NCBI RefSeq assembly: GCF_001458775.1
Contig: NZ_CZPZ01000005.1
Span: 1 to 64,000 of the forward strand
DNA from: Candidatus Nitrospira nitrificans
Lineage (GTDB): Bacteria > Nitrospirota > Nitrospiria > Nitrospirales > Nitrospiraceae
Length of the DNA stretch: 64,000 bases
Reading direction: 5' to 3'
Position numbers and translations under genes: made by a program. The notes under the pieces are model-generated. The model was not told where the DNA came from and made no database searches. It saw nothing but the letters and a program-made list of their open reading frames with translations. Of this stretch, positions 1-64,000 are shown piece after piece; positions within the stretch are counted from its first letter, which is position 1; every line of letters begins with the position of its first letter.

Positions 1-1180
1 GGGAAGATCTGATTAATTCACGTTTCCACTCGGCAATCTGTTTCTGGGGTGATCACCAGGGTGAATTCGGTGGGCATCCGCTGGCTCGGAAGCCTTTTTA
101 TCGGGCGCACCCACCGTCCGATGGCCCGCTGTCCGCCTCCGGACACACGTCTTCTACGTCCCCGCCATGAGCCGCCGTCGCGCTACGTACAGATTCGCCA
201 ACCCGCAGCTGATATGCAGCCAATGGGTATTCTTCGCCAACCCGCGATAGCGGACTTTGGCCCAGCCGAAGATGCGCTTGATCACCAAGAACGTATGCTC
301 CACTTTGGCCCGCACTTTCGATTTCGTCCGGTTCCTGGCCCGCTCCTCCTCACTCAGCGGTCGATAGCGGTATGCTTTCGCCTGGATGAAACTCTTGGCC
401 TTAGGCGCATGCTGCCGGATCACCTCGCGTTGCCCACTGTAGGCGGCATCGCCCCACACCCGAGTCTCCTGGCCATGCAGCAACTCCGGTAACATCTGAC
501 TGTCATGCACATTGGCAGCGGTCGCCGCGACCGAATGAATCAGTTTCGTCTGGCTGTCCACGCCGATATGGGCCTTCATACCGAAATACCACTGATTGCC
601 CTTCTTGGTCTGATGCATCTCGGGATCCCGCTCCTTTGTCCGGTTCTTCGTCGAACTGGGCGCACTGATGATGGTCGCATCGACGATGGTGCCGCGGCTC
701 ACCTGGAGCCCTTGCTTCGTCAGATACGCACCGATCTGTGCAAAGAGCTGCTCACCCAACTGGTGGGCTTCCAGGAGGTGGCGAAACTTGCAGATCGTCG
801 TCTCATCGGGTACGGGCTCACGGCCCAGATCAATCCCGACGAACTGTCGCATGGCCCGTGAGTCATACAGCGCTTCTTCCACAGCTGGGTCCGACAGGTT
901 AAACCACTGTTGCAGGCAATGGAGGCGCAGCATGCGTTCGATCCCGACCGGTGGACGCCCCGGCCCATCGGCCTTGGGATAAACCGGCTCGATCACGGCC
1001 ACTAATTCCGCCCATGGCACCACGCGATTCATCTCGTCGAGGAACTGCTCACGGCGGGTGGGCTTGCGATATTGCTCAAACGTGACCTCGGCAAACGTCG
1101 ATTGCTGCATAGATGCGCCTCCTCATCAGGACTGCGTGTCCTTTAGCACATCCCGCGGGAAGAATAAATCAGACCTTCCC
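1..1180 (-). mobile_element. IS5-family insertion sequence, essentially complete
   Basis: Imperfect terminal inverted repeats bound the element. The left end begins gggaagatctgattaatt at base 1, and the reverse complement of bases 1163-1180 is gggaaggtctgatttatt, giving 16 of 18 matches. One transposase gene fills the interior. Because the left repeat sits at the first base of the window, the left target duplication cannot be seen; the right flank begins tagg at 1181. The element lies just downstream of a SmbP-like gene and interrupts nothing visible here. Family assignment rests on the transposase. Confidence 0.85.
154..1110 (-). CDS. IS5-family DDE transposase
   Basis: This 318-aa protein catalyses cut-and-paste movement of the surrounding element. 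An N-terminal DUF772-like region (about residues 45-120) precedes a DDE domain. The likely catalytic acids are D144 (in TIVDATIISAPSS), D221 (in WGDAAYSG) and E271 (in KVRAKVEHTFLVIKRIFG), in the order and context usual for IS5-group enzymes. The frame is open and full length, so the enzyme could be active. The ATG is followed by MQQSTF and lies about 70 bases inside the right inverted repeat. Plus-strand open frames across the same DNA are shadows. Confidence 0.9.
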   Translation of the reverse strand: MQQSTFAEVTFEQYRKPTRREQFLDEMNRVVPWAELVAVIEPVYPKADGPGRPPVGIERMLRLHCLQQWFNLSDPAVEEALYDSRAMRQFVGIDLGREPVPDETTICKFRHLLEAHQLGEQLFAQIGAYLTKQGLQVSRGTIVDATIISAPSSTKNRTKERDPEMHQTKKGNQWYFGMKAHIGVDSQTKLIHSVAATAANVHDSQMLPELLHGQETRVWGDAAYSGQREVIRQHAPKAKSFIQAKAYRYRPLSEEERARNRTKSKVRAKVEHTFLVIKRIFGWAKVRYRGLAKNTHWLHISCGLANLYVARRRLMAGT

Positions 1181-1358
1181 TAGGTGCATGGCGAACGAGG
1201 TGTGACATTCCCAAGGCGTCATCCACCTCCAGGCCACCGCTAAGGGTTAGTTTGAGATTAGGGCTACTTGGAAACGGTTTGTGGTGCGAGGATCGGCTCC
1301 CCGAGGCTGAAATGTGATTTCCGGCCGCAATCCGTTCGCCTCGGTTTTATGGCTGTCC

Positions 1359-1796
1359 TTACTTGCCGAGTCCGAGGGCCTTCACGGATGCGTATGCGGC
1401 TGTGCGAGCTTTGATGGCAGGATTGAGGAGCACTCCGGGATCCGCGTGGACACCGATTTCCGCGACCCGCTTACAGTGGCGGATGACGTCATTCAGGGAA
1501 GCGACACCCTCCCCTCGCCCTGGATGCGACGTGGAGAGCTGTTTAATGATCGATTCGGCATACCGCACCGTCTCAGCGCAATGGTGAATGATTGCCTTCG
1601 CATCACCCATTCCGCCATGGGCCACCATCACTTCGGCATTCGATCTCAGCCCGTCCGCCGCTTCCTTTAGGCTTTGATCCGGTTCACCGGCGAGCGCGAT
1701 CGTGTGTGCGATCAGTGAAACAAGGATGGCGACCATGAGCCCGGAGATCATCGATGCGATGCTGGAGTATCCGGTTTGCAACCGTAAAGGCGCCAT
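1359..1796 (-). CDS. SmbP-like small periplasmic metal-binding protein
   Basis: This 145-aa protein has a hydrophobic N-terminus (about residues 12-36, ending near ALAGE) that looks like a signal peptide. The rest is helical with regularly spaced His and acidic residues (MVAHGGMGDAKAIIHHC, later DVIRHCKRVAEIGVHAD). The pattern resembles SmbP, the small metal-binding protein described in Nitrosomonas europaea, but it is longer and carries two Cys. The start ATG overlaps the stop of the upstream gene by one base (TAATG), which suggests translational coupling. It ends a run of copper-related genes, consistent with metal buffering. Function is inferred from composition and context only. Confidence 0.55.
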   Translation of the reverse strand: MAPLRLQTGYSSIASMISGLMVAILVSLIAHTIALAGEPDQSLKEAADGLRSNAEVMVAHGGMGDAKAIIHHCAETVRYAESIIKQLSTSHPGRGEGVASLNDVIRHCKRVAEIGVHADPGVLLNPAIKARTAAYASVKALGLGK

Positions 1797-2302
1797 TAAT
1801 AGCGCCCCTTGGGGACGATCACGGCAGATGTCAGCTCGTGATAAAGACGATGAAATGCTTCCGTCGTCAACTCAGGGTTCTGCAACCTCGTCAAGGTTGC
1901 TTGATCAATCGGATATTCCACGGTGTCATCATAATTTGACGACGCGATCGTGATAAACCTGGGGGGAAACAATCGTTCCGGCAGTAAGATGCCGACTCCT
2001 AGGTTGTACTTCAGCGCCAATCGGATCGCTTCCCTGGCCTTATCGGCTGGGACCTCTCGCCCCAATCCGATATTCTGCGGTGGTTGTCCCATCCGAGCAA
2101 ACTGGAAATGCACGTTCAGAAATCCGGCTTGCGCGAATTCCTGTTTGAGTTCGGCTTCACGAGTTCGATACTGATTGGCAAGCACCACTTCGACACGGCT
2201 CACCGACTGCACCGCCGCAACCTCGCCGAACGCGGCCGGCGTCGTTATCTCACTCACCAGAAGGGTGAGGAGCAAACCGACCAATTGCCACCATACACGC
2301 AT
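1796..2302 (-). CDS. Secreted protein of unknown function
   Basis: The 168-aa product begins with a hydrophobic segment (residues 6-25, cleavage likely near AAFGEV) and is otherwise soluble with no cysteine. I do not recognise a family. It lies 2 bases downstream of the blue-copper-like gene ending at 2305 and overlaps the SmbP-like gene by one base, so the three genes are very likely co-transcribed. A role in the copper module is guilt by association. Confidence 0.6.
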   Translation of the reverse strand: MRVWWQLVGLLLTLLVSEITTPAAFGEVAAVQSVSRVEVVLANQYRTREAELKQEFAQAGFLNVHFQFARMGQPPQNIGLGREVPADKAREAIRLALKYNLGVGILLPERLFPPRFITIASSNYDDTVEYPIDQATLTRLQNPELTTEAFHRLYHELTSAVIVPKGRY

Positions 2303-2304
2303 TG

Positions 2305-3093
2305 CTATTTCGCCTTAAACGTAAATTCCACCGAACTGCTTTCTCCGGCCGCCACGGTGAATTCCCGGTCCTGTTCCCCGAGAGTCGGATGCCAGGCTTT
2401 GATCCGGTAGGTGCCGGCCGGGAGGTCTCTGATGTCAAACATCCCCTCGCTCCCCGTCACGGCATAGTACGGATTATCGACAGCGAGACCATGTCCCTGC
2501 ATATAGGGATGCATCCCGCATTGCATGATAACACCTCGCCGATCCCCGGTAAAACGAACAAAATCCTGGGTTCCCCCTTTGGTCAGCGCGGGACGGTGAA
2601 ACATAATAAAGATATGTTCCCAATCCCGTTCATACACTTGAAGATCGTGCGCGACGGAATCCAGATTTTTCACGCTCAGAGGATGCTCGTTGCGCATGAC
2701 CGAAACATAGGGCACGAACTGACAGATATTCGCTTCCAACGTGGTTTCTTCCAATTCGAACGGTTTACCGATTGTCACGCTCTCGATCGTGACAATCACG
2801 TCTTTGAGTCCGCCTTGTGGCCCCACCAAGACTTCGCGAAGCAGACGATAGCCGGATCCATCCGAAAGGGCACCGCAATAGCCCTGATCCGGATAGCGAT
2901 GGAGTTTGAAGACAGCCGGGTCAGGCAAATCGCCGGTGAAGTGCACCATCCCCTTGACCGCGCCTCCGTTCACGACCGTCACTGACTCATAGGCCGATGC
3001 GAGTTCCATCGCTCCCGGACTCATCGTGAGTATCGTGAAAGTCAAGCCGATGAAACCAAGAACAAGAGCACGGGTGAAGCGTCTCATCATCAC
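2305..3093 (-). CDS. Blue-copper-like protein with C-terminal carboxypeptidase-regulatory-like domain (copy 1)
   Basis: This 262-aa exported protein has a signal segment at residues 10-34. A cupredoxin-like core carries a plausible type 1 copper site: H149 (in SVAHDLQVY), then C192, H195 and M198 in QCGMHPYM. The C-x2-H-x2-M spacing is that of amicyanin. A carboxypeptidase-regulatory-like beta domain follows (about 205-262, motif LPAGTYRIKAWHP). A close paralogue lies at 8505-9278 with all four ligands conserved. It sits downstream of the first giant multicopper oxidase, separated by an intrinsic terminator at 3103-3133. I infer a soluble electron carrier for that oxidase. Copper binding is predicted, not shown. 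Confidence 0.7.
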   Translation of the reverse strand: MMMRRFTRALVLGFIGLTFTILTMSPGAMELASAYESVTVVNGGAVKGMVHFTGDLPDPAVFKLHRYPDQGYCGALSDGSGYRLLREVLVGPQGGLKDVIVTIESVTIGKPFELEETTLEANICQFVPYVSVMRNEHPLSVKNLDSVAHDLQVYERDWEHIFIMFHRPALTKGGTQDFVRFTGDRRGVIMQCGMHPYMQGHGLAVDNPYYAVTGSEGMFDIRDLPAGTYRIKAWHPTLGEQDREFTVAAGESSSVEFTFKAK

Positions 3094-3102
3094 GCCCCTG
3101 TC

Positions 3103-3133
3103 AAAAAAACACTGGGGAGCCGTGGCTCCCCAG
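3103..3133 (-). terminator. Intrinsic terminator between oxidase 1 and blue-copper gene 1
   Basis: On the minus strand the stem CTGGGGAGC / GCTCCCCAG with a four-base loop is followed by TG and seven T. It stands between the end of the 1581-aa oxidase gene and the next gene start at 3093. It could reduce read-through or set the ratio of oxidase to carrier. Confidence 0.75.
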
Positions 3134-3163
3134 CAGTATCCAATCAGATGGATTCGGTAGGAT

Positions 3164-3199
3164 GGCGGCGTTACCCGCTTTAATGCGGGTAACGCCGCC
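3164..3199 (-). other. Perfect 15-bp hairpin just downstream of oxidase 1
   Basis: GGCGGCGTTACCCGC pairs exactly with GCGGGTAACGCCGCC around a 6-base loop. It begins 12 bases past the oxidase stop codon. There is no T tract, so it is more likely a 3'-end stabiliser or pause element than a stand-alone terminator. The intrinsic terminator follows about 30 bases later. Confidence 0.7.
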
Positions 3200-3210
3200 G
3201 ATGTCCCTGC

Positions 3211-6200
3211 TTACTTCTTGCCTTTCAGCGAGGTCGGTGAGGCTTTGGCCTTACCGGACGGCTGCTCCGCAGTCCTTGTCGGTGGAACCTGCGGCATCAA
3301 CGGCTTGATCCGTTGATCATCGACCGGAAGGACCTTGAACAGGCCCCACTGTCCGGCGTTGACAAAGGCCGGCCGTTGGTTCTTCCAGAGGTAGTCGCCC
3401 ACGATCTTGTTCGGACCGCCGGCGCCTCCGGTGAGATAGGCATTGATGATTTCCGATCCACCGAACTCCATGGTGCTGACTTGGTCGGCGCCCTGCATAT
3501 AGGGTTCATGCGGCCATTCATGCCCATCAATCGTGAACAGTTGCACCTGCTCACTGAACGCGCCCAACACGTGAACGGCCACGGGATCTCCAACGTGAGC
3601 CTGGAGCAACGGGGTCGAAGGCGTATCCCCGGCTTTCACGCAGCTGAAAATCTCGGACATGTCACAGCCCTTTTCCATTCGCCACGCCGTCGGCTCCGTG
3701 CGGTAGTTGACCGCCGTGATGCCGGCTACTTGTTGAATGTAGGGCATGAAGCTCACGCCCACGATATTGTCCTCGTCCTGGAACATCAACGAGAAGTCGC
3801 GATAGTTCTTCCGGCTTTCATTTCCCGGAAGCGTCCGGTCCACAAGGACATCGGCACGCCAGCTGCTCTTCATCGTAATATCGTCACCCGAGACTGGATC
3901 ACGATACCGCGATCCCTTCGGACCAACGATGATAGAACCGAACAGGCCGTTTCGCGGATTTTCCACGACGTTCCCCCAATCCTGAATCAAGGCAGCAAGC
4001 TCCCCATATTCAGGATGGGCATAGTAGGTGTAGGTCTTGCTCTCGCCGGGACCGACCGTTTGATCACCGGGATTGTTGCCCACATTGGCGCCGAACGAAT
4101 CCTTCGGGTTAAACGCCATCATGTCGACGTGGAACCCGGCTCGCTCCTTGGCCATCTCGTTTTTCAGATTGATTTTCACGCAATCACCGACGTTGACGTG
4201 CAGAGTCAACGGGCTCGGCCTGAGTTCTCCGGCCTTGACCCGTCCTCGATCTCCGTCGAGCACATACATCTTGCCCTGTTCATTGCCGAAGACCATCTTC
4301 CGCTCAAGATCGACTTCCATCACACCCGGCGCACCCTCGTGATACCGGATCTGTTGATCGATCGCCGAGACGTTGAACGACTTCACCGGCGCATCAGCCG
4401 GACACACCGACGGAGCGGACTTTTGAATCTGCTCACGTCCAGGCAACGGCTTCAGATCGCTTTGCATTTCATCAAACACGCGGAACAAGCCCCAACTGCC
4501 TTCCGCGAAATGCGACGCGCGGCCGCTATAGTAGAGATAGTCGCCCGCTTGTTTTTGCGGACCACCAGCCGCTGGAATAGCCGGATCATACCGCTCACCG
4601 ATCACTAAATGGACCGTACTGCGCGGCATGGCATCCTTCCCGTACCGTTCCATCGGGAACCAATGCCCCGTGACGTGCCAGGTATGCACTTCATTGGCCG
4701 ACCCAACGAGCGCCCGCACGAGAATGGGGTCGCCGAGGTACGCCCGCAACAACGGAGTGCCTGGATCACCATGGATACCGGAGACAAACAATTTGGACGG
4801 ATCGGGGTTGTTCGCAAGCCGAACGCTCAACGGCTCCACACGCATGCTGTAGCCGCTACCCGTGGTGGCTTCGCCTCCGTTCAGGAACCACATCGCAGAC
4901 TTGTTGATACGTTCAGGGAACTGATGCGACGGCGGCCCATCCACCGTCACCGCATTCATCTTCGCCTGAGGATTGTCCGTCGTGATCAGCTCCGCAGATC
5001 TGGCGTTGCTGTCCATGATATGCATCATGACTTCACGGAAACTGCCTCGGATGTGGGCCGAAACCGGCTCCAAGGTATGGATGTCCGCGATGGGACCGCT
5101 CCGGATTTCTTTGCCGGTTACCGGATCATGATAGGTCGACCGTGGTGGCTCCGTGATAAACGCTGAGAAGAGGCCATGCCCCCACGTGTCCGTACCGAAC
5201 ACGTGATCATGCCAGTACACCGTGCCGAGGTCCACGTCCACATACCAGCGCTCTCGGATGAATTCCACGCTGGCAATATCGTTCTTCTTGTGTCCGTACT
5301 TCAACGGAGCATCGAACGTGACGGTCTTGCCGTTAATAGACTTGATCCGCGCGACTTCGAAGAACTTCGGATCATCCATGCCCACGCCGAGTTCCGTATT
5401 CACATGGAACTTGGACGTGTCCGCCAGCGTGATACTCCTGGCGCCGGCTTTCGAATCCGCCGTCAACAGCGTATTGGCCGGTAACGGCATGCCCTTCGTC
5501 GGCTCGGGATCCTTCAACATCGTGAAGGCGCGCAACGACATATCATAAGAGAACCCGATCGTCGGACCATCCGACGCACTGGTGTCGAACTGGAAGAAAT
5601 GCGGATGGAGGTTGATCTTGTTCGACCACCCGGTCCGCGCATCATCAGGAATTTCGTTCTTGAAGATGACATCCACGCAATCATACACGTTGCCGCGAAT
5701 AACGAGCGGCACCTGCTTTTTAGGATCCTTACGAACTTCCGCCTCTTCCTCGTGCAACACATAGATCATGCCGATCGGATCAACGACCGCCGCCGTCTTT
5801 TCCGTCGCCGGTTTCAGTGTGATCGGCAGAATGATGGAGTGAGTGGTAAAGAACTTTCGTGGAGCATTTTCAGGACACAGACTCCATGGGCCTTGTTCTC
5901 CAGGCCTGGGCGGCTCGGTACTCTTGGTGCCGTCCTCCCTCACATGGAACGGTTCCAACCAGGGCGCACCGCCATGATTCGGCGCGAAGGGCGGCCGCTT
6001 CCCGAGATGCGGACGCAGCCATGGGAACGCCAACTTGCCCGTCTGAGGATCGAACGTGATGGGGAGACGTTTCAGTGGAGCAGGCGACACATAGTCGGCC
6101 CACTTGTGCGGGGTTTCCGGCTCATTGAGTGCCAATGCCCCTTCCCATTTCCAATTCACCACGGTTGCGTCATTTGCCTTGGCTTGCTGGACTTGATCCT

Positions 6201-7956
6201 CTGTTTTACCAGGCAATCCTTGCGGAGGCAGCATGTACTCCACCCAATCCTTGATGGAGACCTTCACCGGGTTGGCTTTCCAATCGGTCTTATCCTTCGT
6301 AATTTCATACTTCTTCCCGCCATACCAATCAACCGTGGTACCGACCAGCTTGTCGGAACTGATGGCGGCTTTGATCTTGCCTGCCCGATCCGGCAACTCC
6401 ACAAGCGGCTTCATGACGTCGGTTTGGAAGCCCGGTTGCTGCAGTGTGTTGTAGACCCGCCAGAATCCCCACATGCCTGTGACATAGTGCTGCGGAATGT
6501 GGCAGTGAAAGACAAATTCTCCGGCCAACGCTTGCAACCCGCCTGATCCGCCCTCGATCACTTCATCATAAATCTCGGACGGTCCGATCGACTGCACATC
6601 CAACCGGTCAGAGGTATCATTGATCATCGGAAACTTGACCGGACCGTTCTTAGACAGAGTCGGATCCAGCTTGCTGGTCCCCGGCTGTCTCGCCCAACGG
6701 ATCGATCCACCATGGAGGTGGTGAGAATGGACGATCTCTGATCCGCCGACCATCCGGAACTTCGCCGGGTCGCCCAGATAGGAACGTGGGATCGTCGTGG
6801 CAGGGTCACCGAATGTATAGGAGCCATAGCCCTGTGATTCATCGGCAAACCCAACCAGGTGCTCTTGCATCTCCAAACGCGTGCCATGCGGCTCGCTCCG
6901 GTAGTTGAGCAACCGGGCTGCCGGACGATAGGTGTCCGTATGGGCGTCGCGTTGAGGCAACATGTCACCCTTGCGGTTGAGCAGGCGGAATGTTTCATCG
7001 CCGGCCTCGTGATAGAAAATCACGAACTCACGGAAGTCAGATCCTTTGTCAAGATCGATCATAGCTTCCCAGCCGCTCTTCATCTCCTCGCCGGTAAACG
7101 GGCTGAGATACCGAGATCCGCGTGGCTCAACCACGAGCGACCCCAACAGACCCAGCGAGTACTGCTCTCTGGATGCGTGACTATGAAATGCATGTCCGCC
7201 TTCTTGTGTATCCGGCTGGATGTACCATTCGAACTCACCGGTCTTTCCTGACGCCACCAAGGCCTCAGGGTTATTGGCCGTCGCCGGCTTTCCGCTGTTG
7301 GCGACCAACATTTGCGAGCCATTGATGATCATGTTCGTGGGCTCGCCTTCGATCTGATTGCGCAGCGTGATCCTGAGACAATCACCCTGGTTGGCCCGAA
7401 TGACCAGCGGCTGGATCAGATCCCCTTGCAACCCATTAGAGATAGCGCCCTCGGCGAAGGTCGGATCTTCACTCTCCCGCGCGGTCCTATTTTTTGTCTC
7501 TTCTTCCCGTACTCCGGCGACATTCTCCGTGAGGGCATACATGAAGCCCGGATAGAAGTCCCCGAACCGATTGACCGTAATCTCAATGTTCATCGCGGTC
7601 ACGTCATAGGCACGCACCGGCGCACTTGCCGGGCATCGTCCGCCCTGCGTGACCTTCACCTTGTCCATATCATCCGCAACGAGCAGAACACCCTGCTGCA
7701 TCGCGTGGGCACTCGCGCCCTGGAACGGTCCTTTTGAGTGGACCTGTCGCTCCACCTGCTCGACGGCTTTCGACATCTTGTCCATCAGCGCCGGACCTGC
7801 TTGTGCGTGGACTGGCTTCGCCAGATCCTGCGTCGCACCCTGCGCAACATGCCCATCGTGCGACATAATCGCACCAGCCGGCAGCGCCCCAGCCAATACC
7901 AGGCTGGCTGCGAACCCCCAAATTCCCGGCCCCATCCATTTCGTTAAATCACTCAT
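3211..7956 (-). CDS. Giant secreted multicopper oxidase, multiple cupredoxin domains (copy 1)
   Basis: This 1581-aa exported protein is made of several repeated cupredoxin-type domains. Copper ligand motifs, numbered from this start, are: GHAFHSHAS (about 254-262), HSHHLHGG (about 410-417), FHCHIPQHYVTGM (about 483-495), HPHFFQ (about 784) and WHDHVFGTDTWGHG (about 914-928). FHCHIPQHYVTGM has the HCH-x3-H-x4-M layout joining a type 1 site to a trinuclear cluster. The last third (about 1180-1550) keeps the fold signature but lacks clear HxH pairs. The length far exceeds laccases and recalls MnxG or ceruloplasmin architectures. The start at 7956 is chosen because GGAGGAGGG lies 7 bases upstream and a signal peptide (GFAASLVLAGALPAGA) follows. 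The substrate (Mn, Fe, Cu or other) cannot be read from sequence. Confidence 0.88.
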   Translation of the reverse strand: MSDLTKWMGPGIWGFAASLVLAGALPAGAIMSHDGHVAQGATQDLAKPVHAQAGPALMDKMSKAVEQVERQVHSKGPFQGASAHAMQQGVLLVADDMDKVKVTQGGRCPASAPVRAYDVTAMNIEITVNRFGDFYPGFMYALTENVAGVREEETKNRTARESEDPTFAEGAISNGLQGDLIQPLVIRANQGDCLRITLRNQIEGEPTNMIINGSQMLVANSGKPATANNPEALVASGKTGEFEWYIQPDTQEGGHAFHSHASREQYSLGLLGSLVVEPRGSRYLSPFTGEEMKSGWEAMIDLDKGSDFREFVIFYHEAGDETFRLLNRKGDMLPQRDAHTDTYRPAARLLNYRSEPHGTRLEMQEHLVGFADESQGYGSYTFGDPATTIPRSYLGDPAKFRMVGGSEIVHSHHLHGGSIRWARQPGTSKLDPTLSKNGPVKFPMINDTSDRLDVQSIGPSEIYDEVIEGGSGGLQALAGEFVFHCHIPQHYVTGMWGFWRVYNTLQQPGFQTDVMKPLVELPDRAGKIKAAISSDKLVGTTVDWYGGKKYEITKDKTDWKANPVKVSIKDWVEYMLPPQGLPGKTEDQVQQAKANDATVVNWKWEGALALNEPETPHKWADYVSPAPLKRLPITFDPQTGKLAFPWLRPHLGKRPPFAPNHGGAPWLEPFHVREDGTKSTEPPRPGEQGPWSLCPENAPRKFFTTHSIILPITLKPATEKTAAVVDPIGMIYVLHEEEAEVRKDPKKQVPLVIRGNVYDCVDVIFKNEIPDDARTGWSNKINLHPHFFQFDTSASDGPTIGFSYDMSLRAFTMLKDPEPTKGMPLPANTLLTADSKAGARSITLADTSKFHVNTELGVGMDDPKFFEVARIKSINGKTVTFDAPLKYGHKKNDIASVEFIRERWYVDVDLGTVYWHDHVFGTDTWGHGLFSAFITEPPRSTYHDPVTGKEIRSGPIADIHTLEPVSAHIRGSFREVMMHIMDSNARSAELITTDNPQAKMNAVTVDGPPSHQFPERINKSAMWFLNGGEATTGSGYSMRVEPLSVRLANNPDPSKLFVSGIHGDPGTPLLRAYLGDPILVRALVGSANEVHTWHVTGHWFPMERYGKDAMPRSTVHLVIGERYDPAIPAAGGPQKQAGDYLYYSGRASHFAEGSWGLFRVFDEMQSDLKPLPGREQIQKSAPSVCPADAPVKSFNVSAIDQQIRYHEGAPGVMEVDLERKMVFGNEQGKMYVLDGDRGRVKAGELRPSPLTLHVNVGDCVKINLKNEMAKERAGFHVDMMAFNPKDSFGANVGNNPGDQTVGPGESKTYTYYAHPEYGELAALIQDWGNVVENPRNGLFGSIIVGPKGSRYRDPVSGDDITMKSSWRADVLVDRTLPGNESRKNYRDFSLMFQDEDNIVGVSFMPYIQQVAGITAVNYRTEPTAWRMEKGCDMSEIFSCVKAGDTPSTPLLQAHVGDPVAVHVLGAFSEQVQLFTIDGHEWPHEPYMQGADQVSTMEFGGSEIINAYLTGGAGGPNKIVGDYLWKNQRPAFVNAGQWGLFKVLPVDDQRIKPLMPQVPPTRTAEQPSGKAKASPTSLKGKK

Positions 7957-8504
7957 ACGTTCACCCTCCTCCAGAAAAATATTTCTCCGCACTAGCTGTG
8001 AACAGCGTCAGACAGATTTTCGTTCAAAAGAATACTCTCGTAGAGGTCACACTGAGTCGGAAGGATTGTTGCCACTGAATCACAACGCACACACAGCTAT
8101 ATAGCAGACAAACTTCGTACCATGATGACATATATATAGATTCCAAAGACCTTTTGCAACAGGCGCAACAGGGAATTTTAATCTCGCCGCCTCAACAGAT
8201 GATATGAATGTTGTCGGTGGGACCAGCCGAGACGCTCGACGAATTTCGATAGCCCGTCGCACATATCACGGAACGCTACAGGAAGATCGAGTACCACGTC
8301 ATGTCCCACGGTCGGAACGAAGGATGAGGGATCAGGATCAAAGTCTCGATTTGCGGGAGAGAACCAACTCATGCCAATGATTGAACAGATACTCGCGACC
8401 TACCAACCTGGACGAGATCAGAAGGCGGTCAGCCCGCTCGTACCGAACCTAAGCTACCAGTTGCGCTGCGATGAATATCAGGTAACGCCTCCCACCCTGT
8501 CCCA
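7957..8504. other. Intergenic region upstream of oxidase 1
   Basis: This roughly 550-base gap separates the two copper modules and should hold the promoter of the first oxidase. It contains a strong Shine-Dalgarno sequence (7963-7971) and an A+T-rich patch near 8128-8140. I could not find a convincing sigma-70 pair. A 64-codon open frame (8178-8372, minus) has no recognisable features and I do not call it a gene. Confidence 0.5.
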
Positions 8505-9278
8505 TCATTTGGCTTCAAACGACAGATCGAATGACACCGTCTCATTGGGTTTTACGGTAAGGTCCCGCTCTTGGCTGCCGAGGATCGGATGCCAGGCCTT
8601 GATGTGATAGGTCCCGGCCGGGAGATCACCGATCGTAAACGAGCCGTTGAGATCGGTCACGGCATAATAGGGATTGTCGATCGCATAGCCCCAGTTCTGC
8701 ATGTAAGGGTGCATGCCGCACTGCATGGTAAACACTTTCCGCCCTTTGACCAGCTGTACGACATCGGTGGTCCCGCTCACGTGCAGCGCGGGCCGATGGA
8801 GGACGATATCGACGCCGGCTTGGTCATATGCATAGCCTTGAATGTCGTGCGACACCGGATCCCGATTAAACACCGTGACGCGGCGCTTGTCGCTGACCAC
8901 CGTGACGAAGGGTAGGAACTGGCAGAGACTCGCTTCCACTTCGGCATCGGTGAACGTGAACGGCTTGCCTTTCTGGATGCCTTCCACCACCACGACCACA
9001 TCCTTGAGTCCCCCCTCAGGCCCGAGATTGACTTCCTTCAGGAGCCGATGCCCTTTGCCGTCCGATACCGTGCCGCAATACTCACGGTCATAATAGCGAC
9101 GCAGCTCGAATTCTTTGGGTTCCGGAACAGTTCCGGTAAACGTGACTTTCCCCCGCACCGTCCCTCCGTCCACCACCGGTGCCGACTCATAGGCCCCGGC
9201 ATCGGTTCGCAGCCCCGTTGTCAGGAAGACCGATACACAGCCCGCCGCCCATAATGCGCCCAATATCGCCGTTCTCAT
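8505..9278 (-). CDS. Blue-copper-like protein with C-terminal carboxypeptidase-regulatory-like domain (copy 2)
   Basis: This is the paralogue of the product at 2305-3093, 257 aa from the ATG at 9278, which has GGAGG four bases upstream. A signal segment covers about residues 4-23. The predicted type 1 copper ligands are conserved: His in PVSHDIQGY (about residue 144), then Cys, His and Met in QCGMHPYM (about 187-193). The C-terminal domain has LPAGTYHIKAWHP. It follows the LolA-like gene after 19 bases and is the last gene of the second copper module. It is probably an electron carrier or copper donor for the second giant oxidase (inference). Confidence 0.7.
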   Translation of the reverse strand: MRTAILGALWAAGCVSVFLTTGLRTDAGAYESAPVVDGGTVRGKVTFTGTVPEPKEFELRRYYDREYCGTVSDGKGHRLLKEVNLGPEGGLKDVVVVVEGIQKGKPFTFTDAEVEASLCQFLPFVTVVSDKRRVTVFNRDPVSHDIQGYAYDQAGVDIVLHRPALHVSGTTDVVQLVKGRKVFTMQCGMHPYMQNWGYAIDNPYYAVTDLNGSFTIGDLPAGTYHIKAWHPILGSQERDLTVKPNETVSFDLSFEAK

Positions 9279-9297
9279 GTTTCCTCCGGTCATGCGA

Positions 9298-9894
9298 CTA
9301 CTGTTGCGTATCGGCGGATGGATTCGCGTTATCCAGCCGTCGTGGAAGCTCGAAGAGGAACGGAGATTGCTCCGTGAAGATCACCCGACGAAACTCCTCC
9401 GACCACTTCCCCTGCTTGCTCACCGTCTTCAGTGGAAACCGCTCGGCCTTGGTCACCCACCGATAATATTGACGCGTTTCACCCCGTTCGGCAACCGTCA
9501 CTTCAAACAGTTCCGTGGGGTGACCATTCAGCGTCTCGTCGCCCACCAACTCGCGCGAGACCTCTCCGTCCATATTCTCGGCCACCGTCAATGCATGGTC
9601 GGCCGCGATCGGAACCTCGAGATACTGCCGCCGTTTCGAAAGGATGAGCCACGAATGCTGCTTATCCTTCCGAACGATCATGATATTGGCCCCTCGCTGG
9701 GGGTACGTGTATTCGAACCGCCAGCGATCGCCCTTGGCGTTGACATGGGCTGTGACGATCGACTCTCCGTTTTTTACGATCCGCTCAGCCGAAAAATCAA
9801 GTGCTGTAGCCGGCGCTGAGACACTCCCGGTGACCGCCGACACGAGCCCGATCAAGAGCAAACGAATCGAGAGAGGAAGATCTTGCGGTTCCAT
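9298..9894 (-). CDS. Secreted LolA/LolB-like outer-membrane-lipoprotein-sorting fold protein
   Basis: The 198-aa product has a signal segment (about residues 8-31, ending SAPATA). The body reads like the half-barrel of LolA-type proteins: FSAERIVKNGESIVTAHV, then KGDRWRFEYTYP, then RYLEVPIAAD, then PTELFEVTV. Such proteins bind lipid or hydrophobic ligands in the periplasm. It lies between oxidase 2 and blue-copper gene 2. Only this module has it; module 1 carries an unrelated 168-aa secreted protein instead. The family call is moderate and the cargo is unknown. Confidence 0.5.
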   Translation of the reverse strand: MEPQDLPLSIRLLLIGLVSAVTGSVSAPATALDFSAERIVKNGESIVTAHVNAKGDRWRFEYTYPQRGANIMIVRKDKQHSWLILSKRRQYLEVPIAADHALTVAENMDGEVSRELVGDETLNGHPTELFEVTVAERGETRQYYRWVTKAERFPLKTVSKQGKWSEEFRRVIFTEQSPFLFELPRRLDNANPSADTQQ

Positions 9895-9942
9895 CAGTCT
9901 TTGTACCGTATGTTTGAGTTGGGTTCAAGACATCGTTCACCG

Positions 9943-9991
9943 TTCAAAAACAAACGGGGGAACCCGGCTCTCACATCGCCGGATTCCCCCG
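9943..9991 (-). terminator. Intrinsic terminator downstream of oxidase 2
   Basis: On the minus strand CGGGGGAATCCGGC pairs with GCCGGGTTCCCCCG with a single G-U-type mismatch around a 9-base loop, followed by TTTGTTTTTG. It separates oxidase 2 from the LolA-like gene, the same relative place as the terminator after oxidase 1, so both modules uncouple the oxidase from the small carrier genes. Confidence 0.7.
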
Positions 9992-10012
9992 TCGGTTCGG
10001 TCTCCCGTGGGT

Positions 10013-13000
10013 CTACTTAGCCTTCGCCTTCGTCGACACCGGGAGAGATTTTGCCGGCGATGAACCCCCGGCCTGTTGTGTGGCCGGAGCTTTGCCGCTC
10101 AGCGGAAGGATCGCACGGTTGTCGCGATCCAAGACCTTCAGCATCCCCCAGTGCCCGGCATCGAGATAGCCCGGACGCTGATTGAGCCAGAGATAGTCAC
10201 CAGGAATCCCGTTCGGTCCGCCGGCTCCGCCGTGCAACCAGGCATTGATGACTTCGGACCCACCGAATTCCATGGTGCTCACGAGGTCGGCCCCGCTCAT
10301 GTACGGTTCGTGCTTCCATTCATGGCCCGACACGCTGAAGAGCTGCACCTGTTCGCTGAACGCCCCGAGAACGTGGATGACGACCAAATCGCCGACGTGC
10401 GCGGCGATGGTCGGCGTCACGGGGGTCTCACCCGCCTTCACGCAGGCGAACACTTCGCTGTAGGCGCAGCCTTTCTCCGTGCGGTAATCGGTCGGCTCCG
10501 ACCGATAGTTCACCGCCGTCACGCCGGCCACCTTTTGGATGTACGGCATGAAGCTGGTTCCGATTTGGTTGTCTTCGTCCTGGAACAGAAGCGTGAACGA
10601 GCGGTAGTTCTGCCGTTTTTCGTTTCCTGATACGGTCTGATCGACAATCACATCCGCCCTCCACGAGCTCTTCTGGCCCAAGTCCTCGCCGGTCACCGGA
10701 TCGCGATACTGCGATCCCTTCGGACCGATGATGACGGCACCAAAGAGTCCGTTCCGTGGATTCTCGATCACGTTCCCCCAGTCCTGAATGAGAGCCGAGT
10801 TCTCTCCGAACTCCGGATGGGCGTAGAACGTATAGGTCTTACTCTGGCCCGGCGCGATCGTCTGATCGCCGGGATTGTTGCCGGCGTTGATACCCATGGA
10901 CTCTTTTGGATCATACGCCAGGTTGTCCACGTGGAACCCGGCTCGGTCCTTGGCCATCTCGTTCTTCAGATTGACCTTGATGCAGTCACCGACATTGACG
11001 TGCAACGTCAACGGGCTCGGCTCAAGGTTGCCCGACGCGACTTTGGTCTTCTCGCCTTCGAGCACATATATCTTACCCGTCTCATTGCCCAGCACCATTT
11101 TGCGCTCCAGGTCGACCTCCATCGTCCCAGGCGTCCCCTTGTTGTAGCGAATCGCCTTGTCGATGGCCGAGACGTTGAAGCTCTTCAGCGGCGCGCCGGC
11201 CGGACACACCGACTTGGCCGACTGTGGAATCTCGCTGCGCCCAGGGAGCGGCTTCAGCGTGGTCTCCGGTTTGTCAAGGACTCGGAAAATTCCCCAGCTG
11301 CCTTCGACGAAGTGCGACGCCCGACCACTATAGTACAGGTAGTCGCCGGCCATTTGCTGCGGTCCGCCGGCGGCCGGAATAGCCGCATCGTACCGTTCCC
11401 CGATCACCACGTGCAGCGAGCTCCGTGGAATGGAGTTCTTGCTGTAGCGCTCCATCGGGAACCAGTGCCCACTGATGTGCCAGGAATGCACTTCGTTTGC
11501 CGACGTTTCAAGCAGCCTGACCACCACCGGATCGCCCAGGTAGGCCCGCAACATCAGCGTGTCCGGATCTCCATGAACCCGGCTGCTGAACAACTGCGAC
11601 GGATCGGGGTTGTTGGCTAAGCGGACAGACAAAGGCTCTATCCGCATGTTGTACCCGCCGCCGGTCGTGGCCTCGCCGCCGTTTAAGAACTTCATCGGCG
11701 AGAGGTTCAATCTGGCCGGATAGACCGCCGAAGGCGTCCCATCCACAGATATGGCATTGACCCTCGCCTGCGGATTGTCGGCCGTAATCAATTCCGCCGC
11801 CCGAGGGTTGGAATCCATGACATGTGTCACGATCTCACGGAAAGATCCCTTGATATGGGCGGACACCGGTTCGGTCGTGTGAATGTCTGCGACGGGGCCG
11901 CTCCTGATTTCCTTACCCGTGACCGGATCATGATAGGTCGATCGCGGCGGCTCCGTGATGAATGAGGCATATTGCCCGTGTCCCCACGAGTCGAGTCCAT
12001 ACACATGGTCATGCCAGAACGTGGTGCCGAAATCGGCGTCCACATACCAGCGCTCGCGGATCCACTCGACCGAGGCAATCTCACCCTTCTTATGGGCGTG
12101 CTGCAACGGCCGCTCAAAGGTGATCGTATTGCCGTCGATCTTGCTGATACGGGCTGACTCGAATCCATTCACTTCATCCATCCCCACGCCCAGCTCTGTC
12201 TTGACGTGGAACTTCGACGCATCCTTGACCTTGATGCTGGTCGCCCCCTTGGCGGCATCCGCCTCGATCGTGGTGTTCATCGGGACCGGCATGCCCTTGC
12301 CGGGATGCTCGTCTTTCAGAATCGTGAACGGCCGGAGCGACATCTCATACGAGAAGCCGATGATCGGACCGTCGGAGGCTTGCGTGTCGAACTGGAACAT
12401 GTGCGGATGCAGGTTCGTCTTGCTGGAGAACCCTTGCCGTGCATCATCCTTCAGCTCGCTCTTATAGACCACGTCAACGCAGTCCTGCACGTTTCCGCGA
12501 ATGACCAGCGGAAACTGCTTCGCTCGATTCTTTCGAACCTCAGCTTCCTCTTCATGCAACACATAGAGCAAGCCGTCCGGATCGACGATCGCCGGCGTCT
12601 TGGCCGTCGCCCCCTTCAAGGTAATCGGCAAGGTGATCGCATGGATATTGAATTTCTTGAGCGGCGCGCCTTCCGGACAGAGACTCCAGGGTCCGTTCTC
12701 GCCCGGCTTGGCAGGCTCGGTTGAATTGCTGCCGTCGTCACGCCGATGGATCGGCTCCAACCACGGCGCCCCGCTATGGCTCGGAGAGAAGGGCACCCGC
12801 CGCCCCAAATGCGGCCGTAACCACGGCCACGACAGTTTTCCGCTGCGAGGGTCGAAGAGAATCTCCTGCCGCTTGCCAGGAGTCGCCGACTTGTAGTTCA
12901 CCCATTCGTACGAGGTTTCCGGCTCGGTCAGCGCCTTCGCCCCGTCCCACGCCCAATCATTGACCGTCGAGTCATAGGCCAGGGTCTGTTCCTTTTCCGT

Positions 13001-14785
13001 GTTCTTGTGCCCTGGCTTGCCCTGCGGCGGCACCTGCATCTCGACCCAATCCTTGATGGAGACCTTGGCCGGATTGGCTTTCCAATCCGTCTTGTCCTTG
13101 GTGATCTCGAATTTTTTGCCGCCGTACCAATCGACCATCGTGCCCACGAGCTTATCGCTTGCGACACCGGTCCTCATGCGGCCGGCGCGATCCGGCAACT
13201 CAACCAGGGGTTTCATCACATCGGTCTGGAACCCTGGCGCTTGCAGGGTGTTGTACACCCGCCAGAATCCCCACATGCCCGTCACATAGTGCTGCGGGAT
13301 GTGGCAGTGGAACACGAACTCGCCGGCCAATGCCTGCAATCCTCCTGAACCGCCCTCGATCACTTGATCGTAGATCTCTGTCGGCCCAATGGACTGCACA
13401 TCGAGACGATCTGAAGTATCGCTGATGAGCGGAAACTTCACCGGTCCATTGCTGGAAGCCGCGAAGTCCAGGTTGCTGATCCCCGGCTGGCGTGCCCAGC
13501 GAATGGACCCCCCATGGAGGTGATGCGAATGCACGATCTCCGATCCACCTGCCATCCGGAACTTGGCCGGATCGCCGAGATACGAGCGGGGGATGGTCGT
13601 GGCCGGATCGCCGAACGTATAGGACCCATAGGCCATGGACTCATCACCGTAGAACCCCATGTGTGCTTGAAGTTCGATGCGGGTACCGTGCGGCTCGCTG
13701 CGATAGTTCAGCAACCGTGCCCCAGGGCGATAGGAATCGGTATGCGGGTCGCGCTGCGGCAGCATCTCACCCTTCTTGTTCAAAATCCGGAAGGCCTCAT
13801 CTCCTGCCTCATGATAAAAGATCGCGAATTCGCGGAAATCCGCCCCCTTCGGATCTTCAATCATGGCTTCCCAGCCGCTCGCCATCGGCTTGCCGTCGAA
13901 GGGGCTCAGATAGCGCGAGCCGCTCGGCTCCACCACGAGCATGCCGATCAGGCCCTGATTGAATTGCTCGCGCGAGGCGTGTGAGCGGAAAAACCGCGCG
14001 CCTTCCTGCGTGTCGGGTTTGATGTACCATTCAAAGTTTTGCTGCTTGCCCATCGCCACGGTCGTATCCGGATTCGACGGGGTTGCCGGCTTCCCGGTCG
14101 ATGAGACCACCATCGACGACCCATTGATGACGAGGTTGGTCGGCTCATCGGTGATCTGGTTATGGAGTGTCATCTTGAGGCAGTCACCCTGATTCGCCCG
14201 GATGACGAGCGGTTGGATCACATCACCCTGCAGACCGTTCGACAGGGCACCGGGATCGTTTTCTTTTTCCCGCGCGTCCTTGTTCGCGGTCTCCTCGGCT
14301 CGTGCTTTATCCAGATTTTCGTTCAGGACGTACATATACCCGGGGAAGTAATCGAGAAAACGGCTCAGGGTAATTTCAATGTTGATCGCGGTGACATGAT
14401 ATTCCTTGACGGGTGCATTCGCCGGACACCGCTGCCCGCCGGTGACCGAGACTTTGTCCGAATCCTCCGCCACCAGCAACACGCCCTGTTGCATCATGTG
14501 GCTGTCGGCGCCCGTGCTGTACCCTCCCTTCTTCCCGATGAATTCCTGCTGCCGCTTGATCTCTTCCATCATGCGGTCGTGAAGGACTGACCCGCCTTCA
14601 CGATAAATCACCTTTTTGGCGGACGCCGGCTCCACGCTACCGTGGTGACCATGTTGCTCCGCGGCCCACGCCATCGGCGTCACGGCGAGCCCGCTCGCCA
14701 TGACCAGGCTCAGGAATCGCCGCATGATGCCGCCTCTCCTCGGCCTCCGGTGCTGTTTGGAAATGTTAACCTGCGTAGATCTCAT
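10013..14785 (-). CDS. Giant secreted multicopper oxidase, multiple cupredoxin domains (copy 2)
   Basis: A full-length paralogue of the 3211-7956 product, 1590 aa from ATG 14785. It keeps the same ligand motifs in order: HSHHLHGG, FHCHIPQHYVTGM, HPHMFQ and WHDHVYGLDSWGHG. The first motif differs: copy 1 reads GGHAFHSHAS, copy 2 reads GARFFRSHAS, so one His pair is reduced to a single His. Two starts compete. ATG 14785 has GGGGAGG 7 bases upstream but gives a 20-residue basic extension. ATG 14725 starts directly at the signal peptide MRRFLSLVMASGLAV. The secretion signal is present either way. The preprotein also has a His-rich EQHGHHG stretch after the likely cleavage site. The changed ligand site may mean a different metal centre or substrate. 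Confidence 0.88.
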   Translation of the reverse strand: MRSTQVNISKQHRRPRRGGIMRRFLSLVMASGLAVTPMAWAAEQHGHHGSVEPASAKKVIYREGGSVLHDRMMEEIKRQQEFIGKKGGYSTGADSHMMQQGVLLVAEDSDKVSVTGGQRCPANAPVKEYHVTAINIEITLSRFLDYFPGYMYVLNENLDKARAEETANKDAREKENDPGALSNGLQGDVIQPLVIRANQGDCLKMTLHNQITDEPTNLVINGSSMVVSSTGKPATPSNPDTTVAMGKQQNFEWYIKPDTQEGARFFRSHASREQFNQGLIGMLVVEPSGSRYLSPFDGKPMASGWEAMIEDPKGADFREFAIFYHEAGDEAFRILNKKGEMLPQRDPHTDSYRPGARLLNYRSEPHGTRIELQAHMGFYGDESMAYGSYTFGDPATTIPRSYLGDPAKFRMAGGSEIVHSHHLHGGSIRWARQPGISNLDFAASSNGPVKFPLISDTSDRLDVQSIGPTEIYDQVIEGGSGGLQALAGEFVFHCHIPQHYVTGMWGFWRVYNTLQAPGFQTDVMKPLVELPDRAGRMRTGVASDKLVGTMVDWYGGKKFEITKDKTDWKANPAKVSIKDWVEMQVPPQGKPGHKNTEKEQTLAYDSTVNDWAWDGAKALTEPETSYEWVNYKSATPGKRQEILFDPRSGKLSWPWLRPHLGRRVPFSPSHSGAPWLEPIHRRDDGSNSTEPAKPGENGPWSLCPEGAPLKKFNIHAITLPITLKGATAKTPAIVDPDGLLYVLHEEEAEVRKNRAKQFPLVIRGNVQDCVDVVYKSELKDDARQGFSSKTNLHPHMFQFDTQASDGPIIGFSYEMSLRPFTILKDEHPGKGMPVPMNTTIEADAAKGATSIKVKDASKFHVKTELGVGMDEVNGFESARISKIDGNTITFERPLQHAHKKGEIASVEWIRERWYVDADFGTTFWHDHVYGLDSWGHGQYASFITEPPRSTYHDPVTGKEIRSGPVADIHTTEPVSAHIKGSFREIVTHVMDSNPRAAELITADNPQARVNAISVDGTPSAVYPARLNLSPMKFLNGGEATTGGGYNMRIEPLSVRLANNPDPSQLFSSRVHGDPDTLMLRAYLGDPVVVRLLETSANEVHSWHISGHWFPMERYSKNSIPRSSLHVVIGERYDAAIPAAGGPQQMAGDYLYYSGRASHFVEGSWGIFRVLDKPETTLKPLPGRSEIPQSAKSVCPAGAPLKSFNVSAIDKAIRYNKGTPGTMEVDLERKMVLGNETGKIYVLEGEKTKVASGNLEPSPLTLHVNVGDCIKVNLKNEMAKDRAGFHVDNLAYDPKESMGINAGNNPGDQTIAPGQSKTYTFYAHPEFGENSALIQDWGNVIENPRNGLFGAVIIGPKGSQYRDPVTGEDLGQKSSWRADVIVDQTVSGNEKRQNYRSFTLLFQDEDNQIGTSFMPYIQKVAGVTAVNYRSEPTDYRTEKGCAYSEVFACVKAGETPVTPTIAAHVGDLVVIHVLGAFSEQVQLFSVSGHEWKHEPYMSGADLVSTMEFGGSEVINAWLHGGAGGPNGIPGDYLWLNQRPGYLDAGHWGMLKVLDRDNRAILPLSGKAPATQQAGGSSPAKSLPVSTKAKAK

Positions 14786-15511
14786 AACTCGGCCTCCCCT
14801 CTAATGATTATTGATCGCCTAGTTACAGTAAGAACCTCTCCTCACATGATCTGAATCTGATCATCGCGTAATCGATGGAACGAGAACCGGCCTCCGAACC
14901 GCCCCTCGGCCTTGTCTCTCAGGAGGGATAAGAGCTGGTGAAGGGTTCCTTCTTACGAAGGAATGGGTCATTCGGAGGCCGGTCCAAAATCACCCAAACC
15001 TTCACCAGCACTTTCTTGAACAGCAATGACTGTGCCGAAAAACGGCAGCGAGCCCCTTCACTCAGAATATCTCGTCATAACGGATCGTTAGCGCGATTCA
15101 GGTGAAACATAATTCATCGTTCACTTTTGTCGTGTTTTTCTACACGCCAAGTCACGAGCGCACCGCATCCATCTCAATCTCAAGAAATAAGCCACGTTAC
15201 GCTGTCTACTTACTTAGACAGCGCTGATCATGAAATTGGGGCACGAAGGGGCAATCGGAGCGCCATGTAGCGCCGAGGGCTTGTGTCTTTTGTATTTCGC
15301 GAGGAGGATCGCCGAAGGCTCGTCGCAGCAGCGAATTCGCGGTTGCAGCGGACCGTTCATGAAGAATGCGGCTAGCCACAAGAGACGAGGCACTGATCGG
15401 AGTCGATTGCACGAGATTCGAACGACATCGATCGTTGCTTACATGGCGGGGAACCGGTTGGACTTTTCTCGGGAGCGCAACCAGCTTCACAAGGACATTC
15501 AACGAATACGG
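14786..15511. other. Long intergenic region with crossing inverted repeats
   Basis: This 726-base gap lies upstream of oxidase 2 and downstream of the MEMO-family gene. It holds two inverted-repeat pairs that cross each other. Pair A is accggcctccgaa at 14886-14898 with its complement at 14971-14983. Pair B is gctggtgaagg at 14934-14944 with its complement at 14999-15009. A 7-bp hairpin (ttccttc/gaaggaa, 14946-14963) lies inside. Another 9-bp hairpin (cgctgtcta/tagacagcg) is at 15200-15223. Open frames across 15206-15502 have no recognisable features. Confidence 0.65.
14846..14864. promoter_or_regulatory. Operator-like dyad upstream of oxidase 2
   Basis: ATGATC and GATCAT form a perfect inverted repeat around the 7-base spacer TGAATCT, about 60 bases upstream of the ATG at 14785. 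The size and position fit a dimeric regulator site. No regulator gene is nearby and no clear sigma-70 promoter is visible beside it. Confidence 0.35.
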
Positions 15512-16759
15512 TTAGAAGAACACGAGGCTGGCGTAGGTGACGGTGGAATTGTACTGATCGGTGATACCCCGATCGTAGCGAAGGACTTGGCCTTTTTCTG
15601 CTTGGACCAATCTCAGCAGACTGTAGATGGGTGAGAAGCCGGAGATACGCCGTTGATCGTTTTCCTTCTGGATGAATCGGGCGAATTCATCCGGCTTCAG
15701 CTCCTCGACCGGTTTTAACATTTCCAAATCGCGCTGCATGGAGCGATGAAAGGAAAAATCGGTCGGTGGCGCGCTGTCGCCATAGCGAAGACCAAGATGT
15801 GACAACTCCCCCGCCGCAATCACACATACGGTTTTTCCTGAATCTGTTATCGCTTCGCGGAGCACGGTAAGAAATCGGTCCACGGCGTTCCACACGGTTG
15901 AATCACTCAAACTTGTGGCGGCGAACGACGACAGAATCGGGACGATTGTGAAAGGCTTGTTGACGACGGTCTGAAGAAACGGCAGCTGAAACTCAATGGC
16001 ATGTTCTGTTTGGTGAGCGATCTCTTCGTCAAAGAATTCCGGCACCGGCCCCTTCAGCCGATCCAAGATCGTTCGATCGGCCGGCACGACTCCCAACGGT
16101 GTTTCAAAATCCTTGTCGGTGATCGCAAAGAAGTTTTCCAGCCCCGCATGAGCGGTGCCGATGATCACATAGACATCCGGCTGTCGACATTCTTGTAGCT
16201 CTTTATATCCCCACGCATAGACCGGCCCTGCTTGTTTGAGATCATACGTGGGGGCGACCAGTCCCTTGATCAACTTGCTCCGGTTCTCCGACGGCTTAAA
16301 GTCAGGCCCCTCGCCAGATGTAAAAAACCCATCGATCTGCTTCCTCAGCTTGACACCGTCCGCCTCGTAACTCCGGCCTGCGATCGCCGCCCGCCGGATC
16401 GGCTGCTGCCGATACGCAATCCGCGCCTGTTGCCGAGCGGCCTCGGTGCGCTCCCCCTCCAGAAAGAGTTTCTGCTCCAGATCCGTCACAAGCTGTTCCA
16501 CTTTATTCGGCATCAGAAACTCGCCGAACCGTTTCAGATACAGCGCGCCGATATCCTGAAGGGAATGCTCTCCATCGAAATGTTGCACAATGAAGAAGAA
16601 ATTGAGCGGCAGGACCAGTTTCTCTTTGCTCAAGCCGCTGGGGTCCCACAGCACAATGAGCTGATCTTCTCCCTGTTTAATGGGAGAAAACTGCAGATGG
16701 CGCAGGACCGGGTATTGAGCAGAGTCTTTTGCGATACCAGAGGTCATCGTGGAGGCCAT
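15512..16759 (-). CDS. MEMO1-family (AmmeMemoRadiSam system protein B-like) protein with N-terminal winged-helix-like domain
   Basis: The 415-aa product has a C-terminal MEMO1 domain (about 160-415). Recognisable segments are APTYDLKQAGPVYAWGYK, VYVIIGTAHAG, HQTEHAIEFQLPFLQ and IAAGELSHLGLRYGD, with the His residues thought to line the MEMO pocket. Known AmmeMemoRadiSam operons pair this family with AmmeA and a radical SAM enzyme; neither is adjacent. The first 110 residues form an extra domain resembling PqqD-like winged helices (FFFIVQHFDGEHSLQDIGAL). It is the last gene of a same-strand run led by the MutL-like ATPase, 45 bases after the previous gene. I see no strong Shine-Dalgarno sequence; the ATG at 16747 is an alternative. 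Confidence 0.75.
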   Translation of the reverse strand: MASTMTSGIAKDSAQYPVLRHLQFSPIKQGEDQLIVLWDPSGLSKEKLVLPLNFFFIVQHFDGEHSLQDIGALYLKRFGEFLMPNKVEQLVTDLEQKLFLEGERTEAARQQARIAYRQQPIRRAAIAGRSYEADGVKLRKQIDGFFTSGEGPDFKPSENRSKLIKGLVAPTYDLKQAGPVYAWGYKELQECRQPDVYVIIGTAHAGLENFFAITDKDFETPLGVVPADRTILDRLKGPVPEFFDEEIAHQTEHAIEFQLPFLQTVVNKPFTIVPILSSFAATSLSDSTVWNAVDRFLTVLREAITDSGKTVCVIAAGELSHLGLRYGDSAPPTDFSFHRSMQRDLEMLKPVEELKPDEFARFIQKENDQRRISGFSPIYSLLRLVQAEKGQVLRYDRGITDQYNSTVTYASLVFF

Positions 16760-16804
16760 TGTAGGGGACGGACCGGAGCCGCTGCAAGCCGGACCATGAC
16801 GAGT

Positions 16805-17566
16805 TTACTGTGTAGTCGGGGGATGTTCCTTGCCTCGCCACGCAAGCACAACCAACGCTCCGATGATGACAATGACCAACCAGATGGTAGGCCGACCGTA
16901 CGAGGCATCGGAGAATTCGATCAAGTCCGTCAAGCGTCCGATCAACAGCGACATGCGCGCCATGACCGTGTAGCCGAACCCGGCGCCGAACGAAATCATC
17001 AGGAAGAGAATGCCGGTTCGCGCCACCGCCTTCCCCTCTCCGCTATGCTCGATCGAGAAAAAGAAGTAGAACAGCACCGAGCTCACCCCGATCAAGATGA
17101 TGATCGCGTTGAGGTGGCTGGCTGGATTGAGCAGATTCATCGAGAACGTGAGGCCGTCCGGTCCGGTCACCGACAACAACGGTCGAATGGTATCCTCGAC
17201 CTGTTTGAGGATGAAGGATGACACCGTTCTCGGAATCGCCAAGCCGGCGCCCATGCCGACAATGAAGGCGAACGCATACCGAGACATCCAAGCCGCCTTC
17301 GGCACATACCGAGCCAGCATCATCATCCCGATGGCGACGGGAATCAGCAGGGAGATTTCACCGTTCTCAACGATCGGCTTGACGACCAAATGCACGATGA
17401 CCGTGTCGTAGGTCTTCACGATCACGTAGCCGACCGACACGCCGACATAGAGATGCTCCGCGAGTTTGAACAGCGGGTTGTCTTTGTAGAGAAAAGAAAA
17501 GATGAGCAGCGTCAACCCTGTCGCGACCCACGCGCCTACGATCATGTCAAACGGCATCGTCGTCAC
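16805..17566 (-). CDS. Polytopic inner-membrane protein of unknown function
   Basis: A 253-aa hydrophobic protein with about seven or eight predicted membrane spans (for example residues 7-25, 39-55, 73-86, 98-113, 150-171, 184-205 and 228-245). A short non-membrane loop (about 114-145) contains VEDTIRPLLSVTGPDG. No catalytic motif is visible and I do not recognise a family. It lies 7 bases after the 274-aa gene, within the MutL cluster. With its two membrane neighbours it probably forms the membrane part of one complex (inference). Confidence 0.6.
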   Translation of the reverse strand: MTTMPFDMIVGAWVATGLTLLIFSFLYKDNPLFKLAEHLYVGVSVGYVIVKTYDTVIVHLVVKPIVENGEISLLIPVAIGMMMLARYVPKAAWMSRYAFAFIVGMGAGLAIPRTVSSFILKQVEDTIRPLLSVTGPDGLTFSMNLLNPASHLNAIIILIGVSSVLFYFFFSIEHSGEGKAVARTGILFLMISFGAGFGYTVMARMSLLIGRLTDLIEFSDASYGRPTIWLVIVIIGALVVLAWRGKEHPPTTQ

Positions 17567-17573
17567 TCATGCC

Positions 17574-18398
17574 TTACCCTCGTTGTCGACGTAGTGAAAA
17601 ATAGAACAAGTTGCACATGATCACCAGCACGATGATGGCAAGATGCGTGGCCGACTGGGCGTCCATCCCGGCCACGGCCTTGCCTTTCTGGCCGATCAAG
17701 CTTTCGTATTCCGCCGCGCCACGGAGACCCCCGATGAGGCCATTGATCTGCCCGCTTCGTAGCAACGGATATAAGCCGGGAGCCATGACTCCGGTACAAC
17801 CGCCACCGAGCTCGAACTTATATTTATCCTTTCCAAAGACATACCACTCTTCCACCCCCGGCCGCCCGGCGCCCAAACTGACCATATATCCGACATCCTT
17901 CAAGCTCCGCACACCGTCCAACACCGGCAAGTCTTTCGTGGCCTTTCCACCATAATCGCTGGGAAAGGCTGAATAGAGATCCTGGCCCATATTGATGATC
18001 ACAGCTTGCCCGCCCGGACTCCAACCGAGAAAGGCGTAGTCCGTGCCGTATTCCTTCCCCATCTCCTTGGCGACTTGTGTGACCAATTGGTCCGCCATGC
18101 CGGTGCCCGACACCCAGAGAGTCATCGTGACGACACGAAGGTGTTTCCGGAAGGCATGGCGCAACAGAGCGATCGCTTGCGGATAGAGCTCCGGTTTGGA
18201 CGCCGGATCGAAATCGATCGAGAGAAGGAACACCGACCGTTCCGGCAACGATTCAATATGGTCATACACACCACGCACTTCCGATGAAATCTTGATCGGC
18301 AAGCCGACCGGATAGAGCAACGGCAAAAGTGTGCAGAGACCGATCACCAGGAAGATGATCCGCCGATCGATCTTGAGCATGCGCTCCGAGAGACTCAT
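17574..18398 (-). CDS. Bitopic membrane protein with large extracytoplasmic domain, unknown function
   Basis: A 274-aa protein with one N-terminal span (about residues 13-31) and one C-terminal span (about 249-267). They bracket a roughly 215-residue soluble domain with alpha/beta character (SVFLLSIDFDPASKPELYPQ, VVTMTLWVSGTGMADQLV, YAFLGWSPGGQAVIINMG). The small-residue-rich loop EYGTDYAFLGWSPGG could be a ligand loop, but I do not recognise the family. It is spaced 7 bases from the next gene. A 137-base gap with short GTGAAACG-type repeats lies upstream. Confidence 0.6.
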   Translation of the reverse strand: MSLSERMLKIDRRIIFLVIGLCTLLPLLYPVGLPIKISSEVRGVYDHIESLPERSVFLLSIDFDPASKPELYPQAIALLRHAFRKHLRVVTMTLWVSGTGMADQLVTQVAKEMGKEYGTDYAFLGWSPGGQAVIINMGQDLYSAFPSDYGGKATKDLPVLDGVRSLKDVGYMVSLGAGRPGVEEWYVFGKDKYKFELGGGCTGVMAPGLYPLLRSGQINGLIGGLRGAAEYESLIGQKGKAVAGMDAQSATHLAIIVLVIMCNLFYFSLRRQRG

Positions 18399-18535
18399 AG
18401 CCCGTTCCTCGTGAAGCGTGAAACGTATCGGCCGACGGTTTCAAGTTTCATATTTCAGGTTTGAGGTTTTGGCACAACGTGACACTGGGAACGTGAAACT
18501 TGGACTCATGAGCGAGATACGAGCGACGCTTCACG
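18399..18535. repeat. Short GTGAA-type intergenic repeats
   Basis: Several variants of tcgtgaagcgtgaaacg, tttcaagtttcatatttcag, gaacgtgaaact and cgcttcacgtt recur in both orientations within this gap. The same words reappear at 23520-23585 between two other genes of this cluster and at 21618-21628. They can fold into imperfect hairpins and look like a dispersed species-specific intergenic repeat. Confidence 0.5.
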
Positions 18536-19186
18536 TTATTCCTTCCCGCCGCCGAGATACGACCGTTCCACACCGAAAATGATCTTGAACGACAACGCCA
18601 CGGCCCCGAGACTCACCCCGATCAGAATGGCCCGGCGCACGGATGAATTCAGTACGTTCAAAATCCATGACGACACATCACCGCTGACGGGAATCAAATA
18701 TTCACCCAGCGGCACACGCCCCATCATGACGATGACGGCCGCCACCAAGAGCACCGCCGCTTCACGACTCTTGGCCCTGAACGAGCGATAGGCCGCGGAG
18801 GCGATGAAGAAGGCCAGGATGGCAAACATCGTCCCTTGCAGCGGCACCATCATGTAGTTGTAGACCCAGCCGAATGCCGTCATGGCTCCTTCGACACTTT
18901 CCTTGCCGTTGGCCCAGAGCCCCACCGCGATGGTGCCGAGCATCCCGACGTACAGCACGAGACTATAACCCCAGCCCGCTTCTTGGCGTCTGATCTTCAC
19001 CGCATGTTGATGGAACAGGCTGGTCACTCCCAGGATCAACGCGAACCCACCGATGATCTGCAGCCATTTCGTCGCGGAGGTGAGCATCTGTTCCGAAGCA
19101 GGATGCGGGACATAATACTGGCCGGCAAAGAGGAGACCGGTGACCAGGGTGATCAAGAGGGGCAGCTGTCGGCGGAGAAAGATCAT
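18536..19186 (-). CDS. Polytopic membrane protein of unknown function
   Basis: A 216-aa protein with about six membrane spans and a short C-terminal tail (VERSYLGGGKE). The start at 19186 is chosen because its ATG overlaps the stop of the upstream DUF6754-like gene as ATGA, the usual coupling arrangement; a longer frame to 19225 would intrude further into that gene. No motif is recognised. Co-translation with the DUF6754-like protein suggests a physical partner. Confidence 0.65.
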   Translation of the reverse strand: MIFLRRQLPLLITLVTGLLFAGQYYVPHPASEQMLTSATKWLQIIGGFALILGVTSLFHQHAVKIRRQEAGWGYSLVLYVGMLGTIAVGLWANGKESVEGAMTAFGWVYNYMMVPLQGTMFAILAFFIASAAYRSFRAKSREAAVLLVAAVIVMMGRVPLGEYLIPVSGDVSSWILNVLNSSVRRAILIGVSLGAVALSFKIIFGVERSYLGGGKE

Positions 19187-20454
19187 TTTAAATCCCTCAA
19201 GAGATCGAGAAAGAGCTGGGGCCATTGCGCGCCGGTGACGGCTCCCAGCGTCGCCAACAGGATGCCGATACCGATGGCGCTCAAGACGACCGCCTTCCCG
19301 ATATCCTGACCGCGCAGCGTCCCGATCTGCACCGGTTCTTTGGAGAGGTAGGCGCTGGCGGCATAGAGCTCCTCGCCGATCAGGGTATAGTCGCAGGTCG
19401 TCACAAAGAACGGAAGTTGGTGGTCCGAGTCGGTACCGGCGATCTGAATGGCTCCGGTACTCGCACCGGTCTCCGTCAACAGCAATGATTCGGCGAAGTA
19501 CGCGCCCATGAAGAAGTTCGCGGCCGGCTTCTTCCGCAACATGATGCCGTCCACCGCCGCCGTGTAGCTGAACTGATCGGCCGTGATAAAAAAGTTGGCG
19601 TCTTCTTTGAAAAGATCCGGCTTGCCCGCTTCCAAATAGGCCTGCTTGGTAATTTCCTGGCAGACCGCCATCGTGATCGGCTCGCGATGCGGCACCAGCA
19701 GTTCCGTTTCGTAGAGCGCGGCCCGTTTGGCAACTTTCCCTAAAATGACTGCGGCGGCGATCGTCGAGGGATCATGCAGATCATGCGCGCCGGTCAGATA
19801 GAGGATCGGCTTGCCCAGCTCCGTCGCACGTCCGATCGCTTCATCAACCGCATCAAGACCTGGAATCCGCCGTAGGAAGATCTCGTGTTGCTTCGCGTAA
19901 CCGATCGTATAGAAGACCAGTCCCCCGAACGACAACGCGATGATGAGATTATTGAGTTGATTCCAATTAAACCAGTCCGGTGAAGGACTGGCCACTAGGA
20001 CTGGGCTGAAGACCCGCTGATCGCTTTGAACGGCTGCCACAACAACGGCATAGGATGTCCCATCCTTGACCTCGAATCCCTTCGCGCTTCTGATGAGGAC
20101 GTGGTGCCACGTCTTGTCTACCTTCCTGGTCCACCAGGCTGTTTTTGCGTCTTTGACGTATTTCGTGTTCGCTGGGATTTCCGCGATAATCGTCAGTGCT
20201 GCCGGGTCAGTCACAGCCGCATCACCGGCCAAGACTTGATACCGTGCATCAGGACCATCCCATGACGAAGGAGCCCACTGCACCGTGAGGCTGCCTCCAC
20301 CATCACTCGGCGTATCAAAGACCCGAACGTCTTGCGGTGCGCTGATCGATGTCTGTGCCAGCGTATCCAGTGGCACGAGGTTTGAGGCACACACGATCAA
20401 CTGCAAGAAGAACCAGCCGAAACCGATGTAGAATCGTCTCAACCTGCTCCTCAC
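19183..20454 (-). CDS. FN3-containing membrane protein, DUF6754-like
   Basis: A 423-aa protein with, in order: an N-terminal signal or anchor (about residues 9-33), a fibronectin-type-III-like domain (about 39-155, with SAPQDVRVFDTPSDGGGSL and TSYAVVVAAV), a membrane span (about 170-187), a conserved soluble domain (about 195-385) and a final span (about 390-412). The soluble domain contains GKPILYLTGAHDLHDPSTIA, KRAALYETELLVPHREP and NFFMGAYFAESLLLTETGA. I believe this matches the family of unknown function DUF6754, but cannot run a search. It lies 19 bases after the barrel-sandwich gene. It is probably a scaffold of the MutL-associated complex (inference). Confidence 0.6.
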   Translation of the reverse strand: MRSRLRRFYIGFGWFFLQLIVCASNLVPLDTLAQTSISAPQDVRVFDTPSDGGGSLTVQWAPSSWDGPDARYQVLAGDAAVTDPAALTIIAEIPANTKYVKDAKTAWWTRKVDKTWHHVLIRSAKGFEVKDGTSYAVVVAAVQSDQRVFSPVLVASPSPDWFNWNQLNNLIIALSFGGLVFYTIGYAKQHEIFLRRIPGLDAVDEAIGRATELGKPILYLTGAHDLHDPSTIAAAVILGKVAKRAALYETELLVPHREPITMAVCQEITKQAYLEAGKPDLFKEDANFFITADQFSYTAAVDGIMLRKKPAANFFMGAYFAESLLLTETGASTGAIQIAGTDSDHQLPFFVTTCDYTLIGEELYAASAYLSKEPVQIGTLRGQDIGKAVVLSAIGIGILLATLGAVTGAQWPQLFLDLLRDLK

Positions 20455-20473
20455 ACCTTCCCCCTTACGCCAC

Positions 20474-21598
20474 TCATGCCCCTTCGATCACCTCGATGTT
20501 CGTCCGCGGGATAACGGCTTTCTTTCCATCGGCAAATTTCACTTCTAAGACTCGCACCTCACTCTCTGTGGGGATCTTGGTGAGCCCTGATGGAAGCGCC
20601 GATACTTCACCGATACGCCCAAACATCGGATCGCGGATGATCCGGACCGGGTCGCCGAGACGAATGCCCTCGCGTTGTGACTGAGCCGCCCCCTTTGTGC
20701 TGGTGTGTTCCTGAGGAACAATAATCTCAGGACGAATCACCCCGGCCCTGATCTGGGTGGCACCGGAAATCGACGCCTTCTGGCCAACATGGGAAGAGAG
20801 TAGCTTGAAGGTCTTGGCCGCCATCGGAATCGTCCCGAACCCCTCGGTCAGAATCAGCGTAAACCCCACCTGTTCGGTTCCGGTAATGGCCACACCGAGG
20901 TCATAGCCTAGCAAGGCGCGCAAATCTTCATCGTGAATCCCGCCGACCACCAAACCAGCGACACCCACCGCCTTGGCCTGCTTCATCGCCTCGGCTGAAA
21001 GGAAGGATCCTCCGACCACGACTTTGTCCTTCATGGCGCTAGTGAAGTGTCCCGGTGTCAACGCTTCATCAGGCCCCTTCACCGCCATGACAATCTCCCC
21101 GGACGTTTCTCCACCGATGCCGAAGATCCCCTGGACCAGGCTACAAGTCGTTTCGACCACAACACCCTGTTGTGGAATAGTTTCGATGATCGTGCCATTC
21201 ACATAGGCGAGCAGCTGAAGCACGCGTGGCGGTTCGCGCAAGAGCACTTGTCCTGTCACGCTCGATACTGACTCGATCGTCCCCGCGACCGGCGAGCGAA
21301 TCTCCGTCTTAAACCACTTGATCAACGGCTTGTTCTCAGCGATGATGTCGTCCTTTCCGACCACATCGCCTTCTTTTTTGATCAGATAGTCTTTGATCTC
21401 ACCCGGAGCCACGCTGAGCTGATTGGCAAGATTGACCGGAAACACTTTCCCCGGCAACTCTGCACGCGCCACAACTTGATCGGAACGGACCAGATCGCTG
21501 ATAGAGACCACGACCGTCCCCGGCAGCGGCAACATGCGCCGACGGTGGATGACCGTATGATCCGTGACAGTTAAGCCGGGGGTGTACGAATGAGCCAT
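20474..21598 (-). CDS. Barrel-sandwich-hybrid (RnfC/biotinyl-like) protein of the MutL cluster
   Basis: A 374-aa protein without a signal peptide. Residues about 60-140 look like a barrel-sandwich hybrid: GEIKDYLIKKEGDVVGKDDI, then IRSPVAGTIESVSSVTGQV, the pattern of RnfC N-terminal and biotinyl-like domains but without a biotinylation Lys in the AMKM context. A KOW-like segment follows near the C-terminus (GDPVRIIRDPMFGRIGEVSA). There are no iron-sulphur Cys motifs, so it is not RnfC itself. It sits 55 bases after the MutL-like gene. A cytoplasmic adaptor between the ATPase and the membrane proteins is a reasonable guess. Confidence 0.6.
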   Translation of the reverse strand: MAHSYTPGLTVTDHTVIHRRRMLPLPGTVVVSISDLVRSDQVVARAELPGKVFPVNLANQLSVAPGEIKDYLIKKEGDVVGKDDIIAENKPLIKWFKTEIRSPVAGTIESVSSVTGQVLLREPPRVLQLLAYVNGTIIETIPQQGVVVETTCSLVQGIFGIGGETSGEIVMAVKGPDEALTPGHFTSAMKDKVVVGGSFLSAEAMKQAKAVGVAGLVVGGIHDEDLRALLGYDLGVAITGTEQVGFTLILTEGFGTIPMAAKTFKLLSSHVGQKASISGATQIRAGVIRPEIIVPQEHTSTKGAAQSQREGIRLGDPVRIIRDPMFGRIGEVSALPSGLTKIPTESEVRVLEVKFADGKKAVIPRTNIEVIEGA

Positions 21599-21653
21599 AG
21601 ATCAGTTTTGAGTTGTACGTTTCACGTGACTGCCACCCACAACAAATCCACCG

Positions 21654-23483
21654 CTAGCCATTCGCCGTCGGGTACAACCCGACGGCATTGAACCATTTCG
21701 TCAGTGCCATGACACGGCCTGGTTGATCAGCTGGAAGTCGGAGCGGTCGCCCACGGCCATCGAGCAAGAGCCCGACGACACCCCCATGAACTTCCTTGGT
21801 CACGGCCACACCCACGCCTGACCCCATGTTGACTCCCTTGGCAGGTTGCACCTTGATCGTGGCCTGCTTACCGGACTCCAATGGAAACAATCTCAACTCG
21901 CCGAACTTCAATGGCTCCTTCGTAGTCTTCCCATCAGGCCAGGTGATTTCATAGTCGGCACAGAGATCGCCGTCCTTTCCCTGCCCAATTGGCGCCACAC
22001 ACGTCCCAAGATAGACCATGCAATCTCTAACGAACACGTCGGTCGCTGCCTTCTCATTGATCGTGGAGAGCACTCCAAGGTGGGGCATCATGAAGATGCT
22101 GTCGACGGACAATCGCGTACAGCCCATCGGCTCATAGGCATCGACCATCATCAACATCGATTGGATCCGGCGTGGAGCGTGCGAGAGAATTCCCCCGCTT
22201 CCGACGATCAAATCCAGCTTCAACATATCGATCAGCGTCTTGCCTGAGGTCTGTTGTTCGAAGACATCCGAAATCGTCCGTTCCTGCTGCACACCCTTCA
22301 GCCCTGTGGCTAACGATTTGTGATGGATCAAGGCCAGCCGCAACGCTTCCCGTGCGATCGCCTGTTCGATTTGCAGTTCATCGAGTGTCTGCGGAATGGT
22401 GGTGGGTCGGATCATTTTGTTTTTGATCCGGTTGCGCAACGTCTGCTCATCGATCGTAAACGGGACCCACCGCATGATATTGGCCAGTCCCGCTTCCGCG
22501 AGCACATTCGACACACTGTACGACATGCCGAGATTGGCGCTGACCGTCCGGTTGAAGAGGCCGTCGAAGACGGAAAATACGTCCGTGGTGGCCCCCCCGA
22601 TATCCACACCGATCAGATTCAGATGTTCCCGTTTGGCGATCGCCTCCATGATGAGGCCGACCGCGGCGGGAGTCGGCATGATCGGCGCCCCGGCCATTTC
22701 CATGAGCTTCTTGTACCCAGGCGCCTGCTGCATCACATGCTCGAGAAACAGGTCGTGAATCTTGTTGCGCGCCGGCGCCAAGTTCTCTCGCTCCAGCACC
22801 GGCCTGATGTTCTCGGTGACGACCAGCGCCGACTTCTCTTCCAGGATTTTTCTCACTTGCGGTTGGGCTTCCTTGTTGCCCGCATAGATCAGCGGCAACT
22901 TGTAGGTCACGCCGAATCGTGGGCGTGGTTCCGCCGCGGCGATATATTCCGCCATCTCCACGACGTGGGTGACCGCCCCTCCATCGGTTCCGCCCGACAT
23001 CAAGATCATGTCCGGCCTCATGGAACGGATCCGTTCGATCTTTTCATGCGGCAACCGGCCGTCGTTGGCGGCCAAGACATCGATGACGATGGCGCCGGCC
23101 CCCAGCGCCGCGCGCTGCGCGCTTTCACCCGTCATATTCTGCACCACACCGGTCACCATCATCTGCAACCCACCGCCGGCGCTGCTGGTCGAGATGTAGA
23201 TATCGACGCCGGTCTTGTCGCCCCGGCAAGGCGCAATGATCTTGTCGCCGTTTAAAATCTTCCGCCCGGAGAGCTCTTCGATTTCCGCAATGGCATTCAA
23301 TACTCCGCGCGTCACATCCTCAAACGGCGCTTCGACCGTCGTCGGGGCTTCCCCCCGATAGGTCTGTCGATATTCATCACCGACTTTTTCGATGAGAATG
23401 GCTTTCGTCGTGGTGCTGCCGCAATCGGTGGCGACGATCACGTTGAGGGGGTGGGCACTCTTAGCCGATTCGTCATATGCCAT
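21654..23483 (-). CDS. Glutamate mutase MutL-family ATPase (Hsp70/actin fold)
   Basis: A 609-aa protein of the MutL family, named from glutamate mutase operons and belonging to the acetate kinase/Hsp70/actin ATPase superfamily. Phosphate-binding segments are visible at the N-terminus (NVIVATDCGSTTTKAILIEK) and mid-protein (NLIGVDIGGATTDVFSVFDG), with PDMILMSGGTDGGAVTHV between. The start ATG at 23483 has GGAG nine bases upstream; a TTG two codons earlier is less likely. No glutamate mutase subunit or B12-binding protein is encoded nearby. The protein therefore probably serves the neighbouring membrane cluster rather than a mutase. Confidence 0.82.
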   Translation of the reverse strand: MAYDESAKSAHPLNVIVATDCGSTTTKAILIEKVGDEYRQTYRGEAPTTVEAPFEDVTRGVLNAIAEIEELSGRKILNGDKIIAPCRGDKTGVDIYISTSSAGGGLQMMVTGVVQNMTGESAQRAALGAGAIVIDVLAANDGRLPHEKIERIRSMRPDMILMSGGTDGGAVTHVVEMAEYIAAAEPRPRFGVTYKLPLIYAGNKEAQPQVRKILEEKSALVVTENIRPVLERENLAPARNKIHDLFLEHVMQQAPGYKKLMEMAGAPIMPTPAAVGLIMEAIAKREHLNLIGVDIGGATTDVFSVFDGLFNRTVSANLGMSYSVSNVLAEAGLANIMRWVPFTIDEQTLRNRIKNKMIRPTTIPQTLDELQIEQAIAREALRLALIHHKSLATGLKGVQQERTISDVFEQQTSGKTLIDMLKLDLIVGSGGILSHAPRRIQSMLMMVDAYEPMGCTRLSVDSIFMMPHLGVLSTINEKAATDVFVRDCMVYLGTCVAPIGQGKDGDLCADYEITWPDGKTTKEPLKFGELRLFPLESGKQATIKVQPAKGVNMGSGVGVAVTKEVHGGVVGLLLDGRGRPLRLPADQPGRVMALTKWFNAVGLYPTANG

Positions 23484-23589
23484 TAGCAACCACTCCGACT
23501 AAGAGTGAGTCGCTCGTCATACGTGAAGTGTGAAGCGCTAGAAATCTGAAACGTGACACGCTTCACGAGAGACGTTTCACGAGGATAGG

Positions 23590-23961
23590 TCATTGAGCCG
23601 TTGCTCCCTGTGGAGCAGACTTGGCTTCAATCATGGCAATCAGGCGAGTGACCGTATCCCGGCGCTCGAGCAATCGCGCGACCTGCTCAACTTCTTTGGC
23701 GCTCAACACGCAGTCAATGATCGGCGTGATGAAATGCAGGGCCTGACTGCCCAGAAAATTCATCGGCCCCATGGATTCCAAAAACATCGTCGCCGGAGCC
23801 GCCATGCCTCGTTTGACAACCATCTCGGCTATTCGTTCAAGCAATTGGACATCTTCAATGGCGAGGGACTCAGTCTCAGGTCGAACGGCAAACGCATGGC
23901 GCAGGCCGGTTCGCAAGTGAGCCAGTTTTTTGATGATGTGTTTCTTGGGGAGTGCCGGCAT
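23590..23961 (-). CDS. Conserved small cytoplasmic protein heading the MutL cluster, unknown function
   Basis: A 123-aa helical protein beginning MPALPKKHIIKKLAHLRTGL; no signal peptide, no Cys pair and no known family recognised. Start choice: ATG 23961 aligns with the ATG of the duplicated copy at 24451. A GTG at 23988 lies too close to the expected transcription start. A near-consensus sigma-70 promoter lies just upstream (24000-24028). The gene precedes the MutL-like gene by 106 bases, with the short GTGAAACG-type repeats in the gap. Its first roughly 25 codons and promoter are duplicated at 24336-24526. Confidence 0.65.
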   Translation of the reverse strand: MPALPKKHIIKKLAHLRTGLRHAFAVRPETESLAIEDVQLLERIAEMVVKRGMAAPATMFLESMGPMNFLGSQALHFITPIIDCVLSAKEVEQVARLLERRDTVTRLIAMIEAKSAPQGATAQ

Positions 23962-23999
23962 AAGTAATTGTCGGACAAGGAAAGTCACAAGCGAGTCGC

Positions 24000-24028
24000 A
24001 TTATATGAATGGGACGGAGGCGAGTCAA
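24000..24028 (-). promoter_or_regulatory. Near-consensus sigma-70 promoter of the MutL cluster
   Basis: On the minus strand TTGACT (24028-24023) and TATAAT (24005-24000) are separated by 17 bases. Transcription would start near 23993 and enter the 123-aa gene and the following MutL cluster. An equally good duplicate stands at 24490-24518. Confidence 0.8.
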
Positions 24029-24056
24029 TTCAATGAGGCTATTGGAGGCTCTGGCA

Positions 24057-24329
24057 TTATTTTGACTCAGGCGCAGATTCTATGTCCCGCTTGTACTGTT
24101 CGTAGGAGATAGACGAGTTGGACAGACATCGATTTCGTACTTGCATGTCATCGATCCTGAAACATTCGTTTTCCTGCCAGGCTTGACCAGTCTTATACAG
24201 CTGTTTCGACGAGCAGCCGGCTAACGCTGCCGTGCCAAGCATGAGAAACGAGATGAAGATTGTTCGCGTCACGCGCGCTATTCTTCTTGAACGTCCACAC
24301 TGCGGCGGAGCTTTGGGTGATCGGTCCAT
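24057..24329 (-). CDS. Small lipoprotein of unknown function
   Basis: A 90-aa product from ATG 24329, with a basic N-terminus, a hydrophobic stretch (IFISFLMLGTAALAGC) and a clear lipobox ending at Cys (LAGC followed by SSKQ). The mature part is about 50 residues with two more Cys (ENECFRIDDMQVRNRCLSN) that may form a disulphide. Alternative start: GTG at 24272, which would leave a compact signal peptide. ATG 24329 overlaps the stop of a 40-codon ORF as TGATG. It is probably transcribed from the promoter at 24490-24518. Confidence 0.6.
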   Translation of the reverse strand: MDRSPKAPPQCGRSRRIARVTRTIFISFLMLGTAALAGCSSKQLYKTGQAWQENECFRIDDMQVRNRCLSNSSISYEQYKRDIESAPESK

Positions 24330-24451
24330 CAATCACACATCTTCCATGGCAAGAGATTGCCAGTCTCAGGCCGACCGGCAAACGCATGGCACAGACCAGC
24401 TCGAACTTTTACCAGTTTGTCAGCAGCGTTTCGCTTGAAGAGTGATCGCAT
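24329..24451 (-). CDS. Possible 40-aa ORF derived from a duplicated gene start
   Basis: The frame starts MRSLFKRNAADKLVKVRAGL and continues with CHAFAGRPETG. It aligns with the first roughly 30 residues of the 123-aa protein at 23590-23961 (RTGLRHAFAVRPET) and then diverges, ending at TGA. It follows a near-consensus promoter and its stop overlaps the lipoprotein ATG by one base. It is either a degenerate remnant or a translated leader coupling to the lipoprotein; the sequence alone does not decide. Confidence 0.4.
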   Translation of the reverse strand: MRSLFKRNAADKLVKVRAGLCHAFAGRPETGNLLPWKMCD

Positions 24452-24526
24452 AAGTGCAGGACGGATAAGGCAAACCAAGAACGGATCGCATTATATGAAG
24501 GGGGTGAAGGAGAGTCAATTCGATGG
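24336..24526 (-). repeat. Imperfect duplicate of the promoter and 5' end of the 123-aa gene
   Basis: This segment parallels 23848-24034 in the same orientation. Shared blocks include caaacgcatggc, gcattatatgaa, gagtcaatt and catcttc.atggc. Both copies retain a -35/-10 pair with 17-base spacing and an ATG at the same relative place. The coding part of this copy is truncated. Confidence 0.75.
24490..24518 (-). promoter_or_regulatory. Near-consensus sigma-70 promoter (duplicate copy)
   Basis: On the minus strand TTGACT (24518-24513) and TATAAT (24495-24490) have a 17-base spacer. It should drive the 40-codon ORF and the lipoprotein gene. Confidence 0.75.
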
Positions 24527-24601
24527 CGTTTCCTTTTTAGATTTCTTGCAAGCCCGTTGCTGTTATGCGAGCATGGCACTAACTGGAGCGTAGCGACTGT
24601 C

Positions 24602-24835
24602 ATGACCTGGCGCGATCACATTGTAGTAGACCCTGCAATCTGCCATGGCAAACCTTGCATCAAAGGAACGCGGGTGATGGTATCGGTTGTTTTGGACAAT
24701 ATTGCAGCGGGAGAAACTCCCGATCAGATCGCAACCGCCTATCATTTGGCGAAGGATGACGTTCAAGCTGCGTTGCGATATGCCGCAGAATTGACACGCG
24801 AACGGATTGTCCCTCTGGAATCCGGTGCAGCTTAG
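24602..24835 (+). CDS. DUF433-family antitoxin-like protein
   Basis: A 77-aa protein starting MTWRDHIVVDPAICHGKPCI. DUF433 proteins are short helix-turn-helix proteins that pair with PIN-like DUF5615 proteins in toxin-antitoxin-like operons; the signature here is DPAICHGKPCIKGTRVMVS with a GETPDQIATAYHLAKDDVQ helical segment. Its TAG stop overlaps the GTG start of the next gene by one base (TAGTG), typical of such pairs. It probably binds DNA and neutralises its partner. Confidence 0.85.
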   Translation: MTWRDHIVVDPAICHGKPCIKGTRVMVSVVLDNIAAGETPDQIATAYHLAKDDVQAALRYAAELTRERIVPLESGAA

Positions 24836-25206
24836 TGCGTTTCAAGCTTGACGAAAATCTCCCACCTGACGCCTCTACCCTTCTCATCAATAATGGGCAT
24901 GATGCGTTGACCATCTGGGATCAGGGGCTTCAAGGCCGTCCCGATTCCCAGATTGCCTCAGTATGCCAGGAAGAACGGCGGACGCTCATTACACTCGACC
25001 TCGACTTCGCAGACATTCGCGCCTATCCGCCAGATCGATATGCGGGGATCGTCGTCATGCGCCTCAGCAATCAAAGTCGTGCGCACGTTTTAAGCACCTT
25101 GCAGCGTCTCTTACCCATTCTAAATAAAGAACGCATCGAAAACCGGTTGTGGATCATCGATGAAGCTACTGTCCGAATTCATGGTGAGGGCGAGGGGGGC
25201 ATGTAA
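24835..25206 (+). CDS. DUF5615 PIN-like toxin
   Basis: A 123-aa protein starting at GTG. DUF5615 is a PIN-like fold related to Mut7-C and VapC-type nucleases. Conserved acids are D6/E7 in FKLDENLP and D55/D57/D60 in TLDLDFAD, with the NGHDALTIWDQGL segment common in the family. It is translationally coupled to the DUF433 gene. Toxic RNase activity is inferred from the family. Confidence 0.85.
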   Translation: MRFKLDENLPPDASTLLINNGHDALTIWDQGLQGRPDSQIASVCQEERRTLITLDLDFADIRAYPPDRYAGIVVMRLSNQSRAHVLSTLQRLLPILNKERIENRLWIIDEATVRIHGEGEGGM

Positions 25207-25228
25207 GGAACAACGAGAAACAGGTTTT

Positions 25229-25492
25229 ATGGAACTTATTACTCGCGGAATTGTTGCTGGAAAATTCTCCGCATACCTGCACCATGAGTTGTCGCTGGAC
25301 AGCCTGGTAGCCTGGGCAGAATCACCTTTGATGGACGGCGAATTCGACCCAGCTCATCTTCCGACCATTCGCGATGTCGTGGCCAGGATCGGCCTCGCCG
25401 ATGTACGCGCCTTCAGCCTCACGTGGGACGACTGTGAGCAACTCCTCACCCAGCTCGGCTATTCCGCGCAAGTCAGCATCGTCGCCAGATGA
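25229..25492 (+). CDS. Small protein of unknown function downstream of the toxin pair
   Basis: An 87-aa acidic protein (MELITRGIVAGKFSAYLHHE, ending SAQVSIVAR). It has no recognisable domain. An AGG lies seven bases upstream of the ATG, and the gene follows the DUF5615 gene by 22 bases, so it is probably part of the same transcript. It may be a third module component or a passenger. Confidence 0.55.
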   Translation: MELITRGIVAGKFSAYLHHELSLDSLVAWAESPLMDGEFDPAHLPTIRDVVARIGLADVRAFSLTWDDCEQLLTQLGYSAQVSIVAR

Positions 25493-25531
25493 CAAGATTG
25501 CCGTTCAGGGAATGTCCCTTTTCTATCCCCA

Positions 25532-28500
25532 TTATTTGCGAATCACAGCGCGTCGCTTTCTTAGCCTTGTTGGTCTATATGGTGCTGCCCGTACAACAGG
25601 ATTTCGATCGAGAACATCAAGAGCTGATTTTGCCTGACTTAGATTCATCTCGATCAGTGACTCAAACAGCTTGAGTCCGGCCGCACGAAACTTTTCCTGC
25701 CGATGAAGAGTTAAAGCGATGCTCGTCAGATTTTCAGGGACTGTAGACCAGGCATATCGTTTGATCTCATTGCCGCCGAATCTCAAAAGAGCATTACTGA
25801 TTTGAGCAAGGAGTTTCGGTTCCTGTGCTGTAACTGAGGTTAAAATGTCGAGTAAATCCTCTGCCGCTTCGAGAACAGCCAGCCGGTTATTTGTTAATCG
25901 TAAGATTAACAGTCGCATGGACTGATCTAACTCGACTTCGTCCCTGAGCAGTCGGAACAGATTGGTAACTGCCCGTACTATCAATGGATCATTTGACCAA
26001 ACGAGATTCGAAAGTACCCTATTTGCGTGGACACGGCAGTCTGCATGCTTCACAGGTGACTTGCTCCATGAGCTAATCCCAGCAGAGTACGATTAGGTCT
26101 TTTCGTTCGAAGCAGTTTCCTGCATCTGGCTATTGACCAGGAGTCATGGTAGCAACAGTGATATAGAAAAAGGAATTCTCCGTATGCCTGCTGCGAAAAG
26201 TCAGTCCCCCGCAATCTGAGTATACTCATCCATTTCTGCGCGGTCGCCTTTGGCTCACACACCCGTATGACGTTAGCAATGGAGTAAAGCGCAAACGCGT
26301 GGTCAAGAACACTTGGAGAATCCTTGATCACCGAATCGAACAAGGCCGTTGCTCGCACTCTATCCCAATTGAAAAGTGAGGGCATTAGCATGAGAGTCTT
26401 CACCCACATCGCAGGATGCTTTTCTATCCCTATCCGTGATTCAATCACATTGACCCATCCCGCATAATTTGGAGGTCTCTGCTGCAGATAGCCTTCAGCA
26501 AGAGCCTCCAATATAGGCCCTCTCCCGTGAGGTGGGCTCCATGTCGAACTATGACCGAACAGTATCTCTTGTCCTTTCTTCACGTCGCCGTCATGCTGCC
26601 TTTCCTTGTACTCTCTTACATCTGGCTCCAGATGAATTGTGAGCCAACCTTTCAAGATCTCTAGAACGTTTTCCGGCAACCCATTCTCACGACTGGCCCT
26701 CAACTTTAGTGATGCAGCCGCGCCTTCACGGAATCTTCCGGACGAGAACCCTCTCTTGTCCAAAGAATTGATACCTGCAATGAGGGTTGCTGTTGGGACA
26801 TTCGTGTCGGCAACTCCTTCCAACGCCTCCCCAGCATATGTTTCCTGATTCCCAGGATTAAGCTTGTCCAACAACTTGAGCACGCGCTCTGGCGCTTGTT
26901 TTGCTAGCGTTCCGAACTCCCTTGCCAACTGCCATGCACCACCAGCTCTACCAAAATCAAGCGACCATCGCATTTTAGGGTTATGGCTGCCGGTCTCATC
27001 AGGTAACTCGTTGAGCAGGTTCAACAGGTCATCATCAGAAGTCACGAAGTGCGCGCAATGATTCGGAGGTGCGATCAGGACGAAAAGCACGGAGGAGCCT
27101 AAGTCGATCTGCCCGTGCCCACATCGCTCGATCGCGTCGGTCCTTCACAGTCTAATCAGGCATGATCTTCTTATATTGCTTGAAATTGATAACCGCTTCT
27201 TCCAATGGTTTCAGCTCTGCTTTGCTTAGACGAGAGGATAATTGAGTGATAAGTGCTTTGGACTCCCTGTGACTGTCCGAATGGTCTCCTATCTCTAGTC
27301 GACGTGGATCTCCTAACAGGTATTCCAAAATGAACATTGGCTTATCGGTCGCGAGTATCACAAGGCCTCGTGACAGCAGCCGATGAACGATTAGCAAATC
27401 AGAATTCCAGTGAGCCTTGGCAAAGTCAGTAAACTGGTCTGGAATTTGTTGTGCATGCCGCGTCACAGCAACGAGAAGTGCTTTGACTATAGGCCCCTGG
27501 GATAGTTCACCGTCGAACTCATTGTAGGTTGCAGGATCATTGCGGTATCCAAGTAAAAACTCATGTTCATCATATGCGACTAGTGCGATTACCTTGATAA
27601 ACCACGGCCAAATTTGGTCAAGGAAACTTTTTGGGCTCTCTTCAGCAAGCGCCTCTGCGTTATACCAATCTTCTTCCTTTTCAATGAGGTTGATCAGACT
27701 CCCCTGTTCGCCATTTAGACTCGATCCCTGCACTAGCCTCTCCTCAGGAGAAAGGTGACGTTTTTTCTTTATCTTGTCGACGATGGCTTCTGCCTGCAGC
27801 AGGCGTCCTTCCAAGGCAGCTCGTAGAAGCATCATTGCATGCTCTGGAGAGCATTTAGTAGCTTGATCCACTATGAGAGAAGCCGACCCATCTGCTTTTC
27901 TTCTCAGTACGATCGATGCCAAATCCACCGCACGAGTATTCCAATTGGAAATGTAGGAAAACACCCGCAAACTCAAGTCGTCATGGCTTTTCCGTGGAAG
28001 CCAATGTCGCTCAATCAGATTAAGCACACTATCCAAATCAAACTGCGAGGCCTGGCATAGAGCATTGAGGGCGTGCACTGCCTCATCGTGAGGTTTGCGC
28101 ATCCAGTCCTGAAATGCTGAAGCCGTGCTCATGCGCCTGAACCAGCCAGGGCTTCCCACAATGGCAGCCAAAATACGAGGCCCCCTTTTTGCAGGTTTTA
28201 GTAGCGAAACAATAAGGGAAAACTCCTCATCGTCTGGCTCCTTTTGGCCACAAAGAAACTCAATAAGCAGAGCATGAATATGCAACCGAATGCTTCTCCC
28301 TAACAGCGCCTTAAGCTGACGATGATACTCGCTGGAATCCGTATCCCGCAGATACTGAAGTCCGTTCAGCAAGACTGGGCGAACAAAGAGGCCATCCTGT
28401 CTTTCTTTCACATAACGCGTGAGCGACAGTGAGCCTTTTGCGAATGCTCTGGCCAATGTGTAATCGTAATAAGTCTGATGTCGGAATCCATTCCTGAACG

Positions 28501-29898
28501 AGTCCTTGCAGTGCTTTTGGCCACCTATCTCCAAATGATGAAGGTACCCATAGAACTTCATCCTTGGACATCTTATTCGCTACAAATTCGAGCAGCTTCA
28601 CCCGATCCTCTGCTTCTTCACCCACCAACACTTTCTTGGACCACAATGCTTCTAGCAGCGACTGAAGCGTCGAGAACACTGCGCCTGATTTGCCAACATC
28701 GAGAAAGACCTTCAAACATAAAGGAGACCTCAACAACTCTCGCGTCGAATCTCCAATCAAACCTGGGTCGCAACCTGCATTTGAGAGAATAGAAACAATT
28801 TTATCCCAAGAAGGTAGTGCTAAATCTAAACGATCGGCATCTAGACTATTGAGGCGAATATCATGGTGACATTCGAAAGCGCGTGAGCTTGCCACGATGT
28901 GCACATTCGGATGTCCAGAAAGACTTTGAATAAGATCCAGGAGGACATTGAGGCGGTCTGAATATCTGTCCACTAACTCTGAGACTGCATCAAGCTGGTC
29001 AAGAAGTAGGACAACGGGCTTTTCTGACGCTAGACGTTTGACGGCCTCCCGCGTGACCACCGTAAGTTGCAGGTGCTTGCGAAGAGCCTCGGCACTATCT
29101 ATCCCCCTTCCAAGACGATCGGCCTTAATTCCTAAGACAGAAAATCCGTTACTTAGACAAACGTTCCCCAATGCAGCTAATAGGGCCGATTTTCCAGATC
29201 CAGGGGCACCAAGGATTAGAGTAGTAGACGCATTTGACGCTTGAATCTTCTCGATGATCTCCAAAAGCTCTGGCCTTTGGATTTCTTCCCCATTTCTAAG
29301 AGTCCTCGGCCAAGATAGCAATCCCTCAGAACACCATCTAAATTCTTGTTCCAGATCCAAGGCATTTTTACCTTTGGCAATTTCTACTAACCTCGCTGAC
29401 AAATCAGAATGAAACTGCTCAGAAAATGTGCGACACCCTTTAAATGTGGTAGCAAAAGCCTGATACTCGCCAAAGACTGATGTTTTGAACTTCTTAAGCG
29501 CCTCTTCTTGAACGGAGTCCACATCGTATGGGTTACCTTCTGCTTCATTGAAGTACAAGCTAACCCGTGGATGCCCTCTTCCTTGTTTATTGAGGCTGAT
29601 AGCGCGGTTCCATTCCTCCTCCATTCCTGTCATTCCTAAGCCTGCATTGCTGCCCATCCGTCGCCAAAAGATAAAGATAAACCAATCCGGCTTCCATCGA
29701 TCCGCTGCTGAGTTAATCAGGGATTGTGGGCGACCAGCGTCGGAAGGAACGTCCTTAAAAATCAAAACAATCTAGGTTGACTTCGAGTTCTCTGCGGAGA
29801 GTTCTTATCGACTTGTCAGACTGGCATGTTTTGCGAATGATTTGCCGTTCACCTCCACAGTCGCTAGCGAAGGCGATGAATATTCGAAGTTGCTTCAC
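25532..29898 (-). pseudogene. Decayed STAND-type NTPase gene with N-terminal TIR/DUF4062-like sensor domain
   Basis: Adjacent minus-strand frames read as one protein of roughly 1400 residues. From GTG 29898, KQLRIFIAFASDCGGERQII runs to a stop; the next frame continues DVPSDAGRPQSLINSA and FIFIFWRRMG (an effector or sensor domain). A Walker A (LGAPGSGKSALL) and Walker B-like KPVVLLLDQLDA follow. The frame changes near 28500, where GFRHQTYYDYTLARAF appears, as after the winged helix of NACHT/STAND proteins. It changes again around 27126-27154 (a stop plus a shift) and at about 26050-26060. Single-base repair at 29757-29761 (five A instead of four) restores the first junction. The island is visibly more A+T-rich than its neighbours, suggesting acquisition. 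A defence role is inferred from the architecture only. Confidence 0.78.
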
Positions 29899-30075
29899 AG
29901 AATTTTCCCTGAAAGCAGATCCGCAGCCTCACCTATCACTAACGCAATAACGGAAAAGTTACGTCTCCTGACAAGATACGTTAACCCAAGGAACAGATAA
30001 ATTCTTGGACCTTGTAGGTGGCACGGCGAACGGGTGGATTGCACGGTGGAGCTCTTCGTCACGGGGGCCCATGAT

Positions 30076-30681
30076 CTACACCTTTCGCTCCCCCATCTTA
30101 CTCTCCGTCCCCTTCCACAATCGTTCAATATTCCCCTTGTGCTTGATCAGGATAAGGCCAGTCACCAGTACAGAAAATAAGATGAAGGCCGTACTTGGTC
30201 TAAGCAGCGCGGCGATGATGGGGAAAAGTCCAAAGGCGGTCAACGCACCACCAGAGGAGTAACGCCAGAGCGCGACCGCTCCCATCCAGGCCAGAAGAAG
30301 CAACAGCCCAATCAATGGCGCGACACCAAGGACGGACCCAAGCGCCGTCGCGACACCCTTGCCACCCTTGAATCCGAGAAACGGCGAAAAGAGATGGCCC
30401 AGAAATGGAGCGAGCGCGACGGCCAGAATCGCCCATTCGTCTTGCAGCAGCTGCGTCGCCGCAAACCCCAGCACCCAGCCTTTGCCCATATCCCCGACCA
30501 AGGTCAGGATGCCGGCCTTCTTGCCTGAGACCCGCAGGACATTCGTAAATCCGACGTTCTTGCTCCCGACCGTGCGCGGATCTGGCAGGCCCATCGCCTT
30601 CGAGATGATGACGCCAAATGGGACAGCGCCCAGGAGATATCCGATGATCGCGAGCCCGGCGATGAGTCCTTGATGGTCCAT
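30076..30681 (-). CDS. plsY: Acyl-phosphate glycerol-3-phosphate acyltransferase
   Basis: A 201-aa polytopic inner-membrane enzyme that transfers the acyl group of acyl phosphate to glycerol-3-phosphate, the first step of phospholipid synthesis. Family motifs are present: GSKNVGFTNVLR, PFLGHLFSPFLGFKGGKGVA and the C-terminal RLWKGTE region. There are about five spans. Length and motif order are normal. No strong Shine-Dalgarno sequence precedes the ATG. It is the last gene of a long same-strand run, separated from the lipoprotein gene upstream by 126 bases. Confidence 0.95.
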   Translation of the reverse strand: MDHQGLIAGLAIIGYLLGAVPFGVIISKAMGLPDPRTVGSKNVGFTNVLRVSGKKAGILTLVGDMGKGWVLGFAATQLLQDEWAILAVALAPFLGHLFSPFLGFKGGKGVATALGSVLGVAPLIGLLLLLAWMGAVALWRYSSGGALTAFGLFPIIAALLRPSTAFILFSVLVTGLILIKHKGNIERLWKGTESKMGERKV

Positions 30682-30807
30682 CCAAATAGAGTCCGAGAAT
30701 TACAAGTCTACGCTGAGCCGATCGAAGGACTCAGGGCGAACGAATTATCATAGGAACGAAAGGGACACAAGACTAGATCCGAGTGATGAGAGCCTGCCGC
30801 ACAGGCT

Positions 30808-31656
30808 TCACTGAAACTTTTCCGGATGCGCGAAGAACTCCAGCATCACTCGATTCAGATTCGGCCAATCGCGATGGCTGCCGATTCCTTCGCAGTAGAG
30901 CGTTGCACCGCCTGAAGCACAGCCTTGATACGCGCGACAGCCTCCCTCGACTGGTTTCGTCTTCGACACATCACAGTGATTACAGCTCGCCCACCAGGCC
31001 GACGTTTGGGCTCCCCAGCCGGGAAACAGCTTGTCGTTCTTGCCGTGCATGATCATGACCGGAATAGGCTCGCGGCATTGATAGGTTTCAAGATCTTTGC
31101 CGGTCACCCCAGCAGCGCTCGGCGCGACTGCGGCTGGAACCTTCTTCGTCTTGTCGAGTACGGTCAGCATCAAGGACGCGGTGCCCCCGTCTGAATGGCC
31201 GGTGACATAGACTCTGTGCTCATCGATGCACCACTCCTTTGCCACTAGACCAGGAATGGCTCCAAGCTGTTCAATGGTCGAAATATTCAACGGCTTGTGA
31301 TCGGCATAGACGACGACAAACCCCGCGCCGGTCGCTGATGTCGTGATGCCTGTCAGACGCTCGGACATCCAGCGACTCTGCCCGGCCGGAGCGTAGACCA
31401 TCACGAGCGGGTGTGCGAATGTGGGATCGTAGTTCGAAGGCGTCCGAACCATATACTGAATGCCGGACACAGAAACTTTTCCATCCGTTGCCCCTGCGGA
31501 ACCTGGACGTGAGCCAGCAGGACAATGGCCTGTTGCATTTGAATAGGCGAAGGCTTCGAGCCGTGGGGGCGTCGTGTTTTCGCCGCAAGCGGTCAATGTG
31601 ATGTGGATAGAGAGAACGGCGCAGGCGAGAATAAGAAATCTTGGGTTCCGTAGCAC
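30808..31656 (-). CDS. PHB-depolymerase-family esterase lipoprotein (LpqC-like)
   Basis: A 282-aa secreted alpha/beta hydrolase from GTG 31656; the longer frame to 31803 would run into pgsA. A lipobox ends the signal (HITLTAC). The nucleophile elbow is VTGHSDGGTAS, the acid is in MIMHGKNDKLFPGW and the His in YCEGIGSHRDWPNL. Several Cys pairs suggest disulphides, as in secreted depolymerases. Substrate is unknown; feruloyl or polyester esterase activity is possible. It starts 28 bases after pgsA. Confidence 0.75.
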   Translation of the reverse strand: MLRNPRFLILACAVLSIHITLTACGENTTPPRLEAFAYSNATGHCPAGSRPGSAGATDGKVSVSGIQYMVRTPSNYDPTFAHPLVMVYAPAGQSRWMSERLTGITTSATGAGFVVVYADHKPLNISTIEQLGAIPGLVAKEWCIDEHRVYVTGHSDGGTASLMLTVLDKTKKVPAAVAPSAAGVTGKDLETYQCREPIPVMIMHGKNDKLFPGWGAQTSAWWASCNHCDVSKTKPVEGGCRAYQGCASGGATLYCEGIGSHRDWPNLNRVMLEFFAHPEKFQ

Positions 31657-31684
31657 GCCGTGGTCGAACGAATTAGGTGTTTGG

Positions 31685-32281
31685 TTAGAGTCCCTTGGCG
31701 ACGACTTGCCTCCAAAAACTCCACACATACTGCCCACCGGAGAGATAGCCCAATACCAGCGAGAGATACAACGTGACGGTGCCGGCCAAATGCATGTTGC
31801 CAAGTTCAGCGAGCCCGGTTCCTTCCAGGATCAGGAGAATGATCGCGACGACCTGCAGCGCCATCTTATACTTGCCGGTCGTCTCGGCGGCAATGATCAT
31901 GCCTTCTCCCGCCGCTATGGCTCGGATTCCCGTCACCGCCACTTCCCGCCCGATGATCAGCAGCGCGACCAATGCGCTGACCCGATCCACGTTCATCAGG
32001 AGTATCAGCGCCGACAACACCAGGAGTTTGTCCGCGATCGGATCGAGCAGTTTGCCGAGCTTCGTCACCTGGCCGGTTCGGCGAGCGATGTAGCCGTCCA
32101 ACATATCCGTCACCGCCGCGACCGTAAAGACAATCGCCGCCGCCAGCGACTGATCAGGCGTGGGATTGACGAAAAGAATGATGAAGACGGGAATCAAGAG
32201 AATGCGGACGAGCGTCAAGAGATTGGGCAGGTTGAGCGACTCCGCTCCTATCTCTCGCCACATTTCCAGCACGCGGTTCAT
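31685..32281 (-). CDS. pgsA: CDP-diacylglycerol--glycerol-3-phosphate 3-phosphatidyltransferase
   Basis: A 198-aa membrane enzyme that makes phosphatidylglycerol phosphate. The CDP-alcohol phosphotransferase signature D-G-x2-A-R-x8-G-x3-D-x3-D is present as DMLDGYIARRTGQVTKLGKL followed by LDPIADK. It has about five spans and the normal family length. A long hairpin repeat (32341-32460) separates it from kdsD. Confidence 0.93.
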   Translation of the reverse strand: MNRVLEMWREIGAESLNLPNLLTLVRILLIPVFIILFVNPTPDQSLAAAIVFTVAAVTDMLDGYIARRTGQVTKLGKLLDPIADKLLVLSALILLMNVDRVSALVALLIIGREVAVTGIRAIAAGEGMIIAAETTGKYKMALQVVAIILLILEGTGLAELGNMHLAGTVTLYLSLVLGYLSGGQYVWSFWRQVVAKGL

Positions 32282-32340
32282 GGCTCGATTCGTCTCCTAC
32301 GCAGGCGACTAAAACACTGCTTTGACCTGATGGCACCCAC

Positions 32341-32460
32341 AGGATGGTCAAAAAGGCCGTCCAGCAAGGCCGCAGCGAGCGAGGAGGCGAGGCGTACGCT
32401 TCGGTACGTTGAGCCTCTGAGCGATGCGAGAACGCCGCTGGCGGACTTTTTCAGCATCCT
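32341..32460. repeat. Long hairpin intergenic repeat, copy 1
   Basis: The ends aggatg and catcct pair, then aaaaaggccgtccagc pairs with gctggcggacttttt, and an inner arm leads to gtac-gcttcg-gtac. The whole 120-base element is an imperfect hairpin sitting exactly between kdsD and pgsA. A second member with the same layout is at 34401-34527. It resembles a REP/MITE-like family. Confidence 0.8.
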
Positions 32461-32461
32461 G

Positions 32462-33469
32462 CTACACGATACCGTTCTTTAACAAGTCATGTAAATGAAT
32501 CACCCCGCGGATGTTCCGCCCATCCTCGGTGACCACCAACGTCGTGATCGAAAATCGCTCCATCATCTCCACGGCCTTGGCGGCGAGTTCGTCCGGCCCG
32601 ATGGACTTGGGATTCGCGGTAGCCAGCTCTTGCGCCGTGGTATTGACCAGATCGATTCCCCGTTGGATAAACCGCCGCAAGTCGCCGTCGGTAATCACTC
32701 CGACGAGCAGCCCCTCCTGATCCACGACCGTGGTCATGCCGAGCTTTTTCGCCGTCATTTCCAGCATGGCTGCCATCCCGCCGACGGTGGCGTGAACCAC
32801 CGGGATCTCGGACTCGGCATGCATGAGGTCCTTCACCTTCACCAATAACCGCCGCCCGAGCGTACCGCCTGGATGAAACCGGGCAAAATCCTCTTCCTTG
32901 AACTCCCGTTTCTGTAGCAGGGCCACGGCCAGCGCATCGCCCAACGCCAATGTGGCGGTGGTGCTGGCGGTCGGAGCCAATCCCATCGGGCAGGCCTCTT
33001 CCTGTACCGACACATCGAGCGCGACATCGGCATTTTTTGCCAGGGTCGAAGTCATCCGTCCCGTGAACGCAATCACCGGAATGCCGAGCCGTTTCACAAA
33101 CGGCAGCAACTGTAGGAGTTCCTGCGTTTCGCCGCTGTTGGAAATCGCGATCAGCGCATCACGTCGCGCCAACATGCCCAGATCTCCGTGCACCCCTTCG
33201 GCGGGATGCAGAAAGAACGACGAGGTGCCGGTACTGGCGAGCGTCGCGGCGATTTTTTGACCGATCAAGCCGGACTTCCCCATGCCCGACACGACAACCT
33301 TTCCCTTGCACTGAACAAGGAGCTGCACGGCCTTTCCGAACTTGGCATCCAGCCGGTCCACAAGCGATTGGACGGCTCGCGCTTCGATTTCGAGCACACG
33401 CCGACCGTCGGCAAGGCTTTCTTCTATTTTTGTGGTTTTCGAATCTCGACCGGATGGCTTCATCGTCAT
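32462..33469 (-). CDS. kdsD: Arabinose-5-phosphate isomerase (KpsF/GutQ family)
   Basis: A 335-aa enzyme converting ribulose-5-phosphate to arabinose-5-phosphate for KDO synthesis. A SIS domain (GKVVVSGMGKSGLIGQKIA, ISNSGETQELL, RFHPGGTLGRRLL) is followed by two CBS domains, the second reading LVVTEDGRNIRGVIHLHDLL. The frame is open far upstream, overlapping kdsA, but the family length of about 330 and lack of similarity upstream favour ATG 33469 (or 33463). An AAGAGG lies upstream of it. It follows kdsA, making a KDO cluster with kdsB. Confidence 0.93.
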   Translation of the reverse strand: MTMKPSGRDSKTTKIEESLADGRRVLEIEARAVQSLVDRLDAKFGKAVQLLVQCKGKVVVSGMGKSGLIGQKIAATLASTGTSSFFLHPAEGVHGDLGMLARRDALIAISNSGETQELLQLLPFVKRLGIPVIAFTGRMTSTLAKNADVALDVSVQEEACPMGLAPTASTTATLALGDALAVALLQKREFKEEDFARFHPGGTLGRRLLVKVKDLMHAESEIPVVHATVGGMAAMLEMTAKKLGMTTVVDQEGLLVGVITDGDLRRFIQRGIDLVNTTAQELATANPKSIGPDELAAKAVEMMERFSITTLVVTEDGRNIRGVIHLHDLLKNGIV

Positions 33470-33552
33470 CGTTTCGCTTCGCCTCTTCGCAACCTTCGCT
33501 ACTCGACCAGCGACCTTCACCTTCGTGGACGGACCGCGCCGCGCGGAAGGTT

Positions 33553-34380
33553 TCAGCTCCTCGGCTTGGCTGCGTCGCATATGCGCAGGACCCGTTCCAG
33601 CAAGGACTTCAATTGATGCAACGGGACCATATTCGGCCCATCGGACAGCGCCTCGTCCGGATTCGGATGGACTTCCATGAAGAATCCATCGACGCCAGCT
33701 CCGGCCGCGGCGCAGGCCAACGGTTCGACAAATTCGCGCTGACCGCTGGATTTCGTCCCTCCACCGCCGGGCAACTGAACGCTGTGCGTCGCATCGAAGA
33801 CGACAGGATACCCGAAACTTCTCATGAGAGGGAAGGATCTCATGTCCACGACAAGATTGTTGTAGCCGAATGACGACCCGCGCTCGGTGAGCAGAAGCCG
33901 GCGGCTTCCGCATTCTTCGACTTTTTTGACCGCATTGCCCATTTCTACCGGCGAGAGAAACTGCCCCTTCTTCACGTTCACGACTTTTCCTGTTTTTGCG
34001 GCGGCAATCAGCAAATCCGTCTGCCTGCAAAGAAAAGCCGGAATCTGCAGAACATCCACCACCTTCCCGGCTTCGGTCGCCTGCTCCTCCGTATGCACGT
34101 CGGTCAAGATAGGCAGAGCGAATCGGTCCTTTACCTGCTTTAGTATCGCCAGGCCCTTTTCAATCCCAGGACCACGAAACGAGGTAATCGATGTTCGGTT
34201 GGCCTTATCGAAGGATGACTTGAAGATATACGGGATTCCCAGTGACTTCGCAATGTCCGCGACATGGCCGGCCGTGTCCATCACGAGCTGCTCGCTCTCG
34301 ATCACACAAGGCCCGGCAATCAGAAACGGACGCTGTCCCTGGCCGACCTTGAAGGAACCGATTTCGACGAGTTGTGCCAT
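33553..34380 (-). CDS. kdsA: 3-deoxy-8-phosphooctulonate (KDO8P) synthase
   Basis: A 275-aa cytoplasmic enzyme condensing arabinose-5-phosphate with phosphoenolpyruvate. Family motifs: [43 protein letters not shown] and [17 protein letters not shown]. The Cys in AGPCVIES suggests a metal-dependent form, by analogy with Aquifex enzymes. Start ATG 34380 gives the usual N-terminus ([13 protein letters not shown]); the longer frame would read through the hairpin repeat upstream. A hairpin repeat separates it from pyrG. Confidence 0.95.
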
Positions 34381-34400
34381 AGTTTTCAGGTTCGGTTCAC

Positions 34401-34527
34401 GTGAAATGCTCAAACCGGCCTTCCAACAAGGCCGCAGGCAAATCAAAACCGGAGGCGTACCCTCGGGGGTACGTTGAGGATTTTGATGAGCCGAGAACGC
34501 AGTTGGAAGTCGGTTTCAGCATTTCAC
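34401..34527. repeat. Long hairpin intergenic repeat, copy 2
   Basis: gtgaaatgct pairs with agcatttcac at the outer end, ccggccttccaac with gttggaagtcgg next, then atcaaaacc with ggattttgat, and gcgtacc with ggtacgt around a short loop. It lies between kdsA and pyrG. Its plan matches copy 1 at 32341-32460, including the inner ggcgtac...gtacgttgag core and the aaggccgc block, while the arms have diverged in a compensated way. Confidence 0.8.
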
Positions 34528-36129
34528 CTAGTGCCCAAGCTTTTTGCGGAGTGCCGCTCCCACGAATCCGCTGAACAAGGGATGTGGACGGTGCGGACGG
34601 GAACTGTACTCAGGATGAAACTGCGTCCCCAAGAACCAGGGATGATCCTTCAACTCGATGATTTCGACCAATCGCCCGTCCGGAGAGACGCCGCTCAGAA
34701 CCAATCCCTTCGCAGTCAGTCGCTCCCGATAGGCATTGTTGAATTCGTAGCGATGGCGATGGCGTTCACGCACTTCGCTCACCCCGTACATTTTCTGCGC
34801 CAACGTCCCCTCGCCCAACTTGCAGAGATACGACCCCAGCCGCATGGTCCCACCCTTGTCGCTCACGCCATGCTGATCGAGCATGAGATTGATCACCGGG
34901 TGGGGCGTGCGCTCGTCAAACTCGGCGCTGTTGGCGCCGGCCAAGCCGGCTACATTTCTCGCAAACTCGATCGCGGCACATTGCATCCCTAAACACAGAC
35001 CGAGGAACGGGACCTGACGTTCCCGCGCATACTTGATGGTCGTCACTTTCCCCTCGATCCCTCTTGTCCCAAATCCACCGGGGATCAAGATGCCGTCGGC
35101 CTCGCGCAGAATACGTTCCGTACCCTGCCGTTCGATATCTTCGGACTCGATCCAATTGATGTTGACCTTGGTTTCATGATCGATTCCGCCGTGAACCAGC
35201 GCCTCCCCCAGGCTCTTGTAACATTCCTTCAGCCCCACATACTTGCCCACCAGGGCGACGGAGATTTCATGCTTCGGCCGCTTGATCTTCTGGACCATGG
35301 CATCCCACTCGCGAAGATTGGGCTGGCCGGTCTCCACATGGAGCTGACGGACGATCAATTCGTCCAACCCTTCCTTTCGAAACACGATGGGCACTTCGTA
35401 GATGGTCTCGACATCTTTGGCCGTGATGACCGCATCCTTATCCACATTACAGAACATGGCGATCTTGCCCTTGAGCTCCGGGGGAATGTAGCGGTCGGTT
35501 CGACACAAGAGAATGTGGGGCTGAATACCGATCTCACGGAGCTTGTTGACTGAATGTTGCGTCGGCTTGGTCTTCAATTCACCGGCCGCCCCGATGTAGG
35601 GCACGAGGGTCAAGTGGACATACAACACGTTGTCGCGCCCGACGTCGTACGGCATCTGCCGAATGGCCTCGAGAAACGGCAAGCTTTCAATGTCGCCGAC
35701 CGTACCGCCGATCTCGACGATCGTCACATCGACCCCTTTGGAGATGCGCATGATCGCCTGTTTGATCTCATCCGTCACATGCGGGACGACCTGGACCGTG
35801 CCACCAAGATAATCCCCGCGACGCTCTTTCGTAATGACCGAGTGATAGATTCGACCGGTCGTGTAATTGCTCTCTTTCGTCAGCGATAACGAGGTGAATC
35901 GCTCGTAATGCCCGAGGTCAAGATCCGTCTCGGCTCCGTCGTCCGTGACAAAGACCTCTCCGTGTTGATAGGGATTCATCGTGCCGGGGTCGACGTTGAT
36001 GTAGGGATCCAACTTCAGAAAGGTGATTTTCAAGCCTCGACTTTCCAACAGATTTCCGATGGACGCCGAAGCCAGTCCTTTTCCAAGCGATGAGACCACG
36101 CCGCCGGTCACAAAAATAAACTTGCTCAT
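34528..36129 (-). CDS. pyrG: CTP synthase (glutamine-hydrolysing)
   Basis: A 533-aa enzyme making CTP from UTP. The N-terminal synthetase domain (about 1-266) starts [18 protein letters not shown], with the P-loop-like segment and [20 protein letters not shown]. The C-terminal glutamine amidotransferase has the nucleophile Cys in [11 protein letters not shown] and the His-Glu pair in [13 protein letters not shown]. Full length. It lies downstream of kdsB by 49 bases; CTP is also the co-substrate of KdsB, so the neighbourhood is functionally consistent. Confidence 0.97.
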
Positions 36130-36178
36130 GGCTGTCCCCTCTCGTGGACGTCAAACCGATCCGCTCTCGACAGGAATC

Positions 36179-36979
36179 TCATGACTTGAAAAACACCCCG
36201 CTGTTCCGTAACTCACGCCTGACGACCTCGTACTGCCGCAGGCGATCCGCGACATCGGGCACATCTTCAGGACGATCCACCCGTAACGAGGCATGTGTGG
36301 TTTCCCACACCCGGATGCGAATCCCCTGATCCAACGCGCGGAGTTGTTCAAGCTTTTCGGCGTCCTCCAAACGACTTGTCGGCAAGGCCGCGAGTCGCAG
36401 CAACGTGTCCTTCGTATACATGTACAAGCCCAGATGGACGTAGTGGAGTCCTCCGATCACCTGCCTTCCCGGCGCATCACGGACGAATGGGATCGGAGCT
36501 CGGGAAAAGTACAGGGCATCGCCTCGGGCATCGGTCACCACTTTGACCACGGCGGAATTGAGCAGGTCTTCCGTGGGGTCCATCACGCGCTTGAGCGTCC
36601 CCATGCCGACCCCGCTTTCCAGAAACGGCTCGATCAGGTCGGTCAATAACTCAGGATTCAAGGGAATTTCGTCCCCCTGCAAGTTCAAGAAGTAGTCCCC
36701 CGCAAACATCCGGGCCACGGCCGCGACCCGGTCCGTTCCCGTCCGATAATCACCGGTAACCATGATCACGCGCCCACCGAACCGCTCGACCGCTTGCTTG
36801 ATGCGCTCATCATCGGTTGCGACCAACACCTCGGAAACAGCACGGCAAGCCCCCGCCTGTTCATAGACATGTTGAACCATCGGCTTCCCGTTCAGCTCGA
36901 TGAGCGGCTTGCCCGGGAACCGCGACGAGCCATATCGGGCTGGAATCACAACCGTGACGGACCGTGAACCCTTATTCAT
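36179..36979 (-). CDS. kdsB: 3-deoxy-manno-octulosonate cytidylyltransferase
   Basis: A 266-aa enzyme that activates KDO as CMP-KDO. Motifs: VVIPARYGSSRFPGKPL, VLVATDDERI, YFLNLQGDEI and LHYVHLGLYMYTKDTLL. Start ATG 36979 is chosen because it matches the family N-terminus and overlaps the rfaE1 stop by 8 bases; the longer frame lies inside rfaE1 and is spurious. Confidence 0.95.
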   Translation of the reverse strand: MNKGSRSVTVVIPARYGSSRFPGKPLIELNGKPMVQHVYEQAGACRAVSEVLVATDDERIKQAVERFGGRVIMVTGDYRTGTDRVAAVARMFAGDYFLNLQGDEIPLNPELLTDLIEPFLESGVGMGTLKRVMDPTEDLLNSAVVKVVTDARGDALYFSRAPIPFVRDAPGRQVIGGLHYVHLGLYMYTKDTLLRLAALPTSRLEDAEKLEQLRALDQGIRIRVWETTHASLRVDRPEDVPDVADRLRQYEVVRRELRNSGVFFKS

Positions 36980-38039
36980 CTCCAAACGCCTCGGACAACT
37001 GTTTCGGCGAGACCGTGGCGGTGCCGACCATGCCCACCACGATCCCGGCCGCATAGTTCGCCATGACCGCTCCGGTCTTGATACTGGCTCCGGCCGCCAG
37101 CGCCAGCGCCAAGGTTCCGATGACCGTATCTCCGGCGCCGGTGACGTCGTAGACCTGCCGCGCCTTCGTCGGCAAATGCCACGAGGCGCCGTTGCGCTCA
37201 TACAAGCTCATGCCTTTTTCACCGCGCGTAATCAGGACGGACTGGCACCCAAGACGCTGCCGAATCATCGCGCCGGCTTCATCGATCGTCTGGTCACCGT
37301 CGCCGTGCAACCCTGAGGCTTGCGCCGCTTCCAGATGATTCGGCGTCAACACGGTGACGCCTTTGTAGTAGCTGAAATGTTCGACCTTCGGATCGACAAT
37401 GACCGGAACCTTCCGCAACGCGGCCAGTCGTATAAGGTCCGACATAAGCGCCGACGACACGACTCCCTTGGCATAGTCCGACACCACGATGCAGGACAGT
37501 TCCCGCATCCGTAATTCCACATACCGGAGCAGTTTTTGCCGCAGCGCGACTTTCAGTTCGCTCCGCCCCTCGATGTCATACCGCACAATCTGCTGGTTAT
37601 GCGCGATCACCCGACTTTTCCTGGTCGTCGGACGATCATGATCGATCACCACCCCCCCGCGGCTTGATCGTTTGTTGCCGAGTTCCTTCATCAACAGACG
37701 CCCGCTTTCATCCGATCCGATCACCCCGCAGAGATCGGGTTTTCCTCCGAGCGCCAGGATATTGTTGAAGACGTTCGCCGCCCCGCCAAGCCGGAGGGAT
37801 TCCGACTCCACATGCACCACCGGAACCGGGGCTTCCGGGGAAATCCGGCTGACCCGTCCCATTACATAATGGTCGAGAATGAGGTCGCCGACGACAAGGA
37901 TCGATGCTTGTGGAAATCGCTGAAGATACTGCCGGAGCGCTTTGGGCGACAACGCATCACCTTTCCCGTTCGAGTCTTCACTCGGAAGAGAAGCGGCGCC
38001 GCGTTTCGTTATTGAATCGCCTTTCCGAATCGTTCCCAT
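36972..38039 (-). CDS. rfaE1: D-glycero-beta-D-manno-heptose-7-phosphate kinase (RfaE domain I)
   Basis: A 355-aa PfkB-family kinase of ADP-heptose synthesis for LPS inner core. Signatures: SILVVGDLILDHYVMGRVSR, LRLGGAANVFNNILALGG and the C-terminal DVTGAGDTVIGTLALALAAG with the catalytic Asp. The cytidylyl/adenylyltransferase domain of bifunctional HldE is absent, so this is the split form. The start at 38039 overlaps the lepB end by 31 bases; alternative later starts would shorten an unconserved basic leader. Confidence 0.92.
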   Translation of the reverse strand: MGTIRKGDSITKRGAASLPSEDSNGKGDALSPKALRQYLQRFPQASILVVGDLILDHYVMGRVSRISPEAPVPVVHVESESLRLGGAANVFNNILALGGKPDLCGVIGSDESGRLLMKELGNKRSSRGGVVIDHDRPTTRKSRVIAHNQQIVRYDIEGRSELKVALRQKLLRYVELRMRELSCIVVSDYAKGVVSSALMSDLIRLAALRKVPVIVDPKVEHFSYYKGVTVLTPNHLEAAQASGLHGDGDQTIDEAGAMIRQRLGCQSVLITRGEKGMSLYERNGASWHLPTKARQVYDVTGAGDTVIGTLALALAAGASIKTGAVMANYAAGIVVGMVGTATVSPKQLSEAFGDE

Positions 38040-38772
38040 CTGACCCACTCCGTCCAATTTCCCTGCCCGCTCCAGGACCAATAGATACGGAACGCTTTGC
38101 CGCGGATCTTTTCTTCGCGCACATAGCCCCAAAACCGACTGTCGAGACTTTGGTCGCGATTATCGCCCATCACGAAATACGACCCTTCAGGGACCGTCAC
38201 CGGTCCGAAATTGTCGCGAGGATTGATCGTGCCGTCGATGACGCCGGGATCGATTCGTTGCGTAAAGGCTTTATCATCGAGCGGCTGGCCGTTCACGATC
38301 ACGACCTTGTTTCGAAGCTGGACGGTATCCCCCGGCAGCCCGACGATGCGCTTGATGAAATCTTTCTCTTCATCCTCGGGAAACCGAAACACGATGATGT
38401 CGCCCCGCTGCGGCTTGCCGAACGCCACGACCGTTTCGGACGTGTAACAATTGATCGGGGGGAAACTCCATTGCAGCTTGCAGTCCGTCGGCCACTGCAC
38501 GCCGTAGGAGAGCTTGCTGACCAAAATATGATCGCCGATCTGCAAGGTCGGAATCATCGATCCCGATGGAATTTTGAATGCTTGCACGACGAACACGCGA
38601 ATGGCGAATGCCAGGAGCATCGCCACGATGATCGCTTCCGCATATTCCCGGACGAGAGACTTCCGTCCCGATCGGTCCGTGCTGTCCGTGAGCTTGGCCC
38701 CCGTGAGCGAGTCCCCTCCCCCACGCGACGCGCCCGACAACTTATCCACATTTCTCGGATTCTGATCGAGGC

Positions 38773-38776
<4 letters not shown>
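38009..38776 (-). CDS. lepB: Signal peptidase I
   Basis: A 255-aa inner-membrane Ser/Lys protease that removes signal peptides. A cytoplasmic N-terminus and a single span (about residues 45-63) lead to the catalytic Ser in [17 protein letters not shown]. The Lys is in [16 protein letters not shown], and the box E-like [15 protein letters not shown] is present. The ATG overlaps the lepA stop as ATGA, fixing the start at 38776. Confidence 0.95.
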
Positions 38777-40572
<1,796 letters not shown>

Positions 40573-40600
40573 ATCCTAGCTCATTGGTAAAAATCGGTTC

Positions 40601-40629
40601 ATTATAGTAACTGCTCCCTGGGTTGTCAA
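40601..40629 (-). promoter_or_regulatory. Perfect consensus sigma-70 promoter of the lepA-lepB-LPS transcript
   Basis: On the minus strand TTGACA (40629-40624) and TATAAT (40606-40601) are separated by exactly 17 bases, 28 bases upstream of the lepA start codon. This is an unusually strong constitutive promoter for a gene run that includes essential LPS and nucleotide genes. Confidence 0.88.
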
Positions 40630-40768
40630 AGAGATCGCCTCCACCTATAATCACGCGCCTCGCGCAAGCGGTCATGAGTCGCTGGTCATCAGCCGATAGG
40701 CTAGAAATTTTTACCGACATGCATCATCAAGCATCGACCATTGACCATTGACTTCATGGCCCAGGGAT

Positions 40769-42136
40769 ATGGCCCGACAACCTTCTACCAAGCAACTCAG
40801 GGACTGGGACCATCGCTACCTCTGGCATCCGTTTACCCAGATGCAGGAGTGGGTACAGGAAGATCCGCTGATTATCGAGCGCGGGAAAGGTTCCTACCTC
40901 ATCGATACGGAAGGAACACGCTATCTCGATGGCACATCGTCCATCTGGGTGAATCTCCACGGACATCGCCACCCTATCCTCAACCGCGCCTTAAAGCGAC
41001 AACTCGACAACATCGCCCACTCCACCTTCCTTGGTCTCTCCAATCCACCGGCTATTGAGCTGGCCCGCGACTTGATCCGGATCGCGCCGAAGGGGCTCAC
41101 GCGCGTCTTCTATTCGGACAACGGTTCTACCGCCGTGGAGATCGCGCTCAAAATGGCCGTCCAATACTGGCAGCAGCGTCGTCCTGAAGCCGGTCGAAAG
41201 AACACCTTTCTCCATCTCAAACTGGCCTATCATGGAGACACACTGGGCGCCGTGAGCGTCGGCAACATCGAGCTGTTCCACTCGAAATTCAAGCCGTTGC
41301 TGTTTCCGACCTTGGAGGCTGAACCGCCCCACTGCTATCGCTGTCCCTTGAACCTGACTCACCCCTCGTGTCGCCTGGCATGCATCGAGCCGATCGAACG
41401 GATCTTCAAGAGCCGCCATCGGGATCTCGCCGGATTCATTATCGAACCGGTGATGCAGGCGGCCGCCGGCATGATTCCTCAGCCGACCGGTTACCTGACG
41501 CGTATCCGCGAACTTTGCACGAAATACAAGGTTCTCTTGATCACCGATGAAGTCGCGACGGGTTTCGGGCGAACCGGCAAGATGTTCGCGTGCGAGCATG
41601 AAAAGATAACGCCGGATCTGATGGCCATCAGCAAGGGTCTCACAGGCGGGTATATGCCGCTCGCGGCGACCCTCGCGACCGATGAGATCTATCGAGGATT
41701 TTTGGGCGCCTACGCCGAGTTCAAGACCTTCTTTCATGGGCACAGTTTTACCGGAAACCCCATGGGCTGCGCCGTGGCCCTGGCCAATCTCCAAGTTTTC
41801 CGCCGGGAGAAAACACTGTCCCGACTGTCCTCAAAGATCAAGAGGTTGACCCAATGGCTGAAGTCGATGACTGATACTCCCCATGTCGGCGACGTGCGAC
41901 AACGCGGGTTGATGGTTGGAATCGAGTTGGTCCGAGACAAGACAACCAAAGAGCCTTACCCGCTCAGCGTCAAAGCTGGTCACCGCGTGGCAGCCATGGC
42001 TCGATCGAAGGGGCTGATCTTAAGGCCCATCGGCAACGTGATTGTGCTCATGCCGCCCCTCTCGACAACCGCCGAGGAATTGAGCACAATGGTGAACATC
42101 ATCAAGGAATCCATCGAGACGCTGCCCATCGATTGA
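40769..42136 (+). CDS. bioA: Adenosylmethionine-8-amino-7-oxononanoate aminotransferase
   Basis: A 455-aa PLP enzyme of biotin synthesis using SAM as amino donor. Motifs: WHPFTQMQEW, YSDNGSTAVEIALKMA, LITDEVATGFGRTGKMFACEH and the PLP Lys in LMAISKGLTGGYMPLAAT. Start is uncertain: ATG 40769 gives MARQPSTKQL but has AGGG very close; TTG 40748 is an alternative. No other bio gene is adjacent. The gene faces away from lepA. Confidence 0.93.
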   Translation: MARQPSTKQLRDWDHRYLWHPFTQMQEWVQEDPLIIERGKGSYLIDTEGTRYLDGTSSIWVNLHGHRHPILNRALKRQLDNIAHSTFLGLSNPPAIELARDLIRIAPKGLTRVFYSDNGSTAVEIALKMAVQYWQQRRPEAGRKNTFLHLKLAYHGDTLGAVSVGNIELFHSKFKPLLFPTLEAEPPHCYRCPLNLTHPSCRLACIEPIERIFKSRHRDLAGFIIEPVMQAAAGMIPQPTGYLTRIRELCTKYKVLLITDEVATGFGRTGKMFACEHEKITPDLMAISKGLTGGYMPLAATLATDEIYRGFLGAYAEFKTFFHGHSFTGNPMGCAVALANLQVFRREKTLSRLSSKIKRLTQWLKSMTDTPHVGDVRQRGLMVGIELVRDKTTKEPYPLSVKAGHRVAAMARSKGLILRPIGNVIVLMPPLSTTAEELSTMVNIIKESIETLPID

Positions 42137-42184
42137 GTATCACTGAGATGCTTCACGCCGGCGCCGGGAGAGCCACGACACGAT

Positions 42185-43384
42185 ATGCAAACCTGTGATT
42201 TTCTCGTCATCGGAGGCGGAGTCATCGGCCTCAGCATCGCGCGCGAACTCCGCAAACGCCGGACAGACGCCCGCGTGCTGTTGATCGAAAAGGAGCCTTC
42301 CTGCGGAGCCCATGCGAGCGGGCGCAACAGCGGAGTGCTCCACGCGGGATTCTACTATTCACCCGACAGCCTGAAAGCGAAGTTTACCCGTCTGGGGAAC
42401 GAACGCCTGGCCGCGTACTGCGAGGAGAAACGAATCCCCCTCAATAAATGCGGCAAACTCGTCGTGGCGAAAGATGCGACGGACCTCCTCTCGCTGGACG
42501 AATTGCTCCGTCGCGGTCAAGCCAATAGGATCGAACTTCAGGCCATTACGGAAACAGACGCCAAGTCCATTGAGCCCCGAGTCAAGACCTATCAACGGGC
42601 GTTGTTTTCACCGCGCACCTCGACCGTAAGTCCGCTCCACGTCGTCAACGCGATGCAACAAGATGCGCTCCGCGAGGGGATTCAGATCCGGTGCGGCACC
42701 GCCTATCGACGGCGAGACGACACAAGAATTCACACGAACGGCGACAGCATCGAGGCCGGCTATGTCGTGAACGCCGCCGGTCTCTATGCCGACAAGATCG
42801 CGATGGACTACGGATTCTCGGAGACATATCGAATTCTGCCCTTCAAGGGTCTCTACCTGTATTCCGATGAGCCGCCTGGTTCGATTCGCACCAACATTTA
42901 CCCTGTTCCGGATCTCAGAAACCCTTTCCTCGGCGTTCACTTTACGATCACGGCGGATGGAAAGGCCAAGATCGGTCCGACCGCCATTCCAGCCTTGTGG
43001 CGTGAGAATTATGCTGGGCTCGGCAACTTCAACTTCAGCGAGCTGATCGAAGTCGCCAGCCGAGGACTCGGGCTCTTGACCGGCGCCGGATTTGATTTCC
43101 GGCGCTTGGCGGTGGAGGAGATCGCCAAATACTCGCGGAGCAAGATGGTGGCGCTTGCCTCGGTCCTCGCCGAGGGCGTGGTCGAGCGGCACTACCGACA
43201 ATGGGGCCGTCCCGGAATCAGAGCCCAGTTGCTCGACATCAAAAAGAAGAAGCTTGAGATGGATTTCGTGTTGGAAGGCGATCACCGCTCCATGCATGTC
43301 CTGAACGCGGTGTCTCCGGCCTTTACCTGTTCGCTCCCCTTCGCCGGCTATGTGTGCGATCACATCGACAAAACGATGGGCTGA
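42185..43384 (+). CDS. lhgO: L-2-hydroxyglutarate oxidase/dehydrogenase
   Basis: A 399-aa FAD enzyme of the DAO family that oxidises L-2-hydroxyglutarate to 2-oxoglutarate. The Rossmann motif DFLVIGGGVIGLSIAREL is at the N-terminus, followed by SGRNSGVLHAGFYYSPDSLK, the family hallmark, and late RPGIRAQLLDIKKKK. It starts 48 bases after bioA on the same strand and ends 6 bases before the convergent SAM-hydroxide gene. Confidence 0.9.
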   Translation: MQTCDFLVIGGGVIGLSIARELRKRRTDARVLLIEKEPSCGAHASGRNSGVLHAGFYYSPDSLKAKFTRLGNERLAAYCEEKRIPLNKCGKLVVAKDATDLLSLDELLRRGQANRIELQAITETDAKSIEPRVKTYQRALFSPRTSTVSPLHVVNAMQQDALREGIQIRCGTAYRRRDDTRIHTNGDSIEAGYVVNAAGLYADKIAMDYGFSETYRILPFKGLYLYSDEPPGSIRTNIYPVPDLRNPFLGVHFTITADGKAKIGPTAIPALWRENYAGLGNFNFSELIEVASRGLGLLTGAGFDFRRLAVEEIAKYSRSKMVALASVLAEGVVERHYRQWGRPGIRAQLLDIKKKKLEMDFVLEGDHRSMHVLNAVSPAFTCSLPFAGYVCDHIDKTMG

Positions 43385-43390
43385 GACGAC

Positions 43391-44188
43391 TCAGCATAGA
43401 CGGACCTCTTCCCCCACACCGACTTGCAGGCAGCGCGCTGCGCTGTCTTCCTGCAAAAAGATTTCCAAATTCTCACTGCTGTTGATCAACGCGGACGGGC
43501 TTTGCCGATTTCCTTGGCTGTAGCTCCCGACCAAATCATTGATGACATAGGCTCCGATATGGATCTCGAGCGATTGGCTCCCGATTGCCCGAAATTCCCG
43601 CACCTGCCTCGCGGTGATGTTGGAGATAAGATTTCCGAAACGATCGACGGAGACGATCCTGCCGATCAGCACTTCTTCATGCCATACCGGGGTCGCCACG
43701 GAACGATGAATCGGATCCCGGACCACCGGCCCGAAAAATGCCGGCGGCACGCCCTTGCTCAGCCATGCAGCGGCCGGCGCGAACACATCTCGCCCATCGA
43801 AAGTCGACCCTGCCGTTTCAAGACGATATTCCTGATTGGCGATCTGCCAGATCTTCGCCCCCTGCTCTTGCTCCAGAAGTTCACTGAATAACCCATTATC
43901 CGGTCCGACAAAAAATGAGCCGGCTGCGGAAACGAGCAACGCCCGTCGCTCGGTTCCGACTCCGGGATCGACCACGGCGACATGGATGGTTCCTGCCGGA
44001 AAATAGCGATAGCAGGACTTGAGAAAGTACCCGGCTTCCTGGATCTGATGGGAGGCGATTTGATGGGAGAGATCGACGACGGCAGCGGTGGAATTGATCG
44101 ACAGAATCACCCCTTTCATGCTTGCCACGAAGCAATCCCGCTCGCCGAAATCGGTCAGCAGCGTGATGAGGGGGCGTGCATCCTGCAC
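43391..44188 (-). CDS. SAM hydroxide adenosyltransferase (DUF62 / SAM-dependent chlorinase-fluorinase family)
   Basis: A 265-aa protein of the family whose non-halogenating members hydrolyse SAM to adenosine and methionine. Visible segments: LITLLTDFGERDCFVASMKG, VDLSHQIASHQIQEAGYFL, HVAVVDPGVGTERRAL and FVGPDNGLFSELL. The Asp-Arg-His-type triad of hydroxide adenosyltransferases seems possible, but halogenation cannot be excluded by eye. One base separates it from greA, so it is the tail of the pyrimidine transcript. Confidence 0.88.
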   Translation of the reverse strand: MQDARPLITLLTDFGERDCFVASMKGVILSINSTAAVVDLSHQIASHQIQEAGYFLKSCYRYFPAGTIHVAVVDPGVGTERRALLVSAAGSFFVGPDNGLFSELLEQEQGAKIWQIANQEYRLETAGSTFDGRDVFAPAAAWLSKGVPPAFFGPVVRDPIHRSVATPVWHEEVLIGRIVSVDRFGNLISNITARQVREFRAIGSQSLEIHIGAYVINDLVGSYSQGNRQSPSALINSSENLEIFLQEDSAARCLQVGVGEEVRLC

Positions 44189-44189
44189 C

Positions 44190-44666
44190 TCAGAGTTCCT
44201 CGAATTTGATCTCCATGACCTCGTATTCGACCATCTTGACGGGTGTCTTCACTTCCACGAAATCTCCGACACGCTTGCCGATCAGCGCCCGTCCGACAGG
44301 GGACTGCACGGAGATCTTGTTGAATTTCATATCGGCTTCGTCCTGTCCCACCAGCGTATACTGTTTCTTGGCTTGAGACTCCTGTTCGACGACCAAGACC
44401 GTCGCACCGAAGACGACCGTCTCGCTGACGCGCCCTGCGATTTCCACCACGCGGGCATCGGCCAGCTTGGTTTCGAGTTCAGCGATGCGCGATTCGATGA
44501 AACCCTGGCGCTCTTTGGCGGCGTCATACTCGGCATTCTCGCTGAGATCGCCATGGGCTCTCGCTTCCGCGATGGCTTCGATGACTTTGAGCCGCTCGAT
44601 CTTGCGCAAACGATCCAATTCTGCCTTTAACGCCTCGTAGCCTTTCTTCGTAATCGGTGTCGGCAT
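44190..44666 (-). CDS. greA: Transcript cleavage factor GreA
   Basis: A 158-aa RNA-polymerase-associated factor that stimulates cleavage of backtracked RNA. The N-terminal coiled coil carries the catalytic acidic tip within RAHGDLSENAEYDAAKERQG, and the C-terminal FKBP-like domain has SPVGRALIGKRVGD. It lies 22 bases downstream of carB on the same strand. Confidence 0.96.
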   Translation of the reverse strand: MPTPITKKGYEALKAELDRLRKIERLKVIEAIAEARAHGDLSENAEYDAAKERQGFIESRIAELETKLADARVVEIAGRVSETVVFGATVLVVEQESQAKKQYTLVGQDEADMKFNKISVQSPVGRALIGKRVGDFVEVKTPVKMVEYEVMEIKFEEL

Positions 44667-44688
44667 GCTTCGGTCGCTCCTGAACTGT

Positions 44689-47600
44689 TTATGGCCGATG
44701 ATACTCCTGCAAGGTGCGAATTGCTAAGCCCTTTTTGACGATCGCTTCGATGCCCATTACCGCGGCATGGGCTCCCCTCATCGTCGTGAAATAGGGAATG
44801 CTGCGATGAAGCGCTTCCCGCCGGATGGCCGACGAGTCCAGGTGGGCCGAGGCCGTTCGTACGGTATTCACGACGAGAGCGATCGAGCCATTCTTGATGT
44901 GATCGACGATGTGCGGCCTCCCCTCCGTCACCTTGTTCACCACTTCCACGGGAAGCCCATGTTCGCGCAAATACCCCGCTGTCCCGCTCGTTCCCTGGAT
45001 ACGCATGCCCAACCTGTTCAACGCCCTGCCCACTTCCAGCGCAGCGGGACGGTCGGAAGCTTTCACGCTGATAAAAGCGGTTCCGGACGTCGGCAACACC
45101 GCCCCCGCCCCGGCTTGCGATTTCGCGAACGCCCATCCGAAATCTCCGTCGATGCCCATCACTTCACCGGTTGATTTCATCTCCGGCCCCAGAAGCACAT
45201 CGACACCGGGAAATTTATTGAATGGAAACACCGCTTCTTTGACCGAAAAATGCCGAGGGAGCGGAGCGCTCGTAAAGCCCAGTTCCTTCAGCGTTTTCCC
45301 CATCATCACTTTCATGGCCAACTTTGCGAGCGGGACGCCGATCGCCTTACTGACGAACGGCACGGTCCGAGATCCGCGTGGATTGACCTCGAGGACAAAG
45401 ATCGTCTGCCCTTTGACGGCAAACTGCGCATTCATGAGTCCCACCACCCCCAACTCCAGCGCCAACATGCGCATTTGCCGCTCGATATCGCGCACAATGG
45501 CCTTGTCGAGCGTATAGGGGGGAAGCGAGCAGGCGGAATCGCCTGAATGGACACCGGCTTCCTCGATATGCTCCATGACGCCCGCTACGACCACGGTTTC
45601 GCCGTCCGAAATCGCATCGGCATCGACTTCGATGGCATCGGCGAGATACTTATCGATCAAGACCGGATGATCGGGCGATGCCTTGACCGCGGAGTGCATG
45701 TACTCCAGCAAGCCCGCTTCATCATAGACAATCTGCATCGACCGGCCACCCAACACATACGACGGACGGACCATGACCGGATAGCTGACCCGTCCGGCGA
45801 TCTGCACCGCTTCCTCGATGGATCGCGCGATGCCGCTTTCCGCCTGCCGTAAGCCCAACCGATCAAGGAGTTCCCGGAACCGCTCCCGGTCTTCCGCCAA
45901 ATCGATCGCATCGGGACTGGTTCCAAGAATCTTCACACCGGCTTTCGAGAGCGAAAGGGCGAGTTTCAACGGCGTCTGCCCCCCAAACTGCAAGACCACA
46001 CCGAGCGGCTGCTCGCGATGCACGATATTGAGAACATCTTCGTGCGTCAGAGGCTCAAAGTACAGCCGATCAGAGGTATCGTAATCCGTGCTCACGGTTT
46101 CCGGATTGCAATTCACCATGATCGTGTCGATCGCTTCTTCTCGAAGCGCCATGGCCGCATGGACACAGCAGTAATCGAACTCAATCCCCTGCCCGATTCG
46201 ATTCGGGCCTCCGCCAAGAATCACGACCTTTTGGCGATCCGACGGCCTGGCTTCGCACTCCATGCCGTAAGTGGAATAGAGATACGGCGTCTGCGCCTCG
46301 AACTCCGCGGCGCAGGTATCAACCCGTTTATAGGTAACCCCCCGTCCTCCTGGTTGCATACGCGCTTGCTGGACCGCGATCGTCTCGCATCCGAGCAATT
46401 GCGCGATCCGATCATCGGAAAACCCAAGCTCTTTTGCGTCCCAGAGCAATCCACCGGCCAAAACGGCCGCCGGGTTCGCGGCATGACCGGCAAGCATTCG
46501 TTCAACGTCCATCAGTTGCCTGACTTGTCCTAAAAACCAGGGATCTATTTGAGTCGTTACAAACAGTTCCTCGTCCGTGAATCCCAGGCGCATGGCGTCG
46601 GCTACATACCACAATCGTTCCGCCAACGGTGTCCGCAGCAGCCGGTTGAGCTTCTCGATCGCTTCAGGCCGGTTAAATTCGGCTGGAACACCACGATCAA
46701 GCCCAAACCGGGACGCCAAGCCATTGAGGTTTAACTCCAGCGAGCGAATGGCCTTCTGGAGAGACTCCTTGAAGGTGCGTCCGATCGCCATCACCTCTCC
46801 GACCGACTTCATCTGCGTCGTCAAGGTCGGATCGGCTCCCTTGAACTTCTGAAAAGCAAATCTCGGGATCTTCACCACCACGTAATCGATCGCCGGTTCA
46901 AAAGAAGCCTTCGTCACACCGGTGATGTCATTGGAGATCTCGTCCAGCGTGTATCCGACGGCCAGCTTGGCCGCGATCTTGGCGATCGGGAACCCTGTGG
47001 CCTTGGACGCCAACGCGGAGCTTCGAGAGACGCGAGGATTCATTTCAATGACGACCATCTCTCCGTCGACAGGGTTGATACCGAACTGAATATTTGACCC
47101 TCCCGTATCGACCCCGATCTCTCGGATGATACGAAGCGCCGCGTTCCGCATCCGTTGGTATTCTTTGTCGCTCAACGTCATGGCCGGCGCGACCGTGATA
47201 CTGTCTCCTGTATGCACGCCCATCGGATCGAAATTTTCGATGGGGCAAACGATCACAACATTGTCCTTCAGATCGCGCATGACCTCCAATTCATATTCTT
47301 TCCATCCGATGACTGATTCTTCGATCAGCACTTGACCAACCGGACTCATCGCCAATGCCCATTCGATCAAGCGCTCGAACTCCTCGCGATTGTAAGCGAT
47401 GTTCCCGCCGGTGCCCCCCATGGTAAACGATGGACGAATGATCGCGGGGAATCCGACGGTATCGAGAACGGTCAGTGCTTCCTGTCGCGTGTGCACCGTG
47501 CCGCTCTTCGGCACCCGCAAGCCGATGCGATGCATCGCCTGTTTGAACGCGTCCCGATCCTCCGCTTTGTGAATCGCTTCCGCGGAAGCGCCGATGAGAG

Positions 47601-47940
47601 CGACCCCGTATTTCTCGAGAACCCCTCGCTTCACCAATCCCATGGTGGTGTTCAGCGCCGTTTGTCCGCCCATGGTCGGAAGCAAGGCATCCGGGCGCTC
47701 TCGCTCGATCACCTTCTCAACCACATCCAGGGTAATCGGCTCGACATACGTCCGATCAGCCATCTCCGGATCCGTCATGATCGTCGCCGGATTGCTGTTG
47801 ATGAGGATGACTTTGTATCCCTCCGCTTTCAGGGCTTTGCAGGCCTGTGTGCCGGAATAATCGAATTCACAGGCCTGGCCGATGACGATCGGACCGGAAC
47901 CGATCATGAGAATGGACTGAATGTCTGTACGTTTTGGCAT
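44689..47940 (-). CDS. carB: Carbamoyl-phosphate synthase large chain
   Basis: A 1083-aa enzyme with two homologous ATP-grasp halves and a C-terminal MGS-like regulatory domain (about 945-1083). Signatures: [60 protein letters not shown] and [19 protein letters not shown]. The ATG at 47940 matches the universal MPKRTDI start; the longer frame to 48066 is spurious. carA is separated from it by two membrane or secreted protease genes. Confidence 0.97.
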
Positions 47941-47957
47941 CGTGACGTGACGATCGA

Positions 47958-48920
47958 TCAGCTGGACGGAAGCGCGGGACCGATCCGTGGGTGATAGGGG
48001 ACCGGCGGCACGGACGGAGCATCGCCCTGCGCCGCATGATAATACCTCATGGCCTCCGGCAGCCATGTTTCAATCTGGTTGATCCGCGCCAGATCGGAAG
48101 GGTGCGTGGACAAAAACTCCGGGATGTTATGTTTCGATCGAAAACAAACCTTGTCGATCATTTGCCTGGGACACCCGCTCATGCGCTCCCAAAAGGGCAC
48201 GGCCTCACGAGGGTCGTAGCCGGCCTGCGCCATCAACTTCAGCCCGATATAGTCGGCCTCCGATTCCTGCTTTCTTCCGAAGGGCAGCGAGACGCCGACC
48301 CCATAGGCACTCATCGCGGCCATCGCCGCATCCGGGCGTCCGACAGCAGCTCCTGCTGCCAACGCACCGACCTGCCCGATTGTTTCAAGGATGCTTCGGC
48401 TATAACGCTCCGCCCCATGGCGCTGGAGCGCGTGCGCCACTTCGTGGCCAATGACGGTCGCCAACCCGTCTTCGTTCTTCGTCAGCGTGAGAATGCCCGT
48501 GAACACGGCAACCTTCCCGCCCGGAAGCGCGAACGCGTTGATCATGCGGTCGTCCCTAATAATGGCGAACTCCCACTCGTACTCCGGCTTATTCGCCACC
48601 GCCGCAATCCGCTGACCGACTCGGTTGACCATCTCAGTTAGCTCGGGATCGTCACTGACGGGAGCTTTGCGCAGCAACTCACGATAGGCACCGACACCCA
48701 TCGCGATTTCTTTCTCCTCAGAGATGTAGATGAATTGATCTCGCGCCGTTCCCGGCGCGCGGACACATCCCCCCAGAGTCGCAATCACGGCGGCCGCTGT
48801 TCCAAGACACGAAAGATACGTCAATCCCACCATCCCGCGAGCTCCGCTCACAAGCAAGTCACGACGCCGAACGGGCATTGAGAAGAGCAGGTCGATCTTC
48901 TGATTTTCCGGCTGTGTCAT
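47958..48920 (-). CDS. M48-family zinc metalloprotease, exported (BepA/Oma1-like)
   Basis: A 320-aa protein with zinc ligands in [16 protein letters not shown] and the third ligand in [19 protein letters not shown]. The N-terminus has [13 protein letters not shown] followed by a hydrophobic stretch, like a twin-arginine signal, and a Cys in [10 protein letters not shown] that may be a lipobox. It probably works in the periplasm on outer-membrane protein quality control. It lies between sppA and carB, 17 bases upstream of carB. Confidence 0.85.
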
Positions 48921-49001
48921 CTCGAATCTCACGATCAAAGCCGATCATCATGATCTTACCAGTCTCGATGCTCCCCGTCATGCAATAGGCGCCGTCGCCG
49001 A

Positions 49002-49952
49002 CTACGGCATCCACATGTACATGAACTGGGGAGTTCCCCCACGCACAACCGTCATGAGATCGAGATCGGCAAGACCGGCGAGCCCGCTCGGCGCCACCAG
49101 CTTGGAATAGACGTTGTTCGAATATTCCCCGGGCCGTTGGTACGTCACGACTCGGGCTTCCGTCAGGCCGGCTTTTTTCTTGGCTAATTCAACCGCGTCT
49201 TCGAGATAGCCGATCTCGTCGACCAAGCCGGCCTCCTTCGCCTGTTCTCCCGTATAGATTCGTCCATCAGCCAAACGTTTGATCTGTTCCATCTGCAAAT
49301 TGGAACGCCCTTCCTGCACGATATTCAAAAACCGCTGATAAAACGAATCGATCAGTCCTTGGAAGATGGCCCGTTCTTCGGTCGTCATGGTCCGAAACGG
49401 CGAACCCATATCTTTACGTGGCCCCGACGTCACAGCCGTCGCCTCCACGCCCACTTTCTCCAACAGCCCTCGCGCGTTCATGGTGAGCATGATCACACCG
49501 ATACTGCCGGTCACGGATGAAGGATGCGCCAGCACCCTGTCCGCGGCGGCGGCGATATAGTAGCCCCCTGATGTGCCCAGGTCCATGATGGATGCCACGA
49601 TGGGGACCTTGCGACTGGCTTTGAACGTTTTCAGTTCGTGATAAATAATGTCCGACGCCGTCACCGTTCCTCCCGGTGTATTGATGCGAAGCACGACCGC
49701 TTTGACGTTCTCATCCTTTGCCGCCCGGGTCAGCTGTTCTTTCACGCTTGCAATCATACTGGGCGCGGACCGAAGTCCCTCTTTTTCCTGAGAGCTGATC
49801 ATCCCGGAAATTTCGATCAGCAGCACTTTTGCTTTGCCGGTCCCGTCGACCTGCGCTTCTTGCAGAGGCCCAGGCCCCGGAAACAGAGGAAAGTTAAACG
49901 TGCATCCAGACAGCGCCAGCCCGATTACCCCGATGAGAACACGATTATGCAT
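49002..49952 (-). CDS. sppA: Signal peptide peptidase SppA, short form
   Basis: A 316-aa Ser/Lys peptidase acting on remnant signal peptides. An N-terminal lipoprotein-type signal ([15 protein letters not shown]) precedes the S49 domain. The nucleophile Ser lies in [18 protein letters not shown] and the Lys in [30 protein letters not shown] is also typical. The single-domain length matches the short bacterial form. ATG 49952 overlaps the carA stop by 8 bases, which decides the start. Confidence 0.9.
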
Positions 49953-51117
49953 GATGAGTCTCCATAAGATGCACGAATTCATCGAACAAATAGGCGGCAT
50001 CATGAGGCCCCGGCGCAGCCTCCGGGTGGTACTGGACCGAGAAAACCGGATGATCCAAACTAGCCATCCCCTCAATCGAGTGGTCATTCAAGCTGACATG
50101 GGTGAGGGACAATTTTCCATAGCGCGTATCGATCATGGGCGCGACCTTCGGCACGTCATGAAAAAGCGTGGGACCCTGCACGGCGAAATTATGGTTCTGC
50201 GATGTCATTTCAACTTTTCTCGTCCGAAGATCCATCACGGGATGATTCGCTCCATGATGACCGAACTTCAGCTTATAGGTCTTGAGGCCGAAGGCCAAGC
50301 CGAGAATCTGATGGCCTAAACAGATGCCAAAGATCGGATAGCGTCCGATCAGTCGTTCCATTGCCTGTGCGGCATAGGGAAGGCCCTCCGGATCGCCAGG
50401 TCCATTCGAAAGGAAAATGCCGTCGGGCTTGAGCGCCTCGACTTCAGCAGCTGATGTCGCAGCAGGCACCACCGTAACCCGGCAACCGACATCCACTAAT
50501 CGTCTCAGAATGTTGTGCTTGATGCCGAAATCATAGGCCACGACCCGCCAAGGCTTGGACGGTCTACGTTCCTTGCCGTTTGCCGACGGCGCCCAATCTC
50601 CGGTTCCCGTTGTCCAGTCATATGGATGTGCGCAAGTCACCTCGGCGGCCAAATCTCGACCGATGATGGCGGGAGCTTGCCGAGCTTGCCCCACAGCCCG
50701 ATCGGGGTCGAGATCTAGATGGGTGATGGTTCCCTGTTGTGACCCATGCTCGCGCAAGTGCCTGGTCAAGGCTCTCGTATCGATACCCTCGATCGCCACA
50801 ACCCTTGCTTCCACGAGTGATTCCTGAAGAGTCTGCCGGCTTCGCCAGTTACTGGCGAGACGGCTGGCTTCCATCACGACGAACCCTTCCGCCCATGACC
50901 GACCGGATTCCACATCTTCAGGTGTCGTCCCATAGTTCCCGATCTGGGGACAGGTCATCGTGATGATCTGCCCCTTATAGGAGGGATCGGTCAGAATTTC
51001 CTGATAACCGGTCATGGCCGTATTAAAGACAACTTCTCCAACCGTTTCACCCTCATAACCAAGGGCGCGGCCCTCGAACACAGTTCCGTCTGCCAATGCC
51101 AGCAATGCCTTTTTCAC
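49945..51117 (-). CDS. carA: Carbamoyl-phosphate synthase small chain
   Basis: A 390-aa glutaminase subunit delivering ammonia to CarB. The amidotransferase triad is visible: Cys in [15 protein letters not shown] and His/Glu in [13 protein letters not shown]. The N-terminal domain has [20 protein letters not shown]. The GTG start overlaps the stop of the upstream membrane-protein gene (GTGA), confirming co-translation. Confidence 0.96.
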
Positions 51118-51632
51118 GACTGCCTTTTCTTCTGATCGAGTGAATGGGTCACCTTGATTCCGACAAGCACGATCCCCAGGACCAGGTTCGCCATGTACAA
51201 CGACCGGGTCGGCAACAACACGCGAAAGAATGCCTCCAACGCCGCTTTCCTGGCCGTTTCATCTTTCGTCGCAAACGCCTGAGCCTGGAGCGCCACGGCA
51301 TTCGGGTGCAAAACCATGATGATGAGCCCGGCTATGAGCACCATGACGGCCAGGACGATCATTTCACTCCGACCGACCTCCACCGCGGGATCCCCGCTCC
51401 ACCGACGATACCACATGGCGGCGCTGAGGATCACACAAGCTCCAATGACGAAACGGTGGTAGCTTTCAAACGCTCGGGTCAAGAGCATTCCTCCGGCATC
51501 CTGCCCTCCAAATGTATTGAACACTGCCGGAATCACCGCTCCACTCAGCACGACCATGCCTCCGACCCAGACAGCCAGCGCGATCCACTCAAGCGTAAGA
51601 CACCCGACCATCCTCCAACGGAGCAGCCGTCG
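51114..51632 (-). CDS. DUF4149-like small membrane protein
   Basis: About 172 aa with four predicted spans ([20 protein letters not shown], then [15 protein letters not shown], then [20 protein letters not shown], then a C-terminal span near [14 protein letters not shown]). The WVGGM motif resembles DUF4149 proteins. GTG 51632 is preferred because ATG 51611 has GGAGG touching it with no spacer. It lies between pyrC and carA and overlaps carA by 4 bases. Function unknown. Confidence 0.65.
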
Positions 51633-51639
51633 CACAGCA

Positions 51640-52926
51640 CTACCGCTCCGCCGAGGCGGTCTCGAACACGACCCTGCCACCTACGATGGTGGTATTCACT
51701 CGCCCTTTCACCTTCCATCCCACAAACGGTGTGTTACGGCTCTTGGATTGGAACTTGGACGGGTCAACTTCCCACGGTTCTTGCGGATCGATGAGGACGA
51801 CATCGGCATCCGCGCCGACTGCCAACGTCCCTTTCTTGAGTCCGAATGCCGCAGCCGGAGCCGAGGTCAACTTCTGAATCGCTTGCTCCAGCGACAGGAC
51901 CCCTTCCTCGACCAATCCCAAGGTCAGCGGCAGTGCCGTCTCGAGGCCGACGATTCCGAACGGGGCCTCGGTGAAATCCTGCTGTTTCTCCTGCGTCGCA
52001 TGGGGAGCATGGTCGGTCGCAATCACATCGATCGTACCGTCCCGCAAGCCCTCCTTGATCGCCTGGACATCGGCCCAGGTACGCAGCGGGGGATTCATCT
52101 TGGCGTGGGTGTTATAGCCGCGCACCAGGTCTTCCGTAAGCGTAAAGTGATGGGGGCAGGCTTCGGCCGTCACGCGGATGCCCCTGGCTTTCGCCTCCCG
52201 CACCATGCGAACTGACCCGGTGGTGCTGATGTGGGCGAGATGTAGACGGGCTCCCGTCAGTTCCGAAAGGGAGAGGTTACGGGCCACCATCACATCTTCG
52301 GCCGCCGACGGGATCCCCGGCAACCCCAGTTCGGTCGAGATCAAGCCCTCATTCATGCAGCCGCCTTCCGCCAGATGCAGGTCCTCGCAATGGTCGACGA
52401 CCGTCAGATCAAATGCCAAGGCATATTCCATCGCTCGCCGCATCACCAGGCTGTTCATGACCGGCTTGCCGTCGTCGGAAATCGCCACGCAGCCGGAGCG
52501 TCGTAAATCACCGATCTCCGCGAGTTCCTTCCCTTCCGATCCTTTGGTAATAGCCCCGATCGGCAACACATTGGCGAGGCCGGCCAACCTGGCTCGCTCC
52601 AGGATAAACTCCGTGACGGCTTGGTTGTCATTCACCGGGTTCGTATTCGGCATGCAACAGACCGTCGTAAATCCACCGGCAACCGCCGCGGCGCTGCCGC
52701 TCTGAATCGTTTCCTTATACTCGAATCCCGGTTCCCGAAAGTGGACGTGCACGTCAACGAATCCCGGCACCACCAGCTTTCCCTGGGCTTGAATGGTCCG
52801 GCCGCCGACCGGGGCTGAAAGATTCGATCCCAGCGCGGCAATCGTATCGTTCTCAATCAGGACATCAGCGATACCGTCAAACCTACCTGGGTCGATGACG
52901 CGACCACCCTTAATCAGAATCGACAC
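51640..52926 (-). CDS. pyrC: Dihydroorotase (type I)
   Basis: A 428-aa amidohydrolase closing the dihydroorotate ring. Metal-binding motif DVHVHFREPGFEYKETI, then CCMPNTNPV, then the late Asp motif VIATDHAPHAT. Length fits the long bacterial type I class. It starts at GTG 52926, 29 bases after pyrB. Confidence 0.95.
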   Translation of the reverse strand: MSILIKGGRVIDPGRFDGIADVLIENDTIAALGSNLSAPVGGRTIQAQGKLVVPGFVDVHVHFREPGFEYKETIQSGSAAAVAGGFTTVCCMPNTNPVNDNQAVTEFILERARLAGLANVLPIGAITKGSEGKELAEIGDLRRSGCVAISDDGKPVMNSLVMRRAMEYALAFDLTVVDHCEDLHLAEGGCMNEGLISTELGLPGIPSAAEDVMVARNLSLSELTGARLHLAHISTTGSVRMVREAKARGIRVTAEACPHHFTLTEDLVRGYNTHAKMNPPLRTWADVQAIKEGLRDGTIDVIATDHAPHATQEKQQDFTEAPFGIVGLETALPLTLGLVEEGVLSLEQAIQKLTSAPAAAFGLKKGTLAVGADADVVLIDPQEPWEVDPSKFQSKSRNTPFVGWKVKGRVNTTIVGGRVVFETASAER

Positions 52927-52955
52927 GCAACGCTCCTCTCTCCTGAATCGTCGGA

Positions 52956-53879
52956 TTACGAATTCGCTCCGGACATGAGGTACAGGATTCCCATACGCAC
53001 CGCGACGCCGTTGGCCACCTGATCGAGAATCACCGAGGACAAACTATCGGCGACATCCGGCGCGATCTCCACTCCTCGGTTGATCGGTCCCGGATGCATC
53101 ACGATCGCGCCGGCGTCGGCCAAACGTACCCGTTCAGCGGTCAAGCCGTAGAGCCGTGAGTACTCCCGGATCGTCGGAAACTGCGCGCGTCCCTGCCGCT
53201 CCAGCTGCAGCCGAAGCATCATGATGACGTGCACGCCGCGCAGACCCTCATCCATGTTGTAGTAGACTTTCGCGCCCAGTTTTTCCACATGGCTCGGCAT
53301 CATCGTCGGCGGTCCCACCAGGTGCACCTCGGCGCCCAGCTTGATGAGCGCATAGATGTTCGATCGGGCTACGCGGCTATGCGACACATCTCCCACGATC
53401 GCGACGCGCAGCCCATTGAAATTCATCCCTCGTTGCCGAATCGTGTAGAGATCGAGCAACGCCTGCGTCGGGTGCTCATGCCATCCGTCGCCCGCGTTGA
53501 TGACGGCTGACTTGACGCCATGCGCCAGCGTTTCGGCGGCACCGGCCGAGGAGTGGCGGAGGACGATGATGTCCGCTTGCATGGCTTCGATGTTCCGGGC
53601 GGTATCGAGCAGTGTTTCTCCCTTCACCACGCTGCTGGAGGAGGGAGAAAAGTTGATCACGTCGGCACTGAGCCGCTTGGCCGCCAATTCGAAGGACGTG
53701 CGCGTTCTGGTGCTCGGCTCAAAGAAGAGATTCACGACGGTCTTGCCTCGGAGAGCCGGCACTTTTTTGATTTCTCGCCCGGTCACTTCCTTGAAGGAAT
53801 CCGCCGTCTCCAGGACGAGCATGATCTCATCCACAGACAACGGCGCGAGACTCAGCAGATCTTTGCGCTTGAGGCTCAT
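52956..53879 (-). CDS. pyrB: Aspartate carbamoyltransferase catalytic chain
   Basis: A 307-aa enzyme of the first committed pyrimidine step. The carbamoyl-phosphate loop is [19 protein letters not shown] and the second motif is [18 protein letters not shown]; the aspartate-binding loop [11 protein letters not shown] is near the end. No regulatory PyrI chain gene is present here; control is presumably at the PyrR attenuator. It lies 13 bases after pyrR. Confidence 0.96.
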
Positions 53880-53892
53880 GGGATCCTCCGCT

Positions 53893-54574
<682 letters not shown>

Positions 54575-54582
54575 GATTGGCT

Positions 54583-54614
54583 CCTTGCTCACCTCACTGG
54601 ATGAGCGTTAAAGG
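54583..54614 (-). promoter_or_regulatory. PyrR-type RNA-binding loop
   Basis: Minus-strand RNA folds as CCTT-(TAAC)-GCTC-ATCCAGTGAGGT-GAGC-AAGG. The loop ATCCAGTGAGGT matches the PyrR recognition core TCCAGnGAGGnT known from Bacillus pyr leaders, and the internal bulge is on the expected side. Its 3' arm doubles as the antiterminator strand. High UMP would favour PyrR binding and termination. Confidence 0.78.
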
Positions 54615-54621
54615 TTGTGTC

Positions 54622-54650
54622 ATCCTACTGGAAGACCAAAAACCTGTCAA
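54622..54650 (-). promoter_or_regulatory. Sigma-70 promoter of the pyr operon
   Basis: On the minus strand TTGACA (54650-54645) and TAGGAT (54627-54622) have a 17-base spacer. Transcription would begin near 54615, so the binding loop stands at the very 5' end of the RNA. Confidence 0.75.
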
Positions 54651-54780
54651 GGCATTCGAAGCCGGCGCAAGGCGTTTACGAGATCACATCCGAGTTATAG
54701 TTCACGAGCCCATGATCTCACTTGCCTATGCCATAGGCGGATGACTTTTGCCTTAGGAAGAACTCAACAACCATATCCAA

Positions 54781-55662
54781 ATGGACGGCCTCACCCACTG
54801 GCACTGCAAGATTCTCCTCCTTGGCTTCTTGCTTGCGCTATCCGCCTGCACGCAAGCGGCATTCACAGCGGCCAATCTTCCCACCCGTTTGGTCGAGATG
54901 GCCGTCGAGCATGATCAGGTATATGGCCCTGAGCCATCGCAGAAGCTCGACATCTATGTTCCTGCCGATCCCAAGAACAAGCTCATGGATGTCATCGTCT
55001 TTTTTTATGGTGGGCGCTGGACCTATGGGGCCAAGGAAGATTATCGGTTTGTCGCTGCGACATTCGTACAGGAGGGCTTTGTTGTCGTCATTCCCGATTA
55101 CAGAAAGTATCCCCAGGTACGCTTTCCGGTATTCGTCGAAGACGGAGCGAAGACTCTTGCCTGGGTTTCCGATCACATCGGCCGGTGGCACGGCAATCCC
55201 GCGCGGATCCATGTAGTGGGGCATTCCGCCGGGGCTCATATCAGCGCGTTGCTCGCGGCTGATCCTCACTACCTTGCCGACGTGGGAAAAGACCGCTCGC
55301 TCACCATTCGTTGTTTTGCCGGTCTCGCCGGTCCCTACGCCTTTACTCCGGATGAGCCGGATCTGGAAGATATGTTCGGCCCGCCGTCACATTATCCGAA
55401 CATGCAGGTCACCACCTTCGTTGACGGCACACAACCACCGATGCTGCTCCTATACGGCGACCAGGATCGCGCGGTGAAGTACGCGAATCTCCAGAAGCTG
55501 GAGCAACGCATCATGCAACGAGGCGGCTGTGTGCGATCACGCGTCTATCCGGATACCGATCACACCGATCTAATCGGAGCCCTGTCATGGTGGAATCGAC
55601 GGAGGATCCCGGTCGTGGATGACATCATACAATTCTTTGATTCATGTCACTCGGCGAGGTGA
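54781..55662 (+). CDS. Alpha/beta-hydrolase lipoprotein, esterase-like
   Basis: A 293-aa product with a lipoprotein signal (LLLGFLLALSACTQ). The esterase elbow is HVVGHSAGAHISALLAA, the oxyanion region is VIVFFYGGRWTYG, the acid lies in LLLYGDQDRAVKY and the His is in YPDTDHTDLIG. It resembles carboxylesterases of the lipase/HSL-like group; substrate unknown. It is divergent from the pyr operon. Confidence 0.82.
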   Translation: MDGLTHWHCKILLLGFLLALSACTQAAFTAANLPTRLVEMAVEHDQVYGPEPSQKLDIYVPADPKNKLMDVIVFFYGGRWTYGAKEDYRFVAATFVQEGFVVVIPDYRKYPQVRFPVFVEDGAKTLAWVSDHIGRWHGNPARIHVVGHSAGAHISALLAADPHYLADVGKDRSLTIRCFAGLAGPYAFTPDEPDLEDMFGPPSHYPNMQVTTFVDGTQPPMLLLYGDQDRAVKYANLQKLEQRIMQRGGCVRSRVYPDTDHTDLIGALSWWNRRRIPVVDDIIQFFDSCHSAR

Positions 55663-55706
55663 ACACCGGATGGTTTACATTGAAACAGGTGGATTGATCT
55701 ATCTGT

Positions 55707-56321
55707 CTATCGCGCAATGGAAATAGTTCTGGGAGCCTGAAGCAGGCTGATGCAGTCCGGCCAGAGTGTGGTTGGGTCCTTGTCGAAGATGTTGAGCGTG
55801 CCGGGCCGCAAGACAGCCCATGACCCCTGACGCATCTCATAATCGAGTTGCCCCGGAGCCCACCCGGCAAATCCGGCAAATGCGCGGAAGGCCTCGTTCG
55901 GTGTGGGGTTATTCATCACACGTTCCAACACTCTCGGTGTGCCCACATAGATTCCATCGACGATCGGTCGTGTATCGGGCAGGAGCTGCGCGAGTCGGAA
56001 CAATAGGATCAGCTGTGTTGGCTCGACCGGCCCACCGACAAAGAGTCGATGGGTGGTTCCCTTGAGAATGACGAGATCCGGCAAGGCCTCCGACAAGAGC
56101 ACATTCGTTGAACGGTTCAGCATGAGGCCGACTGTCCCGCCTCGCCCATGTTCGACAATGAGCAAGACGGTTTGATGGAAATTGGGGTCGTCCAACGAGG
56201 GACTCGCAACCAGAAGCACTCCCTTTTCGACCGACGTAACCGAAAACTCTTGCTGGGCCGAAGCCGACACCGCATGGAGGAGGAAGAGGAAGCAGGTCCC
56301 CACCAGGAAGGCAGTTCTCAT
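55707..56321 (-). CDS. YqgE/AlgH (UPF0301) family protein with signal peptide
   Basis: A 204-aa protein. Family segments: KGVLLVASPSLDDPNFHQTV, GTVGLMLNRSTNV and FVGGPVEPTQLILLFRL. Most YqgE proteins are cytoplasmic, but this one starts MRTAFLVGTCFLFLLHAVSA followed by a likely cleavage site, so it is probably exported. The start at ATG 56321 is chosen for that signal; the frame is open to 56420. Function of the family is uncertain. Confidence 0.88.
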   Translation of the reverse strand: MRTAFLVGTCFLFLLHAVSASAQQEFSVTSVEKGVLLVASPSLDDPNFHQTVLLIVEHGRGGTVGLMLNRSTNVLLSEALPDLVILKGTTHRLFVGGPVEPTQLILLFRLAQLLPDTRPIVDGIYVGTPRVLERVMNNPTPNEAFRAFAGFAGWAPGQLDYEMRQGSWAVLRPGTLNIFDKDPTTLWPDCISLLQAPRTISIAR

Positions 56322-56538
56322 GACGCTCCGCACAACAATAAGAGCCAAGGCTTCACTTAGTGCGCAGGCTAACAAATATCTTTTCTCTTTCGATGAAAGC
56401 AACCGGGAATGGAAGGACACAATCGTGATCGTGCGCCGGGTAGCTTTCTCGAGAACGAGATGTGCTAAAGTAGGCGGCTACTTGTCGGGTGGGAACCACC
56501 ACAATCAGCTGCGGGGTCGTCTCGAAGGAGAAAGGATC

Positions 56539-57126
56539 ATGAAGACCTGCTTGCGATCTATCGTTATAATGACCGCCCTCTGCGCCCTGCCCGGATGCAT
56601 TGATCCGCCCAAATCTCCCTACGTCAATGTGCACGACACAGTGTCACGGATCGATGAGTTACAGGCGACTGCCGAACAGGGGAGCGCCGAGGATCAGTAC
56701 CACCTGGGGCTGCGCTATGAGAACGCCTTGCCGAAAGACCACAGAGAAGCCGTTCGGTGGTACCGCATGGCGGCGGCCCAGCGACATGCCGGTGCCTTCT
56801 ATCGGCTCTGCGTGCTGTCTGACATCGGTCGTGGAATGCCCCAGGATTATCAGGAAGCTCTGCGGTGGTGCCACCTTGCCGCGGACCAGGGGCATGGACC
56901 GGCGATGTTCCTAATCGCCACCTATCATGAAAAGGCGCGGGGCGTTCCCAAGGATGTCGTCCAAGCCTACCAGTGGTACAACTTGGCGGCGGCTAACGGG
57001 CAGGAAGATGGAGCGAAGTGGCGAGATCGTCTGGCCACGAACATGACACCGACCCAAATAGCCCAAGCACAATTCCTCGCACGGAACTGGAAGCCCAAGG
57101 TCCACCACTCAGTTCAGGAACAGTAA
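56539..57126 (+). CDS. Sel1-repeat lipoprotein (copy 1)
   Basis: A 195-aa product with a lipobox (TALCALPGC) and four Sel1-like tetratricopeptide repeats, for example DQYHLGLRYENALPKDHREA and RGMPQDYQEALRWCHLAADQ. Such repeats mediate protein contacts. A GGAG stands upstream of the ATG at 56539; the longer frame to 56182 is spurious. A second Sel1 gene follows at 57387 with the same C-terminal motif (AxxR...ATxMT..QIA). Confidence 0.88.
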   Translation: MKTCLRSIVIMTALCALPGCIDPPKSPYVNVHDTVSRIDELQATAEQGSAEDQYHLGLRYENALPKDHREAVRWYRMAAAQRHAGAFYRLCVLSDIGRGMPQDYQEALRWCHLAADQGHGPAMFLIATYHEKARGVPKDVVQAYQWYNLAAANGQEDGAKWRDRLATNMTPTQIAQAQFLARNWKPKVHHSVQEQ

Positions 57127-57386
57127 ACCACGGGCGTCTCCAGCCTGCTCTCCGTATCTGAGACATTCGACCGAGCGGCACGTATTGAAGCTTTCTTATT
57201 CCTGCGGCAACGCTGCAATAGGCCACAGGGACGCCATCTGAACGCGTGATCGCCTTCAAGGCTCTCCATCAATCTACCCCTTGCCCATGAGCGGCCCCCT
57301 TGAAGTTGCGCCCTGCCGCTGCGTAGGATGTCGGCTTACGGTTCGTTAACCGGCCAGCAGATTGATCATATTCACCATCATTCAGA

Positions 57387-57974
57387 ATGGCTCATCGGCT
57401 CCCCTACCAGTGCGTGACTCTCGTAGGATTTCTCTTGGTGTCCTTTCTGACATCAAGTTGCGCCGCCCCCCCCCTTCATCCGCCACAAGCACTCATTGCC
57501 GGACCGGCCGTCGGCGAAGTTCTCAAGCAGGCTCAAGCCGGTGATCCCAACGCTCAAAATGAAGTGGGCATACTGTACAGCGAAGGGCGAGGCCTTCCAC
57601 AAAACTACCTTGAGGCAAAGGATTGGTTCAAAAAGGCCGCTGATCAGGGACATGCAGGCGCTCAAGTCAACCTTGGAACGCTGTATTCGCTCGGGCAAGG
57701 CGCACCGTACAGTGACCACATGGCGTTGTTCTGGTTTCAGAAAGCAGCTGAACAACGGAATGCGCTCGCATTTGCCAAACTCGGCATGATGTACGAACGA
57801 GGGCGTGGCGTGCCACAGAGCCTCGTTGATGCGCACATGTGGTATAGCCTTTCAACCGCCTATGGTGAGAAACGAGCCGCTGAATCACGCGACACTGTCG
57901 CCACGAAGATGACTCGCAGCCAGATTGCCGAATCCGAAGAACGGGCCAAGAAATGGACACCCAAACGACAATGA
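57387..57974 (+). CDS. Sel1-repeat lipoprotein (copy 2)
   Basis: A 195-aa protein, the same length as its neighbour. The signal ends at Cys in SFLTSSCAAPP, and three or four Sel1 repeats follow (NEVGILYSEGRGLPQNYLEA, VNLGTLYSLGQGAPYSDHMA, AKLGMMYERGRGVPQSLVDA). The shared tail DTVATKMTRSQIAE marks it as a tandem duplicate of the 56539 gene, now diverged. A 260-base gap without a visible gene separates the two. Confidence 0.88.
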   Translation: MAHRLPYQCVTLVGFLLVSFLTSSCAAPPLHPPQALIAGPAVGEVLKQAQAGDPNAQNEVGILYSEGRGLPQNYLEAKDWFKKAADQGHAGAQVNLGTLYSLGQGAPYSDHMALFWFQKAAEQRNALAFAKLGMMYERGRGVPQSLVDAHMWYSLSTAYGEKRAAESRDTVATKMTRSQIAESEERAKKWTPKRQ

Positions 57975-58022
57975 CTAAGCCGGATCGTTCTGGATGATGA
58001 TGAGGAGGACGAGGTCAAATCG

Positions 58023-58418
58023 TCAAAAAATACCGGCTTGTTTCTGAAGCCAGCGGATGTACTTCACGATGTGGTCCACATCGGCAGGTTTGACCGCATC
58101 GATCTTCGGCATGTCGCCGAACTGCCAATGATGAGCCTTGACTCCGTTGGCCGCCGCTCGCCGAAAGGCTTCATCGCCGTGATGATTCGGCTCATAGACC
58201 TTGTGAAGAAAGGGTGGGCCTTGAGTCGTTCCGATTCCCCCGATCCCGTGGCAGAGTGAGCAGTTGGCGTTGAATTTCTGCTCTCCTTCCCGTAATTCCA
58301 CCGGCGCAGATGCTGCGGTGGCCGTTCCCTTTGGCTCCTCCTGGTGTTGGCTGCACGCCGGTGCGGCGCCAAGAATCAGGACAGTAAGACTCGCCCACAG
58401 TATCGGTGATGTTTTCAT
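58023..58418 (-). CDS. Monohaem cytochrome c lipoprotein
   Basis: A 131-aa protein with a lipoprotein-type signal (Cys at about residue 22 in GAAPACSQ). The haem motif is CSLCHG (C53, C56, H57) and the distal Met is probably M103 in FGDMPKID. It is a class I c-type cytochrome, probably a periplasmic electron carrier. ATG 58418 is chosen because the signal peptide follows; the longer frame has no features. Confidence 0.88.
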   Translation of the reverse strand: MKTSPILWASLTVLILGAAPACSQHQEEPKGTATAASAPVELREGEQKFNANCSLCHGIGGIGTTQGPPFLHKVYEPNHHGDEAFRRAAANGVKAHHWQFGDMPKIDAVKPADVDHIVKYIRWLQKQAGIF

Positions 58419-58453
58419 AGATCGTGACCGCTTATCCAAGTCGGACCATCGGC

Positions 58454-59152
58454 TCAACATACCGCATACTGAATCGGATCCACAACTCCCGCCTCCGCAA
58501 ATCCTCGTTTCCGAATCAGACAGCTGTCGCATTGCCCGCAGGCCATCAATCCGATCGGGTCATAACAACTATGCGTAAGATGAAAGGGAACGTTCAGCGT
58601 GAGGCCAAGCCTGATGATTTCCGCCTTCGACATCCGAAGCAACGGCGTGCGAATCTCAATGCCCTTACCCTGCATCCCTGCCTTTGTCCCCGCTTGAATC
58701 GCCGCCTCCACCGTTTTGATGAATTCCGGTCGGCAGTCGGGATAGCCGGAGTAATCGATCACATTGGCGCCGAAGTAGATAATCGATGCCCCCAGCACTT
58801 CCGCGTGAGCCGCCGCCAAGGACAGAAAAATCAGGTTTCGGCCCGGCACGTAGGTCACAGGCACATCCCGGTTCCGTTCCGATACGGTCCGACGCTTTGG
58901 TACCGACTGATTGCCTGTTAGGGCCGATCCACCGATCGCCCGTAAATCGACGTCGATCACCACATGCTGGTGAGCTTCCAGAGCCGTCGCCACCTGTCTC
59001 GATCGCTCAATCTCGACCGCGTGACGTTGTTGATAGGCAATGGTCAGCAAGTACAGCGCGTATCCCTCGCGCCGTGCGAGAGCTGCCGTTACAGTGGAGT
59101 CCAGCCCGCCACTGGCGAGAACGACCGCTCGTTCTGAAATCTGCCCATTCAT
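58454..59152 (-). CDS. queC: 7-cyano-7-deazaguanine synthase
   Basis: A 232-aa ATP-dependent enzyme of queuosine precursor synthesis. The PP-loop VVLASGGLDSTVTAALARRE is at the N-terminus and the zinc Cys cluster near the C-terminus (HSCYDPIGLMACGQCDSCLI). Length is normal. ATG 59152 matches the family start. The remaining que genes are not in this window. Confidence 0.95.
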   Translation of the reverse strand: MNGQISERAVVLASGGLDSTVTAALARREGYALYLLTIAYQQRHAVEIERSRQVATALEAHQHVVIDVDLRAIGGSALTGNQSVPKRRTVSERNRDVPVTYVPGRNLIFLSLAAAHAEVLGASIIYFGANVIDYSGYPDCRPEFIKTVEAAIQAGTKAGMQGKGIEIRTPLLRMSKAEIIRLGLTLNVPFHLTHSCYDPIGLMACGQCDSCLIRKRGFAEAGVVDPIQYAVC

Positions 59153-59199
59153 GAGTAGGGAGGGAACGACGCAGAGTGAAAGGAGAGGAAACTTATGAG

Positions 59200-59757
59200 C
59201 TAGTCGCGATCCTCTTCGCGTTCGATTTTCTCCAGCAATTCCGCTCGAGATTGGCACTCCACGCACAGTTTGGCAAAAGGGACCGCCTGGAGACGCTTCT
59301 CGCTGATCTCCACCCCACATTCGGCACAAATCCCGTACGTCCCTTCGTGCAGCCGGGTGATGGCTTCATCGATCGACTGCCGCCGCCGGTTACGCATCTC
59401 CATCAAGGAAATACCAAGTTCACGCTCAAGATCCATTAAGGCTTGATCGCCGACATCACGCGCTGACTCGAGACGCCGCTGCTGATCTTCAGTCAAAGAC
59501 TGCCCCAGACTCTCTTCGATCTCCCTGATGATCTCTTGGCGTTTACTGAGGAGCATTTTATGAAGCACGTCTTGCCGTTGCTCCCGCATCTCTCGCTCTT
59601 TTGCCGTCTCCTTGGGCCGTACCGGCGCCGCGATCTCGACCTCGGACGTCGCTTTGGGCGCCGCCCCTGTGGTCGGCGGCTGAGATTTCTTGATCACCGC
59701 GTCGGCAGATTTCGTCTTGACCTCGCCCTTTTTCTTTGCCTGTATTTTTGTTGCCAT
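59200..59757 (-). CDS. DksA/TraR-family zinc-finger protein with Lys-rich extension
   Basis: A 185-aa protein. A low-complexity Lys/Ala/Pro N-terminus (about 1-55) precedes a helical coiled coil (about 56-130) and a four-Cys zinc finger, CAECGVEISEKRL then FAKLCVEC. DksA-type proteins bind RNA polymerase through the secondary channel with ppGpp; the coiled-coil tip acids should decide whether this one does. The N-terminal tail is longer than in typical DksA. Confidence 0.85.
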   Translation of the reverse strand: MATKIQAKKKGEVKTKSADAVIKKSQPPTTGAAPKATSEVEIAAPVRPKETAKEREMREQRQDVLHKMLLSKRQEIIREIEESLGQSLTEDQQRRLESARDVGDQALMDLERELGISLMEMRNRRRQSIDEAITRLHEGTYGICAECGVEISEKRLQAVPFAKLCVECQSRAELLEKIEREEDRD

Positions 59758-59795
59758 AAGAGAGTACGCTCCAGAAGTAAGTTACGTAGTCAGAG

Positions 59796-59813
59796 AGCCC
59801 GAAAAATCGGGCT
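59796..59813 (-). terminator. Weak terminator-like hairpin after apt
   Basis: AGCCCGA pairs with TCGGGCT around a four-base loop between apt and the DksA-like gene. No T tract follows on the minus strand, so it may only attenuate or mark an mRNA end. Confidence 0.35.
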
Positions 59814-59868
59814 TCTATATCACGCCCTGTGCCCCTAGAACAAGAGGTCTTGACGGATGCGCGGACTT

Positions 59869-60393
59869 CTAGGGATAGGTAATGGTCGAATGGACATCGT
59901 GCCCAGCGAGTTTGTCGCGTCCCCTCAAGCTCTTCAGTTCAACCAGAAAGTCGAGCCCGACAATCGTGCCACCAAGCTGACGAACAAGATGGATCGTTGC
60001 CTCTGCCGTCCCTCCTGTCGCCAATAGGTCGTCGACGATCAGCACAGGCTCTCCGATTTCGATCGCGTCACGGTGCACGGCTAGGCTGTTCTGCCCATAC
60101 TCAAGGCTGTATTTCACTTCGTAACAATCAGCCGGAAGTTTTCCAGGCTTTCGAACCGGGACAAATCCGGCCCCGAGACGGGCAGCAAGAATCCCGCCGA
60201 AAATAAATCCGCGAGACTCAATTCCGACCACCTTGGTAATCCCTCGATCCTGATACCGAGTCGTCAATTGGTCGGCAAGACTCTGAATCGCGGCAGGATT
60301 CTTCAGGAGCGTGGTGATGTCATAAAAGAGAATGCCGGGCTTCGGAAAGTCCGGCACTTCTCGAATGAGAGCCTGATAGTTGACGGTCGTCAC
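59869..60393 (-). CDS. apt: Adenine phosphoribosyltransferase
   Basis: A 174-aa salvage enzyme making AMP from adenine and PRPP. The PRPP motif is [40 protein letters not shown] and the N-terminal [20 protein letters not shown] are typical. Four bases separate it from the sigma-factor gene upstream. Confidence 0.95.
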
Positions 60394-60397
60394 GGGA

Positions 60398-61351
60398 TTA
60401 GAGCAAGTCTGCCTGTGTCATGGCTTTTCTGCCGATGGTGTTGCGAAGCCGAACCAACGCCGTCATCTCGATCTGTCGGACACGCTCACGAGTCAGTCCC
60501 ATGGTACGGCCGATTTCTTCGAGCGTCTTCGCCTCCTCTCCGTCGAGCCCGAACCGTGACACAATAACAGTTTGCTCTTTCTCAGGCAACTCCCTTACCC
60601 ATGCCATCAGTTCCGCCCTCCGCCGAACCCCGTCGGCGGTCTCATCGGGCAAGAGCCCGACCGGATCCTCGATCACATCGCGCAGAAAGGTGTCGGAGCT
60701 GTCATTGAGCGGGCTATCGAGCGAGCAGGTCGTGCGCACCAGCTGCTTGAGATCCAACACATCCTCTTCCGATGTCTTCATCTTCGCCGCCACTTCAGCC
60801 GCCCTTGGCTCCCGTCCAAGCTCCTGCACCAACTGTTCGACCCGATTCAGATACCGATTGAGGCGCTCCACCACGTGCACAGGAAGGCGCACCAGTTTTC
60901 CTTGATTGATGATCGCCCGTTCGATGTACTGCCGAATCCACCAGGATGCATAGGTGCTGAATCGGAATCCCCGTTTGTAATTGAATTTCTCGACTGCTTT
61001 GATCAGGCCTAAATTGCCTTCTTCTACGATGTCGGAAAACGGAAACCCCCGGTGCATGTAACGCTTCCCGATACTGATGACCAGCCGCAGATTCGATTCA
61101 ATCATCAGTTGTCGAGCTTGCTCATCGCCGGCCATGACCCGTTTACCAAGCTGCTGCTCTTGCTTGAAGGTCAGCAGGGTGGATCGGCGGACCTCCCGCA
61201 AATAGCTCTTGAGCGTGTCCAGTCCTTCCGATCGACCCGTTTCTCGTTCGCCCCGATCAGCTGCGTTCGCAGGTTCTGAGGCGTCCATGTCATCGGCAGT
61301 GTGCCGTCGAGCTTCGCTCAATCCGGACTCCTCGTCATCCTGTCGACTCAT
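60398..61351 (-). CDS. Sigma-70 family RNA polymerase sigma factor, RpoD/RpoS-like
   Basis: A 317-aa sigma factor with regions 1.2 to 4. Region 2 contains [20 protein letters not shown] and [18 protein letters not shown], region 3 follows, and region 4 ends with [20 protein letters not shown]. The short acidic N-terminus and total length are closer to RpoS-type or secondary RpoD-like factors than to the main housekeeping factor. ATG 61351 gives [10 protein letters not shown]. It may be the stress or stationary-phase sigma, but that is inference. Confidence 0.9.
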
Positions 61352-61364
61352 GGTTCCTCGTTCT

Positions 61365-61661
61365 CTAATACCAAATATCGAAGCGTGAATATCGACCGGT
61401 CGCGACGCTCCACTCCACATCAATCCTTCCGACATGCGAAGCCGGAGAACCGATTTTCAATTCCCGCAGGAGTGCTTCTATCACCGTTCTTCCACCCTCA
61501 ACCTCCAGCTCAACCCGACCATCGTCGAGATTGCGAACACCCCCCGACAGACCAAGTTGGACGGCGCTCCGTGCCGCGAACGCGCGAAATCCTACTCCCT
61601 GCACACGACCGACCACGAGAATGTGCGCTCGAACCGGCGCTTCATCGGCCGATTGAGTCAT
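61365..61661 (-). CDS. acyP: Acylphosphatase
   Basis: A 98-aa small alpha/beta enzyme hydrolysing acyl phosphates. The phosphate loop with its Arg is [16 protein letters not shown] and the catalytic Asn lies in [17 protein letters not shown]. Normal length. It starts about 13 bases ahead of the sigma-factor gene on the same strand. Confidence 0.92.
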
Positions 61662-62106
<445 letters not shown>

Positions 62107-62142
62107 ACAAGACCGAGCAGTGAAACTCAATGCGTGATTGTC

Positions 62143-63246
62143 TTACAAGAGAGGGGTAAAAGGCAACCCATGGGTAGCAGCCACACCCTGGTGAACAACT
62201 TTTCCATCTTTGAGATTGACACCCTTGGCCAACCCAGGATCAGCGCGAATCGCTCGGTCCACCCCGTCGGACGCGAGTCGAAGCAGATACGGCAGCGTCG
62301 CATTGGTCAGAGCGTAGGTGGATGTGCGAGGAACAATGCCCGGCATGTTGGCGACGCAATAATGCACGACGCCATCAACGATATAGACAGGCTCCGAGTG
62401 CGTCGTCGGTCTCGTCGTCTCGACACAGCCCCCCTGATCGACAGAAACATCCACGATCACCGACCCGGATTTCATCCGCGAGACCAGTGATCGCGACACC
62501 AGTTTCGGCGCCAAGGCGCCGGGAACCAACACGGCGCCGATGACAAGATCGGCTGAGCACACAGCCTCCTCGATGGAAGCGGAGCTCACGGCGCGCGTGA
62601 CGATTCGGCCTTGATACTGATCGTCGAGATACCTCAGCCGTTCAACATCCAAATTGATCACCGTAACCTGGGCTCCCATCCCGACCGCAATGCGAGTCGC
62701 CGAGCTCCCCACGACCCCAGCGCCTAGCACCACGACCTTGCCCGGTTCGGTCCCCGGAACCCCTCCCAACAATACACCCCGTCCCCCGTGGATTTTTTCC
62801 AGATATTGGGCTCCGATCTGCACCGACATCCGCCCGGCGATTTCACTCATGGGCTTGAGCATCGGAAGACTACCGTCCTTCAACTCAGTCGTTTCATACG
62901 CAACCGCCGTGACCTTCCTACGCAGGAGCTCTTTGGTCACATCCACCAGTGAGGCGAGATGCAAATAGGTGAACAGGACCTGGCCCGGACGGAACAGATG
63001 GCACTCGGAAAGCAACGGCTCTTTAACCTTCACAATCAAATCCGCTCTCTTGAATACCTCATCTTTCGAGCCGGCAACCGAGGCGCCGGCCTTACGGTAC
63101 TCGTCATCGCTAAATCCACTGCCCTGCCCGGCGAATGGTTCGAGCCAGACCTCATGCCCGCTCTGCCGGAGGATGGCTGCACCCTCCGGCGTCAGACTGA
63201 CACGATACTCATGATCTTTGATTTCCCTCGGGACACCGACCACCAT
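62143..63246 (-). CDS. ald: Alanine dehydrogenase
   Basis: A 367-aa NAD-dependent enzyme interconverting L-alanine and pyruvate plus ammonia. The start GVPREIKDHEYRVSLTPEGA, the substrate Lys region LIVKVKEPL and the Rossmann motif KVVVLGAGVVGSSATRIAVG are characteristic, as is VDVSVDQGGCVETTRPTTHS. Full length. It starts at 63246, with no co-directional neighbour for over 100 bases upstream. Confidence 0.95.
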   Translation of the reverse strand: MVVGVPREIKDHEYRVSLTPEGAAILRQSGHEVWLEPFAGQGSGFSDDEYRKAGASVAGSKDEVFKRADLIVKVKEPLLSECHLFRPGQVLFTYLHLASLVDVTKELLRRKVTAVAYETTELKDGSLPMLKPMSEIAGRMSVQIGAQYLEKIHGGRGVLLGGVPGTEPGKVVVLGAGVVGSSATRIAVGMGAQVTVINLDVERLRYLDDQYQGRIVTRAVSSASIEEAVCSADLVIGAVLVPGALAPKLVSRSLVSRMKSGSVIVDVSVDQGGCVETTRPTTHSEPVYIVDGVVHYCVANMPGIVPRTSTYALTNATLPYLLRLASDGVDRAIRADPGLAKGVNLKDGKVVHQGVAATHGLPFTPLL

Positions 63247-63416
63247 AAAAGATTCCCCCCTTCCGACGATGGGTGCTGTATGCCTACTCCTGCATTATAC
63301 CTCGATAGACCATGATACCCAGAATGATCGGGTTGATCGCCACACCATCTGCCCGTGGACAGTCTGGAAAAGCCTGTTGTAAGATGAGCCGTTCTGTATC
63401 GACGATTGAGGTGATG

Positions 63417-63800
63417 ATGGAGTCCTGGAACGAATCCTGTCAGGCCTGCGGAGCCGGCAACGGCCCGCTGACGAAGCTTTCACTGGGAAAAGATTTTTTC
63501 GGCCGCCCCTATGATCGTCTGTCGCCGTCGTCGGATCAAAGTCCGAAATGGTATTGCGCTCCCTGTTCGATGCACAAAAACTTACAACGGGATTTTCGGG
63601 ATATCTGCGCTGAGTTCGATAAGTTACGCGCTGGCCACATATCGGAACTCGCGAAGGGCGGTGAGTTTCGACGCGCGTCGTTGCGGCTCCAGGAAATCCT
63701 GACCCTGTTGAGCGCGACCCAGCGACAATCTCCGTTCTTAAGCGGTTATGACGTGACGCTATTGATGGAACGGCTCAATACCCTGACGATGCCGGTATAG
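63417..63800 (+). CDS. Small protein with two CxxC motifs, unknown function
   Basis: A 127-aa product. Two Cys pairs (CQAC near residue 8 and CAPC near residue 47) could bind one zinc or structural metal; the rest is helical. Start is uncertain: ATG 63417 has GAGG six bases upstream, and ATG 63384 or 63414 are alternatives. I do not recognise the family. It precedes the ferredoxin-like gene by 12 bases. Confidence 0.5.
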   Translation: MESWNESCQACGAGNGPLTKLSLGKDFFGRPYDRLSPSSDQSPKWYCAPCSMHKNLQRDFRDICAEFDKLRAGHISELAKGGEFRRASLRLQEILTLLSATQRQSPFLSGYDVTLLMERLNTLTMPV

Positions 63801-63812
63801 CTGCCTAACCCC

Positions 63813-64000
63813 ATGCCACCATTTCAACGACACATCTTTGTCTGTACGAATCAGCGCCCGAAAGACGATCCTCGCGGCTGTTGTGCGAACTTGGGTTCGG
63901 AAAAACTTCATGCGCACTTCAAGAATGAAACGAAGCGGTTGAATCTCAAAGGTCTTGTTCGCGCCAATAAAGCCGGCTGCCTCGACCATTGCGAGCTGGG
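63813..64000 (+). CDS. Thioredoxin-like [2Fe-2S] ferredoxin, truncated by window end
   Basis: The visible 62 codons begin MPPFQRHIFVCTNQRPKDDP and contain GCCANLGSEKL and KAGCLDHCE. Cys spacing resembles (2Fe-2S) ferredoxin proteins of the thioredoxin-like fold. The reading frame runs into the window edge, so the C-terminus is unseen. Confidence 0.82.
   Translation, partial: MPPFQRHIFVCTNQRPKDDPRGCCANLGSEKLHAHFKNETKRLNLKGLVRANKAGCLDHCEL

Follow-up and report, generated by a model that had tools for sequence, protein, structure and literature searches.

Giant multicopper oxidases of the MnxG superfamily and an associated cupredoxin in comammox Nitrospira and across class Nitrospiria

Two oxidase modules at the locus

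The window, as we call the whole 64 kb stretch of DNA that was analysed, is part of the genome of a comammox Nitrospira (4.1 Mb, 99.8% complete, with one copy of the ammonia monooxygenase A gene). Near its beginning lie two gene modules, here A and B, each built around a multicopper oxidase of unusual size and each containing a small copper protein that we call the carrier (Table 1). An earlier note, made from the letters alone, had read them as paralogous modules, and this reading holds: both oxidase frames are present on the minus strand, with 1593 and 1590 codons for amino acids, their products are 69% identical over nearly the full length, and the A and B types each form a well-supported clade. 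No other copy of the family is found in this genome.

The finer layout departs from the earlier description in two respects. The small copper protein, said to follow each oxidase, does so directly in module A, while in module B the 198-aa gene P0005 intervenes; and the single extra secreted gene ascribed to each module holds in module B only, since module A has two, of 168 and 145 aa. The former, P0006, has no family match in Pfam or NCBIfam. The latter, P0007, matches the small metal-binding protein family SMBP (PF16785) at E 2.2e-5 and 25 bits, which is under the Pfam gathering cut-off of 29, and is therefore called SMBP-like only. The terminators proposed downstream of the oxidases were recovered in both modules as a terminator-like hairpin with a run of T.

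Table 1. Features of modules A and B, in window coordinates
Feature	Position	Strand	Description
Oxidase B (P0002)	10013..14785	-	1590 aa; signal-like segment at the N-terminus; by homology a multicopper oxidase of the MnxG superfamily, type-1 and trinuclear ligand motifs complete
Terminator-like hairpin and T-run	9950..9995 (about)	-	downstream of oxidase B, ahead of P0005; 13-bp-plus stem
P0005	9298..9894	-	198 aa, secreted; DUF4412 match weak, below cut-off; between oxidase B and carrier B
Carrier B (P0004)	8505..9293	-	262-aa cupredoxin by predicted fold; H149, C192, H195, M198; C-terminal CarboxypepD_reg domain
Degenerate remnant of convergent gene	8286..8448	+	other genomes have this gene after the carrier/SMBP portion of module B
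Oxidase A (P0001)	3211..7992	-	1593 aa; MnxG-superfamily multicopper oxidase by homology
Terminator-like hairpin and TTTTTTT	3110..3135 (about)	-	between oxidase A and carrier A; 11-bp stem
Carrier A (P0003)	2305..3093	-	262-aa cupredoxin by predicted fold; CarboxypepD_reg domain; identity to carrier B about 48-51%
P0006	1796..2302	-	168 aa, secreted; strongly conserved with module A
P0007	1359..1796	-	145 aa, SMBP-like (small metal-binding protein); invariant H60, H71, H72, C73, C108

Several neighbouring features may be recorded here. Module A ends directly next to a DDE_Tnp_1/DUF772 transposase gene (154-1110). A run of minus-strand genes at 16805-23489 includes a DUF6754 protein, a MutL-type (PF13941) protein and several uncharacterised ones, and at 24000-32000, in a possible inserted island of uncharacterised genes and an AAA ATPase, G+C dips to 0.50-0.53 against 0.57.

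Family and copper sites of the oxidase and its carrier

Homology places oxidases A and B among the multicopper oxidases of the MnxG superfamily, in line with the suggestion that proteins of this size come mainly from metal-oxidising or ceruloplasmin-like families. Pfam recognizes two multicopper oxidase domains in each, the NCBIfam MnxG model matches both (E 3.6e-41 and 1.4e-33; 140 and 115 bits), and the solved MnxG structure (PDB 9bxa) matches oxidase A at E 1e-91 and oxidase B at 7.5e-98. The four ligand motifs are present as HxH, HxH, HxxHxH and HCHxxxHxxxxM, and their order is permuted as in MnxG, with motifs C and D N-terminal to A and B: oxidase A has C (H422, H425, H427), D (H496, C497, H498, H502, M507), A (H796, H798) and B (H928, H930), the last two aligning with FHIHF and HDH of MnxG. 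Its type-1 copper would be held by H422, C497, H502 and M507, and its trinuclear cluster by H425, H427, H496, H498, H796, H798, H928 and H930. The matching copper motifs that had been noticed in the two proteins are complete: all 12 type-1 and trinuclear ligands are invariant in the 81 of 81 full-length family members, and the 12 columns are identical in an alignment with Priestia MnxG, five MnxG-type proteins (closer MnxG homologues from Nitrospirota), a Streptomyces relative and sampled family members. The trinuclear site thus appears intact in its ligand residues, a conclusion drawn from the alignment to the solved homologue. The arrangement of three repeats of two domains suggests that the cluster lies between domains 2 and 3. 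An AlphaFold model of residues 95-1215 of oxidase A with 37 homologues reached a mean pLDDT of 44 and was discarded.

The two proteins are nonetheless relatives of MnxG rather than MnxG proper, judging from their own fully supported clade (support 1.0), their identity of about 34% to Priestia MnxG and their scores of 115-140 bits against the equivalog model NF041487, far under its curated cut-off of 3100. With MnxG of Bacillus/Priestia (9bxa) and Pseudomonas (NF041487) they share homology over most of the length, the permuted order and the copper ligands. The gene neighbourhoods differ: in Priestia two small genes stand directly upstream of MnxG, whereas modules A and B have no small genes like MnxE/MnxF and carry a cupredoxin downstream instead. 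A scheme common to the SMBP-like protein and MnxE/MnxF was rejected, as the small Priestia genes, judged by eye, look different from it. The nearest full-length relative that we found outside Nitrospirota is a giant multicopper oxidase on a plasmid of Streptomyces sp. NBC_00335. It shares 39% identity across 1418 aligned positions and branches as a sister in the tree, but it has no adjoining carrier gene and is followed by copC.

The type-1 copper motif reported for the small partner proteins is present in both, as C-x2-H-x2-M in the 262-aa carriers. It forms an amicyanin-type loop (CGMHPYM) and is accompanied by a plastocyanin-like upstream His (VSHDIQ). The ligands H149, C192, H195 and M198 are kept in the main carrier group, the first His being shifted in six distant paralogues. 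The carrier model has a pLDDT of 85, and its best Foldseek matches are an archaeal cupredoxin, amicyanin and plastocyanin, with target TM up to 0.73. On its predicted fold, the carrier is a plastocyanin/amicyanin-like cupredoxin, sharing the cupredoxin fold with both proteins and the C-x2-H-x2-M loop with amicyanin. It differs from them in a C-terminal beta domain, recognized by Pfam as CarboxypepD_reg, and in an extended N-terminus that carries two invariant Cys.

Conservation and history of the module

Oxidase and carrier families occur together in 67 of the 68 genomes of class Nitrospiria and in all 57 of good quality. Nearly all of the relatives found come from Nitrospira MAGs. In Nitrospira the order is oxidase A, carrier, P0006, SMBP-like gene in module A and oxidase B, P0005, carrier, sometimes followed by an SMBP-like gene, in module B; its retention across dozens of Nitrospira genomes indicates that the arrangement is not due to chance. 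The linkage extends to a class-level set of 33 full-length paralogues, about 55% identical and fetched from across class Nitrospiria, 28 of which have a carrier no more than 400 bp downstream, in many cases as two or three tandem copies. No carrier adjoins the MnxG-type genes at any of five loci examined. The oxidase-carrier module is thus real, ancient and class-wide around an oxidase of the MnxG superfamily, and part of it had already been noticed. As a side observation, one Nitrospira genome has two genes of the formylglycine-generating enzyme family (FGE-sulfatase-like) between two oxidase-carrier modules (L180 8582-10587).

The hairpin between the oxidase and the next gene is likewise conserved. 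It is present at 22 of 27 A loci with a carrier, 11 of 15 B loci and, at class level, 24 of 28 loci; when the same sequence is shuffled by mononucleotides, the rate drops to about 1%. The MnxG-type loci lack it (0 of 5). Its persistence across loci argues that the terminator is real and old, and it may set the ratio of oxidase to carrier.

The A, B and class-level oxidases fall into separate clades with support from 0.985 to 1.0, which makes the duplication into A and B older than the sampled Nitrospira. Co-inheritance of oxidase and carrier, proposed at the outset as a check on the pairing, is borne out by the correlation of their tree distances (r 0.86; best permutation 0.21), and also within types, where r is 0.67 for A, 0.72 for B and 0.85 at class level and exceeds all permutations in each case. 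Such a correlation is, however, expected from shared vertical inheritance alone. The carrier clades are less clean than those of the oxidase, one carrier from an A locus (L036) falling in a distant carrier group.

The description of the carrier as a cognate blue-copper protein stands in part: it is a linked cupredoxin by predicted fold, but not an obligate partner. A carrier lies within 1 kb of an A/B-type oxidase at 38 of 53 loci, P0006 following the oxidase at the remaining 15, and two further carriers of this genome are encoded at a distance from any oxidase. One of these, on contig 12 (29378-31475; locus L073 7380-9476), stands in a cassette of P0005-like, carrier and SMBP-like genes that lacks an oxidase; the carrier is 80% identical to carrier B. 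The DNA of the cassette aligns to module B, including the degenerate convergent gene (8286-8448), which indicates that both go back to a single duplicated segment and have since lost different parts; in this genome module B is without its former SMBP-like gene. The cassette adjoins chlorite dismutase, Rieske and FGE-sulfatase-like genes. The other, on contig 36 at about 13283-13969 (L074), is a distant paralogue (34%) that lies among urease genes.

Proposed function and the manganese question

What could be the role of such a module? We put forward, at roughly even chances, a secreted oxidase of the MnxG superfamily that would take electrons from a metal ion, pass them to O2 with formation of water and exchange electrons with its own cupredoxin outside the cytoplasm. 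Each module would supply one six-domain multicopper oxidase and one cupredoxin for this exchange. One-electron oxidation would occur at the type-1 copper, and the electrons would move on to the trinuclear cluster, located where the second domain, with motifs C and D, meets the third, with motifs A and B; there O2 would be reduced to water. The donor would most probably be a metal ion. Kinship with MnxG favours Mn(II) by analogy, and Fe(II) or Cu(I) are the other candidates; the cupredoxin may act as an electron relay that links the oxidase to the periplasmic chain, and metal may be handled by the SMBP-like protein. The data themselves give the family, the full set of ligands and their permuted order, the motif and predicted fold of the carrier, the linkage of the genes, the age of the duplication and the conservation of the hairpin; we infer in this scheme secretion, electron transfer between oxidase and carrier and its direction, the substrate and the placing of the cluster between domains. 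To our knowledge, MnxG itself needs no such carrier, so the presence of one may point to a different job.

Against this scheme we count the class-wide spread, which includes nitrifiers not known for Mn oxidation, and the existence of some oxidases without carriers and some carriers without oxidases. The same universality, independent of a Mn lifestyle, would suit an O2 reductase whose physiological donor is the cupredoxin, itself reduced by the periplasmic respiratory chain, the enzyme scavenging O2 or disposing of electrons and so protecting the O2-sensitive reductive TCA cycle. A cupredoxin that is dedicated, linked, correlated in its tree and often present in two or three tandem copies beside the oxidase speaks for this arrangement; yet in relatives of MnxG the type-1 site acts on small substrates, and 15 A-type loci have no adjacent carrier, and we consider it rather unlikely. 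Copper homeostasis would assign the oxidase to periplasmic Cu(I) and the cupredoxin and SMBP-like proteins to binding or delivery of copper. The SMBP-like neighbour agrees with it, as do a CusF-like gene, weakly matched, in the vicinity of one module at class level and copC, which stands beside the Streptomyces relative and also a few genes upstream of Priestia MnxG. The oxidases, however, lack a CueO-type Met-rich segment, no stretch of 50 residues holding more than 5 Met, and Cu(I) oxidation does not need proteins so large and so many; we consider this role unlikely.

Lucker et al. 2013 (PMC3578206) noted a MnxG-like multicopper protein, conserved in Nitrospira, in Nitrospina gracilis and Ca. 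Nitrospira defluvii; in Nitrospina it belongs to a cluster of NXR, a bd-like oxidase and two cupredoxin-like proteins. Those proteins resemble oxidases A and B by description, while tandem A/B modules, SMBP-like genes, terminators and class-wide pairing do not figure in that account as far as its passages on the protein go. No NXR linkage of the Nitrospina type is seen in this genome, its molybdopterin enzymes lying on other contigs than both oxidases. The same authors proposed for Nitrospina and Nitrospira, partly because N. defluvii was described as having neither SOD nor catalase, that Mn(III) made by the oxidase scavenges superoxide (PMC3578206). The MnxG relationship fits this defence against reactive oxygen, but it leaves the carrier unexplained, and we regard it as very improbable. 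What was known before thus comprises the MnxG-like oxidase of Nitrospira and Nitrospina and the cupredoxins of the Nitrospina NXR cluster; of the module around the oxidase we found no description in a literature search that covered few subscription papers, and it is apparently undescribed.

Yu et al. 2022 reported two novel multicopper oxidases in every genome of Ca. Manganitrophaceae, a family of the same class Nitrospiria, and pointed out that Mn lithotrophy by such an enzyme would need a periplasmic carrier (PMC9040806). Given the class-wide presence of the family, those two enzymes are likely members of it. A more far-reaching version of the metal-oxidase proposal holds that in Nitrospiria an oxidase of the MnxG superfamily became coupled to a cupredoxin of its own; electrons drawn from Mn(II) or a different metal would then enter the periplasmic respiratory chain and not go only to O2. 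We think this quite improbable; if true, the cupredoxin would be the very carrier called for in PMC9040806. The universality of the oxidase among nitrifiers argues against inferring Mn lithotrophy from the presence of the gene.

The role of Nitrospira in Mn removal by drinking-water filters is an open question, and a 2025 study of sand filters argued for Mn oxidation by Nitrospira partly from MnxG in Nitrospira MAGs (PMC12070406). Since almost every relative in the class has a set of these oxidases, a 'MnxG-like' gene in Nitrospira is by itself no proof of Mn oxidation. The carrier-linked oxidase offers a concrete two-protein system that can be expressed and tested with Mn, Fe, Cu and the carrier. 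Annotations of MnxG may merge two things, the class-wide, carrier-linked relative and a rarer, much closer MnxG-type oxidase, which occurs in about a dozen of 198 sampled Nitrospirota genomes. Two Nitrospiraceae loci of the latter that we examined (L172 and L175) have no carrier gene beside the oxidase. The MnxG-type oxidases of some Nitrospiraceae (L172, L175, G088, G099, G110, G119, G149, G167) range from 1500 to 2400 aa.
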